Positions 1-64,000 of a DNA stretch of 64,000 nt are shown here, one piece after another. The stretch comes from a virus, in IMG/VR virus record IMGVR_UViG_3300032293_002041, positions 62,001-126,000 of that record; one strand, given 5' to 3'. How positions within the stretch are numbered: position 1 is the first letter of the stretch; every line of letters starts with the position of its first letter. Below the pieces are notes generated by a model. The model searched no databases, was not told where the DNA came from, and worked only from the letters and a program-made list of their open reading frames with translations. The translations under genes were made by a program, and so were the position numbers.

Positions 1-387
1 ACCATACACGGAAGAGGGGTGTTCGCAAATCAAGACATTCAAGAGGGAGAGATTGTCGAAAGATGCCCAACTATAGCACTAGGTTTCAGATCCAGGTATC
101 ATAGTGATCCACAAATATATAGATATTTATATGGTCAACCAATGTGCCCATGTAATGAATGCAAAACACACGGATTCATTTTTCATATGGTTCTTGGCTA
201 TGGTATGATATATAATCACCAAGATAATGCAAATACTACTTGGAAATTTGATTATGCTAACTCTATTGCTGATGTAATAGCTAATCGAGACATAAAGAAG
301 GGCGACGAAATTTTTGTAGACTATGGAACAAAATATTTTCATGATATGGAAAAAATAGAATTAGATACTTATGCAAAAAATAATTGA
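1..387 (+). CDS. SET-domain protein, 5' truncated by the window edge
   Basis: The reading frame is open from base 1, so the start lies upstream. The visible part begins with HGRGVFA, the usual start of a SET domain (protein lysine methyltransferase fold). It continues with a YNHQDNANT segment in the place of the family's NHxCxPN motif, and ends with GDEIFVDYG, matching the conserved GEEIxxDYG core. A short cysteine cluster (CPCNEC) sits between them. SET proteins use S-adenosylmethionine to methylate lysines; the substrate here is unknown. The end overlaps the GMP reductase gene by 17 nt, so the two are probably co-transcribed. Family call is firm; activity is inferred. Confidence 0.75.
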   Translation, partial: TIHGRGVFANQDIQEGEIVERCPTIALGFRSRYHSDPQIYRYLYGQPMCPCNECKTHGFIFHMVLGYGMIYNHQDNANTTWKFDYANSIADVIANRDIKKGDEIFVDYGTKYFHDMEKIELDTYAKNN

Positions 388-1507
388 TGACACTAAATTA
401 GATTTTGATGATGTTTTGATAGTACCTCAAAGATCTACATTAACAAGCAGATCAGAGATAAATCTAGAAAGATCTTTTAGCTTTTATCATAGTCCAAGAA
501 TTTGGTCTGGCATTCCTATTATGTGTGCGAATATGAGCTTTGCCTCATTTGATATGGCCAATACTTTAAGTCAGTATAAGATGATAACATGTCTCCATAA
601 ATATCATACAGTGCAGCAATTATCTTCGTATTTTCTAGCCAATCCAAACTCTTTAAATTATGTTTGGATTTCTATTGGATATAAAAAATCTGATATAAAT
701 CACTTGCTAGAATTTTATCAAAAAACTGGTATGCAGCCCAATATTTGTATTGATGTACCTAATGGTCACATGGACGTATTTGTCAGATACTGTAAAAAAA
801 TTAGGGATCATTTTCCAGAATCAATTATAATGGCAGGAAATGTTACCAATCCATCGTCTACTCAAGAACTCCTTATATATGGGGGCGTAGACATTGTAAA
901 ATGTGGAGTTGGAGGAGGCAGTGCTTGTATGACAAGATTTATTACTGGATGTGGATATCCCCAGTTATCTTGTTGTTTAGATAACTCTTATGCGGCTCAT
1001 GGTCTACAAAACGGAGACAAGAAATTAGGATTAATTTGCTCAGATGGAGGTCACAAGCACAGTGGAGATGTATGTAAAGCTATGTGTGCTGGGGCAGACT
1101 TTATTATGCTGGGAGGATTTTTTTCTGGAACTGATGCCTGCGAAGGAGAATGGAAGCTAGAATATAAATGCGCAAAAGCTGGAATAGCATCTGAATTTTG
1201 GCAACCATTTGATCCAGGATATGAAACCGAAACCAGAAAAGTTAATTTCACATATTATGGAATGAGTTCCCATCATGCTCAAGACCAATACGAAGACGGT
1301 AAAAAAGATTATAGAGCATCCGAAGGCACAAAGATTACAGTTAAATATAAAGGACTAACTAAGGAAATAATTCAAGAATTGCTTGGAGGCATACGCTCTT
1401 GTTGCTGTTATATTGGATCTAATTCGATTAAAAATATGTCAAAATGCAGTCAATTCTGCAAAACAAATCAGATACATTCAAATAAAAACCCAGTCTTCGG
1501 AATATAA
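371..1507 (+). CDS. guaC: GMP reductase (IMPDH/GMPR family)
   Basis: GMP reductase converts GMP to IMP with NADPH and releases ammonia. The 378-residue product aligns along its length with bacterial GuaC: N-terminal KLDFDDVLIVPQRS, the catalytic-cysteine loop GGGSACMTR (Cys186, the same number as in E. coli), GCGYPQLS, CSDGGHKHSGDVCKA, ADFIMLGG and the flap YYGMSS. There is no CBS domain, which favours GMPR over IMPDH. Its C-terminal third is richer in cysteine than usual. In a phage it could adjust the purine pool together with NrdJ and the dNMP kinase further along the window. The start is inside the end of the SET gene. Confidence 0.88.
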   Translation: MQKIIDDTKLDFDDVLIVPQRSTLTSRSEINLERSFSFYHSPRIWSGIPIMCANMSFASFDMANTLSQYKMITCLHKYHTVQQLSSYFLANPNSLNYVWISIGYKKSDINHLLEFYQKTGMQPNICIDVPNGHMDVFVRYCKKIRDHFPESIIMAGNVTNPSSTQELLIYGGVDIVKCGVGGGSACMTRFITGCGYPQLSCCLDNSYAAHGLQNGDKKLGLICSDGGHKHSGDVCKAMCAGADFIMLGGFFSGTDACEGEWKLEYKCAKAGIASEFWQPFDPGYETETRKVNFTYYGMSSHHAQDQYEDGKKDYRASEGTKITVKYKGLTKEIIQELLGGIRSCCCYIGSNSIKNMSKCSQFCKTNQIHSNKNPVFGI

Positions 1508-1510
1508 TTA

Positions 1511-2569
1511 ATGAACATACATTTACAGGCTCCTATTGGAGCAACAGGATATGGTAATGCAGCTCTGAATATACTAAAAGAAATAAATCGGGATCACGAT
1601 GTCTGCTTAACATCAATAGGAAATCCTCAGATTGAAAATAAGTCTGATGAAGATACTGTCCGCAGATGCATCAATAAACAAGTTAGCGTCCCGTACGATG
1701 CTGTATCAGTAAAAATATGGCATCAGTTCGATCTATTGAATAGATTAGGGCGAGGTAAATACTATGCATACCCCTTTTTTGAAATAGATACCTTCAATGC
1801 CTTAGAAAAACACCATCTTAATTTTCCAGATGAAATAATAGCTAGTAGTCAGTGGGCAAAACAAATATTGATTGATAATGGAATAGACAGACCAATAGGT
1901 ATTGTTCCTCTTGGAGTTAATCCTGATATTTTTTATCCCATTGAAGTAAAGAATAAACCCAAAAATTTTATTTTTATTACAATCGGCAAATGGGAAATTA
2001 GAAAAGCACATGATATTGTAATAGAGTGTTTTAATAATGCTTTCAATAGAGAAGATAATGTTGAGCTTTGGATGATAACCCATAACCCATTCCTCAATAG
2101 TCACCAAGAAGGTGAATGGCTTAGTATGGTTCAAAAATCTAAGCTTAAAGATAAAATTAAAGTTTTTCCCAGACTATCCTCTCAATATGAGCTTGCTCAA
2201 GCTATTGCTTATGCTGATTGTGGACTTTATGTTTCTAGGGCAGAAGGATGGAATCTTGAGCTATTGGAAACCATGTCAATGAATAAACCGGTTATCGCAA
2301 CAGATTATTCAGCACACACCGAATTTTGTAATAATGATAACGCTAGTCTAGTATCTATAGATGAAACTGAAAAAGCAATAGATAATAAATGGTTTCATGG
2401 TAATGGTAATTGGGCTAAAATTGGACCCAAACAAAAAGAACAAATTATTAACTATATGAGAGATATCTATAGAAATAATATTAATACCAATCTTAATGGT
2501 GTTGAGACAGGCAAGAAATTTACTTGGAAAAATTCGGCTAAGGAACTACTCAGGTGTATACATGACTAA
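1511..2569 (+). CDS. Glycosyltransferase, GT-B fold (GT4-like)
   Basis: A 352-residue protein with the features of group 1 glycosyltransferases. The N-terminal Rossmann half opens with LQAPIGATGYGNAA, a middle linker reads TIGKWEIRKAHD, and the C-terminal half carries AEGWNLELLETMSMNKPVIA, the E-x7-E type nucleotide-sugar site. It should transfer a sugar from a nucleotide donor; donor and acceptor are not predictable. It follows guaC after 3 nt. It stands apart from the two big sugar islands of the window but resembles the proteins at 45835-48623. No signal peptide or membrane segment is visible. Confidence 0.82.
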   Translation: MNIHLQAPIGATGYGNAALNILKEINRDHDVCLTSIGNPQIENKSDEDTVRRCINKQVSVPYDAVSVKIWHQFDLLNRLGRGKYYAYPFFEIDTFNALEKHHLNFPDEIIASSQWAKQILIDNGIDRPIGIVPLGVNPDIFYPIEVKNKPKNFIFITIGKWEIRKAHDIVIECFNNAFNREDNVELWMITHNPFLNSHQEGEWLSMVQKSKLKDKIKVFPRLSSQYELAQAIAYADCGLYVSRAEGWNLELLETMSMNKPVIATDYSAHTEFCNNDNASLVSIDETEKAIDNKWFHGNGNWAKIGPKQKEQIINYMRDIYRNNINTNLNGVETGKKFTWKNSAKELLRCIHD

Positions 2570-2580
2570 AGGAGATTTTT

Positions 2581-3144
2581 ATGCCAATACCACAACCACA
2601 CAAAGATGAAGATAGACAAAAATTCGTAGCTCGTTGCATGGGCGACGAGGTTATGAAAAAGGAATATCCCGAAGCAAAACAAAGAGTTGCAATATGTCTT
2701 GGTCAAAGCCAAACTAAAAAATCAAAAAATAGTCTATTAGATAATGTTTTGGCTGTTTTAGGTTTTACATATGATTTTGATTGCGAGGATTGTGGAAATT
2801 CTGAAGAATTGACAATATCAAACTTATCTATTCCTAAAGAAGAAGACTATATAGATGCTGGAGAAGTAAGTGAAGATTACGATATTTCACATATAGTAGC
2901 ATCAGAATATCAAGGAAAAAAAGTAACACTTAATAAATACTTCAGAACTCCAGATGGTCCGAAAAAATTTAGCGTTTATGTTAAGAACGAAAAGGGCAAT
3001 GTTGTTAAAGTAAATTTTGGCGACCCAAATATGGAAATCAAGAAAGATATTCCTGCAAGAAGAAAAAGTTTTAGGGCAAGAATGAGGTGTGATAATCCAG
3101 GACCAAAATGGAAAGCTCGTTATTGGGCATGTAAGAGCTGGTAG
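2581..3144 (+). CDS. Phage protein of unknown function with basic C-terminal domain
   Basis: Preceded by an excellent ribosome binding site (AAAGGAG, 6 nt before ATG). The N-terminus (about residues 10-45) has the pattern RCMGDEVMKKEYPEAKQRVA-x-C, and the C-terminus (about 120-187) has TPDGPKKFSVYVKN, VNFGDPNMEIKKD and DNPGPKWKARYWACKSW. I know both segments as recurrent in uncharacterised phage proteins, often near structural genes, but no function is established to me. A CEDCG pair in the middle might bind metal with other cysteines. The GGTGTATA-like motif at 2552 lies just upstream. Confidence 0.7.
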   Translation: MPIPQPHKDEDRQKFVARCMGDEVMKKEYPEAKQRVAICLGQSQTKKSKNSLLDNVLAVLGFTYDFDCEDCGNSEELTISNLSIPKEEDYIDAGEVSEDYDISHIVASEYQGKKVTLNKYFRTPDGPKKFSVYVKNEKGNVVKVNFGDPNMEIKKDIPARRKSFRARMRCDNPGPKWKARYWACKSW

Positions 3145-3180
3145 AACAACTTTATATTAACTACAAATGGATTAATAATT

Positions 3181-3711
3181 ATGATTAAATCGATTAATGA
3201 ACTATTAAAAGATCAAGAAACATCAAAAGCTCAACAAGTTGAAGGATATACATCTGACGCAGTAATTGAGTTACTCAAGAAATCACTAAATATTCACTGG
3301 CAACAGACCACCTCGCTTTCTGCACAAGCTGTTCATCTAGACAGATGGGGCTATAAAAAATTAGCGTCTATTCTTAAAGAAGACGCTAAAGAAGAACACG
3401 AACATGCTATGATTAATTTAGCAAGATTAGAATTTTTTGATGAAGACTATCAACCACTAGTGGTTCAACCTCCAGTCTGGAATAGGCACGATATACTTGC
3501 TATGATTAGATATAATCTATCTTCAGTTCAAGAAGCGTCCGCTGCTGAAAGAGCAACCATAGTTGCGGCTAGATCAACCGGTGATGAGATGACTGCAAAT
3601 ATCATGATACCTTTACTACAAGGTAGCGAAGATGGAATTGCTTTATATGAGGGATATCTTAAGCTTATTGAGCAAATGGGATTGGATAACTTTCTTAGTA
3701 TACAAGTATGA
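3181..3711 (+). CDS. Bacterioferritin/ferritin-like four-helix protein with incomplete metal site
   Basis: The 176-residue protein follows the bacterioferritin pattern: helix A ending DRWGYKKLA, helix B with KEEHEHAMINLARLEFF, a long loop, helices C and D, and the C-terminal KLIEQMGLDNFL, which matches the Bfr end KMGLQNYL. Aligned by eye with E. coli Bfr, the E51 and H54 equivalents are kept. Those of E18, E94, E127 and H130 look replaced (His, Val, Ser, Gly), and the haem ligand Met52 is His. The fold call is firm, but ferroxidase activity is doubtful; it may be a cage-forming or DNA-protecting relative. It overlaps the next gene by 4 nt. Confidence 0.72.
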   Translation: MIKSINELLKDQETSKAQQVEGYTSDAVIELLKKSLNIHWQQTTSLSAQAVHLDRWGYKKLASILKEDAKEEHEHAMINLARLEFFDEDYQPLVVQPPVWNRHDILAMIRYNLSSVQEASAAERATIVAARSTGDEMTANIMIPLLQGSEDGIALYEGYLKLIEQMGLDNFLSIQV

Positions 3712-4352
3712 TAAATCTTAACTCATTAATTAGATATAAAGAAATTGAATCATTAGGATATGGTACTACATATATAGAAGAACCTGTTCCTGATATAGTA
3801 GATTTTGATTGGAAAAAAATTTTAGAAGCACCACCGTCTAATATGAGCAAAGAGACTTTTTTGGAGCTACAATTAATATCACGAGCAACTTTGCAGAGAA
3901 CTTCTGAAGACACTAAACTAGTAGAGATTATAGATCAAGATACTGATAGTGTTTTTATTGAATTGCTTAATCAATATGGTCTGGAATATCCCCAACCCAA
4001 AATATTAGAATTCTATAGTATAATTAAACCTATTGTACTAAACGTAAAATACCTATGGAATAGACCAAGACCGGCACAATTGGCCAAATATTATGACTTA
4101 AATATTGACGTTATTGTTACAGACACTCATCATACAGCTGCTTATCCATCTGGACATACGGTGTATAGTAGTTTGATTTCTAATATTATTCAATATTATT
4201 ACCCGACAGTAGACAAAAAAAAATTAGACTCATTGGTCAAAGACACAGAAAAAGCGAGAATACTACAAGGCGTACATTATCCCTCAGATAACCTAGCTTC
4301 AATAAAATTAACTAAATTCCTATTTAACAAACTAAAAGAGAAAATATTATGA
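3708..4352 (+). CDS. PAP2-superfamily phosphatase, soluble type
   Basis: Three signature blocks of the PAP2 (class A acid phosphatase/vanadium haloperoxidase) superfamily are present. They are K-x6-RP as KYLWNRPRP, the PSGH block as AAYPSGHTVYSS, and the third block ARILQGVHYPSDN (SRx5Hx3D with the Ser changed to Ala, and the catalytic His and Asp kept). No membrane helices are visible, unlike lipid phosphatases of the family, so a soluble phosphomonoesterase is more likely. The substrate is unknown; sugar or nucleotide phosphates would suit the setting. It overlaps both neighbours by 4 nt and so belongs to a compact operon. Confidence 0.83.
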   Translation: MINLNSLIRYKEIESLGYGTTYIEEPVPDIVDFDWKKILEAPPSNMSKETFLELQLISRATLQRTSEDTKLVEIIDQDTDSVFIELLNQYGLEYPQPKILEFYSIIKPIVLNVKYLWNRPRPAQLAKYYDLNIDVIVTDTHHTAAYPSGHTVYSSLISNIIQYYYPTVDKKKLDSLVKDTEKARILQGVHYPSDNLASIKLTKFLFNKLKEKIL

Positions 4353-4840
4353 ACAGATTTTATCAGATTCTAGACTCAATACAATCTTTTGTATCAATTT
4401 CTAACGACAGCACATGTGCGTCTAACGATAACTTGGAAGAGTACAAACAAGATTTTTATGAGATGAATATAGGATCATTGAAAGCTATAGCCTCTCATGC
4501 TCAAGCAATATTAGATTCTGTCAACGACCCAAAAATTAAAGAAAACTTGACAGAAAGCTGGCTACAGGGTAAAATCGCTATCACAGAGGATTACATGCGC
4601 ACAATCCACGATTTTGTAAAGTATGTACCGTCGGATGACGATGATAGTTTAGCCAAAGACAAGACTGGATTATGGGACAATATCAGAAAGAAAAAAGAAA
4701 AAGAAGGCAAAAAATATCGTCCAGCAAAAAGGGGCGACGAAGATAGACCGGATCCCAAAATGTGGAAAAAATTAACACAAGGCAATAAGGTGTGTAGTCA
4801 TTGTGGACTAGCTACCGGATGCTGTATGTGTGGTGGATAA
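4349..4840 (+). CDS. Phage protein of unknown function with C-terminal zinc-knuckle-like cysteines
   Basis: 163 residues. The first 90 are predicted mainly helical and acidic. Then comes a very charged stretch (GLWDNIRKKKEKEGKKYRPA), a GDEDRPDPKMWKKL segment, and a C-terminal CSHCGLATGCCMCGG with two CxxC-type pairs that could bind zinc. The GLWDNIR...KRGDE pattern recurs in uncharacterised phage proteins, which supports a real gene but gives no function. Start ATG overlaps the PAP2 stop (ATGA). It ends an operon-like run; a 55-nt gap precedes the sigma-factor gene. Confidence 0.62.
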   Translation: MNRFYQILDSIQSFVSISNDSTCASNDNLEEYKQDFYEMNIGSLKAIASHAQAILDSVNDPKIKENLTESWLQGKIAITEDYMRTIHDFVKYVPSDDDDSLAKDKTGLWDNIRKKKEKEGKKYRPAKRGDEDRPDPKMWKKLTQGNKVCSHCGLATGCCMCGG

Positions 4841-4895
4841 TAGTCAGTTGATTTTAGGACATTAATTTACTTAGGACTTTTACAAAGGACAACCC

Positions 4896-5480
4896 ATGGA
4901 AAAAGAATATGATAGTCTGTCTACATATATAATTTTAGCTAAAAAGATTATATCAAAATTTGCACCAGGATTTTATTCTTCATTAAGACAAGAACTATTA
5001 TCTAATGAAGATGCAATAGCAGATATAGCATCCGCAATCATGATAGGAGACTGGAGATGGGACAAGGATAGAACCGGATTTGAGGGAAAGTCTAAGACTA
5101 AATATTCTTACAGAAATCAATGTGGCATATGGGCCATTAAGACATATCTATCTAATAAGTACAGGAAACAGAATAATCATTACTCTCTAGATAATATTAA
5201 TAAAGATCTTGATATTAGCTTTACAGATAATATTGAAGATAAACCAGAGTATGACCCATCATTAATAGCTGAACAAAATGAATATCATGAAGCACTAAAA
5301 GACAATATTGAAAATATCTTATCATGCGGACTCATATCAGAAAAGCAAAAAGAGCAGATAAAGCAATATTACTTTGAAGATAAGACTCTTTCTGAAATTG
5401 GTGCTAATTTTGGAGTTACTAGAGAAGCTATCAGACAAAATATTCAGAAGGGATTGTCAAAGATTAGAGAATATGTTTAA
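4896..5480 (+). CDS. Sigma-70-like RNA polymerase sigma factor
   Basis: A 194-residue protein with a two-domain layout. Residues about 35-100 look like sigma region 2 (DWRWDKDRTGF...KYSYRNQCGIWAIKTYL). Residues about 145-194 are a clear region 4 helix-turn-helix (LSEIGANFGVTREAIRQNIQ-KGLSKIREYV). Such short sigma factors redirect host RNA polymerase to phage promoters; the promoter it reads is unknown, but a GGTGTATA-type motif is a candidate (see findings). ATG follows AAAGGAC at good spacing. Region 3 and region 1.1 are missing, as in phage and group IV-like factors. Confidence 0.78.
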   Translation: MEKEYDSLSTYIILAKKIISKFAPGFYSSLRQELLSNEDAIADIASAIMIGDWRWDKDRTGFEGKSKTKYSYRNQCGIWAIKTYLSNKYRKQNNHYSLDNINKDLDISFTDNIEDKPEYDPSLIAEQNEYHEALKDNIENILSCGLISEKQKEQIKQYYFEDKTLSEIGANFGVTREAIRQNIQKGLSKIREYV

Positions 5481-5820
5481 TACAACAATATATTTATATG
5501 TAGTATCTTTCGATCTTGATAAAGATGAACAATGTTTTATTTCGATATCAGAAAACAGATTTATACCATTATCAATTAATTTAAATACTGATGATCTATC
5601 AATAGAGGAATATCTAGAAACTTTATTTGAACAAAATATTTCTTTGGCTTTTGGGTGGGTGAAAACTAAACTATTAGATGTTGTTAAGCAAAAGGAAAAT
5701 ATTAATATACATTACTCTTGTGTTGTCCCGCCTGACACCCCTCTCAAGAACTGTTATTATACTAGTGCAAATCTAGCTATTGTTAACCGTTTTGCAAGAA
5801 AAGCATTATTATATGTTTAA
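5473..5820 (+). CDS. Small protein of unknown function
   Basis: 115 residues from ATG 5473, which overlaps the end of the sigma gene by 8 nt. A longer open frame exists upstream, but it lies inside the sigma gene and I prefer the overlap start. The product begins NTTIYLYVVSFDLD and contains SIEEYLETLFEQ and VVPPDTPLKNCYY. A weak resemblance to Nudix-like alpha/beta folds can be imagined, but no Nudix box (GX5EX7REUXEEXGU) is present, so no function is assigned. It overlaps the next gene by 8 nt. Confidence 0.6.
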   Translation: MFNTTIYLYVVSFDLDKDEQCFISISENRFIPLSINLNTDDLSIEEYLETLFEQNISLAFGWVKTKLLDVVKQKENINIHYSCVVPPDTPLKNCYYTSANLAIVNRFARKALLYV

Positions 5821-6277
5821 ATTTTTATGGCAATTTTTCAATACCACTAAATTAGTAGGAAAAACAGAAGAGTTTGTTAAACCGACTGAAGAAGAAAAGG
5901 AAGAGCCAAAAGAAGACAAGCATTCTACTAAAATAGAAAAAGATTATTTGTGTAGTCTTAGTCTACAATTAAATTATGATGGTACAGTAAACATCATTTG
6001 TTATTGGCCTAGTTTTGAGAAACTAGAACCATCTATGATTGATTCAATTGCTAATCAATATGCTACTATGATATTTATGACAAACAATGGCCTATTAAAA
6101 AAGGATATAGTTGAAACTCTTTCTGATGTTTTGGGTTCGGAAGATCCATTTGACGCATATTTTGTTCATCAGGTATTAGCTAAGTGGTTAGAAATAACTG
6201 AAAAAACAGAGCAAACCCTAAATAGCAAACCATTCATCAAGCCGTCTAGTGTATTTAAAAACTATATGACTAAATAG
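5813..6277 (+). CDS. Protein of unknown function with acidic N-terminal linker
   Basis: 154 residues from ATG 5813, which overlaps the previous stop by 8 nt. A hydrophobic start (MFKFLWQFFN) is followed by a Glu/Lys-rich linker (about residues 20-40) and then a compact domain containing LSLQLNYDGTVNIICYWP, ANQYATMIFMTNNGLL and DPFDAYFVHQVLAKWLEI. I do not recognise the family. Its place in a run of overlapping genes (sigma factor to ClpP-like) suggests expression with virion or takeover genes. Confidence 0.6.
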   Translation: MFKFLWQFFNTTKLVGKTEEFVKPTEEEKEEPKEDKHSTKIEKDYLCSLSLQLNYDGTVNIICYWPSFEKLEPSMIDSIANQYATMIFMTNNGLLKKDIVETLSDVLGSEDPFDAYFVHQVLAKWLEITEKTEQTLNSKPFIKPSSVFKNYMTK

Positions 6278-6301
6278 TTTACAACTAATAATAGGATCAA
6301 A

Positions 6302-6736
6302 ATGAGAAATGTCTATGGAGAAGATAATCTAATAGTTTGGCAAAAATGGTTTGATCCTTTTGGAGCAGACGATGAGGTTTCTATAGACCCTAGTATTAAT
6401 GAATCTAACAACATAGACGAAGAAGATGAGATTCCTGGCGTTGAAGATCAAATATCTCATCATCAAAAAATGAGAGCGATAGCTACCCCTATGGGTTTAA
6501 TCCCATATACAGAAAACACTGCTTCCAGTAAAATTTTTAATTTTTGGGTAGGTCATTCTAACTTCAATATTAATGAACATGTAATTGATATTATAGAAAA
6601 TACGGACGGCGTTGAAACCCTTGATGTATTTACTAGATATAGATTTAGAATAGCCATAGGGAAGGTTTTTGATGATGCAAAAGTAATGAAAGAGATTAAC
6701 GATCAAGTCTATAGGTACTTACATGGTAGCCAATAA
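6302..6736 (+). CDS. Acidic protein of unknown function
   Basis: 144 residues, preceded by AGGATC at 6 nt spacing. It has a strongly acidic N-terminal half (DDEVSIDPSINESNNIDEED), followed by a domain containing NFWVGHSNFNINEHVIDIIENTDGVE and TRYRFRIAIGKVFDDAKVMKEINDQV. The second segment reads like a small alpha/beta domain. No family is recognised. The gene ends 14 nt inside the ClpP-like gene, so translation is probably coupled. Confidence 0.6.
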   Translation: MRNVYGEDNLIVWQKWFDPFGADDEVSIDPSINESNNIDEEDEIPGVEDQISHHQKMRAIATPMGLIPYTENTASSKIFNFWVGHSNFNINEHVIDIIENTDGVETLDVFTRYRFRIAIGKVFDDAKVMKEINDQVYRYLHGSQ

Positions 6737-7394
6737 CGACACAGAACTTAATGACATTCATAATTTTAATATTAATCCAAAAACAAGAGAAGTATTTCTG
6801 CACTCATATTTAGATGGAGAAGAAGAAGGTGGTGTAGATTATAGATCAGCTGTAGTATTTGAAAAAAATATTAGATACCTAAATACTCTCTCAGATGAAT
6901 CTATACTAGTTCATATGCACCTTCCTGGAGGGGACTGGCAGGACTGCTTGGGTATTTATGATACCATAAGATTTTCTAAGGCAAAAATTATTATCTTAGC
7001 CTATGCTAAAGTAGAATCCTCAAGTAGCGTTATACTGCAAGCTGCGCCGCTAAGAGTTTTAATGCCAAATACCAATCTCATGATTCATTATGGATCATTT
7101 AGTATTGATGCAGAACATAGCAAAGCCGCTGCTGCTGGCATAAATTGGAATGAACAAGAGTGTGATAAAATGATTGATATTTTTACTGACCGATGTATGC
7201 AGAGCGAGATGGCTAAATTAAAAAATTGGAAAAGAATGATGGCTAAAAAACATATCACTTCACAACTGGCTAATAAGTGTGACTGGATACTAAAAGCACA
7301 AGAAGCAGTAGAATATGGATTCGCTGACGGTGTATTAGGAGATAAGAAATACTCAACTATAGATTCTCTTAAATCCTATAAGTTTAAAAAATGA
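6723..7394 (+). CDS. ClpP-like serine protease
   Basis: 223 residues with the ClpP/crotonase fold. MHLPGGDWQDCLGIYDTI matches the SPGG strand-turn region. VESSSSVILQAA stands where ClpP has QAASMGAFLLTA (nucleophile Ser about 100). NTNLMIHYG carries the catalytic His (about 122), and AQEAVEYGFADGVL matches the C-terminal SAxEAVEYGLVD. The catalytic Asp is not obvious by eye. Phage ClpP-like proteins are often head-maturation proteases or partners of host Clp ATPases; the absence of a fused scaffold region favours the second here, but this is inference. Confidence 0.8.
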   Translation: MVANNDTELNDIHNFNINPKTREVFLHSYLDGEEEGGVDYRSAVVFEKNIRYLNTLSDESILVHMHLPGGDWQDCLGIYDTIRFSKAKIIILAYAKVESSSSVILQAAPLRVLMPNTNLMIHYGSFSIDAEHSKAAAAGINWNEQECDKMIDIFTDRCMQSEMAKLKNWKRMMAKKHITSQLANKCDWILKAQEAVEYGFADGVLGDKKYSTIDSLKSYKFKK

Positions 7395-8044
7395 TCATAG
7401 AATTTTCAACATATGATATCTCGCTATCTGATCAAGAGATAAAAACAAGTTTAGAAAAAGCTATAGTTTTTAAACCTAAAACTATCTGCTTGCTCCCTCC
7501 ACACATAAAGATGACCAAAAATCTTGTTCCAGACGATATTTTAGTATCAACTGTTATAGACTACCCTCTTGGAGTTTTGGATACCAAAAACCGAAATCAA
7601 GCCATAGAGTCATCCATCAAGTCTGGCGCACAAATTATTAATGTTGTTGCTCAACCTTATTATTTTTGCAATAGAAAATATGACAAATTTAAAGATGATA
7701 TTAAAAGTAATCTAGAAATTTGCAATAAATATTCCGTGGAGTTAAGATATATTTTAGAGTATAGAGTTTTTACATATGAATTACTCTATAAAGTATCTCA
7801 AATTTTATTAGATCTTGGAGTATATACCATATATCCATCTACAGGATATCAATTAGACGATATTAGTGACAATATTTTAGCATCAGCACTGATAAATAAA
7901 AAAGTTCCCATCAATATCATTTGTAATGGAAATATTTGGAATATTAGCCAAATTACTAACATAAATAAGGGCAATTTGTATGGATTGAAGGTTAATTCTA
8001 TTAATGCTTTAAAATTATTATCTAAAAATAATCAGTCTTCTTAA
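7391..8044 (+). CDS. DeoC/DERA-like TIM-barrel protein lacking the Schiff-base lysine
   Basis: The 217-residue protein follows deoxyribose-phosphate aldolase. The segment VSTVIDYPLGVLDTKNRNQA aligns with the DERA VxTVIGFPLG...K block, followed by AIESSIKSGAQIINVVA and, near residue 145, TIYPSTGY in the place of FIKTSTGF. The lysine that forms the Schiff base in DERA (K167 in E. coli) is a tyrosine here (about Tyr148), and the second lysine (K201) is not evident. It therefore cannot use the classical mechanism. It may be another aldolase-like enzyme or a binding protein. It overlaps the ClpP-like gene by 4 nt. Confidence 0.68.
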   Translation: MIIEFSTYDISLSDQEIKTSLEKAIVFKPKTICLLPPHIKMTKNLVPDDILVSTVIDYPLGVLDTKNRNQAIESSIKSGAQIINVVAQPYYFCNRKYDKFKDDIKSNLEICNKYSVELRYILEYRVFTYELLYKVSQILLDLGVYTIYPSTGYQLDDISDNILASALINKKVPINIICNGNIWNISQITNINKGNLYGLKVNSINALKLLSKNNQSS

Positions 8045-8050
8045 GTTTTA

Positions 8051-8066
8051 GGGTATACTAATAATA
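8051..8066 (+). promoter_or_regulatory. Candidate promoter element upstream of the 8092 gene
   Basis: GGGTATACTAATAATA lies 26 nt before the strong start of the 8092 gene. TATACT (8054-8059) fits a -10 element, but no good -35 is visible, and it also partly resembles the GTGTAT motif found before other genes. It is the only gap between the DeoC-like gene and the putative highly expressed virion gene. Confidence 0.25.
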
Positions 8067-8091
8067 GTTTTCTAACACAATGGAGATTACC

Positions 8092-8634
8092 ATGGCAACA
8101 GCAAAAGTTAACGGTTCATCATATACTATTCCTCCAAATAGAAATGCTAGTGGCTCCCAAAATAATCGTGGTTCTGCTGCTAGAACAGGTTCTTCAAGCA
8201 CATTATCAACCGTATCTGTCTCAAGATACAATACAACAGTATTTGCTTCAACTGTTATTAATAACGGTTGGGCAGATAAGGCTGTTGATGCTGGCACATT
8301 TGCCTACAGCGATAGTAATGGCGTGGGAATGAGATATACCACAACACTAGCTGGCGTTAGCAACAATGCTTTACGAAGTGGCGCTGACGTTCCATCACTA
8401 GTTGAAGGTATTCATCGCCTAAGAGTTCTTAGAACACGCAGATTTACCACAGCAATTAGGGCCAACAAGTATAATAGATTTACTGGTCAATTCGAAGGCG
8501 GTTATCCAGTAGTAGCTAGTGACTCATTAGCAACTGACGTAGCTGCCACCCCAACCAGAGCAGTCCCAGGTAAAATTGTTTACAAGCTCGGCCAGCCTGT
8601 ACCATCTACTCAGAATTATTCATCTGAGTCTTGA
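8092..8634 (+). CDS. Putative virion protein, probably highly expressed
   Basis: 180 residues from ATG 8092. The in-frame ATG at 8080 is rejected because GGAG (8082-8085) sits ideally before 8092. The product is rich in Ala, Ser, Thr and Gly, with a low-complexity N-terminus (ASGSQNNRGSAARTGSSS) and later VPSLVEGIHRLRVLRTRRFTTAIRANKYN. There are no membrane segments or cysteines. Composition, the strong ribosome site, isolated transcription (candidate promoter before, terminator after) and the following tail-type genes suggest a structural protein. No family is recognised. Confidence 0.65.
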   Translation: MATAKVNGSSYTIPPNRNASGSQNNRGSAARTGSSSTLSTVSVSRYNTTVFASTVINNGWADKAVDAGTFAYSDSNGVGMRYTTTLAGVSNNALRSGADVPSLVEGIHRLRVLRTRRFTTAIRANKYNRFTGQFEGGYPVVASDSLATDVAATPTRAVPGKIVYKLGQPVPSTQNYSSES

Positions 8635-8657
8635 TTATTACTATAAGTTTGTTGCAC

Positions 8658-8692
8658 AAAGGCCACTGATACCTATGGTGTCTGTGGCTTTT
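8658..8692 (+). terminator. Rho-independent terminator after the 8092 gene
   Basis: An almost perfect 16-bp hairpin: AAAGGCCACTGATACC, loop TAT, GGTGTCTGTGGCTTTT, followed by TGTTCTTTA. The T-rich 3' arm plus tail is typical of intrinsic termination. It lies 24 nt after the stop of the preceding gene and separates it from the membrane-protein gene at 8714. Confidence 0.85.
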
Positions 8693-8713
8693 GTTCTTTA
8701 ATGGAGAATAATT

Positions 8714-9028
8714 ATGCATGAAAGTCATGTCTGGCAAATATTAGCAACCACCTGTTTTGGTATTATCGTAACCCTAGTAACATTTTGGGCCACAATAGTA
8801 CGCAATATGGTAACTAAGTCAGAGATCGAAAATCTAATACAAACCCATTCTCCATATATGCAAGATAGGCAATTTATTATGGAGAGATTGGCCTCTAATA
8901 AAGAAACCCAAACAGCTTTTTCTAATGCTCTTCAAAGAAATACGGAAGTTATGACTGAGCTTAAAATCCAGATTGCAACACTTGGTAAAACATTAGAGGC
9001 TTTGGAAGATAGAATCGAAAGACCCTAA
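8714..9028 (+). CDS. Small membrane-anchored coiled-coil protein
   Basis: 104 residues with a good ribosome site (GGAGAATAATT). A single membrane helix (about residues 7-28, WQILATTCFGIIVTLVTFWA) is followed by a helical, heptad-like C-terminal region (NKETQTAFSNALQRN, KIQIATLGKTLEALEDRIE). This architecture occurs in lysis accessory proteins such as spanin-like or holin partners and in unrelated phage membrane proteins; no specific family is recognised. Confidence 0.62.
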   Translation: MHESHVWQILATTCFGIIVTLVTFWATIVRNMVTKSEIENLIQTHSPYMQDRQFIMERLASNKETQTAFSNALQRNTEVMTELKIQIATLGKTLEALEDRIERP

Positions 9029-9029
9029 A

Positions 9030-9043
9030 TGTGTATTTATAAC
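9030..9043 (+). promoter_or_regulatory. GTGTAT-type motif, candidate phage promoter
   Basis: TGTGTATTTATAAC in the gap before the 9081 gene, 38 nt before its start. It resembles elements at 10454, 13106 and 27453 (shared GTGTAT followed by AT-rich bases). No -35 of the host type is visible. Confidence 0.3.
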
Positions 9044-9080
9044 TAGTTAAATTTATCATCAATTCAAATTGGAGATTAAA

Positions 9081-9302
9081 ATGTCAAGACCATTCACTGA
9101 TATAACAGTAGCTATTTCAGGTAATCCTATCAAAAACGGAACATTGGTTGATACTACTAGCAAAACTGGATATTATTCTCATTATGATCGTTATGTGCTC
9201 AATACTCCGGCTTCAGGCACTATAGCTAATAAGTATGGCTATAGATTTTATAATGGTATTTTTGTAGAATTAGTCGGCAACCAAACAGTAATAGGTGGAT
9301 AA
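9081..9302 (+). CDS. Small virion-type protein
   Basis: 73 residues from ATG 9081, chosen over the upstream in-frame start because GGAG lies 6 nt before it. The sequence (RPFTDITVAISGNPIKNGTL, YNGIFVELVGNQTVIGG) suggests a small all-beta domain. It overlaps the next gene by 1 nt (TAATG). It sits in a run of short beta-rich proteins resembling tail-fibre or decoration modules; no family is recognised. Confidence 0.6.
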   Translation: MSRPFTDITVAISGNPIKNGTLVDTTSKTGYYSHYDRYVLNTPASGTIANKYGYRFYNGIFVELVGNQTVIGG

Positions 9303-9562
9303 TGAGTATTCAAAGAATAAATGATTTTCCATTAGCCAGTGGATTAACTAGCGACGATATATTTCTAATCATGGACGACCCATCAGGATCTGCTTTAACA
9401 AAAAAAGTATCGGTATCTGTGCTTCATTCTGGATTAGTTCAAAGTAATACTGGTTTAGTTAATAATTCTGTCCGTATCACAAACATGATTAGTATCTCTC
9501 AAAGTAACTACGACAGTCTCGCCACAAAAGATGCTAATACCTTATATATAGTTAATGGTTAA
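9302..9562 (+). CDS. Small tail-fibre-type protein
   Basis: 86 residues. The N-terminus MSIQRINDFPLASGLTSDDI and the end SQSNYDSLATKDANTLYIVNG match patterns common in phage tail or fibre proteins: a YxxLxxKDxNTLYxI ending and an 'xxDDIFLIMDDP' attachment-like segment. Start overlaps the previous stop (TAATG). Function as a virion or adaptor protein is inferred from these patterns and the neighbours. Confidence 0.65.
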   Translation: MSIQRINDFPLASGLTSDDIFLIMDDPSGSALTKKVSVSVLHSGLVQSNTGLVNNSVRITNMISISQSNYDSLATKDANTLYIVNG

Positions 9563-9574
9563 GGACAAATTTGT

Positions 9575-10447
9575 ATGCCCACAGTAAATAGTGATATATT
9601 TTTAAGTAACTCTAATATAACTTCTATTAAATTAGGAAATACTAGTGTTTCTAAAATATTCCTTGGCGAGAATCTAGTATTTGGAAGTACCTTAGAAAGC
9701 TGTACTGACTCAGTCGCTAGCGTTAAAATGACAGGGTGGGCTTCTGGTGATAGGACTCTTGCTCCTATTGGATATGCTCCTTATGGTCGTGAGACCTATA
9801 CCTATGGAGATGAAACTGTCCGATATGAAACGGGGGTATGGCTTTATATTGGCGCAGAAGGAGAAATTACGAGAGCATATAGTTATGCAAACTATCCTTG
9901 GTTAGTAAACTGGCCAGCTCCTTATTCTGGTGAGAAGTTTTGTAGTTTTGGTAGTTCTGGGTTTCAGTGGATGAATATCAGCTCTGTTACTTCAACCACC
10001 GCTTCTGGAATTGGTCAAAACAATATCACGATCTCAATAACACAAACTGGCGGAGGTATGGATGCCCACGATGGCATGGTTGGTGGCACAACCTTTCCCG
10101 AAGCTTACGGAGTACCACTTAGTGGAACTCAAATTAAGAATACTCAAGCAGGTATCTTTACTGCGACTTTCAGTCAACCTGTTAACGATGCGTTAGTTGC
10201 ATTTGCTAGTGTTGGTCAGCAAGGTACCCCAGTTCCTGTACAAGTATCAGCACCATTTACTCCAATATGGGAAACTCTTACAACATATCAAAATTCAGTA
10301 AGTGGCACTCAATATTCTCAGTTTACTGGAGAAGAGGGATATAATATAATTAGAATAGATGGAACTGTAACTACTGTAACTTTCAATTATACTGTTAGTG
10401 AAAATTATTGTACAGTTTGTTTCGGATTTGTTGATCAAAATGCATAA
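9575..10447 (+). CDS. Putative tail fibre/adhesin protein
   Basis: 290 residues with AAGGA at the ribosome site. The N-terminal 45 residues (NSDIFLSNSNITSIKLGNTS...IFLGENLVFG) show the short 'LGxxxVxKIFLGxxLV' pattern seen in phage receptor-binding proteins. The rest is rich in Ser, Thr, Gly and aromatic residues and strongly beta, with TFSQPVNDALVAFASVG resembling carbohydrate-binding beta-sandwich domains. No enzyme motif is seen. A role as surface-exposed virion protein is inferred. Confidence 0.6.
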   Translation: MPTVNSDIFLSNSNITSIKLGNTSVSKIFLGENLVFGSTLESCTDSVASVKMTGWASGDRTLAPIGYAPYGRETYTYGDETVRYETGVWLYIGAEGEITRAYSYANYPWLVNWPAPYSGEKFCSFGSSGFQWMNISSVTSTTASGIGQNNITISITQTGGGMDAHDGMVGGTTFPEAYGVPLSGTQIKNTQAGIFTATFSQPVNDALVAFASVGQQGTPVPVQVSAPFTPIWETLTTYQNSVSGTQYSQFTGEEGYNIIRIDGTVTTVTFNYTVSENYCTVCFGFVDQNA

Positions 10448-10453
10448 TGCTAA

Positions 10454-10470
10454 TTGGTGTATTATATATC
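10454..10470 (+). promoter_or_regulatory. TTGGTGTATTATATATC motif, candidate phage promoter
   Basis: Lies 34 nt before the holin-like gene. The 13-base core AATTGGTGTATTA starting at 10452 recurs exactly at 13104, upstream of another operon start, with the same spacing class to the next gene. A phage sigma factor is encoded at 4896. Promoter function is inferred. Confidence 0.4.
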
Positions 10471-10503
10471 AAACATATAATCTATTTTTAATTGGAGCTA
10501 AAA

Positions 10504-10836
10504 ATGGTCAAACCCGGCTATAGAACAAGTGAATTTTGGTTCACAGTAGTTAGCTTTATATTTAGCGGTTTATATCTAGTGGGAATTATTGGAGAAAATT
10601 CTCAAAAAGAAGATCTTATCCAAGAAACTACCAGAGGACTAGAAGCTACAATTCTTGTTATCGGACAATTAACGGTATTATTTAAATATATCAATGGAAG
10701 AACAGATCTGAAAAAGACTTGGTGGAATACAGCAACTCCAGAAGAAAGAAAAGAAGCAAATAAAAAGAACGATAAACCAGTAACAGTAAGAAAAAAGAGA
10801 AAAACAAATGGAAAACCAAAACCTACCAGTAAATGA
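10504..10836 (+). CDS. Holin-like small membrane protein
   Basis: 110 residues from ATG 10504 (GGAGCTAAAA before it; the in-frame TTG at 10492 overlaps the ribosome site). It has the pattern YRTSEFWFTVVSFIFSGLYLVGI followed by a second hydrophobic stretch (EATILVIGQLTVLFKYI) and a very basic tail (KKNDKPVTVRKKRKTNGKPK). Two membrane helices with a basic C-terminus is the usual class II holin layout, and the 'TSEFW' start is frequent in such phage proteins. Lysis function is inferred. No endolysin is recognised next to it, though the papain-like proteins follow. Confidence 0.55.
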   Translation: MVKPGYRTSEFWFTVVSFIFSGLYLVGIIGENSQKEDLIQETTRGLEATILVIGQLTVLFKYINGRTDLKKTWWNTATPEERKEANKKNDKPVTVRKKRKTNGKPKPTSK

Positions 10837-11233
10837 TCTTGGGAATTTAATAGTCAAAGCCAAAGAAATACTTAAAAATGCAAAAGCAGTAGCAATGCCA
10901 CAAGCATGGAACATCTTGCAATTAGCTACAGCTGAAGTTATTCAAACTGTAGAAAATAATAATCCCTCTCTTAAAGGGGTTGACAAAAAAACACTAGCTA
11001 TGGGTATGATCTCTAAGTTTTATGATCAAGTATTTACAATAATAAATTTTCCATTTGTGCCACAAGTTTTCCAGCCTATTATACAGAAGTATGTGAAACA
11101 GATTCTCATGCTTTTGGTTAGTGCCACTATTGATGCTTTAGTTACCACTTTTAGAAATAGTGGAATTTTTGTTGATCCTAGTTACAAAGTTGATCCTACC
11201 CTAGATAATAATCCAAAAGTTTCAGACAAATAA
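10808..11233 (+). CDS. Protein of unknown function with amphipathic helices
   Basis: 141 residues, starting 29 nt inside the previous gene. Predominantly helical, with AKEILKNAKAVAMPQAWNIL and a hydrophobic segment QPIIQKYVKQILMLLVSATIDALV that could associate with membranes. No cysteines and no known motif. Position in a run of membrane-linked small genes (10504-12148) suggests a shared membrane or virion role. Confidence 0.55.
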   Translation: MENQNLPVNDLGNLIVKAKEILKNAKAVAMPQAWNILQLATAEVIQTVENNNPSLKGVDKKTLAMGMISKFYDQVFTIINFPFVPQVFQPIIQKYVKQILMLLVSATIDALVTTFRNSGIFVDPSYKVDPTLDNNPKVSDK

Positions 11234-11243
11234 GGAAAATAAA

Positions 11244-11660
11244 ATGAATTTTACAGAGAGCTTCCAAGAATTTAGCAGTCGTTTGAGCACAACGGATTTG
11301 GCTCTTTATGCTGGTGCTGGTATCATACTATGGGTATTGTTTAAGGATAAACTTAGCCCTGTTCAGAGTTTATTGATGTCTCTTATGAATAAAGCGAAAG
11401 GTTTGACTAGAGAAAGCACTGGTACGCTTCCAATGGTTGATGTTCCAGCTGTTGTTCCAGCTGTTGATCTAGTTGTTTTACCAAAAGCTGTTAGCGTTAG
11501 CGATAAAGATGATATATTCTTTAAGCTGGTTGTGTCGTGGAAACAAACTCGTGACCTAGCAGAAAAGAGCGGTTGTGTTGAAGCTATTAAGGTTGCTGAT
11601 CAGATGTTTCCATTTCTAAGTCCCAATGTATGTGCTAAAAAAGAGGATAAAGTGATATGA
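11244..11660 (+). CDS. Membrane-anchored protein of unknown function
   Basis: 138 residues with AAGGAAAAT before ATG. A probable membrane helix spans about residues 18-33 (LALYAGAGIILWVLF), followed by a low-complexity Val/Pro/Ala stretch (MVDVPAVVPAVDLVVLPKAV) and a C-terminal helical domain (FFKLVVSWKQTRDLAEKSGC). No family is recognised. It overlaps the following membrane-anchored gene by 4 nt. Confidence 0.58.
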   Translation: MNFTESFQEFSSRLSTTDLALYAGAGIILWVLFKDKLSPVQSLLMSLMNKAKGLTRESTGTLPMVDVPAVVPAVDLVVLPKAVSVSDKDDIFFKLVVSWKQTRDLAEKSGCVEAIKVADQMFPFLSPNVCAKKEDKVI

Positions 11661-12148
11661 AAAATAATATCTTATTAGTAGTAGCTGGATTATTAGTTTT
11701 GATTGGATTAATAGGATTTGATTTTGGTAAACTTAATGTTGTACCAAATAGACCTAACTCTATTGATGTATTAGAACTACCAGAACCAACAGACGAAGCT
11801 ATTAAAAAAGAAGCTGACGATGTTGTTGCAGTACTAAAAGAGTCTGAAGCAAAAAGTGACGCTAAGAGATTACGAGACCTGTATCTTGATTTAGCAAAAC
11901 TAGTTGAGCTTGATGGTGAAGATGAAGTAATTAAAAGTACAGAAGAAATTCGTCAAGCAAATAGTTTGGCCGGTGTTATGCTCAGACTAGATATTAAGGG
12001 TAAATATCCTAATTTAGCTAAAGAAGCTAAAGAAGTGGTAGTAGCTGCTATTGGAGACGATCAAATTCCTTTATCAAAAGAGCTAAGAACTAAGGCTGTA
12101 GAAGGTCTTAATGCTTTAGCCTGGGCTTTTAACATAGGATCAAAATAA
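11657..12148 (+). CDS. Signal-anchor protein of unknown function
   Basis: 163 residues. The N-terminus (KNNILLVVAGLLVLIGLIGF) is a clear signal anchor or uncleaved signal. The rest is soluble, acidic and helical (EADDVVAVLKESEAKSDAKR, LYLDLAKLVELDGEDEVIK). It overlaps both neighbours (4 nt and 1 nt). The order anchor protein to papain-like protease suggests a joint function at the envelope or in the virion; not assigned. Confidence 0.58.
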   Translation: MKNNILLVVAGLLVLIGLIGFDFGKLNVVPNRPNSIDVLELPEPTDEAIKKEADDVVAVLKESEAKSDAKRLRDLYLDLAKLVELDGEDEVIKSTEEIRQANSLAGVMLRLDIKGKYPNLAKEAKEVVVAAIGDDQIPLSKELRTKAVEGLNALAWAFNIGSK

Positions 12149-13071
12149 TGAGTAGATTTTCTCCTAAAGAATTATACGATAATTATCGCAAAGGATTTAG
12201 TGGATGCATCTGGGAAGAGCATGTATTCAATCATCTGATGGAAACTTCTAAGTATCCACTATTTGGTGCTGCTAGTAAAAGAATTAGTGGCAGTGGTAAA
12301 GGAAAACTGTCAACACCATATAAGAGTGTGTTAAAGTTTGATAAGCATCCTTATAATGAAAGACAAACTACCGGGGATTGTGTTAGTCATGGAACACGAA
12401 ATGCTTGTGATGTAACCCGAGCCGTAGAAATAGATGTGCACAATGAGAGAGAAGATTGGATAGCAAAAGGTGCTACAGAAGCTATCTATGGATACAGAGG
12501 ATTCAGCGGACAAGGTATGAGTTGTGCCAGAGCAGCTGAATTTGTTAGTAAGGTTGGCGGTCTTGTGGTTAGAAAGAATTATGGGTTTGTGGACTTTAGT
12601 AAATACAATGGTAATCTAGGTGCTGGCTGGGGAGGTCGAGGACTTCCAGACAAAGTATTAGATCTAGCTAATGACCACCAAATTAAGACTGCTTCATTAA
12701 TACGAACAGTAGAAGAAGCTCGTGATGCTCTTGCTAATGGTTATGGATTAGCAGTATGTTCTAATTATGGATTTAGCAATACTAGAGATAAAAAGGGATT
12801 TGCTAGAACATCTGGTAATTGGGCTCATTGCATGGCTTGGATAGCTTGCGACGATACTGGTGGTGAGCCAGCATTCTTAGTACAAAATAGCTGGGGTAAA
12901 TGGAATGACGGAGGACATCCAGAATGGGGTCCAATCCCAGATGGTTCTTTTCTTATTCATGCTGATGTAGCTGCTGGAATGTTATCTGCTAATGGTTCGT
13001 ATGCCTTTAGTGGCTTCGATGGCTTTCCATTACAAAAACTACCAAGCTATGGATTTGAAGACTATCTATAA
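12148..13071 (+). CDS. Papain-like cysteine protease (peptidase C1 fold), intact catalytic residues
   Basis: 307 residues with the papain order of active-site residues: QTTGDCVSHG (oxyanion Gln73, nucleophile Cys78), NWAHCMAW (His227) and LVQNSWGKWNDGG (Asn247 in the family's NSWG block). A C-terminal GSFLIHAD matches the family's closing strand. There is no signal peptide and no long propeptide (about 70 residues precede the Cys). It may cleave virion precursors, host proteins or peptide cross-links; no substrate is indicated. A paralogue lacking the Cys lies at 14336. Start overlaps the previous gene by 1 nt (TAATG). Confidence 0.82.
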   Translation: MSRFSPKELYDNYRKGFSGCIWEEHVFNHLMETSKYPLFGAASKRISGSGKGKLSTPYKSVLKFDKHPYNERQTTGDCVSHGTRNACDVTRAVEIDVHNEREDWIAKGATEAIYGYRGFSGQGMSCARAAEFVSKVGGLVVRKNYGFVDFSKYNGNLGAGWGGRGLPDKVLDLANDHQIKTASLIRTVEEARDALANGYGLAVCSNYGFSNTRDKKGFARTSGNWAHCMAWIACDDTGGEPAFLVQNSWGKWNDGGHPEWGPIPDGSFLIHADVAAGMLSANGSYAFSGFDGFPLQKLPSYGFEDYL

Positions 13072-13105
13072 GATAATTTAATCAAAGATAATCAGGCATG
13101 AGGAA

Positions 13106-13121
13106 TTGGTGTATTAATATA
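13106..13121 (+). promoter_or_regulatory. TTGGTGTATTAATATA motif, candidate phage promoter
   Basis: In the 79-nt gap before the 13151 gene, 30 nt from its start. It shares AATTGGTGTATTA exactly with the element at 10452 and is followed by TAATATAATACC, which could also serve as a -10. Promoter function is inferred. Confidence 0.4.
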
Positions 13122-13150
13122 ATACCTATCCTTTTACAGAGATTATTTCT

Positions 13151-13348
13151 ATGAGATTAATAGATAGAATAGCTCTAAATAGAGCAATCCAAATGGCTTT
13201 AAATTTTATCTTAGCTATTGTTAAGATGTTCGATAAAAGCACTCCAGAAGATAAGCCAGATGGTCCCGTTAAACCAAAACCATCGCCTAAACGCAGACCT
13301 TTAAAAGATCTGATAGATAATGTTGTCCCATGGAGAGAACAAAAATGA
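13151..13348 (+). CDS. Small basic protein of unknown function
   Basis: 65 residues: an amphipathic or membrane-touching helix (NRAIQMALNFILAIVKMF) followed by a Pro/Lys-rich tail (KPDGPVKPKPSPKRRPLKD). First gene after the candidate promoter at 13106. It overlaps the next gene start by 4 nt. Too short for a family call. Confidence 0.5.
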   Translation: MRLIDRIALNRAIQMALNFILAIVKMFDKSTPEDKPDGPVKPKPSPKRRPLKDLIDNVVPWREQK

Positions 13349-13689
13349 ATAAATTATTTGTTGGTTTATTCTGTATGGGTTTGTTATTCACTCAGTCATC
13401 CTACTATGGCTCTACAACAGCCCCTGTAACCCTTGCTGGAGGAATTATTAAAGCTAAACACACTCAGGAAGCTACACAAAAATATAAAAGAAAAGATTGC
13501 CCAGTTTGTAAAGGCAAAGGCTGGTATATGAGTGGTGATGGTATATTAAAAATTGATTGCACATACTGTGAACCAGATAAAAGCTCGATATCTGTTGGAC
13601 CAATAACTTCTATCAATCCAAAACCTACAACAGAAAGCCCAAACTGCACAAGCGGTCAATGTAAACCATCTATTATAATTAGGAGATAA
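13345..13689 (+). CDS. Exported protein with DnaJ-type cysteine motif
   Basis: 114 residues from ATG 13345 (GGAGAGAAC precedes it). The N-terminus is a signal peptide (NKLFVGLFCMGLLFTQSS). The mature part has CPVCKGKGWY and, 20 residues on, CTYCEPD, a CxxCxGxG pair like half of a DnaJ zinc domain, then a Thr/Pro-rich tail with two more cysteines. It may bind zinc or form disulfides in the periplasm. No family is recognised. Confidence 0.58.
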   Translation: MNKLFVGLFCMGLLFTQSSYYGSTTAPVTLAGGIIKAKHTQEATQKYKRKDCPVCKGKGWYMSGDGILKIDCTYCEPDKSSISVGPITSINPKPTTESPNCTSGQCKPSIIIRR

Positions 13690-13691
13690 TC

Positions 13692-14090
13692 ATGGCAGAC
13701 AACGAAAAGTTAAAAGCTATTGCTATTAAAGTCCTAGAAAAATCTAATGTTCCCAAAGAAGATAATTATGGTTTTGCAATAGTGACTGTGTTGATGATTA
13801 TTAGTATAATATTAACTTGTATAAGAATATTGCAAGAATGTAATAAGAATAAATTATCGACTTCCTCAACAGAGTCTGATAAGTATAATCTATATGGAGA
13901 GCAATTAAAAACATTCAGCACAAAGCGTGGATGGTTTACCAAAATGAGAATTAAGAAAATCTTAAGAAGAGAGATGACCAGAGAAGACTACGAAAAATAT
14001 TCTTTTGCTATATTATCAGCTTTGCTAGATACAGGAGAAGTTCTCACGGATGAGGAGGTTATTACTTTAGTGGAGGCAGCCAATGTTTAA
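13692..14090 (+). CDS. Single-span membrane protein of unknown function
   Basis: 132 residues, with AGGAGATAATC as ribosome site. One membrane helix at about residues 27-45 (GFAIVTVLMIISIILTCIRI), then a cytoplasmic basic helical domain (TKMRIKKILRREMTREDYEK) and an acidic end (GEVLTDEEVITLVEAANV). It overlaps the GlsB-like gene by 8 nt, so the two are likely co-translated. Function unknown. Confidence 0.58.
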   Translation: MADNEKLKAIAIKVLEKSNVPKEDNYGFAIVTVLMIISIILTCIRILQECNKNKLSTSSTESDKYNLYGEQLKTFSTKRGWFTKMRIKKILRREMTREDYEKYSFAILSALLDTGEVLTDEEVITLVEAANV

Positions 14091-14334
14091 TATTTTAGTA
14101 TGGTGTGTTTATGGCATATTTGTTGGCAGTATTGCTAAGAGTTTAGTTCCAGGCGAAGAAAATTTTGGATTCATCAAGACAGTTGCTTTAGGTGTAGCTG
14201 GTTCTTATATGGGTGGAGCATTACTTTATATGATTGGTCAGTATAGCACAGTAAGTCCAGCTGGTATATTTTCTGGGGTTGTTGGAGCTGTTATATCCTT
14301 GGTGTTGTACAATAAACTAGCGACATCAAAATGA
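14083..14334 (+). CDS. GlsB/YeaQ/YmgE-family small membrane protein
   Basis: 83 residues with three hydrophobic segments and the family pattern VGSIAKSLVPGEENFGFIKT then GVAGSYMGGALLY and a final GVVGAVISLVLYNKL. Bacterial members are inner-membrane stress-associated proteins, once linked by name to transglycosylases; the biochemical role is unclear. A phage copy between two papain-like genes is unusual. GAGGCAGCC precedes ATG. Confidence 0.72.
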   Translation: MFNILVWCVYGIFVGSIAKSLVPGEENFGFIKTVALGVAGSYMGGALLYMIGQYSTVSPAGIFSGVVGAVISLVLYNKLATSK

Positions 14335-14335
14335 C

Positions 14336-15883
14336 ATGCTTACCCCAAGACAACTCTATTTATCCTATTCGTTAAATCCATGTATTTTAGGCTCCGAATC
14401 TGGAGGAGTTGGATTAGGAACTCCGTATAGTCTACCAAGATTAATCAAATTTTTAAAACATCTAAAATATCCATGTATAGAATCTACTCCAAATATTGAA
14501 AATATAAGAGATACTGGAAAACAAAGGATCGGCATACCATATAAATTTTTATGTCGTGTGGATGCTGAGGCTTTTTGTGAAATTCAGCCAACGATTAGTA
14601 GTGGTTCTTCTCATGCTGTTAGAAATTCTGTTGATATAACACGAGCATGTGATCTTGAAGTATCAAATAATTATTCTTTATGGCAAAGCAGAACAGCCAC
14701 AGAATATATCCAGCATTTTGGAGGCAACTCATTAGTTGACTGCTTGATGACTTTAGGACCGGATTTAGTTTCCGATGAAACTGCTCAATCCAGAGCTACT
14801 GGTTGCGGTATAATGACTTGCTTACCAAATACACAATATGGAGCTGCTGGGGCATTACATTCTTGTACTAAATTAATGGGTGAGTTAACTGCTAAGTGTC
14901 GTAGTTGTAAAACCTGTAATAGTGATCCACCAGATCCACTTGATCCATGTTGTAATCCTGGTAATTGCACAGAGTATACTAATAAGTGTTGTGGAGGAAT
15001 AATAACAGATAGAGATGATTTTTCATTCTGGGTACCATCTGACGATAATTATTTTAGTGGTAATCAATTAGATGGATTTGTTGGTAAAATTCTTAAACAT
15101 ATTGGTATTCTAAAGAGAAAAAGCTATGGAGGATATGGTAATTTTATAGATAATAGTGGGCCTAATTTCTATGGATGTAGAGACGATGTTTTTTTAAAGT
15201 ATTTTCAAAGCATTAATGGATATAATTATACTGATGATACTATCATACCGCAAACAACCCCTCCAGCCACTAGAATAGATAGATGCAGATCCATCTGCAT
15301 GATTAACTATACTGATATGAATAGAAATATTGGCATGATCAAAGATTTAATTTATAATGGTTATGGTATCGTATTAATGACTAATGTTGGTTTCCCAGAT
15401 TTTCGTGATTCTACTGGATTAAGTTATCCAGATAAAATTTGGTATCACTCATATTCTATCATAGGATACGATGATACTAAACTACAATATCCTGAATGCG
15501 TTTATTTACTATCTAATAGTTGGGGTGAATGGAACAGCGGAGGAGAGCCATTCTGGGGACCAATACCCAAAGGAAGTTTTTTGGTTACTGAAAGCCATTT
15601 ACGATCCATGATATCTTTTAATCAATCGCCCAGCTACAAAGGCTGCAAAGCAAGATATTGTCCTCCACCATGTACGAATCCCAGTGAATATGCTGCTTGT
15701 AGCGAAGACTCTAGCTGCGTACCATTTGAATGTACAGACAGACAAAGAGCATTCGGATTAGTTTTTGCATTATCTACTACAGAAGGTTTTACAAAGAGAA
15801 CTCTTAACTATAAACAATTTTTACCAATAAATAAACTAAGATCATTAAATCAACCATCAGAACTATTTTTTAAGAGCTATTAA
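14336..15883 (+). CDS. Papain-fold paralogue lacking the catalytic cysteine, with Cys-rich insert
   Basis: 515 residues, clearly related to the 12148 protein. SSGSSHAVRNSVDITRA aligns with GDCVSHGTRNACDVTRA, IWYHSYSIIGYDD with NWAHCMAWIACDD, and LLSNSWGEWNSGG with LVQNSWGKWNDGG. His371 and Asn394 remain, but the nucleophile position is Gly90. An insert at about residues 157-220 is very Cys-rich (CRSCKTC, DPCCNPGNC, NKCCGG), and cysteines recur near the end (CPPPC, CSEDSSC). It is probably a pseudoprotease acting as binding or structural partner, perhaps of the active paralogue. A serine next to the lost Cys is an alternative nucleophile. Confidence 0.78.
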   Translation: MLTPRQLYLSYSLNPCILGSESGGVGLGTPYSLPRLIKFLKHLKYPCIESTPNIENIRDTGKQRIGIPYKFLCRVDAEAFCEIQPTISSGSSHAVRNSVDITRACDLEVSNNYSLWQSRTATEYIQHFGGNSLVDCLMTLGPDLVSDETAQSRATGCGIMTCLPNTQYGAAGALHSCTKLMGELTAKCRSCKTCNSDPPDPLDPCCNPGNCTEYTNKCCGGIITDRDDFSFWVPSDDNYFSGNQLDGFVGKILKHIGILKRKSYGGYGNFIDNSGPNFYGCRDDVFLKYFQSINGYNYTDDTIIPQTTPPATRIDRCRSICMINYTDMNRNIGMIKDLIYNGYGIVLMTNVGFPDFRDSTGLSYPDKIWYHSYSIIGYDDTKLQYPECVYLLSNSWGEWNSGGEPFWGPIPKGSFLVTESHLRSMISFNQSPSYKGCKARYCPPPCTNPSEYAACSEDSSCVPFECTDRQRAFGLVFALSTTEGFTKRTLNYKQFLPINKLRSLNQPSELFFKSY

Positions 15884-15885
15884 TT

Positions 15886-18798
15886 ATGGCTATATCTAAA
15901 TGGTGTGACATAAATTCATGGTTTAAAAATGATAATTTTTCAATACCTGCAAATAAAATTCCTATCAATGAGATTGATGATATAATTATAGAAGACAATG
16001 ATTATTTATTTAATGTTCTAGATAACTCATGTTATAGCCGTATTCCTTCTTTAGTTTGTAATAATTTATATGTCATCCCTGGTTTTCTTGATAATGTAGG
16101 AAATGATATAGATGTTATATTTTCTTGTCAAAAACTAATAGCCTCAAATGTTGTAATAAATTCTGGTATTATTTGTATAGATTGGGATAACAATATTTGC
16201 GAGTGGACTGTCAAATCATTCAGTGGATTCAATAAGTTTGTTAAATTATATTGTACATCAGAAGAAAACTTCTGGCTATCAAATAGTATATCTAGAGAAA
16301 TATATCTAAATTGTCCTCAATACATTTCTTTAAATGAGTGTACCTTCAACAAAGGACGTATACAAACAGAAAATGGTAAAATAAGTGGTACATCATTAAA
16401 TAATATAAATTTAATAGGCATTTATGATATAGTAAGTAGCGAGCTGATTAGTTGTACTGGCAATGGAGAATTTAAATTTTTAAATAATTCTAAAAATTCA
16501 TCAACTATATACGGAGATACATTATTTTTAGAAAGTAAGAATGATTCTAAAAGTATCATATATGGACCTAGTATTTTTTCTGGAATAAATAGCAGTATAA
16601 ATAGTGGTATTATTGTAGGTGATTGTACTTTTTTTAATTCACAAAATTTTGGTACAATATCGGGAAATGCAATTTTTACTAGTGGATCTATAAATAGCGG
16701 CGTTGTTACAAATGATGCTATTTTTTATTCTGGTACTATTAATTATGGAAATATTTTTGGAGATGCGATTTTTGAATATAGTAATAATTATGGTATGGTA
16801 TCTGGAAACGCTGTTTTAAATACAGGAAATAATTATGGTAAACTACTAGGTGGTTCTACATATATGTCATCTGGCTTGAATACCAAAGATGGTTTTATTA
16901 GCGGACTTCAAATTCAACTAATTAATTCTTCAAACGAAGGACAAATTAAATGTCCACTTGCTTCTACAGGAGCAGAGAGTTCTACTTGTTCTTTAATTGA
17001 ATCAGATAATCAAAATATTTTAGTTGCAAATACTATCAATACAAAGCGTATAATTACAACAGGCTACCCCAAACCATTCAATGGTCTATCGGGCACAATT
17101 ACTTGTGAGTCTATATCCATTGGAAGCGGATATTTTAATGGAGGAGATATAAGTTCTTTAGACTATACTTTTATGTCAACTTCTTCCAATGACGGTACGA
17201 TTGGTCCCGGAGTAGTTGTACCAATTTCAGAAACCACAAATAAACCAGATATTAGTAGGAGTTATCAGTCTGGAACTGTAGTATTTAATTCTGGTTGTCA
17301 TAACAATGGAATCATACTATCTCCATGTATATCAACTTTTAATAACGCTATTAATTTAGGAAATATTTCTGGCGGATGCATTTTTAATAAATTAAGCTAT
17401 AATTTATCAAGTATAAATGCTAATAATTATGATATTATTTATTTTAACGATATAAGCATTAATAAAGGTACTATATTATCTAGTTCTAGTCAAACAATTT
17501 TTAATGATAATTCATTAAATGATGGAACTATATACTCTTTTGTCTATTTTAATAATAGATCAAAAAATTCAGAGACAGGAAATATAAGATATGCTTCTTT
17601 TAAAGACTTATCACAAAACTCTGGCAGAATTGAAAATGGTTATTTTTTTAATGATGCAATTAATAATGGATTCATAACTAACAGTGGTGATTTCTTTGAC
17701 TCATCACAAAACCTATATCCAGCAAAGATTAGCGGTGTGGTTAATTTTTATAATGCTAGCATTAATTCTGGAGATATTAACTTAGCAAATGCTAAATTCT
17801 ACGATAACTCTAAAAACTATGACTATATATATGGTAACAGATCTAAATTATTTTTCGACAACTCACAGAATTTTGGATCTGTAAATAACGCTAAATTTTA
17901 TGACACGTCAGTAAATGTAAGGTTTCTGTTAGGAATTACTGAATTTTATAACAATAGTTCTAATAAGGGCTCATCTAGCTTTGATGATGATACATATTTC
18001 TATGATGACAGCACTAATAATGGACTAATAGATAAAGCTTTTTTCTTTGACCGAAGTACTAATCAGCATAATATAATAACATATAGTGGTCTTGATGGAT
18101 TAATTATATTTAATAATAGTTCACAAAATTTACAACCAATACAAAATAGAACAATTATTTTTAATGATACCAGCTCGAATCAAAGTACACTAAAAATTAT
18201 TCTAACACCTCAATATTCTCCTAGCGGTAATACTATTAACTTTAATACTCAGGCTGAGAATAGAAGCGAAATTATAGAATATAATTCAATTATTTTTTCT
18301 AGTGGAGCAGAGAATTACGGGGATATATCCGTTACTGGCACTGGCTGTATGCTAGTTTTTCAAGACGGTTCTATTAATTTAGGTTATATTAATATAAATA
18401 ATGATGTTCAATTTCAAAATGCAATAAATTCTGGTAGCATAAGAAATCAAGCACATTTTGAAGATAGCACAAATTTTGGAAAAGTTCCATATGCTACATT
18501 TAATAATAGTATTAATTCTGGTATAATTAACTATGGTATATTTATGCAAAATTCTACAAATTTAACTAATATAGCGAGTGGTGTATTTAATAATTCTAAT
18601 AATTCTGGCTATATTTTTCAAAACGGTATATTTAGCACTTATTCATCTAATCGAGGAAATGTAGGAAATAATGCAGATTTTACAGATTATTCAGCAAATT
18701 ATGGTATTATAAATGGAAATGGATCTTTTTTCACTTACTCATGCAATTATGGAACAGTACTAGGAGAGCTTCTGACAGATTCGTCGTGTACAGGTTAA
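15886..18798 (+). CDS. Long Asn/Gly-rich solenoid repeat protein, putative virion adhesin
   Basis: 970 residues starting 2 nt after the papain paralogue. An N-terminal domain of about 190 residues (CDINSWFKNDNFS...) is followed by some 40 imperfect repeats of about 17-20 residues with the theme 'N-x-G-x-I-x-G-x-A-x-F-x-x-S', for example NFGTISGNAIFTSG and NYGNIFGDAIFEYS. Asn and Gly at fixed places are typical of right-handed beta-solenoids with stacked side-chain ladders, as in tail spikes and adhesins. No signal peptide. It is likely a fibre or spike, or its tip. No enzymatic residues are apparent. Confidence 0.68.
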   Translation: MAISKWCDINSWFKNDNFSIPANKIPINEIDDIIIEDNDYLFNVLDNSCYSRIPSLVCNNLYVIPGFLDNVGNDIDVIFSCQKLIASNVVINSGIICIDWDNNICEWTVKSFSGFNKFVKLYCTSEENFWLSNSISREIYLNCPQYISLNECTFNKGRIQTENGKISGTSLNNINLIGIYDIVSSELISCTGNGEFKFLNNSKNSSTIYGDTLFLESKNDSKSIIYGPSIFSGINSSINSGIIVGDCTFFNSQNFGTISGNAIFTSGSINSGVVTNDAIFYSGTINYGNIFGDAIFEYSNNYGMVSGNAVLNTGNNYGKLLGGSTYMSSGLNTKDGFISGLQIQLINSSNEGQIKCPLASTGAESSTCSLIESDNQNILVANTINTKRIITTGYPKPFNGLSGTITCESISIGSGYFNGGDISSLDYTFMSTSSNDGTIGPGVVVPISETTNKPDISRSYQSGTVVFNSGCHNNGIILSPCISTFNNAINLGNISGGCIFNKLSYNLSSINANNYDIIYFNDISINKGTILSSSSQTIFNDNSLNDGTIYSFVYFNNRSKNSETGNIRYASFKDLSQNSGRIENGYFFNDAINNGFITNSGDFFDSSQNLYPAKISGVVNFYNASINSGDINLANAKFYDNSKNYDYIYGNRSKLFFDNSQNFGSVNNAKFYDTSVNVRFLLGITEFYNNSSNKGSSSFDDDTYFYDDSTNNGLIDKAFFFDRSTNQHNIITYSGLDGLIIFNNSSQNLQPIQNRTIIFNDTSSNQSTLKIILTPQYSPSGNTINFNTQAENRSEIIEYNSIIFSSGAENYGDISVTGTGCMLVFQDGSINLGYININNDVQFQNAINSGSIRNQAHFEDSTNFGKVPYATFNNSINSGIINYGIFMQNSTNLTNIASGVFNNSNNSGYIFQNGIFSTYSSNRGNVGNNADFTDYSANYGIINGNGSFFTYSCNYGTVLGELLTDSSCTG
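16560..18760 (+). repeat. Degenerate coding repeats (about 51-60 bp per unit)
   Basis: Within the solenoid gene, the nucleotide sequence shows recurrent AATAATTATGG/AATTCTGG-type cores at about 50-60 base intervals, encoding N-x-G turns. Units differ at many bases, so this is an old protein repeat and not a recent tandem duplication. It is the source of the strong AT bias here. Confidence 0.6.
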
Positions 18799-18835
18799 CA
18801 GCTTGCTATGTTTCCCGTGATTGTTATTACATACC

Positions 18836-19297
18836 ATGAGACCAAATTGGCAGGAATACTTTACAGGATTAGCACACGCCATATCGGCGCGTAGCCACGA
18901 TATACAAACGCAACACGGATGTGTTATTACTGATTCTACAAATAGAATTTTGGGGGTTGGATATAATGGATTTCCAAAAGGGCTAGATGATACTCGACTA
19001 CCAAACACTAGACCAGATAAATATCCCTGGATGATTCATGCAGAACGTAATGCTCTCTCAAATTGCACAATAAGACCAGAGAATGGTATAGCATATGTTA
19101 CTGGTCAATCCTGTAATGATTGTATAATGGCCTTATGGCAGGAAGGCATTACAAAAGTATTTATGAGAAAAAATCATGGCACACATCTATTTGATGAAGA
19201 GCAACAAAAAAGATTTAACTTGTTTATACAAATGAGTGGCATTAATATAGAATATATCGATCCCGACCTATCCTGGATTAGGAATATCAAGGTATGA
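18836..19297 (+). CDS. Deoxycytidylate (dCMP) deaminase
   Basis: 153 residues from ATG 18836 (the in-frame TTG at 18821 is less likely). The enzyme converts dCMP to dUMP, the substrate for dTMP synthesis. The zinc site is visible as IHAERNAL (His ligand, catalytic Glu) and GQSCNDCIMAL (two Cys ligands). QHGCVITDSTNRILGVGYNGFPKGLDD is the standard N-terminal block, as in T4-type Cd proteins. It heads the sugar island and overlaps the next gene by 4 nt. With the dUTPase at 29693 it feeds dUMP to the thymidine route; no thymidylate synthase was found in this window. Confidence 0.9.
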   Translation: MRPNWQEYFTGLAHAISARSHDIQTQHGCVITDSTNRILGVGYNGFPKGLDDTRLPNTRPDKYPWMIHAERNALSNCTIRPENGIAYVTGQSCNDCIMALWQEGITKVFMRKNHGTHLFDEEQQKRFNLFIQMSGINIEYIDPDLSWIRNIKV

Positions 19298-19929
19298 TTT
19301 CTTATTGTGTTACCGTATATAATGAAAGCCAAGAACTACCAAGACTAACAGACATCCTATCGACTGCTAAAAAAGAATCCGATGAGTTAGTTATAGTTCA
19401 GACATACAGAGATGAATCTGAGAAAAATACAGACTGGTATAAACTTATTGAAAAAACTAGCCAATTGTATGCTGATAAATATAGTGTTTTTCATTTTCAA
19501 AACGATTTTTCAACACTTAAAAACTATATGACTAATCAAGCATCTAATCCTTATATTTTTAATTTTGATGCTGACGAAGAAATGCAGATAAGTATTATTG
19601 AAGAATTAAGAAAACATATCCTAGAAAATGATATAGACTTGTATTATTTACCAAGAATCAATATTGTCGATGGATTAACAGAAGAAGATATAAAAAACTG
19701 GTCTTGGAAAATAAATGAAAAAGGATGGATAAATTGGCCAGACTACCAGCCAAGGATTTACAAAAATAATAACTTAATACGCTGGATTGGATTGGTGCAT
19801 GAGCACCTAGAGGGATTTAAATCTAGTGCCGCTATTTCAGACGATGGTAGAGTAGCTATTTTGCATAGAAAACACATAAATAAACAAAGAAGTCAAAATT
19901 CATTCTATAAAAATATGGATAAAAAATAA
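19294..19929 (+). CDS. Glycosyltransferase family 2-like
   Basis: 211 residues of GT-A type. It starts ISYCVTVYNESQELPRL (the GT2 'xVxxYNE' opening), has FNFDADEEMQ as the DxD metal/nucleotide site at about residue 90, and then a WINWPDYQPRIYKNN...GLVHEHLEG segment like the acceptor loop of small GT2 proteins. Cytoplasmic, no membrane helix. Overlaps both neighbours (4 nt and 1 nt), so it is part of a tight glycan operon. Confidence 0.83.
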   Translation: MISYCVTVYNESQELPRLTDILSTAKKESDELVIVQTYRDESEKNTDWYKLIEKTSQLYADKYSVFHFQNDFSTLKNYMTNQASNPYIFNFDADEEMQISIIEELRKHILENDIDLYYLPRINIVDGLTEEDIKNWSWKINEKGWINWPDYQPRIYKNNNLIRWIGLVHEHLEGFKSSAAISDDGRVAILHRKHINKQRSQNSFYKNMDKK

Positions 19930-20798
19930 TGTTCATGAATATTAAGGTTTACGGAGCTAAACAATATTGGTGTCAAGCCCCTCGTATAATGCAGGGGTTT
20001 GCTGGCTTAGGTCACAATGTCGGCCCCGCAGATAAGTATGATTTTGTATATGCTAATAACTTTCCTTATTCATCGAGAGATCCAGACTATCAAGACTGTG
20101 CATTAGATAATGACGTATTCAAAATATTTAATGTGTTAGATATTCCTACGCACATTAGTAGTTTCCCAATAGATCAGCTCAAGGATGAGTTATCCCATGC
20201 GTCGATAGTTACCTGCATTAGCGAGCCAGTCAAAAAACAACTACATGAAATTATAGGTATTGATGCCTATGTTATTGATAATCCAATTAAAGATATTTTT
20301 TATGACTCCTCTATAACCAAAGATATCAATTGTTTGTATGTTGGAAGAGCCACAGACCCAGTTAAAAGAACACACTTACTTGAACCACTATTTGAAGAAA
20401 TTATTTCTGTTGGCCCATTTGGTGGTATTGGTCATAATCTTGGAATGGTAAATGACGTTAACTTAAATCAACTCTATAATAGAGCTAAAATTGTACCATT
20501 ACCTTCTAGTTTTGAAGGACTAGGATTAACAGCCCTAGAAGCAATGGTATGTGGAGCTGTGCCTATTGTTTGTTCAGACAATCCCAATTCCGAATTATGT
20601 CCAGAGTTTTGTATTTGTGATCCTACCAAAGAATCAATATCAAATAAATATCAAGAAATATTGAATAATTTTGAAGAATACAATAAATATATAATGCTTT
20701 ATTGCAGTAATCAAATTCAACACAGATTTTCTAAGTTTCAAATTGCTAAAAATATTTTAAATCTACATAAGTTTTATACAGAAAAAACTAAATTATGA
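19929..20798 (+). CDS. Glycosyltransferase, GT-B fold (GT4-like)
   Basis: 289 residues. The C-terminal half carries LYVGRATDPVKRTHLLEPL (sugar-nucleotide loop) and SSFEGLGLTALEAMVCGAVPIV, the EGxGLxxLEAMxxGxPV signature of GT4. The N-terminal half is shorter than in typical members and contains WCQAPRIMQGFAGLGHNV. Start could also be the ATG 6 nt later. Part of the 19294-23569 sugar operon; donor and acceptor unknown. Confidence 0.8.
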   Translation: MFMNIKVYGAKQYWCQAPRIMQGFAGLGHNVGPADKYDFVYANNFPYSSRDPDYQDCALDNDVFKIFNVLDIPTHISSFPIDQLKDELSHASIVTCISEPVKKQLHEIIGIDAYVIDNPIKDIFYDSSITKDINCLYVGRATDPVKRTHLLEPLFEEIISVGPFGGIGHNLGMVNDVNLNQLYNRAKIVPLPSSFEGLGLTALEAMVCGAVPIVCSDNPNSELCPEFCICDPTKESISNKYQEILNNFEEYNKYIMLYCSNQIQHRFSKFQIAKNILNLHKFYTEKTKL

Positions 20799-21388
20799 TA
20801 ACTTACTCAGATGCGTATCAAGATGTTTTTGTTTTAAAACTTTTCAATACTATTGGATACTATTTAGATATAGGATCCTCTGATGGTGTTACGAAGAATA
20901 ATACACTATTGCTAGAACAAAACGGGTGGTCGGGATTACTGTTTGATTATAATGAAAGCCACATACAGACAGCACAACAGACAAGAAATAGTAAAGCATT
21001 TCTGTGTGATTTATCTCAACCAGAAATTCTGTCCAATATTCTAGATAAAGAAAACTGTCCAGAAACTATCGATTATATATCATTAGATATTGACGATGCA
21101 AGCCTTATCTCTCTCAAGCACTTTCCATTGCATAGATATAGGTTTAAATTTTTAACTTTTGAGCACGACATCTATGCTCAGAGACCAGAATGCATAGCTC
21201 GTAAAAATATAACACCTGTTCTTCTTGATAAATTTGGATATGTTAAGATCGCAGATAATGTGACATGCAATGACCTACCCTACGAAGACTGGTATATAGA
21301 TCCACAATATTTTGATATCAACAGATTTACTGACATTATTAATCAAACTAACTTATCTTATCAAGAAATCTACAAGAGACTCAAATAA
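20795..21388 (+). CDS. FkbM-family methyltransferase
   Basis: 197 residues. YYLDIGSSDGVTKNNTLLLE is the SAM-binding motif I of FkbM proteins, followed by GWSGLLFDYN (motif II with acidic Asp), IDYISLDIDDASL and FKFLTFEHD (motif post-I/IV). FkbM enzymes O-methylate sugars or small molecules, so methylation of a glycan made by the neighbouring transferases is plausible. It overlaps the glycosyltransferase gene before it by 4 nt. Confidence 0.82.
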   Translation: MITYSDAYQDVFVLKLFNTIGYYLDIGSSDGVTKNNTLLLEQNGWSGLLFDYNESHIQTAQQTRNSKAFLCDLSQPEILSNILDKENCPETIDYISLDIDDASLISLKHFPLHRYRFKFLTFEHDIYAQRPECIARKNITPVLLDKFGYVKIADNVTCNDLPYEDWYIDPQYFDINRFTDIINQTNLSYQEIYKRLK

Positions 21389-21457
21389 TGAAGATAAAAA
21401 CCTTAACAACAATCAACACATATACAGTATTACTAAAAATATTCTAAACTTATACTC

Positions 21458-22108
21458 ATGAATAATAACTATTATAATTTTTTCGATAGACAACCAATAG
21501 AGATATATGAAAATAGTCATCAACTTAGGCTAGATTATTTTGTTGAGGATTTTAAATTAAAACAACTTAATAACTTAAGAATTGGTGATTTTGGATGTGG
21601 ATATGGAATGTTGTACAATAGACTACCTAAGGATCAAAATAATACCTTCTATGGATGGGACGGATACGACAACAAAACAGCATCAGAAGTTTGCGAATAT
21701 TTTGTTACTAATCTTGATTCAAAATTTGCAGAAATATTTCTAGAAAAAAATGCACCAATTGATATTGCCTTTTGTCTAGAAACTATAGAACACGTAACTA
21801 ACCCATACAATTTATTGTTTGAGATCAAACAAATCTTAAAGCCTGGAGGAATTTTATATGTTACTATACCACATAGTAGCATCACTCACAATACTATTTA
21901 TCCAGGATTAATTTATCCTCCAGAAAATTTTGATACCTTTTTACGACAAATGGCTTTTGAAATTATGGACAGAAGAATACACCAAGCAGCTTTCGTACAG
22001 GTAGTATATACGTTGCGTAATTTAGGATGGGATTATTCAAAAATGTTATGGCCAAAACCAGAAGAAAAATTTAAAAATATTCCTCCTCATATATTTGTTA
22101 ATATTTAG
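21458..22108 (+). CDS. Class I SAM-dependent methyltransferase
   Basis: 216 residues with LRIGDFGCGYGMLYNRLP (motif I), FYGWDGYDN (motif II), DIAFCLETIEHVTNP (motif III) and ILKPGGILYVTIPH (motif post-III). The family covers many substrates; the sugar context suggests a methyl-sugar or nucleotide-sugar modification. A 69-nt gap precedes it, holding only a dubious 19-codon frame. No strong ribosome site is visible before ATG. Confidence 0.82.
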   Translation: MNNNYYNFFDRQPIEIYENSHQLRLDYFVEDFKLKQLNNLRIGDFGCGYGMLYNRLPKDQNNTFYGWDGYDNKTASEVCEYFVTNLDSKFAEIFLEKNAPIDIAFCLETIEHVTNPYNLLFEIKQILKPGGILYVTIPHSSITHNTIYPGLIYPPENFDTFLRQMAFEIMDRRIHQAAFVQVVYTLRNLGWDYSKMLWPKPEEKFKNIPPHIFVNI

Positions 22109-22161
22109 ACAAAGAATAATCAAATGTCGTTTACACACCAAAAGAAGGAGTTGTTCTATCT

Positions 22162-22698
22162 ATGACCACTATCAATAAATACGTAAGCCACCTGATAAAA
22201 ACAGAAGCTGGCAGAGACCATATATTTAAACATTGTTTGGATATGTTTAATCATAATCCAGTTAATATCCTAGAGATAGGAGCAGCTAGAGACCTATCTG
22301 ATCAAGCCAGATTTGGAGACGGATGGAGTAGTATTTTTTGGGCTAGATATATAGAACAATATGGAGGCAGACTTGATATAGTAGATATAGATAATCAAGC
22401 ACTAGAAAATTGCAAAAAATTAGTTCATGGAATTAATGCGAAAATAAACTTTTTAAATGATGACGCATATAATCATATCTCTGATAGTACATATGATTTG
22501 ATATATTTAGATGGATCAGATGATCCACAAGAGATGCTTAGGCAATTTAATAAAATAGATAGAACACAAACAGTAATTTTATGTGATGATTTTAATAGTA
22601 AGGGCTCAGCATTAAGATTAGCATATCCTGTTTTTGATTTATTTTATCTTACCGGAAGTAGATTTGAGATGGCGGTATATAATAAAGTATCAAATTGA
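22162..22698 (+). CDS. Class I SAM-dependent methyltransferase-like protein
   Basis: 178 residues. VNILEIGAARDLSDQARFGDGWS (motif I with an inserted acidic loop), GRLDIVDIDNQALENCKKL (motif II) and DLIYLDGSDDPQEMLRQF (motif IV region) are visible. The spacing resembles class I methyltransferases with short C-termini, such as those acting on phosphosugars or on small acceptors. An AAGGAG lies 15 nt upstream of ATG, somewhat far. Confidence 0.7.
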   Translation: MTTINKYVSHLIKTEAGRDHIFKHCLDMFNHNPVNILEIGAARDLSDQARFGDGWSSIFWARYIEQYGGRLDIVDIDNQALENCKKLVHGINAKINFLNDDAYNHISDSTYDLIYLDGSDDPQEMLRQFNKIDRTQTVILCDDFNSKGSALRLAYPVFDLFYLTGSRFEMAVYNKVSN

Positions 22699-22708
22699 AG
22701 AGCTTTTA

Positions 22709-23569
22709 ATGCAAAAAACTTTTGTAGGATTTAATCATGGGCAGTATGGTGATTTGTTCATAGGCTTAACAGCGGCCTCGGTCTTAAAACAAAAATATCC
22801 AGAGTCTAGACTCATATACTCAATTAATAAAAAGTTTTTAGATTGTAAAGAAGCATTTTTACATAGCGATAACATAGATGATATAATCATATGGAATAAA
22901 TATGACAATTGGCCAGGAGAGCAAGATGTATCAATGATACAAAATCTCATAGATATCTATGGGGAAAATTTACATGTATTTGATCCAAATGCTAAACATA
23001 AAGAAATAAACTGGTATTTATATAGACACCAGACAACAGAAAATTGTTTAATGCACAATCTTCCAGAACCATCGGAAGAACAAATGGATTTCTCATTAAA
23101 TACGCCTGGACAAATATGTAGACAAAATTATATAACAATAGCTCCTTTTACTAGTTTTGGAAGCCCGAAAAACTTAACGTATAAAATATTAGAAGAAGTT
23201 CAAAAATTTGCTTTGCAATTCAATCTTCCTATTGTCCAGCTTGGTGGACCAAATGATTCTACAATAGAAGGAGCTACAAAATTTAATGGTACATATTTTG
23301 AATCAGTTAAAGTAATGTTATCTAGTAGATTTTTAATATCGGCTGATACTGGAATGATATGGGCTGCGTCAGCATATAACCATCCAGTTATTGGGTTTTA
23401 TGGTTATTCCTTCTATTCAGGTGCTACAACTGCTATTAATTGGCAACCTAAAAATCATAATCAGATATCTATAGAATCGTACACTATAAACGACATAGAT
23501 TTATCAGACTTATATAATATTCTAGAATATGTCAATAAAACATCAATCAGAAGTAATATTATTGTTTAA
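22709..23569 (+). CDS. Glycosyltransferase family 9-like protein
   Basis: 286 residues from ATG 22709; the upstream in-frame ATG lies inside the preceding gene. NHGQYGDLFIGLTAASVLKQ matches the GT9 opening (xGxxGDxlxxTPxxxxLK), YITIAPFTSFGSPKNL a central strand, and SADTGMIWAASAYNHPVIGFYG the GT9 C-terminal signature (DSGxxHxAxAxxxPVxxxFG). GT9 includes LPS heptosyltransferases, which fits the heptose-type genes converging on it from the other strand (27-nt overlap of 3' ends). Confidence 0.72.
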   Translation: MQKTFVGFNHGQYGDLFIGLTAASVLKQKYPESRLIYSINKKFLDCKEAFLHSDNIDDIIIWNKYDNWPGEQDVSMIQNLIDIYGENLHVFDPNAKHKEINWYLYRHQTTENCLMHNLPEPSEEQMDFSLNTPGQICRQNYITIAPFTSFGSPKNLTYKILEEVQKFALQFNLPIVQLGGPNDSTIEGATKFNGTYFESVKVMLSSRFLISADTGMIWAASAYNHPVIGFYGYSFYSGATTAINWQPKNHNQISIESYTINDIDLSDLYNILEYVNKTSIRSNIIV

Positions 23570-23944
23570 TAATATTGTTGTAGAAATATTAGGTATCCTT
23601 GAAAAATAAATTAATGATTCTACATATTCTGACCCTATTACTTTTTTATTTGCATAGTCATCTCCAACTACCATAACTGATATGCTGTGATTTTTAATAG
23701 CTTTTATCAGAGATATTTCAGAATCAAAAACCACAACATCATCTACCCACTTAATGCTCAAAAGCATTTCTTTTCTATATATATCAGAATTAATAGGTCT
23801 ATTTAGACCCTTCATTTCATTAACCCTAGTGTCGCTATCGATACCGACTATCAATCTATCTCCTAAAGATTTAGCATATTTTAAAAGTCTAATATGCCCT
23901 ACATGTAAAATATCAAAACATCCATTGACCCATATATTTTTCAT
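23543..23944 (-). CDS. Nucleotidyltransferase, HldE C-terminal domain-like (RfaE2)
   Basis: 133 residues from the - strand ATG ending at 23944. The product starts KNIWVNGCFDILHVGHIRLL, the cytidylyltransferase-like NGCFDxLHxGH motif. It continues with GDRLIVGIDSDTRV, KGLNRPINSDIYRKEML and MVVGDDYANKKVIGSEYV, all matching the adenylyltransferase half of HldE. The enzyme joins heptose 1-phosphate to ATP to give ADP-heptose. Its start overlaps the kinase gene's stop by 4 nt, so the bifunctional host-type HldE exists here as two genes. A related sugar is possible as substrate. Confidence 0.83.
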   Translation of the reverse strand: MKNIWVNGCFDILHVGHIRLLKYAKSLGDRLIVGIDSDTRVNEMKGLNRPINSDIYRKEMLLSIKWVDDVVVFDSEISLIKAIKNHSISVMVVGDDYANKKVIGSEYVESLIYFSRIPNISTTILLNNNITSD

Positions 23945-24699
23945 GGTGTGGTTACCCCAAATTTTTCTACCACCATAGAAGAACACAAATTAGCATAATT
24001 GATACTTTCATCAATATCTTTGTTTTCCAAGAACTTAACCACCAGACCAGCCATAAAAGTATCCCCTGCTCCACAAACATCTCTTACTTCTATTTTTTTT
24101 GTTGGATAGTTTTTAACGACACTACCCTCATAGAGAGTAGCTCCATTCTCTCCTTTGGTTACAATTACCCGACAATATTTACTAATATCTTCGATGTCAA
24201 CAATATTCTGCTTTAATTCTGTGCTATTAATCTTCAAAAAACTTACATATCTAATAAAATCTTTAATCTTTTTTTTTGTATCTATAAACACATAGCAGGA
24301 TTTTTTAATTTTTTTACATATGTCAATAATACTTGTTTCAGATAAAAATCCTTTACAATAGTCAGAGAATACTATAACATCATATGAGTCAAAATCATAT
24401 TGTTTAATATCGATAGGCTCACATGAATCATTGATATCTTCTCTAAATACTATAGTATTATATCTATAGTCTATAAATCTTCTTTTAATAATAGTAGTAT
24501 TATTTGTTATTAGAGTAACATCCAAATCCGAATTCATTGCTAATATATTGTTATATACATTATGTGCCATACCCATATTAGATGTTTTTTCCTCGCTGGT
24601 TTTGAAACACAGGGCGGCAGCTTCCGGGCAAACCCTGTCGCATACCCCATAAACATATTCATCTATACAAGACTCTCCTACTACAGCAATTTTATTCAT
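23941..24699 (-). CDS. PfkB-family sugar kinase, HldE N-terminal domain-like (RfaE1)
   Basis: 252 residues. VGESCIDEYVYGVCDRVCPEAA aligns with the HldE start (GDxMLDRYxxGxxxRISPEAP), NMGMAHNVYNNI with the GGAANVAxN block (one Gly lost), and VRDVCGAGDTFMAGLV is the PfkB ATP/catalytic motif with Asp. In HldE this domain phosphorylates heptose 7-phosphate at O-1. The protein is shorter than the usual 310-residue kinase domain. It overlaps the HAD gene by 8 nt and the nucleotidyltransferase by 4 nt. Confidence 0.8.
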   Translation of the reverse strand: MNKIAVVGESCIDEYVYGVCDRVCPEAAALCFKTSEEKTSNMGMAHNVYNNILAMNSDLDVTLITNNTTIIKRRFIDYRYNTIVFREDINDSCEPIDIKQYDFDSYDVIVFSDYCKGFLSETSIIDICKKIKKSCYVFIDTKKKIKDFIRYVSFLKINSTELKQNIVDIEDISKYCRVIVTKGENGATLYEGSVVKNYPTKKIEVRDVCGAGDTFMAGLVVKFLENKDIDESINYANLCSSMVVEKFGVTTP

Positions 24700-24988
24700 T
24701 AAAAAAACTTTCTGAATTTATTGATTTATCATCTATATACAGATCATAATGAGGTTTATTAAATAATATATTATGTCTTCTGCATCCCCAAAAGTCCAAC
24801 TGATTTTTGGTTAATTCAGACCAATCTTTACCACTCTTAGAACCTCTTGCTGTCCAGTAAACTATTTTATGTCCTTGGTCATATAGGTTGTTTATTGCTC
24901 TGATTCTGTCATACAATGGACTACTATTGTCGTAATCGCTGTTTTCTGTCAAACAGATTGTATTATCAATATCTATATAGTATATCAT
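24692..24988 (-). CDS. Small HAD-superfamily phosphatase-like protein
   Basis: 98 residues. YYIDIDNTICLTE is HAD motif I (DxDxT), IVYWTARGSKSG is motif II (Thr), and PHYDLYIDDKSIN holds the C-terminal DD of motif IV. It is a minimal C0-type HAD with no cap. In the heptose pathway GmhB removes the 7-phosphate; this protein is half the size of GmhB but is placed where such a step is needed, so this role is inferred. Confidence 0.72.
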   Translation of the reverse strand: MIYYIDIDNTICLTENSDYDNSSPLYDRIRAINNLYDQGHKIVYWTARGSKSGKDWSELTKNQLDFWGCRRHNILFNKPHYDLYIDDKSINSESFFNE

Positions 24989-25359
24989 ATAGCTTCTATT
25001 ATTCTATAAGAATCAGAATCCTCATGAAATGTTGATATTTCTATAAAATCACAAGGATAATGTGATTGAGCAGTAAATCTGTGCGCTGTCATGGGATTAA
25101 TAGTAAAGGATTGACCCTTTTCTAAAATGATGCTTTTTACTAAGTGTTCTTCGGGATTTGCTTTCCATTCTTCTTTATCTAGTGAAGTAGAGTATTGTAG
25201 CTTTAATGTGCCACTAATAATATAAAAAGTTTCTTTTTTATTCTTGTGATAATGTACTGAACACCAGCGATTTGGAACCACATGCAAATGCTTTCCGCAA
25301 TATAAATTATTATTCTCTATCCAAATTTCATATCCCCATTTTTTTTGTACAAAATTCAT
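24985..25359 (-). CDS. Cupin protein, sugar-phosphate isomerase-like
   Basis: 124 residues from the ATG at 25359, supported by TAGGA 6 nt before it on the - strand; a longer frame begins at 25413. It shows the single-domain cupin motifs: CSVHYHKNKKETFYIISG (metal ligands His, His, Glu) and GQSFTINPMTAHRFTA (third His). The start WGYEIWIENNNLYCGKHLHV resembles mannose-6-phosphate isomerase type II C-terminal domains. It may isomerise or bind the sugar used by the next three genes. First gene of the inverted operon. Confidence 0.75.
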   Translation of the reverse strand: MNFVQKKWGYEIWIENNNLYCGKHLHVVPNRWCSVHYHKNKKETFYIISGTLKLQYSTSLDKEEWKANPEEHLVKSIILEKGQSFTINPMTAHRFTAQSHYPCDFIEISTFHEDSDSYRIIEAI

Positions 25360-25444
25360 AAATATTCCTATTCTTGTTTTACTTGGCTGTTTCTCTATAA
25401 TAAAAAAAGTCAATGAACCATCTACTTAAAAATCTAATAATAAA

Positions 25445-26593
25445 ATGAATATTTCAACAATAGTGGGTCTTAAAAATAATCTAGAATACACTAAATATTT
25501 TTATACTAAATTTCGTCAACACTATCCGTCAAATGAGCTATGTTTTGTTTCCTATGGTAGTAACGACGGAACAAATGAATGGCTTGAAGATATATCAAAA
25601 ACAGATCTATATGTAAAATCCTATAGCAGCAACACCTCCCTCAGTCTGTCTGCCACATACAATAAAGGCGTAACATTAGCCACCAAAAAATATATAGTAT
25701 TTTGTCATAATGATATTGTAATAGCTAAAAATTTTTTAGAAAACATATATAAACATTTAGATAAAAACGAGGTAATTTGCTACACAGTAGTCGAGCCTCC
25801 TGTTTTTGAAAACGAACACCCAGGAAAAATTGTTAAAGACTTTGGCACTAACATAGAAAATTTCCAAGAAAAATTATTCGAATTATTCTGCGATAACGAG
25901 CAACAATTAAAAGCAAATGAAACAATCAATGGGTCTTCTTTTTTTATTGCTTTATGCAAAGACATGTTTCTAGGTATGGGGGGATTAGATACACTCTTCA
26001 ATCCGATGTTTTGCGAAGACGAGGATATGATACGAAGACTAGAGCTTATGGGAAAAACCATTAAGACATCTCTAGATGCTTTATGCTATCATTTTGTTAG
26101 CAAAACATCAAGATTCTCAACAGACTATGAAAATAATTCTAAAGAAATAGAATATCAGTCTAATAGAAACTTTATTAGAAAATGGGGATCAACAGTAAGA
26201 TGTCCATATTATACTAAATCTTTAGTAGTTAAAAATTGCGATCTTTCATTATTGGAACTTTTAGAACCATGGTGTAATAATATATATATAGAAAAAGATA
26301 AAATTAATATCTATACAGAATATCTTTCTACGGAACAAGCGTATACAAAAATTGATCTTTCTAAAAAATTGCACACCTTTCAAAATAACAACCTATTATC
26401 CGAAGACAGTATCATAATATCACTTGATGGATCAAAAATGAATGAACGATCTTTTTCAGCTATGCATCAAATACCTAATATTGTTAAAAACAATAATAAA
26501 ACTGGTATATTTAAATTAGATATCTATACTATCCAAGTTCAAAATTTACTAGAGCACCAAAATCATCTGATAAGCTGTAATAATGATATTTAA
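25445..26593 (+). CDS. Glycosyltransferase family 2-like
   Basis: 382 residues. The first 230 are a GT-A domain: STIVGLKNNLEYTKYFYTKF, SYGSNDGTNEWLED, TKKYIVFCHNDIVIAKNFLE (acidic pair as DxD equivalent) and NPMFCEDEDMIRRLELMGK (the ED-x-D catalytic region). The last 140 residues form an extra unrecognised domain (KNCDLSLLELLEPWCNN...). The gene diverges from the inverted heptose cassette across an 85-nt gap. It overlaps the next gene by 11 nt. Confidence 0.8.
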   Translation: MNISTIVGLKNNLEYTKYFYTKFRQHYPSNELCFVSYGSNDGTNEWLEDISKTDLYVKSYSSNTSLSLSATYNKGVTLATKKYIVFCHNDIVIAKNFLENIYKHLDKNEVICYTVVEPPVFENEHPGKIVKDFGTNIENFQEKLFELFCDNEQQLKANETINGSSFFIALCKDMFLGMGGLDTLFNPMFCEDEDMIRRLELMGKTIKTSLDALCYHFVSKTSRFSTDYENNSKEIEYQSNRNFIRKWGSTVRCPYYTKSLVVKNCDLSLLELLEPWCNNIYIEKDKINIYTEYLSTEQAYTKIDLSKKLHTFQNNNLLSEDSIIISLDGSKMNERSFSAMHQIPNIVKNNNKTGIFKLDIYTIQVQNLLEHQNHLISCNNDI

Positions 26594-27401
26594 ACATTTA
26601 TGGAAAAAAGAAAAAATAATTCCAAACCAAAAAGATCTATTAGAAAAAATAGACCTAGAAAATAAAAACTTATTAAAATTAAATCTTATTTTTCATTTTT
26701 ATTGCATAGATCATGAAAAAGTTCATTATGCTATAGCAAAATTAAAAAATGTTTTACATATTTTTAACGGATACAAAATTATTACAGTATCCTCTCCAGA
26801 TAATAAATTTCACAATAATCATATTTTTCAAAAAATAGTTGATTCATTCAAATCTTCTGATATTTATATCATACCAGTACCAAACTCTAACATACTGAAA
26901 GAATCAGAACATTTTTTTTATAGATCAGGGCCACTAATGTCTAGTCTTTTAAAAAATGATCAACATAAAAATTTCATATTTTTTGGCCATACAAAGGGAT
27001 GCAGTCATTCAGAAAAAAATTATGCAATTACCTGTTGGGTTAATACCTTGTGGAAATACAATATAGATCTATTTTATAATTTAATTAAACCACAGATAGA
27101 ATCTAATAATTACCAGTTTATCGGATGCTTAAGGACTACTAAAGATTGTTATTTTGATAGTAAGTTTCATTATTCTGGTACTTTTTTTTGGTTTGATGCG
27201 GCTATTTTACAAAACGAAAATTGGCATCAGCCTCATGATCATTTACTAAGTCTAGAAATGTGGCCAGGATTAATTTCTGATATGTCTAAATCATTATGTC
27301 TTTTTGATAGCGGAGATGGAAATAAGTATCAAAATGATCTATGGCAGAATCTGGCATTTCGCAGACAGATAGATGCTCCGCACACTGTGCCAAAACAATA
27401 A
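26583..27401 (+). CDS. Probable glycan-related protein of unknown function
   Basis: 272 residues. YIIPVPNSNILKESEHFF, NFIFFGHTKGCSHSEKNY and FHYSGTFFWFDAAILQ are reminiscent of proteins annotated in polysaccharide loci, where an 'F-GHxKG' and 'GTFFW' pattern occurs. I cannot name the family. No membrane helix. Location at the end of the sugar island and 11-nt overlap with a GT2 gene support a glycan role. About 100 nt of non-coding sequence with a promoter follow. Confidence 0.6.
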   Translation: MIFKHLWKKEKIIPNQKDLLEKIDLENKNLLKLNLIFHFYCIDHEKVHYAIAKLKNVLHIFNGYKIITVSSPDNKFHNNHIFQKIVDSFKSSDIYIIPVPNSNILKESEHFFYRSGPLMSSLLKNDQHKNFIFFGHTKGCSHSEKNYAITCWVNTLWKYNIDLFYNLIKPQIESNNYQFIGCLRTTKDCYFDSKFHYSGTFFWFDAAILQNENWHQPHDHLLSLEMWPGLISDMSKSLCLFDSGDGNKYQNDLWQNLAFRRQIDAPHTVPKQ

Positions 27402-27409
27402 GTTTTTCC

Positions 27410-27438
27410 TTTACAATACTCATCGACTATCTTAGAAT
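27410..27438 (+). promoter_or_regulatory. Sigma-70-type promoter for the nrdJ operon
   Basis: TTTACA (27410-27415), 17-nt spacer, TAGAAT (27433-27438): five of six matches to each consensus with ideal spacing. It lies 62 nt before the ribonucleotide reductase start, in the 98-nt gap that follows the sugar island. A GGTGTATA-type motif also occurs at 27453. Confidence 0.6.
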
Positions 27439-27452
27439 ACTACATGATCACA

Positions 27453-27463
27453 CGGTGTATATC
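27453..27463 (+). promoter_or_regulatory. CGGTGTATATC motif, candidate phage promoter
   Basis: In the same gap as the sigma-70-type promoter, 37 nt before nrdJ. It shares GGTGTAT with the elements at 10454 and 13106. Two promoters would allow early (host sigma) and later (phage sigma) expression; this is inference. Confidence 0.3.
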
Positions 27464-27499
27464 AGAACAACAGCTTATTCATAATCTCTAGGAGACAAA

Positions 27500-29692
27500 A
27501 TGTCAGCACTACAAGAGCTTCAAAATTACACTTTCGTCAGTAAATATGCTAGATGGTTAAGTGATCAAAATAGGCGAGAGACTTGGAAAGAAGCTGTTGA
27601 TAGGGTCAGAGAAATGATGCACATCAGGTATGACTCTTTTGGAATTAGCGAAGAGATTGATTGGGCTTACGACATGATGTATAAGAAAAAGGTTCTTGGC
27701 AGTCAAAGAGCTTTGCAGTTCGGCGGAGATCCTATCCTAAAAAGACACGCTAAAATATATAACTGTACTAGTTCATATTGTGATAGGTTAAGATTTTTTC
27801 AAGAATGTTTTTGGCTGTTGCTGTGCGGAAGCGGTACAGGATTCAGTGTTCAAAAGCATCATGTATCTAAGCTACCATCACTAGAGCATGAGGTGCAAGA
27901 TGGACAAGCTACTAAGTATGTTATCGAAGATAGTATCGAAGGCTGGGCAAATGCTTTGGGCGTTCTGTTAAGCTCTTATTTTAGCAAACCAGTAGATGAA
28001 TTTAAGCAGTATAAGAATAGTCATATAGTATTCGATTACTCAAGTATTAGACCAAAGGGAGCAGCACTAGCTTCTGGAGTAGGCAAAGCTCCGGGCTATG
28101 AACCTCTTGCAAATGGCTTAGAAAAAATTAGAACACTATTAGATAGATGTATTAAGGACGGCCAAAAGAAACTTAGGCCCATAGATGCATATGACATTGT
28201 GATGCATAGTAGCGATGCTGTATTGTCTGGAGGTGTACGCCGAAGTGCTTCATTAGCTCTATTTAGTCATGATGATGAGGATATGGCTAAGGCTAAGACA
28301 GGAAATTGGTACATAGATAATCCTCAAAGAGCAAGAAGTAATAATTCTGCCTTACTGCTAAAAGATTCAACATCTTTTGAAGAATTTTCCACACTGATGC
28401 AATCTGTCAAGGAGTTTGGCGAACCGGGATTTATCTGGAGTGAATCAACAGAGATGATTTTTAATCCATGCGTTGAAATTGGTATGTGGCCAATAGATGA
28501 ACAAACAAATAAATCAGGATGGCAGGGATGTAATCTATCTACAATCAATTGCTCATCAGTAGCCGACGAAGAAGATTTTTATGAATCATGTAAAGCTGCA
28601 GCTATTATAGGAACACTCCAAGCTGGTTTTACCACGCTAGACTATTTAGGAGACATTAGTCAAAGAATCTTTGAAAGAGAAGCTCTTCTTGGAGTATCCT
28701 TAACAGGAACCATGGAAAAACATGAGTTAGTATTATCAGAAAAAGTCCTTACTAAAGGAGCAAAGATCGCTGTAGAAACAAACAAGAAGATAGCATCTAA
28801 GATCAATATTAACCAAGCTGCAAGAGTAACTTGTTTAAAGCCAGAGGGGACTTCTTCTAGTATGCTAGGAACTAGTTCTGGAATCCATCCTCATCATGCA
28901 AAGAGATACATTCGCCATGTACAAGCTAATGTTCTTGAAGCGCCCTATCTATACTTTAAGAAATTAAATCCTCAAGCTTGTGAAAAATCAGTTTGGTCAG
29001 CGAATAATACTGACGAGGTAGTTAAATTTCCAATAGAGGTTCCAGATGGAGCCAAACTTAAGAATCAATTACCCGCTGTAGAGATGCTCAAGGTTGTAAA
29101 AGATACACAAAAGAACTGGGTGCAGTCTGGCAAGAATAGATCATTATGTACACAAGAATATTTAAGTCATAATGTTAGCAATACTGTCACAGTTAAACCA
29201 GAAGAGTGGGATTCTGTAACCAAGTATATTTATGATAATCGAAAATATTTTGCAGGGATATCTCTAATACCACAGAGTGGAGACAAAGATTATCCTCAGG
29301 CTCCGTTTACAACTGTTTATACTAGTAGAGAAATTGTTAAGGAATATGGAGATGCTGCACTATGGTGTTCTGGATTAATTGAACTAGGATTAAATGCATT
29401 TAATAATAATCTATGGGCAGCTTGCGATTATGTTTCGATGAATCAAGCAAAAGAAGGCGACGACGAACATAAGTTAAAGTTCATGAACAAGATGAAAAAT
29501 TTTGCTGTAAAATATTTTGAAGATGACATAAAGAGATTAACATATTGTATGAAAGATGTTTACAACTGGAAGATCTACTGCGATCTATTTGAGAGCTTTA
29601 AGAAGGTAGACTATACCCAGCTCTCCGAAACAGAAGACAACACTGCTGGTATTGAAGAGATTAGTTGTGCTGGTGGAGCATGTCTTCTATAA
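27500..29692 (+). CDS. nrdJ: Adenosylcobalamin-dependent ribonucleoside-triphosphate reductase (class II)
   Basis: 730 residues, close to the monomeric Lactobacillus leichmannii enzyme (739). It reduces NTPs to dNTPs using B12. The N-terminal part has YNCTSSYCDRLRFFQ (first redox Cys region), CGSGTGFSVQ, RPKGAALASG, then NPCVEIGMWP, GWQGCNLSTINC (finger-loop radical Cys region), SLTGTMEKHE and CLKPEGTSSSMLG. The C-terminal SCAGGACLL is the mobile re-reducing cysteine pair (Cys723, Cys728). No intein. AGGAG lies before ATG. It begins the nucleotide and replication region; dut follows immediately. Confidence 0.93.
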   Translation: MSALQELQNYTFVSKYARWLSDQNRRETWKEAVDRVREMMHIRYDSFGISEEIDWAYDMMYKKKVLGSQRALQFGGDPILKRHAKIYNCTSSYCDRLRFFQECFWLLLCGSGTGFSVQKHHVSKLPSLEHEVQDGQATKYVIEDSIEGWANALGVLLSSYFSKPVDEFKQYKNSHIVFDYSSIRPKGAALASGVGKAPGYEPLANGLEKIRTLLDRCIKDGQKKLRPIDAYDIVMHSSDAVLSGGVRRSASLALFSHDDEDMAKAKTGNWYIDNPQRARSNNSALLLKDSTSFEEFSTLMQSVKEFGEPGFIWSESTEMIFNPCVEIGMWPIDEQTNKSGWQGCNLSTINCSSVADEEDFYESCKAAAIIGTLQAGFTTLDYLGDISQRIFEREALLGVSLTGTMEKHELVLSEKVLTKGAKIAVETNKKIASKININQAARVTCLKPEGTSSSMLGTSSGIHPHHAKRYIRHVQANVLEAPYLYFKKLNPQACEKSVWSANNTDEVVKFPIEVPDGAKLKNQLPAVEMLKVVKDTQKNWVQSGKNRSLCTQEYLSHNVSNTVTVKPEEWDSVTKYIYDNRKYFAGISLIPQSGDKDYPQAPFTTVYTSREIVKEYGDAALWCSGLIELGLNAFNNNLWAACDYVSMNQAKEGDDEHKLKFMNKMKNFAVKYFEDDIKRLTYCMKDVYNWKIYCDLFESFKKVDYTQLSETEDNTAGIEEISCAGGACLL

Positions 29693-30118
29693 ATGAATAC
29701 CATCAAATATAAAAAATTAGACCCAAAAGCTATTGTGCCATTAAGGGCTAATCCAACTGATGCTGGTGCAGACCTATTCTCTATAGAAGATATTGAATTA
29801 TTACCAATGTCCAGAGTTTTGATTAAAACTGGACTAAGTATAGAAATTCCAGAAGGATATTATGGGCGAATTGCTCCTAGGTCTGGCCTTGCGTTTAAAA
29901 ATGGTATAGATGTACTAGCTGGCGTTATAGATTCATCCTACAGAGGCGAGCTGTGTACCCTATTGTTGAATACCGGATCCAACTCATTCAGTATCAAAAG
30001 TGGAGACAGAATAGCTCAATTAATAATAGAAGCTCACTACAATATGAATTTTGAAGAAACATATGAATTACAGCAATCTAACAGGGGAATAGGAGGATTT
30101 GGCTCAAGCGGTGTATAA
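29693..30118 (+). CDS. dut: dUTP diphosphatase (dUTPase)
   Basis: 141 residues with all five trimeric dUTPase motifs: PTDAGADLFS (1), PRSGLAF (2), GVIDSSYRGE (3, catalytic Asp), GDRIAQLII (4) and RGIGGFGSSG (5). It hydrolyses dUTP to dUMP, keeping uracil out of DNA. ATG directly follows the nrdJ stop, so translation is coupled. Confidence 0.96.
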   Translation: MNTIKYKKLDPKAIVPLRANPTDAGADLFSIEDIELLPMSRVLIKTGLSIEIPEGYYGRIAPRSGLAFKNGIDVLAGVIDSSYRGELCTLLLNTGSNSFSIKSGDRIAQLIIEAHYNMNFEETYELQQSNRGIGGFGSSGV

Positions 30119-30126
30119 TAATCGTA

Positions 30127-30900
30127 ATGGCGTTGACGTTCTTACTTATTAAGAAGGGCCAAACTTTGAGAAAAACTAATAAAAGGTCTAAAAAGACCAA
30201 AGTAGTCGATGCAACAAATAGTCTTCAGCCAGTTCCAGAAATCTATAGAAATAGATTGAAACCCAGAACAGATAATCAAAAAGAATATCTGAGAACTATA
30301 CTAGAAAGCAATATAACCTTTTGCCAAGGTGTTGCTGGTAGTGGTAAGACACACTGTGCCGTAGGTTTGGCTATAGAACATTTACTTGATGAGAAAGTAA
30401 AAAAAATTATTATTACAAGACCTGTGGTGGAAGCAGGTGAAAAAATAGGATTTTTACCAGGAGATGCTGACTCAAAATTACATCCTTACTTGTTACCCAT
30501 ACTTGATGAAATAAATCATTTTATCTCACTGTCTCATTATAATTCGCTGAAACTAAATAATAAAATCGAAATTGTTCCACTAGGATTAATGAGAGGTAGA
30601 AATTTTAATAATTGTTTTATTATAGCAGATGAGTGCCAAAATGCTTCTTATGAGCAACTCAAAATGTTAATTACTAGACTTGGCAAGGATAGCAAGATGG
30701 TACTCACTGGCGATATCAGTCAGTCAGATTTACAAAGACATTTACAGGGTGGTTTTTATGAGATGATAAAACAATTAGAGGGGATAGAAGGTATTGGGAT
30801 TTCAAGACTTCAATTTTCCGATATCGTTAGACACCCAATTATTGCTAAAATTCTTAGTAGGCTCGATACTTACGAAAATCAAAATGAGACCAGAAAATAG
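30127..30900 (+). CDS. phoH: PhoH-like ATPase
   Basis: 257 residues. Walker A is QGVAGSGKTHCAV (about residue 65), then TRPVVEAGEKIGFLPGD, the PhoH-specific block, and Walker B as CFIIADECQNA with LTRLGKDSKMVLTGDISQ-type sensor. PhoH-like proteins are common in phage genomes; a role in RNA or phosphate-starvation metabolism is proposed in the literature but unclear. The basic N-terminus (TNKRSKKTK) is short. Overlaps the HNH gene by 17 nt. Confidence 0.9.
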   Translation: MALTFLLIKKGQTLRKTNKRSKKTKVVDATNSLQPVPEIYRNRLKPRTDNQKEYLRTILESNITFCQGVAGSGKTHCAVGLAIEHLLDEKVKKIIITRPVVEAGEKIGFLPGDADSKLHPYLLPILDEINHFISLSHYNSLKLNNKIEIVPLGLMRGRNFNNCFIIADECQNASYEQLKMLITRLGKDSKMVLTGDISQSDLQRHLQGGFYEMIKQLEGIEGIGISRLQFSDIVRHPIIAKILSRLDTYENQNETRK

Positions 30901-31465
30901 TAGATGCCTTGTTCTTAATGCTGACTGTACTCCATTAGGTATTATTGATTGGAAAAAGGCTCTTACTTGGTATATTAAATATGAGAATGACGATACCCAA
31001 GGAATAGAAATAATTGATTTCTATAAAGATGATTATATTTGTGGTGTCAATAATAAAAAATTCCCAATACCAGCAATAGTTAAAACAGCTAAGTATTTTA
31101 GAGTTAATAATCAAAAAGTAAATTTCTCTAGAAAAAATCTATTCATACGAGATAATTATACTTGTCAATATTGTGGAGAAAAAAAAGATCTTAGCAAATT
31201 AACATACGATCATGTTATTCCTAAGTCGAGCTTCCGTGGTCAATCGGAATCTCCAACTACATGGACTAATATTGTAACGGCCTGTGTTGAGTGTAATAGA
31301 AAAAAAAGAAATAGGACTCCCAAACAAGCCAACATGCCTCTGCAAAACTTGCCAATAGCACCGAATAAGAGTCCAAAGTACTTGCCTATCACCCACATGC
31401 TTCTTAGGATAAGGTCGGACATACCATCGGAGTGGTCGGTTTATTTGCCGGAATCATACTTATAA
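30884..31465 (+). CDS. HNH endonuclease
   Basis: 193 residues from ATG 30884, inside the PhoH end; a longer frame upstream overlaps phoH and is not used. The N-terminus CLVLNADCTPLGIIDW is the typical start of the phage/bacterial HNH group. RDNYTCQYCGEKKDLSKLTYDHVIPKSS and NIVTACVECNRKK supply the zinc cysteines (two CxxC) and the HNH catalytic His. It may be a free-standing or homing-type nuclease, or act in genome processing. No intron boundary is apparent near it. Confidence 0.87.
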   Translation: MRPENSRCLVLNADCTPLGIIDWKKALTWYIKYENDDTQGIEIIDFYKDDYICGVNNKKFPIPAIVKTAKYFRVNNQKVNFSRKNLFIRDNYTCQYCGEKKDLSKLTYDHVIPKSSFRGQSESPTTWTNIVTACVECNRKKRNRTPKQANMPLQNLPIAPNKSPKYLPITHMLLRIRSDIPSEWSVYLPESYL

Positions 31466-31821
31466 TGCCATCATATTCATATTTTTGTGATAAGTGCAAA
31501 ATTAAATTTGAAATATTTTGTAGTATCAAAGACTATAAAGAGGATATAGAATGTTCCGACTGCCACAGCGCAAAACATACTCGTAGAGCATATATAGAAG
31601 ATATAAGTTCTTTGTATACTTCTGTAAAGAAGAGTGATAACGAGCTTTCTACTATTGGTGATATTGCCAATAGAAACAGAGACAAAATGAGCAATGATCA
31701 AAGAATTGAACTAAGCAATAAGCACAACGACTATAAAGAGATCCAATCGAACAAAGAACTCCCAACCGGGATGTCTAGGCTTAAAAAATCAAAAACTAAA
31801 ATCAAATGGACAAAACCATGA
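31465..31821 (+). CDS. FmdB-type zinc-ribbon protein
   Basis: 118 residues from ATG 31465, which overlaps the HNH stop (TAATG). PSYSYFCDKCKIKFEIF with a second CSDCHSAK pair is the FmdB regulatory-protein zinc ribbon (first strand Y-x-Y-x-C-xx-C). The remaining 75 residues are charged and probably disordered or helical. Function of phage members is unknown; regulatory or structural zinc binding is likely. Confidence 0.75.
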   Translation: MPSYSYFCDKCKIKFEIFCSIKDYKEDIECSDCHSAKHTRRAYIEDISSLYTSVKKSDNELSTIGDIANRNRDKMSNDQRIELSNKHNDYKEIQSNKELPTGMSRLKKSKTKIKWTKP

Positions 31822-32213
31822 GTGAATTCATATACAATCCTAAGAGTCTTTTTAAAAACGCTGAAAAAGATGAAACTGTGGATACTGAATTTTTTACTAC
31901 TACTGATAAGGCAGACTTTACTGATGAAAATGGGTTTTCTAGATCCAAGATCGATAGCGAATCAGTATTAGCAAAAAAGAACATTCGTAAGAATGGATCT
32001 ATTAAATATATTATAAGACTTGGTAACAATGGAAAATTTTTGAATCCTTTTTCCATATATGACAAAGAACATGATAATATATTCATAAACAAAGTTTGTA
32101 GATCCAATAGTAAGTTCAAAGAAGTTAATGCGAAAGTATTTGGATTTTACATGGAATTTCTTAATACAAAAAATATAGCATGGCTAAACAACGCAGAAAG
32201 AGAGAATGAATAA
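31818..32213 (+). CDS. Protein of unknown function
   Basis: 131 residues from ATG 31818, which makes the usual 4-nt ATGA overlap; ATG 31806 in frame is an alternative. Charged N-terminal half, then NGSIKYIIRLGNNGKFLNPFSIYDKEHD and a C-terminal EVNAKVFGFYMEFLNTKN. No family is recognised. It belongs to the overlapping run nrdJ-recA and is probably a small replication or recombination accessory. Confidence 0.55.
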   Translation: MSEFIYNPKSLFKNAEKDETVDTEFFTTTDKADFTDENGFSRSKIDSESVLAKKNIRKNGSIKYIIRLGNNGKFLNPFSIYDKEHDNIFINKVCRSNSKFKEVNAKVFGFYMEFLNTKNIAWLNNAERENE

Positions 32214-32557
32214 TGGCTAAAATGAATAAGACATTGACATACGCAGTCTTGTGGCTAAATAATCAAGGGCTAGATAATTCTAAAATAGCAGATGAATTAT
32301 CTCTAACAGAAAAACAAGTAAAAGCTGTCGTGGATAAGTCTCACATTGCTGAACCTCAATCTAATAGTATACCCACAACTTCATCACCAGTTGGGAAAAT
32401 CAAACCAAAGGACTTAATGATCACAGAAAGTGCATCACGCACTAGAAGCGTATCTATTATGACACAACAAGCATCTGCCTTAAATGATGAACTTAAAAAG
32501 AGAGCTGTCCCAAAACCAGATAACCAAAATGGAATTTTTAGACCCTTTAAGAAATAA
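32213..32557 (+). CDS. Small HTH-like protein of unknown function
   Basis: 114 residues starting on the previous stop (TAATG). The N-terminal 45 residues fit a helix-turn-helix (LTYAVLWLNNQGLDNSKIAD, ELSLTEKQVKAVVDK). The rest is Ser/Thr/Pro-rich and probably unstructured, ending in NGIFRPFKK. A DNA-binding regulator or accessory factor is possible but unproven. Confidence 0.57.
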   Translation: MAKMNKTLTYAVLWLNNQGLDNSKIADELSLTEKQVKAVVDKSHIAEPQSNSIPTTSSPVGKIKPKDLMITESASRTRSVSIMTQQASALNDELKKRAVPKPDNQNGIFRPFKK

Positions 32558-32559
32558 TC

Positions 32560-32970
32560 ATGAACGAACCCAATATTGAAGCTATAATAAATAGCTTATC
32601 TGAAGAAGAACAAAAAATCCTTGAAAAGATACAAGATAAAATTACTGAGTCAATAAATACAATGAAAGACTCTAAGTTTGATAACTTAGACGATACAGAT
32701 CTAGCCTCCTCATTTTCTGATAAAAATCCAGATCTAATTCATCCAAAGCATATAACAAATTCACCACACGAGATACTAATTACAGTTACAGCAGAAGTTT
32801 CAGAAATCGATGATAAAGGATATCTTGGAGCAACAAAGGATCTCATGAATCAACACTATCATATCCCTGTAAAAACAGGCGAAGACTATTCTCTCTTTTT
32901 ACAAAAATTCTTGGAACAATTTCAACAAACATTAGAGTCTACGTGTAGAGATAGCGTTATTACTAAATAA
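32560..32970 (+). CDS. Acidic protein of unknown function
   Basis: 136 residues. Helical acidic start (LSEEEQKILEKIQDKITESI), then SPHEILITVTAEVSEIDDKGYLGATKDLMNQHYHIPV and a C-terminal helix (EDYSLFLQKFLEQFQQTLES). No family is recognised. It lies 2 nt after the HTH-like gene and in the same direction as the recA operon. Confidence 0.55.
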   Translation: MNEPNIEAIINSLSEEEQKILEKIQDKITESINTMKDSKFDNLDDTDLASSFSDKNPDLIHPKHITNSPHEILITVTAEVSEIDDKGYLGATKDLMNQHYHIPVKTGEDYSLFLQKFLEQFQQTLESTCRDSVITK

Positions 32971-32983
32971 CTATTGGATAAAA

Positions 32984-33400
32984 ATGTCTGATCAATATTT
33001 ATCAAATTATTCTAACGGTAAAACTGTATCCGCAGCACAATTTATAACAGAAATTATTTGCGAAAGGAAAGCCCAGTCTACCAAGCAAGATTTACATTAT
33101 AGATTTTGGCTAGAAAAAAAATGGTCTGCTTTCTATAGGAACCAAATAGGATCAGCACATAAGTTGCTTAAAAAATACTCTTCTAAAGCTATCATAAGAG
33201 CATTGAATACTGATCAAGGAAGAAAAATCTATTCTTTGCGAGCACCACATCTTCCAGCTATTATAGAGAGTCAAGAACAAATTATCCAACAAGAAAATAC
33301 AGATCTTACTCTTCATATAGAGAGAAAAGAAAACATTTCTTTTGGTATTAAAAATCAATCAAAGAATATTATTTCTAAACTGAAGGACTTAGATCAATGA
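32984..33400 (+). CDS. Basic protein of unknown function next to recA
   Basis: 138 residues. KTVSAAQFITEIICERKAQS, LHYRFWLEKKWSAFYRNQI and AHKLLKKYSSKAIIRALNTD are basic and helical; this composition suits nucleic-acid binding. It overlaps the recombinase start by 4 nt, so it may be a recombination mediator, as small genes beside phage recombinases often are. That role is inferred from position only. Confidence 0.57.
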   Translation: MSDQYLSNYSNGKTVSAAQFITEIICERKAQSTKQDLHYRFWLEKKWSAFYRNQIGSAHKLLKKYSSKAIIRALNTDQGRKIYSLRAPHLPAIIESQEQIIQQENTDLTLHIERKENISFGIKNQSKNIISKLKDLDQ

Positions 33401-35445
33401 GTTTAAAAGAAGATGTTATTAAGGATTTTGGTAATGAAATTATGCTAACAGCCAGCGCTGTTGTAGATAAAAAATTAATTACCATTCCAGTGAGTCCATC
33501 ATTAGACATTATATTGAATGGTGGTGTACCAGAAGGAAGCTTTATGATTTTAACTGGTCAACCAAAATGCGGCAAAGAGATGCCATTAAATAGCTTAATA
33601 TATACTCCCGATGGACCAAGAACAATGGGAGAAATGAAGGTTGGAACAGTAGTCTGTACTCCGGATGGTAATACTGCAAAAGTTATTGGAGTATATCCAC
33701 AGGGAAAGAAGGATATTTATAAGGTCACATTTAATGATGGTTCTTCAGCAGAGTGTGGATTAGAACACAACTGGACTGTTGCCAAAAATAATCGCAAAAG
33801 TGACTATGTAACGATAACCCTAGAAGAGATTATGAGCGAGGGGCTGAGATATAATGATCGTTGGAAGTGGAAGATTCCGTTAACAAAACCAGTTTACTTT
33901 AAACAGCAGAAGAAACTTATTCTTGATCCATATATTTTGGGTTGCTTGATTGGTGATGGTGGACTAACACAAAAGACCCCTAGATTCACAACTTCTGATA
34001 CCTTTATAGCAAGCAAGTTTAGAACTTTCTGTAAAAAAAGAGGACTATCTTTTAGGCATATTGATAAGTACGATTATTCTATTAGTGGTAATGTAGAGTC
34101 AAGTGTTATGGTAAAGAATACTCTAACCAGAGATCTGAAGAAACTAGGATTAATGGGTTGCGGGTCTCATGCCAAATTTATACCAACCGCATATAAGTAT
34201 GCTTCTGTGGCCAATAGACTATCTTTGGTTCGTGGACTAATGGATACCGATGGATATAATAGCAAAGGTAAAAGGGCAGAATATTCAACGGTATCACCAA
34301 GATTAGCTTCTGATGTTAGAGAACTTTTAGAGGGGTTGGGTTACTCTGTTGTGTCAACATTAAGAAATACTAACTGTAATAATAAGAGTTTTCTTTCATA
34401 TAGACTCTGTATTCATGGTAATGACATTAATCAACTATTCAGTTTACCTAGGAAAAAGACCAAGCACAAAAGAATCAAACCTGACTTGTGTAGGACTATT
34501 ATTGATGTGCAAAAGGTTTCTCGCGAAGAAGCCCAGTGCATAGAGATAGACCATAAGGATGGACTTTATTTAACTGATCGTTTTATTGTTACTCATAATA
34601 CCACAACATCTCTAGATTTCGCAGCAACCGCACAAAGACCAGAATATGCTTATAAAGAACTCAAAGAAGGAAGAGAGGTCTATTATCTCAATATTGAGGG
34701 TAGACTTAAGAAACGAGACCTAGAAGGCATCCCAGGACTTAATCTAGATAGATTTCACATCATTGGCTCTCAACAAGGCAAGATATTACATGCGGAAGAA
34801 TATCTCCAGATCGGAGAAAGAATCATAAATGAAATACCGGGATGCGTTCTAATTATAGACTCCTACTCTGCATTATGCACGGAAACAGAAATCACATCAG
34901 ATATGAGTAAAATGCAAAGAGCAGACGGAGCTAAGTTATTAGCTAAATTTTGTAGGAAAGTGGCTAATGTTATTCCTGTAAATAGGAATATCGTGGTAGG
35001 CATTACTCATCTTATGGGGAACCCTGGCACTGGTCATGTTGAATGGAAAGAAAAGAGTGGTCAAGCTATTGCTTATCAAACTGATATCAAGCTCAGAGCA
35101 CAATTCCACAGAGCATGGAAAATTGGAACATCAGAAGATGGTCAGCAGATTGGCCAGGAAATACAGTGGCAAGTTATTTGCTCTGCGTTGGGCGCTCCCG
35201 GCGGCACAATTACCAGCTACATTAGATATGGTCAGGGTATTGACAAGCAGATGGAACTATTAATGCTGGCAGCAGATATTGGATTGATACAAAAGGGTGG
35301 AGCTTGGTATACATTAACTTCAGTAGAAGATAAGCCTAAATTCCAAGGAACTGAAAAAGTCAGACAATATCTGGTTGACCATCCAGACGTTTATGAGAGC
35401 TTATTAGCACAAGTTAAAGAGACTATGGGCATTAAATGCAAATAA
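33397..35445 (+). CDS. recA: RecA-family recombinase interrupted by an intein
   Basis: The 682-residue precursor has exteins of 60 and 281 residues that join to a 341-residue RecA/UvsX-like ATPase. Extein 1 is SPSLDIILNGGVPEGSFMILTGQPKCGK; extein 2 restarts TTTSLDFAA, rebuilding Walker A as GQPKCGKTTTS. Further motifs are VYYLNIEGRL, GCVLIIDSYSALCT (Walker B) and GITHLMGNPG. It should bind ssDNA and promote strand exchange. The exact subfamily (RecA versus UvsX) is uncertain. The next gene (nuclease-like) starts 10 nt before the stop. Confidence 0.83.
   Translation: MSLKEDVIKDFGNEIMLTASAVVDKKLITIPVSPSLDIILNGGVPEGSFMILTGQPKCGKEMPLNSLIYTPDGPRTMGEMKVGTVVCTPDGNTAKVIGVYPQGKKDIYKVTFNDGSSAECGLEHNWTVAKNNRKSDYVTITLEEIMSEGLRYNDRWKWKIPLTKPVYFKQQKKLILDPYILGCLIGDGGLTQKTPRFTTSDTFIASKFRTFCKKRGLSFRHIDKYDYSISGNVESSVMVKNTLTRDLKKLGLMGCGSHAKFIPTAYKYASVANRLSLVRGLMDTDGYNSKGKRAEYSTVSPRLASDVRELLEGLGYSVVSTLRNTNCNNKSFLSYRLCIHGNDINQLFSLPRKKTKHKRIKPDLCRTIIDVQKVSREEAQCIEIDHKDGLYLTDRFIVTHNTTTSLDFAATAQRPEYAYKELKEGREVYYLNIEGRLKKRDLEGIPGLNLDRFHIIGSQQGKILHAEEYLQIGERIINEIPGCVLIIDSYSALCTETEITSDMSKMQRADGAKLLAKFCRKVANVIPVNRNIVVGITHLMGNPGTGHVEWKEKSGQAIAYQTDIKLRAQFHRAWKIGTSEDGQQIGQEIQWQVICSALGAPGGTITSYIRYGQGIDKQMELLMLAADIGLIQKGGAWYTLTSVEDKPKFQGTEKVRQYLVDHPDVYESLLAQVKETMGIKCK
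33577..34599 (+). mobile_element. Intein with LAGLIDADG endonuclease in the recombinase P-loop, class 3 features
   Basis: The insertion runs from Glu61 to Asn401 of the precursor, between Lys60 and Thr402 of Walker A. The N-terminal residue is Glu, not Cys/Ser/Thr. Block B is SSAECGLEHNWTV with His124 and Trp126, block F is AQCIEID with Cys381, and the end is IVTHN with Thr399. The Trp, Cys and Thr correspond to the WCT set that defines class 3 inteins, which splice without an N-terminal nucleophile. A homing endonuclease is present: ILGCLIGDGGL (about 180-190) and LVRGLMDTDGY (about 277-287). Splice sites are assigned by eye. Confidence 0.85.
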
Positions 35446-35855
35446 AAGATCTTGACGGCAATCTTTGCAATTGGCAACTCATTGGAGGCATTGCTCATGG
35501 TGCCGCTAAAAATAAATCTTCTTTGCATTTGACTGCTAGAGAATTAATACATAAATGCTTCCCAACTATGCAGATACTTGAGGAAGTAGCGATTCCTTTG
35601 AGAAGATCGGAAACTCTATATTTGGATTTTTATATACCTCTTTTAAAACGAACCGTCGAGGTGCATGGTGAACAACATTATAAGTTTACTCCATTTTATC
35701 ATAGCACATTATTAGGATTTGTAAAACACAAAAAAAGAGATCAGGAAAAACAAGAGTGGTGCGAAATAAATGGTATTTCATATATTGAATTACCTTTCAA
35801 CGAAAACGAAGAATCATGGTTAAATAGGATTAAAAATGAACAACAAAACAGCTAA
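35436..35855 (+). CDS. Vsr/PD-(D/E)XK-like nuclease
   Basis: 139 residues. ARELIHKCFPTMQILEEVAI followed by ETLYLDFYIPLLKRTVEVHGEQHYKFT gives an E...D...ExHGxxHY arrangement, found in Vsr-like and related single-strand or homing nucleases (the usual ExK is ExH here). DQEKQEWCEINGISYIELP matches the C-terminal strand of the fold. A similar layout occurs in the 51873 gene. It overlaps recA by 10 nt and probably acts in recombination. Confidence 0.62.
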   Translation: MQIKDLDGNLCNWQLIGGIAHGAAKNKSSLHLTARELIHKCFPTMQILEEVAIPLRRSETLYLDFYIPLLKRTVEVHGEQHYKFTPFYHSTLLGFVKHKKRDQEKQEWCEINGISYIELPFNENEESWLNRIKNEQQNS

Positions 35856-36327
35856 AGAAGAACTACAAGATTGGGATGTTTTACTGGACGAATATGAATC
35901 TGGAATTGGTCTACCAAAATATAGTAGTGGATTATTGCCAGAAACAGAATTAAATACTTATTTATCAATGAATAGAGACGAGCTAGAAAAGCTGACGCCA
36001 GAAGATTGTGGACAAATTTCATATAGGTTAGGCCAATTTGCTTTTCATATACAGAGAACAATTAATAGAGAAATTGCCAGGAATAATTGGGCCGATGACA
36101 CTATAAAGGTAGTTATCGCAGATGATATCAATAACTATAAGGGGTATGGCTATGTGGAAAAAGCTAATCAAGCTATCAAACATAACGACAAAGCCCAATC
36201 TCTCAATAAAATTAGGATATACTCTAAGCAAAGAACCGATAGGTTGTCATACCTAGCAAACTCTGTTAAAAACTTGTCTGATATTCTTCTTTCTATTCAA
36301 AAAATAAAGATGGTGAAACATGGATAA
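35836..36327 (+). CDS. Protein of unknown function, predicted helical
   Basis: 163 residues, starting 20 nt inside the nuclease-like gene. Contains EDCGQISYRLGQFAFHIQRT, INREIARNNWADDTIKVVIAD and a C-terminal helix LSYLANSVKNLSDILLSIQKI. Mostly alpha-helical with no metal or nucleotide motif. Between recombination and helicase genes, so a replication accessory role is possible. No family is recognised. Confidence 0.57.
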   Translation: MNNKTAKEELQDWDVLLDEYESGIGLPKYSSGLLPETELNTYLSMNRDELEKLTPEDCGQISYRLGQFAFHIQRTINREIARNNWADDTIKVVIADDINNYKGYGYVEKANQAIKHNDKAQSLNKIRIYSKQRTDRLSYLANSVKNLSDILLSIQKIKMVKHG

Positions 36328-36733
36328 TCCAAACCTAGATCCACAGCAGATACAGCAAATGATACAGTTACTACAAGCTATGTTGCCAACAGCTGGTCCA
36401 TCCCCTACTACAAATGAAGGAACCAGCGACTCTGCTTCTTCTCCAAAAAGAAAGCCAAGGAAAAAGACCGCAAATACTGCAACTCATAATATCAAAGCTA
36501 AGCCAGAACGAGAGAATAAGTTTGATCAAATGGCTGAGTTACATATGCATAGAGAAGATATTGCTGTCGATAAGAAATTGGCTATCCAACCACCAGTACC
36601 ACGAGCAAGAAAATTCAGAATGCTTAAGGCAACTTGTAGGGTGTGCGGAAAAACAGAAGATATAAATCCTGTGTTAATAACAGACTCTCTAGATAGATAT
36701 AAGTGCAACAAATGTTCAGCAGGAGCAGGTTGA
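36320..36733 (+). CDS. Zinc-ribbon protein of unknown function
   Basis: 137 residues. A helical, glutamine-rich start (DPQQIQQMIQLLQAML) is followed by a basic Ser/Pro/Thr linker (about 25-60) and a C-terminal zinc ribbon with ATCRVCGKTED and KCNKCSAG (two CxxC pairs). It precedes the helicase gene by 1 nt. A helicase loader or transcription-related role would fit the position but is not shown. Confidence 0.6.
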   Translation: MDNPNLDPQQIQQMIQLLQAMLPTAGPSPTTNEGTSDSASSPKRKPRKKTANTATHNIKAKPERENKFDQMAELHMHREDIAVDKKLAIQPPVPRARKFRMLKATCRVCGKTEDINPVLITDSLDRYKCNKCSAGAG

Positions 36734-36734
36734 T

Positions 36735-38189
36735 ATGATTTTGTGTGATTCAGCAGCAGAAAGAGCTGTTCTTTCCGGTATATGTAATTATGGAGAGGAT
36801 GCTTACTTGGATGTGGCAGATATTGTACAGGATTCTTCTTTTACAATTGACAGCAATTCTATTATTTTTAAGTGCTTAAAAGTTGTCTGCGAAAGAGAAC
36901 AAAAGCCCGATATTGACATAGCTACCATTTTTTCTGTAGCAGAAGAATTGGGATTTGGTCATATTTTAGCAAAAAAAGAAGAAGCCCAGCATTTAAGAGC
37001 AATTATTGATTTTCCTGTTGCTGTAGATAATGTAAGAAAATTTGCAGCTAAAATTAGAAAGCTTGAAATAGCTAGACTATTACGCAAGCAGCTTGAGTTA
37101 GCACAAGAGAAGATATTAGACGTTAATGGAACAGAACCGATAGGTTCGATTCTAGGTATAGCCGAAGAGACCATATTCAATTTTACGTCTCTTCTTAACG
37201 ACTCAGACAACAACCCCGTACCAATTGGCAACGATCTAGATGCATATATACATAATCTAGAACATAATAGGGTTGATCAGGTTGGTATACCCACAGGTTT
37301 TCCTGCTTATGATCATGCAATAGGTGGCGGTCTAAGAAAAGGAACCGTGAATGTTATCGGGGCTAGACCTAAAACTGGCAAAACATTACTATCAGATAAT
37401 ATAGGCAATAATATAGCTAAACTAGGGATTCCAGTTCTTAATATGGATACTGAGATGAATAAAGAAGACCATATCAATAGAATATTAGCTATGATGACAG
37501 AAATTGAAATCAATGCTATAGAGACTGGTAAGTTCGCAGAATCTCCAGATAAAAAGAATAAGCTAATAGCAGCAGCTACAGAACTGAAAAAGACCAAACT
37601 ATTTCATAAAAGTATTGCTGGTCAACCGTTTGAAGATCAGCTTGCAATCATGAGAAGGTGGGTACTAAAAGAAGTTGGTCTTAATGACGATGGCACAGCT
37701 AAGGAATGTGTTATTTTTTATGACTATCTTAAACTAATGGATAGTGCTGGCATGAGTCAGGATCTTAAAGAATATCAGGTATTAGGATTCATGATGACTT
37801 CTTTGCATAATTTTGCTACCAGATATAAGGTGCCTATCGTTGCATTCATACAGTTGAACAGAGATGGCATCACAAAAGAAAGTACAGATTCTGCCAGCGG
37901 ATCTGACCGTATTATATGGCTATGTAGCAACTTTAGTATTTTCAAACGAAAAACTCCAGAAGAGATAGCAGAAGATGGACCAGATAATGGTAATCGTAAA
38001 TTGGTCCCATTAATCAGTAGACACGGAGGAGGTTTGGATGACAATGATTATATTAATTGTCATATGAAGGGTTGGTGTGCGAAAATCACAGAAGGCAAGA
38101 CCAGACTTGAGGTACTTAACAATAAGGGTGGAACATCTGATGGCTTTATCGTCAACAATACAAATGAACAAGAAATCCCGTTCGAATAA
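36735..38189 (+). CDS. DnaB-like replicative helicase
   Basis: 484 residues. The N-terminal domain (AAERAVLSGICNYGEDAYLD, IIFKCLKVVCEREQKPDI) is of DnaB type. The C-terminal RecA-like motor has IPTGFPAYDHAIGGGLRKGTV, Walker A as GARPKTGKTLLSDN, LNMDTEMNKEDHINRILAMM, a Walker B-type CVIFYDYLKLM, and VPIVAFIQLNRDG. It should unwind DNA at the fork as a hexamer, with the primase encoded next. The primase gene starts 26 nt before its stop. Confidence 0.88.
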   Translation: MILCDSAAERAVLSGICNYGEDAYLDVADIVQDSSFTIDSNSIIFKCLKVVCEREQKPDIDIATIFSVAEELGFGHILAKKEEAQHLRAIIDFPVAVDNVRKFAAKIRKLEIARLLRKQLELAQEKILDVNGTEPIGSILGIAEETIFNFTSLLNDSDNNPVPIGNDLDAYIHNLEHNRVDQVGIPTGFPAYDHAIGGGLRKGTVNVIGARPKTGKTLLSDNIGNNIAKLGIPVLNMDTEMNKEDHINRILAMMTEIEINAIETGKFAESPDKKNKLIAAATELKKTKLFHKSIAGQPFEDQLAIMRRWVLKEVGLNDDGTAKECVIFYDYLKLMDSAGMSQDLKEYQVLGFMMTSLHNFATRYKVPIVAFIQLNRDGITKESTDSASGSDRIIWLCSNFSIFKRKTPEEIAEDGPDNGNRKLVPLISRHGGGLDDNDYINCHMKGWCAKITEGKTRLEVLNNKGGTSDGFIVNNTNEQEIPFE

Positions 38190-39321
38190 TGATCAGACCA
38201 AACTTAAAATAGTTTGCGATGATATTTGTGACAACATATATCCTCTGCTTGATGCTTTTGGCTTGGAATATAGATCCAATAACAAAATGATTTCTATGTC
38301 TTGCCCAATTCATGGTGGAGACAATATGTCTGCCATTAATCTATATCCAGAAGGAGATAGATACAGAGGAAACTGGAAGTGCAGGACTCATGGGTGCGAA
38401 CAGATATTTAAGTCTTCTGTTATAGGGTTCGTTAGAGGAATACTCTCGCATCAAAAGCATGGATGGGAAGAAGATGGAGATAAAACATGTAGCTTCAATG
38501 ATGCCTTGGAGTTTTGTCTCAAATTTATCAATAAAGACCTAAAGAATATTAAAGTCTCGAAAACGGAAAGAGATAAAAAATCTTTTACCAGTACTGTTAG
38601 CTACTTATCCAGAGATGCTCAGGTATTGGATAAGACAGTTCAACTACCAACAAGAGACCAAGTAAGAAAAAATTTAAAAATGTCTCCAGACTATTATATT
38701 CAAAGGGGCTATTCTATAGAGATATTGGATAAGTACGATGTAGGCTTATGCGATAATGCCACTAAAGAAATGTATAATAGGATTGTGGTACCTATTTATA
38801 ATAATGATTATACTCATATGATTGCGTGTAGCGGAAGAAGCATATCTGATAAGTGTAGTCATTGTTCATCTTATCATAACGCAACTGAAAAATGCCCATC
38901 AGACGAAAAAAAGTGGCTTTATCCAAAATGGAAACACAGCGCTAATTTTAAAAGCCAAAATTCTTTGTACAATTTCTGGTTTGCGAAAGAGCACATTATG
39001 AAAAGCAATCAAGTAATTATTGTTGAGAGCCCCGGTAATGTTTGGAGACTAGAAGAAAACGGCATCCATAACAGTGTGGCTATATTCGGATCGTCTTTGA
39101 GCGATAGACAAAAAATTCTACTTGATTCGTCTGGAGCTATGACTATCGTAATCTTAACAGATAATGATGAAGCTGGCAGAAAAGCGGCTGAACAAATTAA
39201 GTCAAAGTGTCAAAATACCTATCGAGTTTTTATTCCATCAATCAGTAAGCCCGATGTGGGAGAGATGACATCAGAAGAAATTAATACTGAAATAAAACCA
39301 TATCTAGAAAGTATAGTATGA
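38164..39321 (+). CDS. DnaG-like primase with TOPRIM domain
   Basis: 385 residues from ATG 38164, inside the helicase end; the longer frame from 38077 would overlap the helicase coding region further. A zinc-binding region (SCPIHGGDNMSA, KCRTHGCEQI) lies near the N-terminus. The TOPRIM core follows with IIVESPGNVWRLEENG (catalytic Glu), AIFGSSLSD and VILTDNDEAGRKAAEQI (DxD). A middle CSHCSSYHNATEKC is an additional likely metal site. It makes RNA primers for the phage fork; helicase and primase are adjacent and probably interact. Confidence 0.86.
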   Translation: MNKKSRSNNDQTKLKIVCDDICDNIYPLLDAFGLEYRSNNKMISMSCPIHGGDNMSAINLYPEGDRYRGNWKCRTHGCEQIFKSSVIGFVRGILSHQKHGWEEDGDKTCSFNDALEFCLKFINKDLKNIKVSKTERDKKSFTSTVSYLSRDAQVLDKTVQLPTRDQVRKNLKMSPDYYIQRGYSIEILDKYDVGLCDNATKEMYNRIVVPIYNNDYTHMIACSGRSISDKCSHCSSYHNATEKCPSDEKKWLYPKWKHSANFKSQNSLYNFWFAKEHIMKSNQVIIVESPGNVWRLEENGIHNSVAIFGSSLSDRQKILLDSSGAMTIVILTDNDEAGRKAAEQIKSKCQNTYRVFIPSISKPDVGEMTSEEINTEIKPYLESIV

Positions 39322-39908
39322 GTACAATTATTGCATTTGCTGGAAGAAAGCAGTCTGGAAAAACTACTTGTTCTGAAAATATTTGTGATTACTATAATAC
39401 TAAACATTCTGGTTTATCTAAGGTATATAACTTTGCTGATCCTTTAAAACAGGATATATGCATGAATATACTTGGATTGACTCATGATCAATGCTATGGG
39501 TCAGATATTGATAAGAATACTACAACTCATATAGAGTGGGATGAACAGAAGCTTACTGCAAGAGAAGTTATGCAAATAGTTGGTACTGATATTTTTCGAA
39601 AAATGTATAATGGTGTTTGGGTAAATGCCACAATCTCTAAAATTAATCGAGAACATATGGGTTTGGCTGTTATTGCTGACTGTAGATTTCCAAATGAAGT
39701 AGAAGCAGTTAAGAGTGCTGGAGGGATAGTTATTAAGTTAACTAGAAATCTATATAACTCAAATCATGCAAGCGAAATTGCTCTTGATCCAGAAAACTAT
39801 AGTCCAGATAATTTTGATCTAGTTGTACACAATGAGAAGATTGGTATTCAAGAACAAAACGATCTAATTGTATCATTTTTACAAAAAAGAGGGGTGTTCT
39901 CATTATAA
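39318..39908 (+). CDS. Deoxynucleoside monophosphate kinase-like protein
   Basis: 196 residues. IIAFAGRKQSGKTTCSENI is Walker A; FADPLKQDIC, LTAREVMQIVGTDIFRKM and VIADCRFPNEVEAVKSAGG are blocks shared with T4 gp1-like dNMP kinases. It phosphorylates dNMPs to dNDPs and would pair with dCMP deaminase, dUTPase and NrdJ in the window. Overlaps the primase end by 4 nt and the following nuclease start by a few nt. Confidence 0.83.
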   Translation: MSTIIAFAGRKQSGKTTCSENICDYYNTKHSGLSKVYNFADPLKQDICMNILGLTHDQCYGSDIDKNTTTHIEWDEQKLTAREVMQIVGTDIFRKMYNGVWVNATISKINREHMGLAVIADCRFPNEVEAVKSAGGIVIKLTRNLYNSNHASEIALDPENYSPDNFDLVVHNEKIGIQEQNDLIVSFLQKRGVFSL

Positions 39909-40945
39909 TAACATATCTAAGAAGTAGTTCTTATGGCACTCACTCAATGTGTCCACAGCAATATTTTTTTGAATATATTCTTGGCTTAAGATCTCCGTCT
40001 AATAAAAAAGCTGACAAGGGGACTGTGGTGCATAAAGTTCTAGAGATATTGGCATATGTCAAACTTAATCAACAAAATAAAATAAATATTTTTGAAGACG
40101 ATGTTGTTGGTTCTGTGAATATTAATAATTACAGCTTAAATACGATCATAGAAAAAGTATATAAATACTATACCTCAAGATTCACCCACCACGAATGGGA
40201 CATAAAGGATTATAAAGATTGTCACGGATGGGTTTACAAAGCCCTAGAATACAATGGTGGCATGTTTGACCCTAGGAATAGGGACATAGTGCAGCCAGAG
40301 CAGCATTTTGACATAGAGATTAAAAAACCATGGTCTTCTTATAAATACGATACTAAAGATGGATTACTAGAAGGTAATTTAGCTATCAAGGGCACAATAG
40401 ATCTTATCACCAGGATTAATGATAAAACCTTAGAAGTAATAGACTGGAAGACTGGAAGAAGACTAGATTGGGCGACAGGAGAAGAAAAAACCCAAGAAAA
40501 GCTACAAAATGATCCTCAACTAAGAATATATCATTATGCTATACAACATTTATATCCAGAAATTGAGCATGTTATGATCTCTATTGATTTTATTAATGAC
40601 GGTGGGGCATTTACTATTTGTTTTGACAAAAGCGATCTTTTCAAAACAGAAATCATGCTTAAGAATAAATTTGAAACTATTAAGAATACACAAAAACCTC
40701 AACTTAATAAAACCTGGAAATGTACTAAGCTATGTCATTTTGGGAAAACAACATTTGAGAATACTTCCATAGCTCCAATAATAGAATACAGAGATAATCA
40801 GATAACACCAAAAGATAAGTGTATGACTAAGTGCGAGCAAGTAAAGCATGATATAGACACCAAAGGCACAGAAGTCGTGATTGACGAATATCAAACTCCG
40901 GGTTATAGTATTGGACACTACAAGGCACCCGGAAGCACCGCATGA
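39902..40945 (+). CDS. RecB/Cas4-like PD-(D/E)XK nuclease, probable non-ATG start
   Basis: About 347 residues. The catalytic core is AIKGTIDLITR and LEVIDWKTGRR (Asp, Asp-x-Lys), with GTVVHKVLEI (motif with His) and DPQLRIYHYAI (QxxxY) as in RecB-type nucleases. The first in-frame ATG (39947) would cut off ITYLRSSSYGTHS-MCPQQYFFEYILGL, the usual N-terminal strand and helix of this family. AGAGGGG at 39888-39894 instead suits a start near ATT 39902 or the ATA 39905. Late cysteines (CTKLCHF, CMTKCEQ) may form an iron-sulfur or zinc site. It overlaps the polymerase gene by 4 nt. Confidence 0.78.
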   Translation: MIITYLRSSSYGTHSMCPQQYFFEYILGLRSPSNKKADKGTVVHKVLEILAYVKLNQQNKINIFEDDVVGSVNINNYSLNTIIEKVYKYYTSRFTHHEWDIKDYKDCHGWVYKALEYNGGMFDPRNRDIVQPEQHFDIEIKKPWSSYKYDTKDGLLEGNLAIKGTIDLITRINDKTLEVIDWKTGRRLDWATGEEKTQEKLQNDPQLRIYHYAIQHLYPEIEHVMISIDFINDGGAFTICFDKSDLFKTEIMLKNKFETIKNTQKPQLNKTWKCTKLCHFGKTTFENTSIAPIIEYRDNQITPKDKCMTKCEQVKHDIDTKGTEVVIDEYQTPGYSIGHYKAPGSTA

Positions 40946-42816
40946 AAAATTATACTCCGCTCCATTGTCATTCGATGTATAGCTTATTGGATGGATTGTC
41001 TCAGCCAAAAACAATGGCCGAAAGATGTCAAGAAATTGGAGCATCTTCTTGCGCTCTAACAGATCATGGTAACATAGCCGGAACTGTTAAGTTTTATACT
41101 GAAATGAAAAAGCATGGTATCAAACCCATATTGGGTTGCGAGCTATATATTTGCAACGATAATCCATCAATACAAAGCAAAGAGAATAAAGATCTTAGTC
41201 ATTTTGTAATATTGGCAAAAAACTTTGAAGGATGGAAAAGCTTAATCAGAATAACTTCAGAGTCTAATAGGCCAGACTTCTATTATCACAAGCCGAGACT
41301 CAGCCTATCAACCCTAGCGCAGTTCTGCAACAACAATATTATTGGTTTTTGCGGACATGCTGGTTCAACTATAGCTGACAAGATTATGCTAGGAGAAAGT
41401 CTAAATCCAGATTGGAAAGAAATTGGCATTCAACAAATCGGCCTATATAGAGAGATATTTGGTAGAGACAATTTTTTTCTTGAAGCCCAATTAATGGATT
41501 CAGAAAACTCACCAATTCAGAAGATATTGACCGATGCGATGAGAGAGCTTGCAAAGCATACCTCTACCAAGATTATAGCCACACCAGACGCTCATTATTG
41601 CCGCAAGGAGGACGCAATTGATCAAAGAGTACTGCTGTGCAATAATTTAAAAACAACCTTCCCAGAGATCAGCAGGAAGATCACGAATGATGAGGAAGTT
41701 CCTCTTGGCTGCTTTTTTACATCTGACAACTTTCACATATTATCTCAGGAAGAAATACGATTATTTCACACAGAGGAAGAAATCGAGAACACCAATTTTG
41801 TGGCTAATTTATGTGAAGAATATAATATTTTGGATAAGCCACAATTACCACCATTTCCATGTCCAAACAATCTGGACGATGCTGAGTATCTGAGAGAATT
41901 ATGTAGAAACGGATGGAGAGAGAAAATTGCCAATGATATCCCAAAAGAAGACCATGGTAAGTATGTTGATAGGATTAAATATGAGCTTGATGTTTTACAG
42001 GGAGCTGGGCTATCAAGCTACTTTTTGATTGTGCAAGATATTGTGAATTATGTTAGGTCTAATAATTGGCTCCCAGGACCAGGAAGAGGAAGTGCTGCTG
42101 GTTGCTTAGTCTCTTATTTAATCGGTATTACTAGTATAGACCCGATTAAGTATAATCTTCTTTTCGATAGATTTTACAATGCTGGTCGTAATAGTAAAGA
42201 CCATATCTCAATGCCAGACATTGATGTGGACGTACCAATTAATAAAAGAGAAAATGTTATCGAATATATTAAACAGTGCTACGGAAAAGACAAGGTGTCT
42301 CAAATGATAACATTCAATACGATTAAAGGTAGAGGAGCTATCAAGGATGTCTTAAGAGTATATGGTAATATATCTTTTGATGAGATGAATAAAATTACTA
42401 AAAGTATTCCAGATGAGTCCAAAATTGCCGACGATCTTCAAGAAATGAAAGAAGAAACCGGAGAAGCATCAATTATTAGATGGGCTTTAGAAAATCAGCC
42501 AGATAAGCTTAGGGAGTGGTGTTTTATCGATGAAAAGAACGAATTACAAGGACCACTTGCAAAAAGATTTGAGCAGGCTATAAGATTGGAAGGCACCAAG
42601 TCTAATCAGTCCAAACATGCCGCTGGTATAGCCATTAGTGCCAATCCATTAAATATATCATGCCCAATGGTTTATGATTCAAAAAACGAACAGATGATAG
42701 CTGGCATGGAAATGCAAGATTTAGAATCGTTAGGTATAATTAAGTTTGATATTTTAGGTGTAGCGATGTTAGATAAAATTATGACTATTCGAGACATTTT
42801 AAGAACAGGAGAATAA
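40942..42816 (+). CDS. dnaE: DNA polymerase III alpha subunit, N-terminal part (split DnaE)
   Basis: 624 residues covering PHP and palm. PHP motifs are LHCHSMYSLLDG and ALTDHGNIAG. The palm has GPGRGSAAGCLVSYLIGIT, MPDIDVDVP (Asp428, Asp430) and GIIKFDILGVAML (Asp603), equal to E. coli D401, D403 and D555. All three catalytic aspartates are therefore in this piece. It then stops at DILRTGE, where a normal DnaE continues into the fingers. The fingers and the rest are encoded at 43712. No intein fragment is found at the end, so assembly must be non-covalent. Confidence 0.9.
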   Translation: MKNYTPLHCHSMYSLLDGLSQPKTMAERCQEIGASSCALTDHGNIAGTVKFYTEMKKHGIKPILGCELYICNDNPSIQSKENKDLSHFVILAKNFEGWKSLIRITSESNRPDFYYHKPRLSLSTLAQFCNNNIIGFCGHAGSTIADKIMLGESLNPDWKEIGIQQIGLYREIFGRDNFFLEAQLMDSENSPIQKILTDAMRELAKHTSTKIIATPDAHYCRKEDAIDQRVLLCNNLKTTFPEISRKITNDEEVPLGCFFTSDNFHILSQEEIRLFHTEEEIENTNFVANLCEEYNILDKPQLPPFPCPNNLDDAEYLRELCRNGWREKIANDIPKEDHGKYVDRIKYELDVLQGAGLSSYFLIVQDIVNYVRSNNWLPGPGRGSAAGCLVSYLIGITSIDPIKYNLLFDRFYNAGRNSKDHISMPDIDVDVPINKRENVIEYIKQCYGKDKVSQMITFNTIKGRGAIKDVLRVYGNISFDEMNKITKSIPDESKIADDLQEMKEETGEASIIRWALENQPDKLREWCFIDEKNELQGPLAKRFEQAIRLEGTKSNQSKHAAGIAISANPLNISCPMVYDSKNEQMIAGMEMQDLESLGIIKFDILGVAMLDKIMTIRDILRTGE

Positions 42817-42818
42817 AT

Positions 42819-43016
42819 ATGGCAATTAAAAAATTTATGGAAGTTACTGTTGGTCAGACATTTAAGCTAAAAAACGAACAGGGTGCTGTAAATGATTATG
42901 TAAAACTTACAGAAGAAAGAATAAGTTGTTGTAAGGTTATAAATGCAGCATTACTAGCAGATCAAAATCAGCGGATTCAAGTTTTACCCTTAATAGAAGT
43001 AGAAGTAAACGACTAA
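42819..43016 (+). CDS. Small protein of unknown function inside the split polymerase operon
   Basis: 65 residues, beginning 2 nt after the DnaE N-part stop. AIKKFMEVTVGQTFKLKNEQGAVNDY resembles a small beta-barrel; two Cys (SCCKV) sit mid-protein. No family is recognised. Its constant neighbours (polymerase parts and exonuclease) suggest it may help hold the split polymerase together; this is inference only. Confidence 0.55.
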   Translation: MAIKKFMEVTVGQTFKLKNEQGAVNDYVKLTEERISCCKVINAALLADQNQRIQVLPLIEVEVND

Positions 43017-43020
43017 ACTA

Positions 43021-43719
43021 ATGATTAACTATAATAAAATTTGCGTTTTCGATTTTGAGACAGATGGTTCTGATCCTCGTGTTTGTAGTCCAGTGCAAAT
43101 AGCATCTGTCATTATTGATCCAATTAAGCTTGAATTAGTTCCAAATTCTGAATTTAATATTTTCTTTAAACCAGATGTATTAGCTAAAGATGAAAATTAT
43201 GAATATACAACAGATATTCTGGACTTTCATGCCAAAGTCAAGGGATGTTCCAAGGACGATATTCTAAAAGAATGGAAAGCTTATCCTTCACAAGAACAAT
43301 CTTGGAAAATGTTTACAAATTATTTAGAAATGTATCATAGTAGGTCTTCTAAAAAGAGTCAATTTAGTGCTCCTATAGCTGCCGGTTATAATATTAATCG
43401 CTTTGACCTACCGATAGTAGATAGACTCAGTAATAAATATGGCAACGTCAACAAGGAATCAAAGAGTGATATCTTTTATCCTAGGGATGTGGTCGATATC
43501 ATGAATCTGATTTTCTATTGGTTTGAAAATAATGGTGACTTAAAAAGTTATAGTCTAGATTCATTAAGAGACTACTTTGGAATCTCTAAAGCAGGAGCAC
43601 ACGACGCATTGAAGGATGTGAAGGACTGTGCCGATATTTTAATTAGATTTCTTAGATTACATCGTAATTTAAGCAATAAGATCAAATTCAAGGACTCTTT
43701 CTCTACTAGCAATGTCTAA
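43021..43719 (+). CDS. DnaQ-like 3'-5' exonuclease (DEDDh)
   Basis: 232 residues. ICVFDFETDGSDPR gives motif ExoI (Asp, Glu), AGYNINRFDLPIV motif ExoII (Asp), and AHDALKDVKDCADI motif ExoIII with the DEDDh His and Asp. It is likely the proofreading subunit of the replicase. Its gene lies exactly between the two DnaE parts and overlaps the second by 8 nt, as expected for a protein translated and assembled with them. Confidence 0.9.
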   Translation: MINYNKICVFDFETDGSDPRVCSPVQIASVIIDPIKLELVPNSEFNIFFKPDVLAKDENYEYTTDILDFHAKVKGCSKDDILKEWKAYPSQEQSWKMFTNYLEMYHSRSSKKSQFSAPIAAGYNINRFDLPIVDRLSNKYGNVNKESKSDIFYPRDVVDIMNLIFYWFENNGDLKSYSLDSLRDYFGISKAGAHDALKDVKDCADILIRFLRLHRNLSNKIKFKDSFSTSNV

Positions 43720-45340
43720 AAAATTTCAATATTCTTGCGGTTGTTCTTTTGATGTTCTTCCAGACTCTACGGATGAGCATATACATATCAACTTTGATCC
43801 AACGATAGAGCACATTCATTTGGATTGTTCTAAAACTTGGCAGTTGATTTCCGATGGAAATACCAAAGGGTGTTTTCAGCTGGAGTCTAGGTTAGGTAAA
43901 TCAATGGCTAAAAAGTTAAAGCCAGAAAATATAGAGCAGTTATCTGCGTTAATAGCCATTTTGAGGCCTGGGTGCTTGGAGGCAATGAGAGAAGGGAAAA
44001 GCGTTAGCAATCATTATATTGATAAAAAAAATGGTAAGGAGTCTGTAGACTACTATCATCCTGTACTAGAGGAGTCCTTAAAGAATACTTATGGAGAGAT
44101 GATTTATCAAGAGCAAGCTATGGAAATAGCTAGAACTGTTGCCGGTTTCGATCTTCAAGAAGCGGACATGTTAAGAAAAGCTATCGGCAAGAAGAAGCCT
44201 GAAGAAATGGCAAAAATTAAAGTTAAATTCATTAAAGGATGCGAAAAGGTAGGCACGGTATCAGTTGATCAGGCAGAAGAAATATTCGGATGGATCGAAA
44301 AATCTCAAAGATACTCATTCAATAAGTCCCACTCTGTATCATATGCAATAAATGCATACTTATCGGCATTTGCAAAAGCACATTTTCCCAAGATATTTTT
44401 CGCCTCATACCTAAGATTTGCGAAAGATAAGATTGATCCAAAAGCAGAGATTAAAGAGTTAGTACAAAACGCTAGCGAAATGGATGTTTCAGTATCAATA
44501 CCAGATATCAGAAATCTTAATAAACTATTTGTACTAAAGAATGAAAAAATCTATTTTGGTTTAACTGATATTAAAGGCTTTGGACAATCAGTATTTGATA
44601 AACTAATCAATATCAAAAATACTAAGCACTTGGATTTCGAAACGATGAATTGGATAGAAATGTTATTGCAAGTATTAATGAACATAAACTCCATATCTGC
44701 AAAAGCATTGATACAGAGTGGGTCTTTGTCTTATTTAAATAAAAGTAGGGCATGTATGTTATTTGAATTTAATCTAGCTTCTGAACTAACTAAGAAAGAG
44801 GCTGAATTCATACTCATTAATATACAGAAATATAAGTCTTTAGGTGATGGCTTATATGATCTATACCATAATGGTAAATCAAACAAGAATAGAAAATCAA
44901 TAATATTAGGATTAATCAATAACTATAATAAGCCACCCCACTCTTTGGAAGATAATCCAGAATGGATTTCCGACACAGAGGATGAGATACTGGGATGCAG
45001 CATCACCTGTTCTAAAGTAGATATGTATGATATTACTATGACGAACACAACATGTAAAGATTTCAAAACATCATTAATGAGCGATAACCTTATCTTGTGC
45101 GGTGAGATCGATAATCTTAGTGTTACTAAGACTAAGACAGGCAAAAATCCTGGACTAGAAATGTCTTTTGTTACATTGAGCGATGGGACTGGAGTTCTGG
45201 ACTCTGTTATTTTCTTTCCAGAAGCATACAAGGCTTATAGAAATATTTTATTCCAAGGCAATGTTATCATAGTTAAGGGTAGCAGATCAAAGAACGGCGA
45301 TTCGTTTATCGTAGAAAAAACTTATATTCCAAAGACTTGA
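43712..45340 (+). CDS. dnaE: DNA polymerase III alpha subunit, C-terminal part (split DnaE)
   Basis: 542 residues. After an unusual leader of about 40 residues with two Cys and several His (CGCSFDVLPDSTDEHIHIN), it enters the DnaE fingers at DGNTKGCFQLESRLG. Conserved blocks follow: IAILRPGCLEAM, GEMIYQEQAMEIA, ADMLRKAIGKKKPEEMAK, SFNKSHSVSYA and KIYFGLTDIKGFG. The C-terminus is the OB-like domain (LILCGEIDNLSVTKTKTGKNP, GSRSKNGDSFIVEKTYIPKT). It lacks the catalytic aspartates, which are in the 40942 protein. No C-intein is found. The leader may be the docking surface for the other half. Confidence 0.9.
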   Translation: MSKKFQYSCGCSFDVLPDSTDEHIHINFDPTIEHIHLDCSKTWQLISDGNTKGCFQLESRLGKSMAKKLKPENIEQLSALIAILRPGCLEAMREGKSVSNHYIDKKNGKESVDYYHPVLEESLKNTYGEMIYQEQAMEIARTVAGFDLQEADMLRKAIGKKKPEEMAKIKVKFIKGCEKVGTVSVDQAEEIFGWIEKSQRYSFNKSHSVSYAINAYLSAFAKAHFPKIFFASYLRFAKDKIDPKAEIKELVQNASEMDVSVSIPDIRNLNKLFVLKNEKIYFGLTDIKGFGQSVFDKLINIKNTKHLDFETMNWIEMLLQVLMNINSISAKALIQSGSLSYLNKSRACMLFEFNLASELTKKEAEFILINIQKYKSLGDGLYDLYHNGKSNKNRKSIILGLINNYNKPPHSLEDNPEWISDTEDEILGCSITCSKVDMYDITMTNTTCKDFKTSLMSDNLILCGEIDNLSVTKTKTGKNPGLEMSFVTLSDGTGVLDSVIFFPEAYKAYRNILFQGNVIIVKGSRSKNGDSFIVEKTYIPKT

Positions 45341-45364
45341 CGCTCGTCGCGTCATTGCTATAAT
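45337..45364 (+). promoter_or_regulatory. Strong sigma-70 promoter for ssb
   Basis: TTGACG (45337-45342), 16-nt spacer, TATAAT (45359-45364), with TGC before the -10 giving an extended -10. It overlaps the end of the DnaE C-part and lies 38 nt before the ssb start. It would be read by the host sigma-70-type polymerase and suggests high, early expression of SSB. Confidence 0.8.
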
Positions 45365-45401
45365 AGTTCAGTACATTGGTCTTTTTTTCAAGGAGAAGTT
45401 A

Positions 45402-45773
45402 ATGAATATTAACATTTTACGCGGTAATTTAGCTAGGGATCCGGAAGTTCGTGTTGTCAATACAGCAGGTAAGCAAACATCAGTAGTTAATTTTACTGTT
45501 GCTGTATCTCGTGAATATACCAAGGCCAACGGAGAAAAGGATAAGGTAACAACCTTTGTTCCTTGTGAGGCTTGGGATAGTGGAGCTGAAATTATTGGTC
45601 AGTCTTTTAAAAAGGGTGATCTAGTTTTGGTAGAGGGTTCGCTAAGGAATGATTCTTGGGAGAAGGATGGAGTAAAACATAACTCTCTAAAGGTTCGTGT
45701 GAATAATTTTTCTAAGATTACTAAGCTTTCAAAAAAGAGCAAGGAATCAACTGAGGAAGTCGTTAGCTTTTAA
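45402..45773 (+). CDS. ssb: Single-stranded DNA-binding protein
   Basis: 123 residues. MNINILRGNLARDPEVR is the SSB OB-fold start (family NxVxLxGxLxxDPExR), followed by VVNFTVAVSREYT, FVPCEAWDSGAEIIGQSFKKGDLVLVEGSLRNDSWE. The C-terminus is charged and lacks the exact DDDIPF tip of bacterial SSB, ending TEEVVSF. It has its own promoter, AAGGAG ribosome site and terminator, so it is a single-gene unit. Confidence 0.93.
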   Translation: MNINILRGNLARDPEVRVVNTAGKQTSVVNFTVAVSREYTKANGEKDKVTTFVPCEAWDSGAEIIGQSFKKGDLVLVEGSLRNDSWEKDGVKHNSLKVRVNNFSKITKLSKKSKESTEEVVSF

Positions 45774-45800
45774 TCTTATTATCAACCACTAGTCATTTCC

Positions 45801-45830
45801 GGGAGATGGGGGTGAAATATCCCCCGTTTT
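45801..45830 (+). terminator. Terminator after ssb
   Basis: GGGGG (45808-45812), loop TGAAATAT, CCCCC (45821-45825), then GTTTTC; the stem extends by a few weaker pairs. It stands 35 nt after the ssb stop. The next gene begins 5 nt beyond, so its message probably comes from read-through or from an internal start, and its ribosome site could be partly hidden in the hairpin. Confidence 0.75.
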
Positions 45831-45834
45831 CATT

Positions 45835-47502
45835 ATGTCATCAAAAAAATTAAAAATTCTCATGTGTTCTGAAGCTAGTTTTTTAAGCTCGGGCTTTGGC
45901 ACCTATGCTAAAGAAATACTTAAAAGACTTCACGCTACTGGAAAATATGAAATAGCTGAATTTGCTTCTTATGGAAAAGTCAACGATCCAAAAGACGTTG
46001 GTATAACATGGAAATATTATGCTAATGCTGTGGACGATAAAGATCCTAGACATAGAGAATATAATAGTTCAGCAGAGAATCAATTTGGTAGATGGAGATT
46101 TGAGCGGGTTCTTTTAGATTTTCAGCCAGACATAGTGTTTGACGTTAGAGACTATTGGATGAATTCTTATCAACAATTTTCTCCATTAAGGCCTTTCTAT
46201 CATTGGATCTTGATGCCGACAGTAGATTCCGCACCACAACAAGAGGAATGGATTGATACGTTTCTTCATGCTGATGCTATATTTACATATTCTGATTTTG
46301 GTAGAGATACAGTATTACAACAAAGTAATAATAAGATCAAATATATAAATACTACTTCTCCAGGTGTAGATTTACAAACATTTAATTTGATTGGAGATAA
46401 AAAATCAATTAAACAAGCTTTTGGACTAAAAGATGATTCATTTATTATTGGATCTATCATGAGAAATCAAAAACGTAAGCTTATGCCTGAGTTGTTTGTT
46501 TCTCTAAAAAAGCTTTTAGAAAAGTTTGAGCAAGAGGATGATCCAAGAGGGAAGAATACCTACTTGTATCTTCACACGAGTTATCCCGATGCCGGTTGGG
46601 ATATGCCGCAATTACTCAAAGAATATAAAGTTGGTAACAGGGTTCTGTTTACCTACAGCTGCAAGAATTGTTCGTACTTTGCTCCATGCCTATACCAGCA
46701 TCCTGTTAGTTTTTGCCCAAGATGTGGCCAAAAAGCTTTCTCTATGCCGAACGTTAGCTCTGGTGTAACTTCGCAAGTTTTATCGACTATTATTAATTCT
46801 TTTGATATATATGTTCAGTATGCTATTTGTGAAGGTTTTGGTATGCCTCAAGTAGAAGCCGGAGCATGTGGTGTCCCTGTTGCATCAGTTGATTATAGTG
46901 CAATGAACGATGTGGTCAGAAAGTTAAATGGCTATCCAATTAAGATTGGTCAATATTTTAAAGAACTAGAGACCAAGGCTATTAGGGTATATCCCGATAA
47001 CGAACATTTAGTTCAAATATTATATGATTTTAGCAAATTGCCAGAGTTTTTATTGGAACAAAAACGATTTGAGACAAGAAAACTAACTGAACAATATTAT
47101 AACTGGGATCATATAGCTAATAAATGGGAAGAGTATTTTGATTCTGTAAAGTTAACAGGTCTGCAAGGCAAATGGCAAGAAAATCTATTAACACTAAATA
47201 CCATAAAAGAATTACCACAAGGTAATAGTCCATATGATATTTTAACAAATGTAGTGTCTAAGCATTTACCAAATCATCAAATAGCTTCGTCTATAATTCT
47301 ATTGAATATGATTAAAGATTTGGATTATGGTTTTACTATTAATGGGATGCATACAGAACCATATAATATATCTAAAGCTATTGATGTTCTTAATAATATC
47401 ATATCTAATAATAATCTAGCCCAAAATGCAAAGAATGATTTCAAACAACTAAGAAATGAAGATTTCATAGAATATGCTAATATGAAAGAAAAACTACAAT
47501 GA
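45835..47502 (+). CDS. GT-B glycosyltransferase with inserted zinc ribbon
   Basis: 555 residues. The N-terminal half has CSEASFLSSGFGTYAKEIL and the C-terminal half has CEGFGMPQVEAGACGVPVASVDY, the GT4 nucleotide-sugar signature. Between them, at about residues 276-297, is CKNCSYFAPCLYQHPVSFCPRC, a CxxC...CxxC zinc ribbon not typical of GT4 proteins. About 100 extra helical residues follow the GT domain. It opens the second sugar island and lies right behind the ssb terminator; no good ribosome site is seen. Confidence 0.8.
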   Translation: MSSKKLKILMCSEASFLSSGFGTYAKEILKRLHATGKYEIAEFASYGKVNDPKDVGITWKYYANAVDDKDPRHREYNSSAENQFGRWRFERVLLDFQPDIVFDVRDYWMNSYQQFSPLRPFYHWILMPTVDSAPQQEEWIDTFLHADAIFTYSDFGRDTVLQQSNNKIKYINTTSPGVDLQTFNLIGDKKSIKQAFGLKDDSFIIGSIMRNQKRKLMPELFVSLKKLLEKFEQEDDPRGKNTYLYLHTSYPDAGWDMPQLLKEYKVGNRVLFTYSCKNCSYFAPCLYQHPVSFCPRCGQKAFSMPNVSSGVTSQVLSTIINSFDIYVQYAICEGFGMPQVEAGACGVPVASVDYSAMNDVVRKLNGYPIKIGQYFKELETKAIRVYPDNEHLVQILYDFSKLPEFLLEQKRFETRKLTEQYYNWDHIANKWEEYFDSVKLTGLQGKWQENLLTLNTIKELPQGNSPYDILTNVVSKHLPNHQIASSIILLNMIKDLDYGFTINGMHTEPYNISKAIDVLNNIISNNNLAQNAKNDFKQLRNEDFIEYANMKEKLQ

Positions 47503-48623
47503 GCGTACTTTTTATAGGACCATATAGACAGCAAGATGGATGGGGAATGGCGGCGCAGAGCTATATCAAGGCTGTTGCCACACAAGTAAGAGAATTAACA
47601 AGTAGACCAATCTTTTTGGCTGGCAATGGATCAAATCAATTAGATAATGATATTCTTGGATATGAAAATTCATTTTATCATAACTATGATATTGTGATAC
47701 AAAAAACTCTTCCGCACTGCTTGTTTTATGACGGTAGATTTAAGAAAAATATTGGATTATTCATGCTAGAGACCAATAATATTTCAAATTCAATATGTGT
47801 TCAAACCGTCAATCAAATGGATGAGGTATGGGTTCCAAGTGAGCAAGAAAAAAAATGTTTGATAAAGTCTGGAATAACAAAGCCAATAAAGGCAATTTCG
47901 CAACCACTAGATATTGAAACCTTAAATAAAAATTTAAGCTATAAAATCGACTTTAATCCCGTAGTGAATAGAACCTTCAAGTTCTATTTTATCGGAGAGT
48001 ATGTAGAACGTAAAAATATTAAAGATTTAATTACCGCATTTCATTTGGCCTTCGATATCAATCAGCCAGTATCACTAATCCTAAAAACTAGTATCCCAGG
48101 AATGTCGTCAGGCGAATCGTTAAAAATTATTGAAAAAGATCTGAATGAAGTTAAACAAAAATTAAACATCTCTCAACGATATAAAAAAGAAATTATCATC
48201 ACAGAAAAACTACCATATACAGATATTATTGGACTACACAATGCTTGTGATTGTTTAATATCTCCGTCTTATGGTGAGTCTTTTTGTAGACCAGTAGCTG
48301 AGGCCTTATGCTTAGGTAAAACTCCTATTGTCACAGATAATACGGGTATGATAGATTACATTAATAATAATAATGGTTTTATTGTTAATAGTCATAAAAC
48401 ACCAGTAGTTATAGACCAAAGAACACTATCTAAAGATTTTGATATCTATAATGCTAATGAATTCTGGTATAAAATTAATCTTTACGACTTAATAGAGAAA
48501 ATGAAAACGGTTTATCAGATGCATAAAGAAAACAGAAAAAAATTAGAAGAAAAAAGAGCTATTGGTCTCTCAAGTACAGAGCAATTTAGTTATACTACAA
48601 TAGGAAAGAAATTATGTATTTAA
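47499..48623 (+). CDS. Glycosyltransferase, GT-B fold (GT4-like)
   Basis: 374 residues. VLFIGPYRQQDGWGMAAQSY opens the N-terminal domain; FYFIGEYVERKNIKDLITAF, NACDCLISPSYGESFCRPVAEALCLGKTPIV and TDNTGMIDYIN form the donor-binding half with its E-x7-E. It resembles the 1511 and 45835 proteins in layout and overlaps the previous gene by 4 nt. Donor and acceptor are unknown. Confidence 0.82.
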   Translation: MSVLFIGPYRQQDGWGMAAQSYIKAVATQVRELTSRPIFLAGNGSNQLDNDILGYENSFYHNYDIVIQKTLPHCLFYDGRFKKNIGLFMLETNNISNSICVQTVNQMDEVWVPSEQEKKCLIKSGITKPIKAISQPLDIETLNKNLSYKIDFNPVVNRTFKFYFIGEYVERKNIKDLITAFHLAFDINQPVSLILKTSIPGMSSGESLKIIEKDLNEVKQKLNISQRYKKEIIITEKLPYTDIIGLHNACDCLISPSYGESFCRPVAEALCLGKTPIVTDNTGMIDYINNNNGFIVNSHKTPVVIDQRTLSKDFDIYNANEFWYKINLYDLIEKMKTVYQMHKENRKKLEEKRAIGLSSTEQFSYTTIGKKLCI

Positions 48624-49534
48624 GTTTTATAACTGGAAATATATTACAAAAATTCTGTAAAGATCATTACAATGTAGTTTATTATCCTCAGAATAATTTA
48701 TTTGATATTATGCTTATGAGCATACAACAGCACAACTATTACATTTTTGGTGAAAATAACAAAGATTATAATATGCCCAATGTAATAGACTTACCTCCCA
48801 GCTATATTAGATTATATAACTACAATCTTTGCTGCACCAACAATATTATTGGATTCACCTCAAACAATCTTAAGCAATTTCATCTCAATACATTAATTTT
48901 TACTCATTCATATAAGCCACCTTACATTAAAAAAGAAGACGCTTTATTAATGAGCCAAAGACTTGAAAGAGAAACCAAAATATTCTTTACCGAAAATGCA
49001 AAACAGTCATGGAATCTACAGGGTGGTTCGATAGTGATGAAATACGGAATCCCCGCTGATTTTAAGATTATCAAATCTCCATCTGATAGAAAAGATATCC
49101 TCATACTTAATACGGAAAACCTCCCCTATAATCAACAACTATATCAAGCAATTACATCAAAAGGATACTCTTGTGATATCGTTAATTCTATAACAAATAA
49201 CTCAAAAACTATTAATGATCAATTTAATGAATACAAAATATGTATTGATTTAGCCGAACATAACGTAGCAAATTTATTATGTGCGATATCTTCAGGATGT
49301 GTTGGAGTATCTATAAAAACGCCTATGTTGATGAATGAATACAATATTCCAGGACTAATTTTAGTAGATTCTATCAATGGTCTTTTAGAAAGTATTAATG
49401 ATCTACTAACAATTCCCGATACTGAAAAAGAAGGTTTTTCTGCTGAAGCTAATAGTGTTTTTAATTTCAACACATTTTCAAAAAATATAGATGGTTTAAT
49501 GCTCAAAGCTAATATGGAGGCTTTTATACTATGA
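48614..49534 (+). CDS. Probable glycosyltransferase-like protein
   Basis: 306 residues. A GT-B layout is suggested by DILILNTENLPYNQQLYQAITSKGYSCDIV, ICIDLAEHNVANLLCAISSG and GLILVDSINGLLESINDLL, where the C-terminal half follows the order of the GT4 family but without its full E-x7-E signature. The N-terminal half (SFITGNILQKFCKDHYNVVY) is divergent. Overlaps both neighbours by 4-10 nt. Weak call, strengthened by position. Confidence 0.6.
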   Translation: MYLSFITGNILQKFCKDHYNVVYYPQNNLFDIMLMSIQQHNYYIFGENNKDYNMPNVIDLPPSYIRLYNYNLCCTNNIIGFTSNNLKQFHLNTLIFTHSYKPPYIKKEDALLMSQRLERETKIFFTENAKQSWNLQGGSIVMKYGIPADFKIIKSPSDRKDILILNTENLPYNQQLYQAITSKGYSCDIVNSITNNSKTINDQFNEYKICIDLAEHNVANLLCAISSGCVGVSIKTPMLMNEYNIPGLILVDSINGLLESINDLLTIPDTEKEGFSAEANSVFNFNTFSKNIDGLMLKANMEAFIL

Positions 49535-49944
49535 TACAGCAAGTTAATATGGTTATAGATAAAGAAGATTTCGTAGTCGGATATAATAATATTGGTGTCG
49601 ATAAACTTACACAATTAACAAATGGTTATGTTAACTCAATAGTATGTAATTGTGTTGATAAGATTTCTGAAGATACCAGAAATAGTCTATTTATGGAAAT
49701 GCTAAAAAAACTTAATCATGGTGGTCAATTAACAGTCAGATTTTTAAATCCTATACTGGTGTGCAACAAGGTCAAAAATGGTTTTGTGGATGGTATGGGT
49801 TTTTCAAAAATGGTCGATGGACTACGCTCCTCATGGACTGAGCCAGATTTTCTAGCTTTAATTTCTCAACTTAACGGATATAGTCTTATCAAGATGTATA
49901 GTGAAAATATCCATACTATTGCAGTGATTGAAAAGAATAAATGA
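49531..49944 (+). CDS. Small methyltransferase-like protein
   Basis: 137 residues. VNSIVCNCVDKISEDTRNSLF and MLKKLNHGGQLTVRFLNP match the motif III and post-III strand-turn (LKPGGxLxIxxP) of class I methyltransferases, but the SAM-binding motif I is absent, so the protein is probably only the C-terminal half of the fold. It may be a truncated enzyme or a partner subunit. It overlaps the genes on both sides by 4 nt. Confidence 0.5.
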   Translation: MIQQVNMVIDKEDFVVGYNNIGVDKLTQLTNGYVNSIVCNCVDKISEDTRNSLFMEMLKKLNHGGQLTVRFLNPILVCNKVKNGFVDGMGFSKMVDGLRSSWTEPDFLALISQLNGYSLIKMYSENIHTIAVIEKNK

Positions 49945-50639
49945 GTAAGGTAGCTTGTTTTATTCTATCCTATGAAATTACTAAAGGCATGAAGTCATTT
50001 GGCCCAATAGGACTGTTAAAGGCGAATGCTTCTGCTAGGGAACTAATTTTATGTCAAATTGATAGCTTATACAAAATATTTGATAATCCAGATATATTTA
50101 TTGTTTCCGGTTTTGGATCAGAAAAACTAGATAAAAAACTACCAGAAAAAATTAGTACAATAGTGAATTCTGAATACGAAAATAAAAATCATGGATATGC
50201 ATTAAAACTCATATTGTCAAAAATAGATATAGGAAAATATTCTGGTTGTTTTATTGTGAATGGCGGTACTCTAATAAAAAATAGTGGATCAAAAAATACC
50301 AAACTACCATTTAACAATTCATGGATATTATCACAAAAAAATAAAAAACACCCATCAAGAACAAAATACATGGGCGCTGTTACAAATGAACGAGGCAATC
50401 TAGACTATATCTTCTATGATATAGGAGATCATGTCTGGTGTGGCTCGTTTTATTTATGTAAACAAGATATTACTAAATTAAAGTTATCAATTAATTCATT
50501 TTACGATAATATGTTTTTATTTGAGATAATTAATAGGTCTATTTCAAGCCATCAAATACAATTTAGTCAAGTTGTATTTCCGCCAGAATCCATTAGTATT
50601 ATTACAGGAATGAAAGATAAATACAAGATAAAAGAATAA
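49941..50639 (+). CDS. Sugar nucleotidyltransferase-like protein
   Basis: 232 residues. The N-terminal part, SKVACFILSYEITKGMKSFGPIGLLKANASARELILCQID, and IFIVSGFGSEKLDKKLPEKISTIVNSEYENKNHGYALKL follow the NTP-transferase pattern (LicC/RmlA type). The GxGTR loop is not conserved, and FIVNGGTLI stands where the metal-binding D is expected. So a nucleotide-sugar-forming role is possible but the active site is uncertain. Confidence 0.58.
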   Translation: MSKVACFILSYEITKGMKSFGPIGLLKANASARELILCQIDSLYKIFDNPDIFIVSGFGSEKLDKKLPEKISTIVNSEYENKNHGYALKLILSKIDIGKYSGCFIVNGGTLIKNSGSKNTKLPFNNSWILSQKNKKHPSRTKYMGAVTNERGNLDYIFYDIGDHVWCGSFYLCKQDITKLKLSINSFYDNMFLFEIINRSISSHQIQFSQVVFPPESISIITGMKDKYKIKE

Positions 50640-50642
50640 ATT

Positions 50643-51425
50643 ATGCAAAAAATATTAATACACATTTGCGGCCACTCAGAGTATCAGTCTTTTGTTAAAA
50701 CTTTCTACGACAATGAAAGTGACGATATTCAATTAATGAGTACTAATGTCCATGGTAATCTATTGGAAATATATTATCAAACTAAGCCAGAGTTTGTAAT
50801 ACTTCCAGTGAATGAGTATACTCAAGAATTTCATGATTTCATAGTTGAGTATCATAAAAACACCAAAATAGTATTATATCTCAATAGTAACACTGATAAC
50901 AATGGTATTTTTAAATTTTGGAATGATCACAACGTAACACTAATAGGAAGATCTTCCTACTTCACAGAAGATAATGATGTTGGACTATGGATCAAATATG
51001 ATGCTCTCTATGATGATACCATATATAATAGGACAGATAGTAGTAGAAATGATAAAATTGCTGTAATTTTATCCTCTAACGATACCAAGAGCGCTCTACT
51101 CCTCGGCTCTCTATTGTATCCAATGTCTTTAGAAAAACTAGTATTGTTTAATTCAGCAACATATAAACATGCACAAAATGTTGGAGTATTGAATCCAGCT
51201 GATACTTGTGTTATATTTAATACATATAAAGCCTTAATAGATATTGATGATAATTTTAAACTAGAAGCACAAATATGTGGTATTGATAACCTATCAACAG
51301 AAGGCGATCTACTCGCTAACATAAAAGAAAATAATAGAAAAGATACTATAGAGAATGCGAATAAGCTTTCTTACACTAATTTTTTCAAAGAAATATTCTC
51401 ACCAAAAATCTTAAGGAAAATATAA
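50643..51425 (+). CDS. Protein of unknown function in the sugar island
   Basis: 260 residues. KILIHICGHSEYQSFVKTFY, PEFVILPVNEYTQEFHDFIV, KIAVILSSNDTKSALLLGSLLYP and EGDLLANIKENNRKDT suggest alternating alpha/beta structure like a Rossmann or GT-B half. No signature of a named family is seen. Overlaps the next gene by 1 nt. Confidence 0.55.
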   Translation: MQKILIHICGHSEYQSFVKTFYDNESDDIQLMSTNVHGNLLEIYYQTKPEFVILPVNEYTQEFHDFIVEYHKNTKIVLYLNSNTDNNGIFKFWNDHNVTLIGRSSYFTEDNDVGLWIKYDALYDDTIYNRTDSSRNDKIAVILSSNDTKSALLLGSLLYPMSLEKLVLFNSATYKHAQNVGVLNPADTCVIFNTYKALIDIDDNFKLEAQICGIDNLSTEGDLLANIKENNRKDTIENANKLSYTNFFKEIFSPKILRKI

Positions 51426-51892
51426 TGGATATAGGTTTTTATTTACTAGATGTAGATGCAAAAAATTCTTTACAGACTAAAATTTTAACCGCAGTTAATC
51501 AGCTGTGTGAAGACCGTCCCTATGACAACATAATAGTATTTAATAATCAATTTAATAGGTTAGATCATAGACACAAATATTATATGCTTCATATACAACA
51601 AGCTAAATATTTCGATGGTATCCTATTTGTTTTTGATACTAAAAGTGCTATGCTTACACAAACATTTCCTTCTCCTAAAAAACAGATTATGTTCATGTCA
51701 GAACCAGAATGGGCAATCAACCCTGCTTTACCATACGGATTTTGGTATAATATCTATATGAAGCCGCAAATTGAACTACTTACGGATAAAAAAGAAACCC
51801 ACGATATAATTGATATTTGTTGGAAAAAACCAATAGGGCTAATACCAGAAATTAATAGCAAGGAATTACAGAATGTCATCTCTAAACTATAA
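51425..51892 (+). CDS. Protein of unknown function in the sugar island
   Basis: 155 residues. DIGFYLLDVDAKNSLQTKI, NIIVFNNQFNRLDHRHKYY, ILFVFDTKSAMLTQTFPSPKKQIMFMSEPEW: an alpha/beta protein with no recognised motif. Last gene of the second sugar island. Its end overlaps the following nuclease gene by 20 nt. Confidence 0.55.
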   Translation: MDIGFYLLDVDAKNSLQTKILTAVNQLCEDRPYDNIIVFNNQFNRLDHRHKYYMLHIQQAKYFDGILFVFDTKSAMLTQTFPSPKKQIMFMSEPEWAINPALPYGFWYNIYMKPQIELLTDKKETHDIIDICWKKPIGLIPEINSKELQNVISKL

Positions 51893-52661
51893 ATCTCTTA
51901 ATGACAATCAAAAACTAGATATTTTGAAGAAACTATATGTACAAGAAAAACTTAGTTTTCAAGATATCGCGTCCAAGTTTGATACTTATGCCAATCAAAT
52001 TCGCAGAGATGCCAAAAGACTGAACATTAAAATCAGAAATAAGAGTGATGCTCAAAAAAATGCTCTTAAAACTGGTAAGCATAAGCATCCAACAAAAGGA
52101 TCTCAAAGATCTACAGAAACTAAAGAAAAAATTGGTAAAGCAGTAATGACCTCTTGGGATGGATTAACCGAAAAAGAGCTTAAGCAGAGACAAGACAAGA
52201 GTAGAGCTTTATGGGAGAGCATGGATAATGATGTTAAGGAGAATATTCTAAAATCCGCTAATGCTGCTGCTAGATTAAGCAGTAAAACCGGATCAAAGTT
52301 GGAAAAATTTTTATTGAATAGACTGCTCAAAGATGGCTATTCTGTTGATTTTCATAAGGAGCAAGTCTTATCAAATACAAAGTTGCAGATTGATCTTTTT
52401 CTTCCTAGTATGAATGTGGCTATCGAAGTTGACGGACCATCTCACTTCTCTCCAATTTGGGGAGATGATGCTCTGGCAAAAAATAAAAAATATGACGAGA
52501 AAAAGAATGGCTTGCTTATTGGTAAAGGTGTTGCACTCATACGGATCAAGCAAAAAAAGGATTTTTCAAACGCTAGAGGCAATTTAATATATGATCAATT
52601 ATTGGATCTATTAAAAACACAAAGTTATAAAACAAATAGTATCATAGAAATAGAGGACTAA
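51873..52661 (+). CDS. Vsr-like nuclease with HTH and NUMOD3-like segments
   Basis: 262 residues in three parts. An N-terminal HTH (LSFQDIASKFDTYANQIRRDAK) is followed by a NUMOD3-like stretch (KHKHPTKGSQRSTETKEKIGKAV). The C-terminal nuclease fold has KLEKFLLNRLLKDGY, LQIDLFLPSMNVAIEVDGPSHF and KGVALIRIKQKKDFS. The Glu, Asp, Asp-x3-His arrangement resembles EDxHD homing endonucleases of phages. It may be a free-standing homing nuclease. A shorter relative of the catalytic part lies at 35436. Confidence 0.72.
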   Translation: MSSLNYKSLNDNQKLDILKKLYVQEKLSFQDIASKFDTYANQIRRDAKRLNIKIRNKSDAQKNALKTGKHKHPTKGSQRSTETKEKIGKAVMTSWDGLTEKELKQRQDKSRALWESMDNDVKENILKSANAAARLSSKTGSKLEKFLLNRLLKDGYSVDFHKEQVLSNTKLQIDLFLPSMNVAIEVDGPSHFSPIWGDDALAKNKKYDEKKNGLLIGKGVALIRIKQKKDFSNARGNLIYDQLLDLLKTQSYKTNSIIEIED

Positions 52662-53384
52662 ATGATGGTTAAGGAAAAAAAGACATCTGTTGAATCAAAA
52701 GAGGAAGTGGTTGAGGTTACCAAATTAAATCCTAATGATATTGGATGGACCGACCATGTTTTAAGTTTATTGTCTGATGATGAAAAAATAGCCGGTAATC
52801 CTACCACAGATGGCTTGAGACGCATTTTTGAAATTGCTCTAAATTGTGATCTAATTGAATCAACTAGCGACGTTACCCAAGTTCCTACTCCGGAGAACGA
52901 AAAGAGGGCTACAGTTGTCCATAGGCTGTCTTATTTTTTAAAGGATGAGACACTACAGCAAGAATCTAAATTCAGGACTGTCAGCGGCTCTGCGGACGTT
53001 TATTGGGGTAATTGCGACAAGACATATCGTAACCATCCTACCGCTGTTGCAGAAACACGAGCAGAGGGTAGGGCTTTAAGGCGAGCACTCAAGCTTAGAA
53101 AAGTTGTTGCCGCTGAAGAAATTGCTAAAGATATCGAGGATCATCCCGACGAAAACTCAGTATCTAAAATTAGTGTTAATCAAATAAACTTTATAGATGT
53201 AATTGCCCAAAGGCTGAATATTAATGTGATTCTATTAATAAGTCAGCTTGCAATAACTGAAAGTAACATATATAATATATCTCATGAGAACGCAGTGAGT
53301 ATAATAAAGCAACTCACCGCATATCAGCAAGATATGAATAAAATTCCTTCAGATTTATTAGGCTATCAAGCAAACTGGAAATAA
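52662..53384 (+). CDS. Possible single-strand annealing protein (Rad52/ERF-like pattern)
   Basis: 240 residues. NPTTDGLRRIFEIALNCDLI, GSADVYWGNCDKTYRNHPTA and the run VAETRAEGRALRRALKLRKVV recall the AxAxxEGRALRxAL pattern of phage single-strand annealing proteins. A C-terminal helical region (KISVNQINFIDVIAQRLN) follows. Assignment is by pattern memory and not secure. A lysine-rich start (KEKKTSVESKEE) suggests a disordered tail. The context (nucleases, zinc ribbon) agrees with recombination. Confidence 0.5.
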   Translation: MMVKEKKTSVESKEEVVEVTKLNPNDIGWTDHVLSLLSDDEKIAGNPTTDGLRRIFEIALNCDLIESTSDVTQVPTPENEKRATVVHRLSYFLKDETLQQESKFRTVSGSADVYWGNCDKTYRNHPTAVAETRAEGRALRRALKLRKVVAAEEIAKDIEDHPDENSVSKISVNQINFIDVIAQRLNINVILLISQLAITESNIYNISHENAVSIIKQLTAYQQDMNKIPSDLLGYQANWK

Positions 53385-53386
53385 CT

Positions 53387-53719
53387 ATGAAAGCAACATA
53401 CAAGGCTAATGAAAGATTGTCATTTGAACTAGAGGGTGCTGGACAAAAGGAAATCTTTAAAGAGTTAGCTTTGATTCAGGAAATCTTTTCTGAAGAAAAA
53501 TGTGGCTTATGCGGCAAGTCTAATTTAAAATTTATAGTAAGAAATGTTGACGGCAATGACTATTATGAATTAAGATGTAATGATTGCGGTGCGGTGTTGG
53601 CTTTTGGCCAGCATAAAAAGGGCGGTACGCTCTTCCCACGACGTAAGGATGAAGAAAACAATTGGTTACCGAATAATGGTTGGCACAAATGGCAGAAAAA
53701 TCAGGCAGACAAAACCTAG
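53387..53719 (+). CDS. Zinc-ribbon phage protein
   Basis: 110 residues. KCGLCGKSNLKFIVRNVDGNDYYELRCNDCGAVLAFGQHKKGG is a four-cysteine zinc ribbon common in uncharacterised phage proteins beside replication genes. The end NNGWHKWQKNQADKT is basic. Known function is lacking; nucleic-acid binding is likely. It overlaps the next gene by 31 nt. Confidence 0.7.
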   Translation: MKATYKANERLSFELEGAGQKEIFKELALIQEIFSEEKCGLCGKSNLKFIVRNVDGNDYYELRCNDCGAVLAFGQHKKGGTLFPRRKDEENNWLPNNGWHKWQKNQADKT

Positions 53720-54669
53720 TAACACAAGAGAAACTAGATAGTATAGTAAATACACTATATGAGTCTGGAGTACCACACAGTACGATATTTCATACTGTTG
53801 TATTATTGGTATTAGCATTAACTTATTCTGAAGACCTAACACACAAGCCGATTCAAATAAGTTTCTCCTTCAGTTCCATTTCGGCTGCTCCGGACATGGA
53901 GACAGATAGCATAAAGCTATTAGACGAACAACCAGGAAAAGAAGAAGTTAGTGATCTCAAAAATAAAGAGTCCGAAATTTTATCAGAAATTATTGAAAAG
54001 GAGATAACGGAAGAAAGCGTTGTTTCTATTGATGAATATGTTGATGTTATTAACCAGCCCAATAATACTGATAAATTATTACCAACAGATTTAGATCTTA
54101 ATCAAATCATTCCCGTAAAACATACAGAAAAGCATACAAATAGACAGAATGCTGACAGATCTCCCAGCGATATTATCGGAGAAATAGCAAGATCCTTGCC
54201 AAAACCAGGTCAATTCGCTCAATCAGACGGAAGTGTTGGCCTGTCAACACAAAGAGAAATAGGAAGAAGACTATCTAAGGCTGGAGCTAAGTCCGGAGAC
54301 GTTCAGATATCAATAGCCTGGAATACTAGAGACGACATAGATCTTCATGTTTATACAAGACTTAGTAATGGTGAAGTTTCTACAATTTCATGGTCCAATA
54401 GAGTTGGGGCCAACGGAGGAATGTTGGATGTTGACATGAATGCCAATTTTGCAAATCTTGTAGATGATCCTGTAGAAAATATTTTTTGGGCCAAAGGATT
54501 TGCTCCGAATGCAGAATATTATGTCGGAGTTCATCATTTCAGAAGTTGGTCAAGAAATGCTTCTGTTCCGGTGTCAGTGATTGTTAAGGTTGATCAAAAT
54601 ACTCAAACATTTAATGTTAATGTATCTAATGGGCAACCATTATTAGAAGTTACTAGATTTAGACGATAG
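53689..54669 (+). CDS. DUF2135/YfaP-like C-terminal domain protein
   Basis: 326 residues from ATG 53689 (a TTG start 9 nt earlier is in frame). A helical hydrophobic segment (HSTIFHTVVLLVLALTYS, about 35-52), a long acidic linker, and a C-terminal domain, VQISIAWNTRDDIDLHVYTR...GGMLDVDMNANF...DPVENIFWAKGFAPNAEYYVGV, with the D-x-DLHV and GGxLDxD marks of YfaP/DUF2135 beta domains. Likely a virion or surface-type protein. Its 3' end overlaps the - strand gene by 11 nt (convergent). Confidence 0.65.
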   Translation: MAEKSGRQNLVTQEKLDSIVNTLYESGVPHSTIFHTVVLLVLALTYSEDLTHKPIQISFSFSSISAAPDMETDSIKLLDEQPGKEEVSDLKNKESEILSEIIEKEITEESVVSIDEYVDVINQPNNTDKLLPTDLDLNQIIPVKHTEKHTNRQNADRSPSDIIGEIARSLPKPGQFAQSDGSVGLSTQREIGRRLSKAGAKSGDVQISIAWNTRDDIDLHVYTRLSNGEVSTISWSNRVGANGGMLDVDMNANFANLVDDPVENIFWAKGFAPNAEYYVGVHHFRSWSRNASVPVSVIVKVDQNTQTFNVNVSNGQPLLEVTRFRR

Positions 54670-55135
54670 GTCCCCACTTATCAGCCGGACACTTTTGATC
54701 TTTGTGCGCCAATTTATTTTGATGATTTGCTTCTCTAATAACAGTACATCCGCACAATAAACAAGAACTATTTTGAAAATATTCACAAGAATTACATACG
54801 CTTAGTCTTTGTTCTATTTGTTCAGCAGAGCAGAGGTTATCTGGATTGTCATTATTTTGAGCTTTTAAGTATTGCTGTTTTGTATTGTCTGCAATTTTAT
54901 TTAGGATAACATCAGACATATTCTGATTCTCTGAAAGATGTTCTACTGAAGATTCTTGTCCTCTATGAACCTGTTGAATCTTATTAGTAATATCTTCCAT
55001 TTTTTTAAAGCATAAAATTTTGGTATCCGGTATTTCAAGACCAACGGTTAAGCCACAATAATTACATTTATACAGTGGCTTATCGTTAAAGAATGTATTT
55101 AATGGCTGAAGATCACAGTAGCTGGAGTTATGCAT
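54659..55135 (-). CDS. Cys-rich phage protein (C-terminal CxxC clusters)
   Basis: 158 residues from the - strand ATG ending at 55135, which overlaps the giant gene's 3' end by 8 nt; the longer frame upstream lies inside the giant gene. N-terminal zinc-type pair YKCNYCGLTVG and a C-terminal RLSVCNSCEYFQNSSCLLCGCTVIREANHQ...KCPADKW, a cysteine arrangement recurrent in phage proteins near tail genes. Probable zinc-binding protein; function unknown. Confidence 0.65.
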   Translation of the reverse strand: MHNSSYCDLQPLNTFFNDKPLYKCNYCGLTVGLEIPDTKILCFKKMEDITNKIQQVHRGQESSVEHLSENQNMSDVILNKIADNTKQQYLKAQNNDNPDNLCSAEQIEQRLSVCNSCEYFQNSSCLLCGCTVIREANHQNKLAHKDQKCPADKWGPIV

Positions 55136-58100
55136 ATTCCACCTTATTAGCTTGGCAACATCCTTTATCATCATTACATTTTGACGCTCCGGTATTATAG
55201 CATGATGGAGCAATATCGCAATCAGTAGTTTTATAAGTAGAAGATAGTCTAATATTAGAATTAATACATGATGTCGCTCTTTCATTACATTTGATAGAAG
55301 TATCTACGCCTTTTAAAATATCTTGAATAGTTTTAGGTCTTCTATATTTATATGTATAATACGCTACTCTAACAGGTAATTCAACGCTGACTAATGCTGG
55401 ATCACCTAAAGTAGCCCTATAGTTAATTGCTGGGTATGTTATAATACCAAAACTTAGTTTACTACAAGTGCCTGGAACCACACCTTCAACTATATCATTT
55501 ATTTCATACTTATCTTTATTATTCTTACAAACAGCTATATTATTATAAGCTTGTTCCATGTTGGCTTCCCATTCTTTATTTAACTCGCCATTAGCTCCGG
55601 CTGAACCTTGCTCAAACTGTACTTCAGTTTCACACCCGGCAATAGCATGTTCTATATTTCCTCCTACAACAATTGCTGAAGCTTTGGAAATACAAGTATG
55701 CCATGGAAAAGAATCCGGTGCTGATTTTCCACATTGTCCTATTCCACATGTTGTTACAGTAAAACCATTACAGGCATTAGGATCTGGCAGCGTTCCACAA
55801 AATTGTTTAGCTACTGTTTGACATCCTCCGATTGGTGTCGGCCCATCTTGATTCGGATTTCCTTGTACTAAATACCCTAACACACATGTTCTAGTTTCTG
55901 TTATGATATCCCATGACGGATGCTGATTTATCATAGCTGCTTGATTAGGCTCAACCCCGCAGTCAGAACACTCGCTATTAATAGAATCAACTACACTAAA
56001 GCTATCATCTGGAACTGTTATCGTTATAGAAGGACAATCAGATCTTATTGAATTAGGAATACATTTTGATACTCCACCAGCTAAAGAAATTGTAAGATTA
56101 TTATTATCATAAGATATATTGCATAGTTGTGTAGAACATGAGGGTGAATATCTATTATATTGAATAGTTGTATTTTTATTATAAATATAGTAAGTTTCTG
56201 GATTAGAAATCTGACAAGACATCCAACCACACTGTTCTGTTATAGTTAGTTTATTTGAGGTTGTGGGACTCGCTCTCAAAGCAATATCGGATCGTGGAGG
56301 TATCGGATCTGTAATTATATTTGGATTAGACAAATAACCTACAAGTTTTCTCTTGTAGCCTTTTAATGTAATAGAATGTCTACAATATTCAAAGGTATAA
56401 TCAAAATCGGTATATTCATAATTTAATGATTTACAAGCACAGTCATTAATTTTGTCAGAACTTCTACAATACCCATATTCATAATTAGAACATTCACATG
56501 CGTCCGAAGTGCTGGTTGGAGATGGTGGCCAATCTCTATTTGCTAGATTATTAAATCGTTTTTTGTCTTCATCATCTAATAAAGTAAAACATGTCCCGCA
56601 AGTAGAAGATTCGTATCTGGGATTTAGTGGGAAAGTACCCACATCGGGTATTGTAGTAGATCTAATCATACTTTCTATGGGTCCACCATTTCTGAATGTT
56701 AAGTCATTATTGGGATTTGTAGACCCACCACGATTAACGCATCCCCTAAAGACTCCTCTAGCATAACCAGGAGAACTAACATCTATAGTAACTATTTTAG
56801 ACGATAATACTGTGCAGTTAGAAGCAATCGGATCAATTGGACCAACACCTCTGTTAGTACATTCTAGATAAGGGAAACTATTGGTATTAGCACAAGCATC
56901 ATGGTCCACAAAATAAATACTGGGTATATTTTGATCTCCTGGTGGAACGTTTGGATCAGTTGAACATATCGGTTTATAATATGGTGCTCCAAAGTTACAT
57001 TTTTTACCTTTAGGGTTATTTGAATCTGCCCAAAAAGGAAAACTAAAAGTTTCTATTTCGTTGGAACATCCAATAGTTTCGATCTCTGCTCTTATAATTT
57101 TATTAATTAAATTGAATGCTTTTTGTGGTCGCTCTTTGCATCTTCCTATTTCATTATATGTTTCCAGATTATTAGCTGGAGATAGTGGTTGTGTAGATAC
57201 TACTAAACTAGTATTTGTAATAGATTCTGAGTATATTATTGACTCTAAATCACTATGATTAGATATTGTCGCTATTGCCTTGATTTTGCCATCAGTCCTT
57301 ACGATTTTAATAGTAATTGATAAATTATTAATAGATATATCGACAACTTTACCTACTGCTAAAATACCATTAATGTTTATTGAGCCATTAATTTTTCTAT
57401 TTGAGGTATCAGCACTTATATCTAAGTCATATGGAATATTTTTGTATACATCTTTAGCTTCAATTTTAGGATAGGAATATCTTAAAAAATCTATAAGAGT
57501 TAATGGTTTTTCTGAATTATCAATTCTTTGTAGATTAATTTTCTGTTGTTCACCATATAAAAGCCTAAATAACATTTCATTAGCTAAAATATCAGTATTA
57601 TTGACAATACTAGTATGATCAGAAACTATGCTATTCGATAATAAAGATTGATATTCAGGATTTAATATGGAATATTTTTCTGTTGCTGGCCTTGGCCCAA
57701 CAGATGGATCACAATTTGACTCTGGATACAAAATATTGTTCGGCTGTAATTCAAATCTTTGAATATATTTAATGCCAGTATTACCAATAATATTATATAG
57801 TCCAGCATCATAAGATAACATGAAAGGAATATTATCCGGAATATTTTCGATATTTTTTTCTTTTTCTTTATTGATAGCATATTCTGCTTTTAATGTTGTC
57901 CAACCAACAGTATTAATGCCACACCTAAAACTACCACATCCGCTAACAGCATCTGTATCACAATATACTGGATATCTAGCAAAAATATCTCCAGTGAATG
58001 ATATAGTATTGAAGGAGTTAAAATCAAAAACATCTGTAAATGTAGTATTATTATAAGTTGGTACAGAAGCCCTAAATGTATTCCTGCACATTGATGTGTC

Positions 58101-61100
58101 TGGAGAAAGATTTCCTGATGAATTTAATGCTGATAATCTAAAAGGAGGATCATCTATTCTCAGAGTATTAGAATAAAAAGAACTATTGTTATTAATAGAT
58201 ATTGCTGATTTTAATTTATTATTTGTATTAAGATTAATCCAAAAATATCTAGTACTGTTTGTTGGTTTAAAAGACCCCCACGTATGATCTGATGCAAGAT
58301 TTTTATAAAGTCCACTAACTATTACTTTGCCTTGTAATAATTTATCTTGAGAAAATTTTTGCTGAATAATATCAGTTAATCTTGGTCTGAAGTCCTGAGT
58401 CTGCATTCCTGGGGCTGGAATAAAATTTAAATCTATCAAAGGTAAATAATTGTCCTGAGAGTGAAAATCTTTTTTAGTTAAATAGTTATCACTTCCAAGG
58501 TTATATTTTTGATGAATAGTATAATATACTAGACCAGTATAAGATACTGGAATGTTACTAGCGCTTTCTGGCTTAATAATATAGTTAAAAATGTTATAGT
58601 TATTATTATTAATAATTATCTTATTAAATAAATTATTATATTGCGATAATGGGTAATTATTATGAATAACGCTAGATGAATATATATAGTTACTTAATTC
58701 GCTATTAAGCTTATTATCAAAATCAATTAAATCTGCCCATTTAGTAGAAAAAAGAGGATTATGTAAAAAAGTATCTAGCTCTTTTTTAACTAGTGGATTA
58801 AAATTTCTATAAAGAATAAGAGAGTCCACTCCATTAGGGTTTGTATAGTCTTTATGTAATCTAGAAAAATCTAAATCAACATTATCATATTTTAATTTTC
58901 TATCTAATTTAAATCGAGTATATATTTTAATATATTGATCTGGATTGATAGAATTAAAAGATAGCATACGACCATACTTATCAGTATTATAGCAATAGAT
59001 AGACTTCTCTATAATTTTGGCAGTATGTTTTTGTTTATTGTTGTCTTTATTAATAACTGTTATTTCTTGATCACAAAAGAGTCTGGTTCCATAAATATAA
59101 TTAATTTTGTTTTTAAGAATATAATTAATATTCAGATCGCTAAAGTTTTGATATAGGTAATTATAATCTGTTAATTGATAAGAAGATAGAGAGATTTTGT
59201 TTCCTCCAAGATATCTCCATCTATCTCCATTACTTAATAAAACCACTGGTCTACTATCCACATCAATTAAAGCTTGTTCATCTTCGCTAAGAGATTCAAT
59301 AGAGTCGTGTATGGAAACAACAGGATTATCTTTTTCTGAAACATAAAAATATGATCTAGGACCTTCAACGTTTACAATATCCGGTTTGTTTGGGTCTATG
59401 TGAGCTGACACAAGACATAACGGATATGTGTCGATGTTGTAGTCTAGAACACTCATTCCTGTGGGCTTATGGTTATACAGGAAATCGAATTCTATGGGTT
59501 CTTTAGGAGCAGATGGTAACCACGGGCCTTGTAAATAGCTTTTTTCTTCTGAAGATAAATATTCAAACATAAAAGGCTCGCCAATATATCGATTTTCTTT
59601 ATTAAAAAACCCAAAAGTATTGGGGTTATCATACAAATACCATCCATCTTGTAATTGTAGATATAGTCTTAATTTTCTATGGTCCGATGAACCACCAACT
59701 TGAGTAAGTATTCTTTCAATATCGCTATTTAATTCTCCAATTAAAACTAATCCACTTGGATATAGTGCTTCTGGTCTGAATTTATCTTTTTCATAGTCTA
59801 TATAATAAGAGTGCGACTGCGAATCCTTATATATTGGAGTCAAATTATGGTATTTGTTTTCGAAAGAAAGTCCACTATTAGGATGAAAAAATCCTTTCCT
59901 TAAATTCCCTAATTGAGTATATGAAGGGATAGAAAAGTTTAGAATTTGTTTTCTCGGCACTCGGCTAAATTTAATAGGTACTGAACTAATCTCATCGCCC
60001 CGTGTGCTAAAAATATTGTTAGTTTCACAGATAGTCCCTGTTGGCGGATATAGATAAAATTCATCTCCCAATAATCCTTCTAGATAAGGATTGTTCAGGC
60101 CTATACTAACGCTAGAAGACGAACCCCCTCCTTTACCAATAAATACTTTTTTCTGTTGATCGTACATGGTAATATTATCATTTAAATTTACTTTAGTAGC
60201 AAATCTTTGAAACCCTAAATTAGGAGTAGCTATTAATTCTCCAGTCTCAGAATCTGTACTAAAATTATTAGTTTTAAATAAATTTACACCCTCAAGCACT
60301 TCAGCCCAAACATCTGCATGGGTAGTATTGTAAGAAGGCAAAGTTACTGTCCAATTAGTAGAAGCATAATTATTTAATGTAATAGTAACAGATTTCTCGC
60401 ATCCATAGGGATTCAATGGATCAATTTTAGCATTCACAGATGACAATAGAGAGTTAGCTGTTGGATGGTTTGGTATTATATTAGATGTAATAGACGACAA
60501 TCTATTTCTAAGAGTTTCTAATTCCTCAGAAAGGCCTCTTAATCGACTTTGTAATAATTCTAAATCATCTAAGTTAGTGATAGAAATAATTTGCTCATTA
60601 ATTACTAAAATTTCTGATTCTTTTCTAGATATATCTTCTAAAATTTTAGAACCACCAAATAGTTCTGCTAATTTATTTAAAGAATAGCCTCCATATGCTT
60701 TTAATCTTGGGCTATTTTGTGTAGAAAGTGCTGGAGTATATAATACTTTATCCTGATTAGTATATGTAATAGAGGTTGATGAGCTACATCGATATGGATA
60801 ATCAGTTACATTGCTTAAGTTAAAACATTTGCAACTATCTTTAATTGGAAAAGCTTTGCAGGAATAACTATCCTCCGCTGGGCCTCTAATCTTTTCAATA
60901 GAAATATTATATATTTTTATTCCAACGTCCCTAGTATTAAAGGTAAGAGACAATTGACCTCCATTAATACCACTAAATAAAGACGTAGTATTATTTACAA
61001 ATACTGTACTACCGCTAATTGCTCCAAGAGGACTACAAGTATAATAAATTCCACCCTGACTATGAAATGCTAATCTATCAATATGGGGATTGAAAGCAGC

Positions 61101-63278
61101 TGCTGGATAAGATCTTTTAAAGTATAGTGTTCCATCTACTATGCTTCTAGCCGGTCTATCTCCAGTAATATTGCCACCCTCGCTATTATTATAGAATCTC
61201 GCTAATTGCTCATCACACCAACTAAGATTTCCATTATAGTTTTTACAGATATTATCACTATCGACAATGGATAACTTATAAGTACTATCGCTACCACAAA
61301 CAGTGCAGCTTCCTGTGTTACTGGCAGAGCTAATTCTAGGATAGTTATCTTGATAAACAGAACATCCGCTATTATAAATTATTTCTTTAATTAAACTATT
61401 ATTTAGATAGGCCGACGCTGTTTTTGCCGACTTTGTTTTAGTCATAGTATTACCAGAACAACTTGCGTTATATCTAGTGTATGTATCAGTTACAGTACTA
61501 AAATTAATATTACCTAATGAAAATGCTTGATTATATACAAAAGATTTACGACTAATATTATCTAGACACTCTGTAGTTGGTAAGCAAGAAGAGTTGTCAC
61601 GAAATATTGTTTCGTCTTTATTTAAGACCACGTCGAATTCTAAATCAACCAAACACTGATTTTTAATATTATTTTTGAGCCTTATATTAGTAGTCTGATT
61701 TGGAGAACACCATAAATAAGCTCCATACTTATCTGCTAAAGTATTTACTAGATCTTCTTTGTTGCTAATAAAATTAAGTTTAGATACTGATCCTATTGGA
61801 CTCGTAGTCATATCTTTATTAAAACCAGAAATTTGAAGATATGAATTAATAGTATATTTATATGAACTATTTCTTTTATGTAAATCTAATGTTATATTAT
61901 CATATTGTGGAGCAGTACTTAATAAGGCGGCTAAATCAAATCTTTGCTTTATTGTCATATTTCCACTATCCATGACGTTAGCTTTTTCTATTTTATCATA
62001 TAGCTCTATAAATCTATCATAAATATTGCTGGAAATATAAGTAAAATGAGAACCACTTGGAATTACTCCGGTCACAGAATTATTCTTTAATACCTTGAGC
62101 CCTGATGGACATGGCTTTATACTCATACTACTATCATAAGCCACAGTTAAAGGTTCTGGACCATCATTAGTGGCAAAAAAAACATCTCCAGGAGATATAT
62201 ATAAATCAACATTTTTAATCGGCCTAGCATCTCCTGATGCTTGTATTACATTTCCCGATCCTGATAAGGCCACATTAAAATATCTATACCAGCACAATAC
62301 TCCAGAACTATAATTCCATTTCCAATGAGATCCTATCCTATCATTATGTATAAAGATATTATCATACGTATTTTTAGAAAACCCATAAGGAGGAGTAAAA
62401 TCAGATACTGATGGCAATAATTTATCTTTAGTTAATGTTACTCTAGTTTGATCAATATCTCCTATTAATCCTGAGAATATTGGATAGTATGGATGTATGC
62501 CAGTCGTTGTTGGGTTGATTTGGGTTAGAATAAAGTTTCCACAAGTTCTACTAGTATTAAGAGATTTATTATAAGATTTATTATGTTGATCTATATTAAT
62601 ATGCTGAGAAGTCATCTCGTCATATGGTATTTCTGATATTGTTTCTTTTAATACCCAATCAATGAATAGTGGTGGACAAGTTTCAAAACTCTGTAATCTA
62701 TCAGCAGGTAGTGTCACAAAACTTTCAAATCCTAGTCCTGGATTATTTGTGGCAGGAAATTGTTTTGTATATTTATGATCGTGGAAGGATGTTAAATAAT
62801 TTTGATTAATAACTGGTATTTTTGGTAAGTAATCATCTATTTTCATCCTGGTGTCGCAAGCTCCATTACAACAATCAGCAATAATATTAGCGGGCACTAA
62901 ACCATTATCTGACTGCAATTGCCTAGTATTCCCATCGCTGTCTCTTAGTTGCCATGATGTGGTGTATCCCGACGGAGACAACATTGAACAATATTCACAA
63001 TTAACTGTTGGATCTGATTCTATTTCAGAATAATCTTTGGTGGTATCTGGAACACAGTTAAGTGGATCAAAAGATTTTTGAACTTGACTATTCGCCCTTA
63101 TTAAAGGATCAACATAAACAGTATTTGATAAATTAGATCCAATAATAATTGGCATCCATTGACCACTAATAGCAGGATCAAAAGCTGGTATTAATCCACT
63201 TAATCTAGATAAATTAATATTTACTTGATTATAGTCTATATCAAATAAAAATGGTTTTTTATATATGCTACATCCCAT
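55128..63278 (-). CDS. Giant (2716-residue) Cys-rich putative virion protein
   Basis: One uninterrupted - strand frame of 8.1 kb, starting MGCSIYKKPFLFDIDYN. No signal peptide or membrane helix is seen. A coiled-coil-like stretch lies near residues 875-930 (DISRKESEILVINEQI, ELETLRNRLSSITSN). Many Cys pairs occur along its length (CEYCS, CTVCGS, CKCF, CECSNYEYGYC, CACKS), unusual for a cytoplasmic assembly product. Many Asn, Tyr and Ser residues suggest a beta-rich, surface-exposed protein such as a tail, spike or fibre. No family is recognised and no enzyme motif was found. The small gene at 63281 lies 2 nt upstream. Confidence 0.7.
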   Translation of the reverse strand: MGCSIYKKPFLFDIDYNQVNINLSRLSGLIPAFDPAISGQWMPIIIGSNLSNTVYVDPLIRANSQVQKSFDPLNCVPDTTKDYSEIESDPTVNCEYCSMLSPSGYTTSWQLRDSDGNTRQLQSDNGLVPANIIADCCNGACDTRMKIDDYLPKIPVINQNYLTSFHDHKYTKQFPATNNPGLGFESFVTLPADRLQSFETCPPLFIDWVLKETISEIPYDEMTSQHINIDQHNKSYNKSLNTSRTCGNFILTQINPTTTGIHPYYPIFSGLIGDIDQTRVTLTKDKLLPSVSDFTPPYGFSKNTYDNIFIHNDRIGSHWKWNYSSGVLCWYRYFNVALSGSGNVIQASGDARPIKNVDLYISPGDVFFATNDGPEPLTVAYDSSMSIKPCPSGLKVLKNNSVTGVIPSGSHFTYISSNIYDRFIELYDKIEKANVMDSGNMTIKQRFDLAALLSTAPQYDNITLDLHKRNSSYKYTINSYLQISGFNKDMTTSPIGSVSKLNFISNKEDLVNTLADKYGAYLWCSPNQTTNIRLKNNIKNQCLVDLEFDVVLNKDETIFRDNSSCLPTTECLDNISRKSFVYNQAFSLGNINFSTVTDTYTRYNASCSGNTMTKTKSAKTASAYLNNSLIKEIIYNSGCSVYQDNYPRISSASNTGSCTVCGSDSTYKLSIVDSDNICKNYNGNLSWCDEQLARFYNNSEGGNITGDRPARSIVDGTLYFKRSYPAAAFNPHIDRLAFHSQGGIYYTCSPLGAISGSTVFVNNTTSLFSGINGGQLSLTFNTRDVGIKIYNISIEKIRGPAEDSYSCKAFPIKDSCKCFNLSNVTDYPYRCSSSTSITYTNQDKVLYTPALSTQNSPRLKAYGGYSLNKLAELFGGSKILEDISRKESEILVINEQIISITNLDDLELLQSRLRGLSEELETLRNRLSSITSNIIPNHPTANSLLSSVNAKIDPLNPYGCEKSVTITLNNYASTNWTVTLPSYNTTHADVWAEVLEGVNLFKTNNFSTDSETGELIATPNLGFQRFATKVNLNDNITMYDQQKKVFIGKGGGSSSSVSIGLNNPYLEGLLGDEFYLYPPTGTICETNNIFSTRGDEISSVPIKFSRVPRKQILNFSIPSYTQLGNLRKGFFHPNSGLSFENKYHNLTPIYKDSQSHSYYIDYEKDKFRPEALYPSGLVLIGELNSDIERILTQVGGSSDHRKLRLYLQLQDGWYLYDNPNTFGFFNKENRYIGEPFMFEYLSSEEKSYLQGPWLPSAPKEPIEFDFLYNHKPTGMSVLDYNIDTYPLCLVSAHIDPNKPDIVNVEGPRSYFYVSEKDNPVVSIHDSIESLSEDEQALIDVDSRPVVLLSNGDRWRYLGGNKISLSSYQLTDYNYLYQNFSDLNINYILKNKINYIYGTRLFCDQEITVINKDNNKQKHTAKIIEKSIYCYNTDKYGRMLSFNSINPDQYIKIYTRFKLDRKLKYDNVDLDFSRLHKDYTNPNGVDSLILYRNFNPLVKKELDTFLHNPLFSTKWADLIDFDNKLNSELSNYIYSSSVIHNNYPLSQYNNLFNKIIINNNNYNIFNYIIKPESASNIPVSYTGLVYYTIHQKYNLGSDNYLTKKDFHSQDNYLPLIDLNFIPAPGMQTQDFRPRLTDIIQQKFSQDKLLQGKVIVSGLYKNLASDHTWGSFKPTNSTRYFWINLNTNNKLKSAISINNNSSFYSNTLRIDDPPFRLSALNSSGNLSPDTSMCRNTFRASVPTYNNTTFTDVFDFNSFNTISFTGDIFARYPVYCDTDAVSGCGSFRCGINTVGWTTLKAEYAINKEKEKNIENIPDNIPFMLSYDAGLYNIIGNTGIKYIQRFELQPNNILYPESNCDPSVGPRPATEKYSILNPEYQSLLSNSIVSDHTSIVNNTDILANEMLFRLLYGEQQKINLQRIDNSEKPLTLIDFLRYSYPKIEAKDVYKNIPYDLDISADTSNRKINGSININGILAVGKVVDISINNLSITIKIVRTDGKIKAIATISNHSDLESIIYSESITNTSLVVSTQPLSPANNLETYNEIGRCKERPQKAFNLINKIIRAEIETIGCSNEIETFSFPFWADSNNPKGKKCNFGAPYYKPICSTDPNVPPGDQNIPSIYFVDHDACANTNSFPYLECTNRGVGPIDPIASNCTVLSSKIVTIDVSSPGYARGVFRGCVNRGGSTNPNNDLTFRNGGPIESMIRSTTIPDVGTFPLNPRYESSTCGTCFTLLDDEDKKRFNNLANRDWPPSPTSTSDACECSNYEYGYCRSSDKINDCACKSLNYEYTDFDYTFEYCRHSITLKGYKRKLVGYLSNPNIITDPIPPRSDIALRASPTTSNKLTITEQCGWMSCQISNPETYYIYNKNTTIQYNRYSPSCSTQLCNISYDNNNLTISLAGGVSKCIPNSIRSDCPSITITVPDDSFSVVDSINSECSDCGVEPNQAAMINQHPSWDIITETRTCVLGYLVQGNPNQDGPTPIGGCQTVAKQFCGTLPDPNACNGFTVTTCGIGQCGKSAPDSFPWHTCISKASAIVVGGNIEHAIAGCETEVQFEQGSAGANGELNKEWEANMEQAYNNIAVCKNNKDKYEINDIVEGVVPGTCSKLSFGIITYPAINYRATLGDPALVSVELPVRVAYYTYKYRRPKTIQDILKGVDTSIKCNERATSCINSNIRLSSTYKTTDCDIAPSCYNTGASKCNDDKGCCQANKVEYA

Positions 63279-63280
63279 AA

Positions 63281-64000
63281 TTAAGACCTAACTGATTGTA
63301 ATATCCAATCTGTGCCCATAAAAATGAATAATCCAATGTCTCCATTTGCTACATTAAAACTTAACGGATTTTTATATGCGCTACTATATTTAGTATTTTT
63401 AGAATCATTAAGCTTATATATCTCTGCTGCTGTTGCATTTTGTATAATACCGGAAGTAACATATGGTCGATTATAAATTGGTTCATAAAATCCATTATCA
63501 CTATCGTATTTACAATATATTTGAGCTCCTCTTGGGGCTGGACTAATTCCTAATGAATCTTTAACATAAACTAATTTCCTTAATCCACTTGGTAATACAT
63601 CGTTTGAGGAGTCTTCAACCATTACTCCTCTGATGGGCGTGTCGGCTATTAAATCAGTTTCTATTTTAATCCAAACTGGTTTATAATTAGCTCCAACGGT
63701 CCATAATCTTGCTTTTTCGTCCCATCGCAAATCAATTGGTCCTACTGGCCATGTTCCTGGTAGTTGACCCCAACCCTTATAGAAAGTATTCTCTTTGTAG
63801 GGTTTTGTCCATGTTCCATCTACTTTTTGAGTTTGATTTCTATATATTAGTCCTGTGGTAGCAGATCCTTCTGTAACCCCCAATACAGTGTTTCCATTTT
63901 GTATTAGTGGTTCACCAGAAGCGTTTGGTACAGGATAGCCTTCTAGGTCATAACCCCAAGCATGAACCATAAGAGGACCACGCAAACCAAAAAATCTTAC
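63281..64000 (-). CDS. Virion-type protein, 5' truncated by the window edge
   Basis: The - strand frame stays open to base 64000, so the start is outside; about 239 residues are visible. The part FFGLRGPLMVHAWGYDLEGYPVPN matches a pattern frequent in phage tail-region proteins (LRGPLxLxGWGYD), followed by a beta-rich domain with TWPVGPIDLRWDEKARLWTVG and IGLFIFMGTDWILQSVRS at the end. It is co-directional with the giant gene (2 nt apart) and probably part of the same virion operon. Confidence 0.65.
   Translation of the reverse strand, partial: VRFFGLRGPLMVHAWGYDLEGYPVPNASGEPLIQNGNTVLGVTEGSATTGLIYRNQTQKVDGTWTKPYKENTFYKGWGQLPGTWPVGPIDLRWDEKARLWTVGANYKPVWIKIETDLIADTPIRGVMVEDSSNDVLPSGLRKLVYVKDSLGISPAPRGAQIYCKYDSDNGFYEPIYNRPYVTSGIIQNATAAEIYKLNDSKNTKYSSAYKNPLSFNVANGDIGLFIFMGTDWILQSVRS

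Follow-up and report, generated by a model that had tools for sequence, protein, structure and literature searches.

We propose that two nearby genes of a large uncultivated virus, here called P1 and P2, descend from a common ancestor and took separate functional paths, with P1 probably acting as a peptidase in lysis or at the envelope and P2, its inactive old copy, probably repurposed in a fibre module of the virion; we give this combined reading a probability of about one half. Briefly, we advance the following course of events. P1 would be a catalytically competent papain-like endopeptidase around which a conserved late cassette is built; its target would be the host envelope, and it would most likely serve to lyse the cell or to breach that envelope. 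A single old duplication of a P1-like gene would have given rise to P2, which would then have lost its nucleophile and gained disulfide-type cysteine inserts. The resulting protein, now non-catalytic and maintained, would work together with the product of the immediately following gene, a repeat (solenoid) protein, and the two would most likely make up a fibre or adhesin module in the virion. The cleavage of protein by P1, the sites of action of both proteins, their targets and their location in virion or envelope are what we infer here.

The window, i.e., the entire stretch of 64,000 nucleotides analysed, corresponds to G000:C1:62001-126000 in an uncultivated virus record of 228,972 bases, and all genes of the window described below lie on its plus strand. 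P1 is encoded at 12148..13071 (307 aa) and P2 at 14336..15883 (515 aa), precisely the two ORFs that the first-pass annotation had singled out as aligning over their active-site blocks. That alignment is recovered both by BLASTP (38% identity over 115 aa, E 7e-24; and 34% over 89 aa, E 8e-12) and by comparison of the two family profiles with hhalign, which spans 281 columns at a probability of 100% (E 4.8e-45); a chance similarity can therefore be rejected. Cys78, His227 and Asn247 of P1 fall opposite Gly90, His371 and Asn394 of P2, just as annotated at the outset and, judged by their sequences, the two are beyond doubt true paralogues. What had been described as an intact and a Cys-less copy can now be read as a conserved, apparently competent protease and a conserved pseudoenzyme.

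The case for P1 as an enzyme begins with its active site: no substitution of Gln73, Cys78, His227 or Asn247 occurs among 63 distinct close homologues or in the aligned divergent clades at ~30% identity, and the N247-S-W-G250 motif is present in 63/63 of the close homologues. The family is large, with 194 relatives in IMG/VR, a second clade at ~52% identity (158 stretches, partly overlapping with the 194) and a third at ~30% identity. Direct sequence searches with P1 returned no Pfam, PHROG or significant PDB match, and no family member tested matched a PHROG. The cut-off of PF00112, the papain profile, is not reached: P1 itself does not match it, and the best, divergent relative scores 18.0 bits (E 0.0033), below the cut-off of 20.7 bits. 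Likewise, tblastn with four family members against 50,697 named phage genomes found no match. The AlphaFold models of P1 (pLDDT 45.7) and P2 are both of low confidence, probably owing to alignments with too little diversity or depth, and served for fold-level matching only; this weighs against the overall reading. At that level, Foldseek places the P1 model with cathepsins and papains in the PDB (best E 3e-4, probability 0.99), and the best matches in the viral library BFVD are phage C1A peptidases (E 7e-5, probability 1.00). By its motifs and by this match of a predicted fold, P1 is papain-like, formally outside PF00112.

P1 is also under purifying selection (dN/dS 0.01-0.09), and two relatives furnish a further, indirect sign that it must work. 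In the P1 of locus L094, a 365-residue insert follows directly upon the catalytic His (WAH/C...N/CMAW) and matches the Pfam Intein_splicing profile (E 2.9e-13). In that of locus L103, a 339-residue insert with a LAGLIDADG match (E 5e-8) follows directly upon QNSWG, the Asn-Ser-Trp-Gly motif. The presence of two different inteins at two active-site motifs fits the known preference of these elements, which favour active sites at a mean distance of 8.3 Å (PMC3359363).

P2 presents the converse picture. The catalytic Cys is absent in all 23 distinct homologues, being replaced by Gly (20), Ala (2) or Thr (1), and the remainder of the triad has eroded in some of them, with His replaced in 6/23 (by N, Q or T) and Asn in 9/23 (by L or C), these losses falling within the same sub-clade. 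A catalytic Cys elsewhere in the protein was found in none of the 23, so the claim of a Cys-less paralogue stands, and no conserved nucleophile takes its place at the site, where the next position varies between S, T and V; on this basis an alternative catalytic Cys was rejected. L108 alone has a Cys at the position before the nucleophile site. In a quick tree that carries a long-branch warning, P2 forms one clade (SH-aLRT 100) on a long stem of 2.07 changes per site, and the loss of the Cys therefore needs only one change. With dN/dS at 0.08-0.18, decay as a pseudogene can be rejected, and we read P2 as a maintained pseudoenzyme; the term pseudoprotease assumes the activity of P1, which is itself predicted from sequence.

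The cysteine cluster reported in the first-pass annotation is real, comprising 11 Cys within an insert at residues ~157-219, those at 177, 188, 194, 205, 206 and 218 being invariant in the 23 homologues. Across their full length, P2 proteins hold 20-30 Cys, of which 12 are invariant and 3 more are present in 22/23, a pattern that suggests disulfides or metal binding. Direct searches of Pfam, PHROGs and the PDB with P2 gave nothing significant, and tblastn against the 50,697 phage genomes no match; the top fold matches of its low-confidence model are papain-fold proteases (best E 5e-3).

P2 has a constant neighbour in the gene that follows it. As first annotated, a long solenoid protein (970 aa, 15886..18798) starts 2 nt past the P2 stop; it has a weak Pentapeptide_3 match and contains 31 N/S-x-G-x-I/V/F motifs as against 5.4 in shuffles. 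A long gene begins at most ~20 nt past the P2 stop in 21/22 distinct P2 genomes, the exception being L110; it usually encodes a repeat protein, and in 18 of those genomes its start shows, by eye, a similar W/L/F-C-D/N motif. In light of this constant coupling to a gene for a repeat protein, P2 reads as one half of a P2+solenoid module.

P1, for its part, sits in a cassette of small, mostly membrane-associated genes, whose conservation we counted over loci of the freshwater, marine and L117 clades, the first two being working names for clades rather than statements on sample origin. Upstream lie a one-TM protein that is holin-like by position and build only (10492..10836), a small protein with no predicted TM (10808..11233; 102/116 freshwater loci), a membrane-associated protein (11244..11660; 105/116 freshwater, 5/79 marine) and a single-TM helical protein (11657..12148; TM window at residue 5), the end of whose gene overlaps the P1 start codon. 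This last is the most widely conserved neighbour (102/116 freshwater, 57/79 marine and 6/18 L117-clade loci) and occurs in all three P1 clades. Between P1 and P2 are a small basic protein that matches no family significantly (13151..13348; 74/116 freshwater loci), a putatively exported Cys-rich protein (13330..13689; 102/116), found throughout the freshwater clade, a single-TM protein present in two P1 clades (13692..14090; 104/116 freshwater, 29/79 marine) and a GlsB/transglycosylase-associated-like membrane protein (14083..14334; 98/116 freshwater; PF04226, 31.2 bits against a cut-off of 25.3). The membrane proteins thus bear out the initial description of these intervening genes, the GlsB-like assignment included, whereas the DnaJ-like CxxCxGxG...CxxC pair named for the Cys-rich protein is weak and below the cut-off (PF00684, E 0.29). 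In marine relatives, the gene directly after P1 encodes an exported protein in which a similar Cys motif is fused to thioredoxin, and 58-residue holin-like genes lie 2-3 genes downstream with a weak PHROG holin match (E 1e-4); marine genes that match PHROG holins at this level resemble the 10492..10836 gene in build and position.

Further, in this record no M23, SLT, NlpC/P60, Amidase_2, Amidase_3, CHAP, phage lysozyme or M15_4 domain scores above the cut-off. We took as chance both a sub-threshold NLPC_P60 match (E 0.003; G000 192773-192973), which falls within a 902-aa tail-fibre-like gene, and an M15 match located in the gene for the DNA polymerase. The conserved membrane, redox and holin-like neighbours, together with this lack of a hydrolase above the cut-off, favour P1 as an envelope-acting enzyme. 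Neither P1 nor P2 has a predicted TM segment, and no signal peptide was seen in either; an envelope role would therefore need a holin or virion route. Against a role in lysis it may be said that the holin-like gene in the window has no match among holin profiles, that a wall enzyme from a family beyond the eight searched could exist and that the small genes around P1 may have a different function.

Among other roles for P1, maturation of head, tail or fibre proteins of the virion is possible, if rather unlikely. Where phage peptidases are conserved, they often follow virion type, and their role is taken to be the processing of virion proteins (PMC7824862); tail-fibre-like genes do occur near P1, e.g., Mtd_N in L063. 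However, P1 lies outside the head gene cluster and is flanked by conserved membrane and redox genes; moreover, a 543-aa gene between portal-like and capsid-like genes (G000 199440-201071) itself reads as a prohead protease or scaffold, with no profile confirmation. Neither Pfam nor PHROGs confirmed that gene as an XkdF-type protease.

A more specific scenario turns on the host. The record encodes a DUF1501 protein (E 9.5e-98), as do 7/31 related records and, going by this domain and by exported proteins in a style that we take to be planctomycete, the host is suggested to belong to the Planctomycetota. One may then imagine a host, probably of this phylum, with a disulfide-linked protein sacculus, which is lysed by P1 cutting the wall protein while the exported thioredoxin and DnaJ-like Cys proteins open its disulfides, with P2 as a wall-binding adhesin carried in the virion with the solenoid fibre; we regard this full scenario as speculative and distinctly unlikely. 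That P1 is an anti-host protease degrading cytosolic host or defence proteins would agree with the lack of a visible export signal but is improbable, given the broad, non-patchy occurrence of P1, its slow evolution and its place in a fixed cassette with membrane genes.

The first-pass annotation had further proposed a partnership of protease and pseudoprotease. The active-looking and inactive paralogues it presupposes are there, but their action as a pair is not borne out by distribution. Upon searching 31 whole records, chosen rather than drawn at random, for the pair, we found P2 in 14 and P1 without P2 in 17, six of the latter being 197-244 kb long. P1 is present in all but one of the 31, the exception being a contig that ends beside P2; P2 was thus never otherwise seen without P1 in these records which, together with the shared fold and ancestry, speaks for P2 regulating P1 or serving as its decoy or chaperone. 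The divergences of the two also correlate (rho 0.84), although shared phylogeny alone would give the same result. On the other side, P2 was found in only one of three divergent P1 clades; the distance between the genes ranges from 1.2 to 4.3 kb; the intervening genes vary, with glycosyltransferases, tail-fibre-like genes or GlsB; P2 evolves faster than P1 in 105/105 genome pairs (mean identity 48% versus 78%); and it is coupled to another gene altogether. We have therefore demoted the idea that P2 works in partnership with P1 and consider such a role very unlikely, retaining instead the reading of P2 as part of a module with the solenoid protein.

P1 defines a widespread and unannotated phage protease family, found in hundreds of uncultured phages with a conserved membrane and redox cassette, the two active-site inteins being an independent sign that its activity matters. 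P2 offers a clean natural case of a single old Cys loss followed by stepwise decay of the triad under purifying selection. Should P1 indeed act in lysis, it would become testable by what means phages break open bacteria whose walls are rich in protein.

Comparison with known systems places P1 closest to papain family C1 (PF00112: papain, cathepsins), with which it shares the Cys-His-Asn order, the oxyanion-hole Gln just upstream of the Cys, the NSWG motif and, at the level of its low-confidence model, a fold match. It differs in lacking a Pfam match of its own (its best relative attaining 18.0 of the 20.7 bits) and in its Gln-Cys spacing of 5, one off the 6 of papain. Its best viral structure matches are annotated as Peptidase C1A, namely A0A6J5QDM8 of an uncultured Caudovirales phage and A0A873WLH1 of Streptomyces phage Shady, at identities of 14-22%; we know of no inactive paralogue for such phage proteins. 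The NlpC/P60 and CHAP endolysins or tail peptidases of phages likewise have a papain-like fold and are enzymes of lysis or entry, and Lysin A of phage Indlulamithi is among the viral structure matches of the P1 model (E 0.02); P1, in contrast, has NSWG motifs of the C1 type and gave no match to either family. As for P2, a papain fold without catalytic activity has been kept as a scaffold or binding protein in menin, the Rad4 domain and OTULINL (PMC10318531). Those proteins are cellular and belong to other families, whereas P2 is phage-encoded, Cys-rich and coupled at the gene level to a repeat protein.

Relatives of the papain-like cysteine peptidase P1 also occur on three contigs (L114, L115 and L116) assigned to Flavobacteriales and Lokiarchaeota MAGs; their gene content is phage-like, and therefore they are probably mis-binned virus contigs. 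At two other loci, the P1 protease gene is intein-bearing (inteins at L094:5394-6488 and L103:3754-4770), with the two inteins being unlike each other and inserted directly 3' of the catalytic His in L094 and of the NSWG motif in L103. In the marine relatives, the gene directly after P1 codes for an exported fusion of a DnaJ-like Cys motif and a thioredoxin domain (e.g., L147:7039-7614).

Within the window, the RecA-like recombinase gene (33397-35445) has an intein-like insert within the Walker A loop; its counterparts in relatives such as L115 are without it. The DNA polymerase III alpha-like gene is split into two ORFs separated by an exonuclease-like ORF (40942-42816, 43021-43719 and 43712-45340). 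The 2,716 aa product of 55128-63278 has 77 Cys (2.8%), a content far above that of other large proteins encoded on the same strand.

Elsewhere in the virus record, a trypsin-like protease gene with an apparent signal peptide (L217:726-2407; record positions 57726-59410) lies just upstream of the window and adjoins a subtilase. Further upstream is a gene for a DUF1501 protein (L216:30-1136; record positions 38030-39139; E = 9.5e-98), which was also found in 7 of the 31 related records; the presence of such a protein in a phage genome may serve as a host marker.
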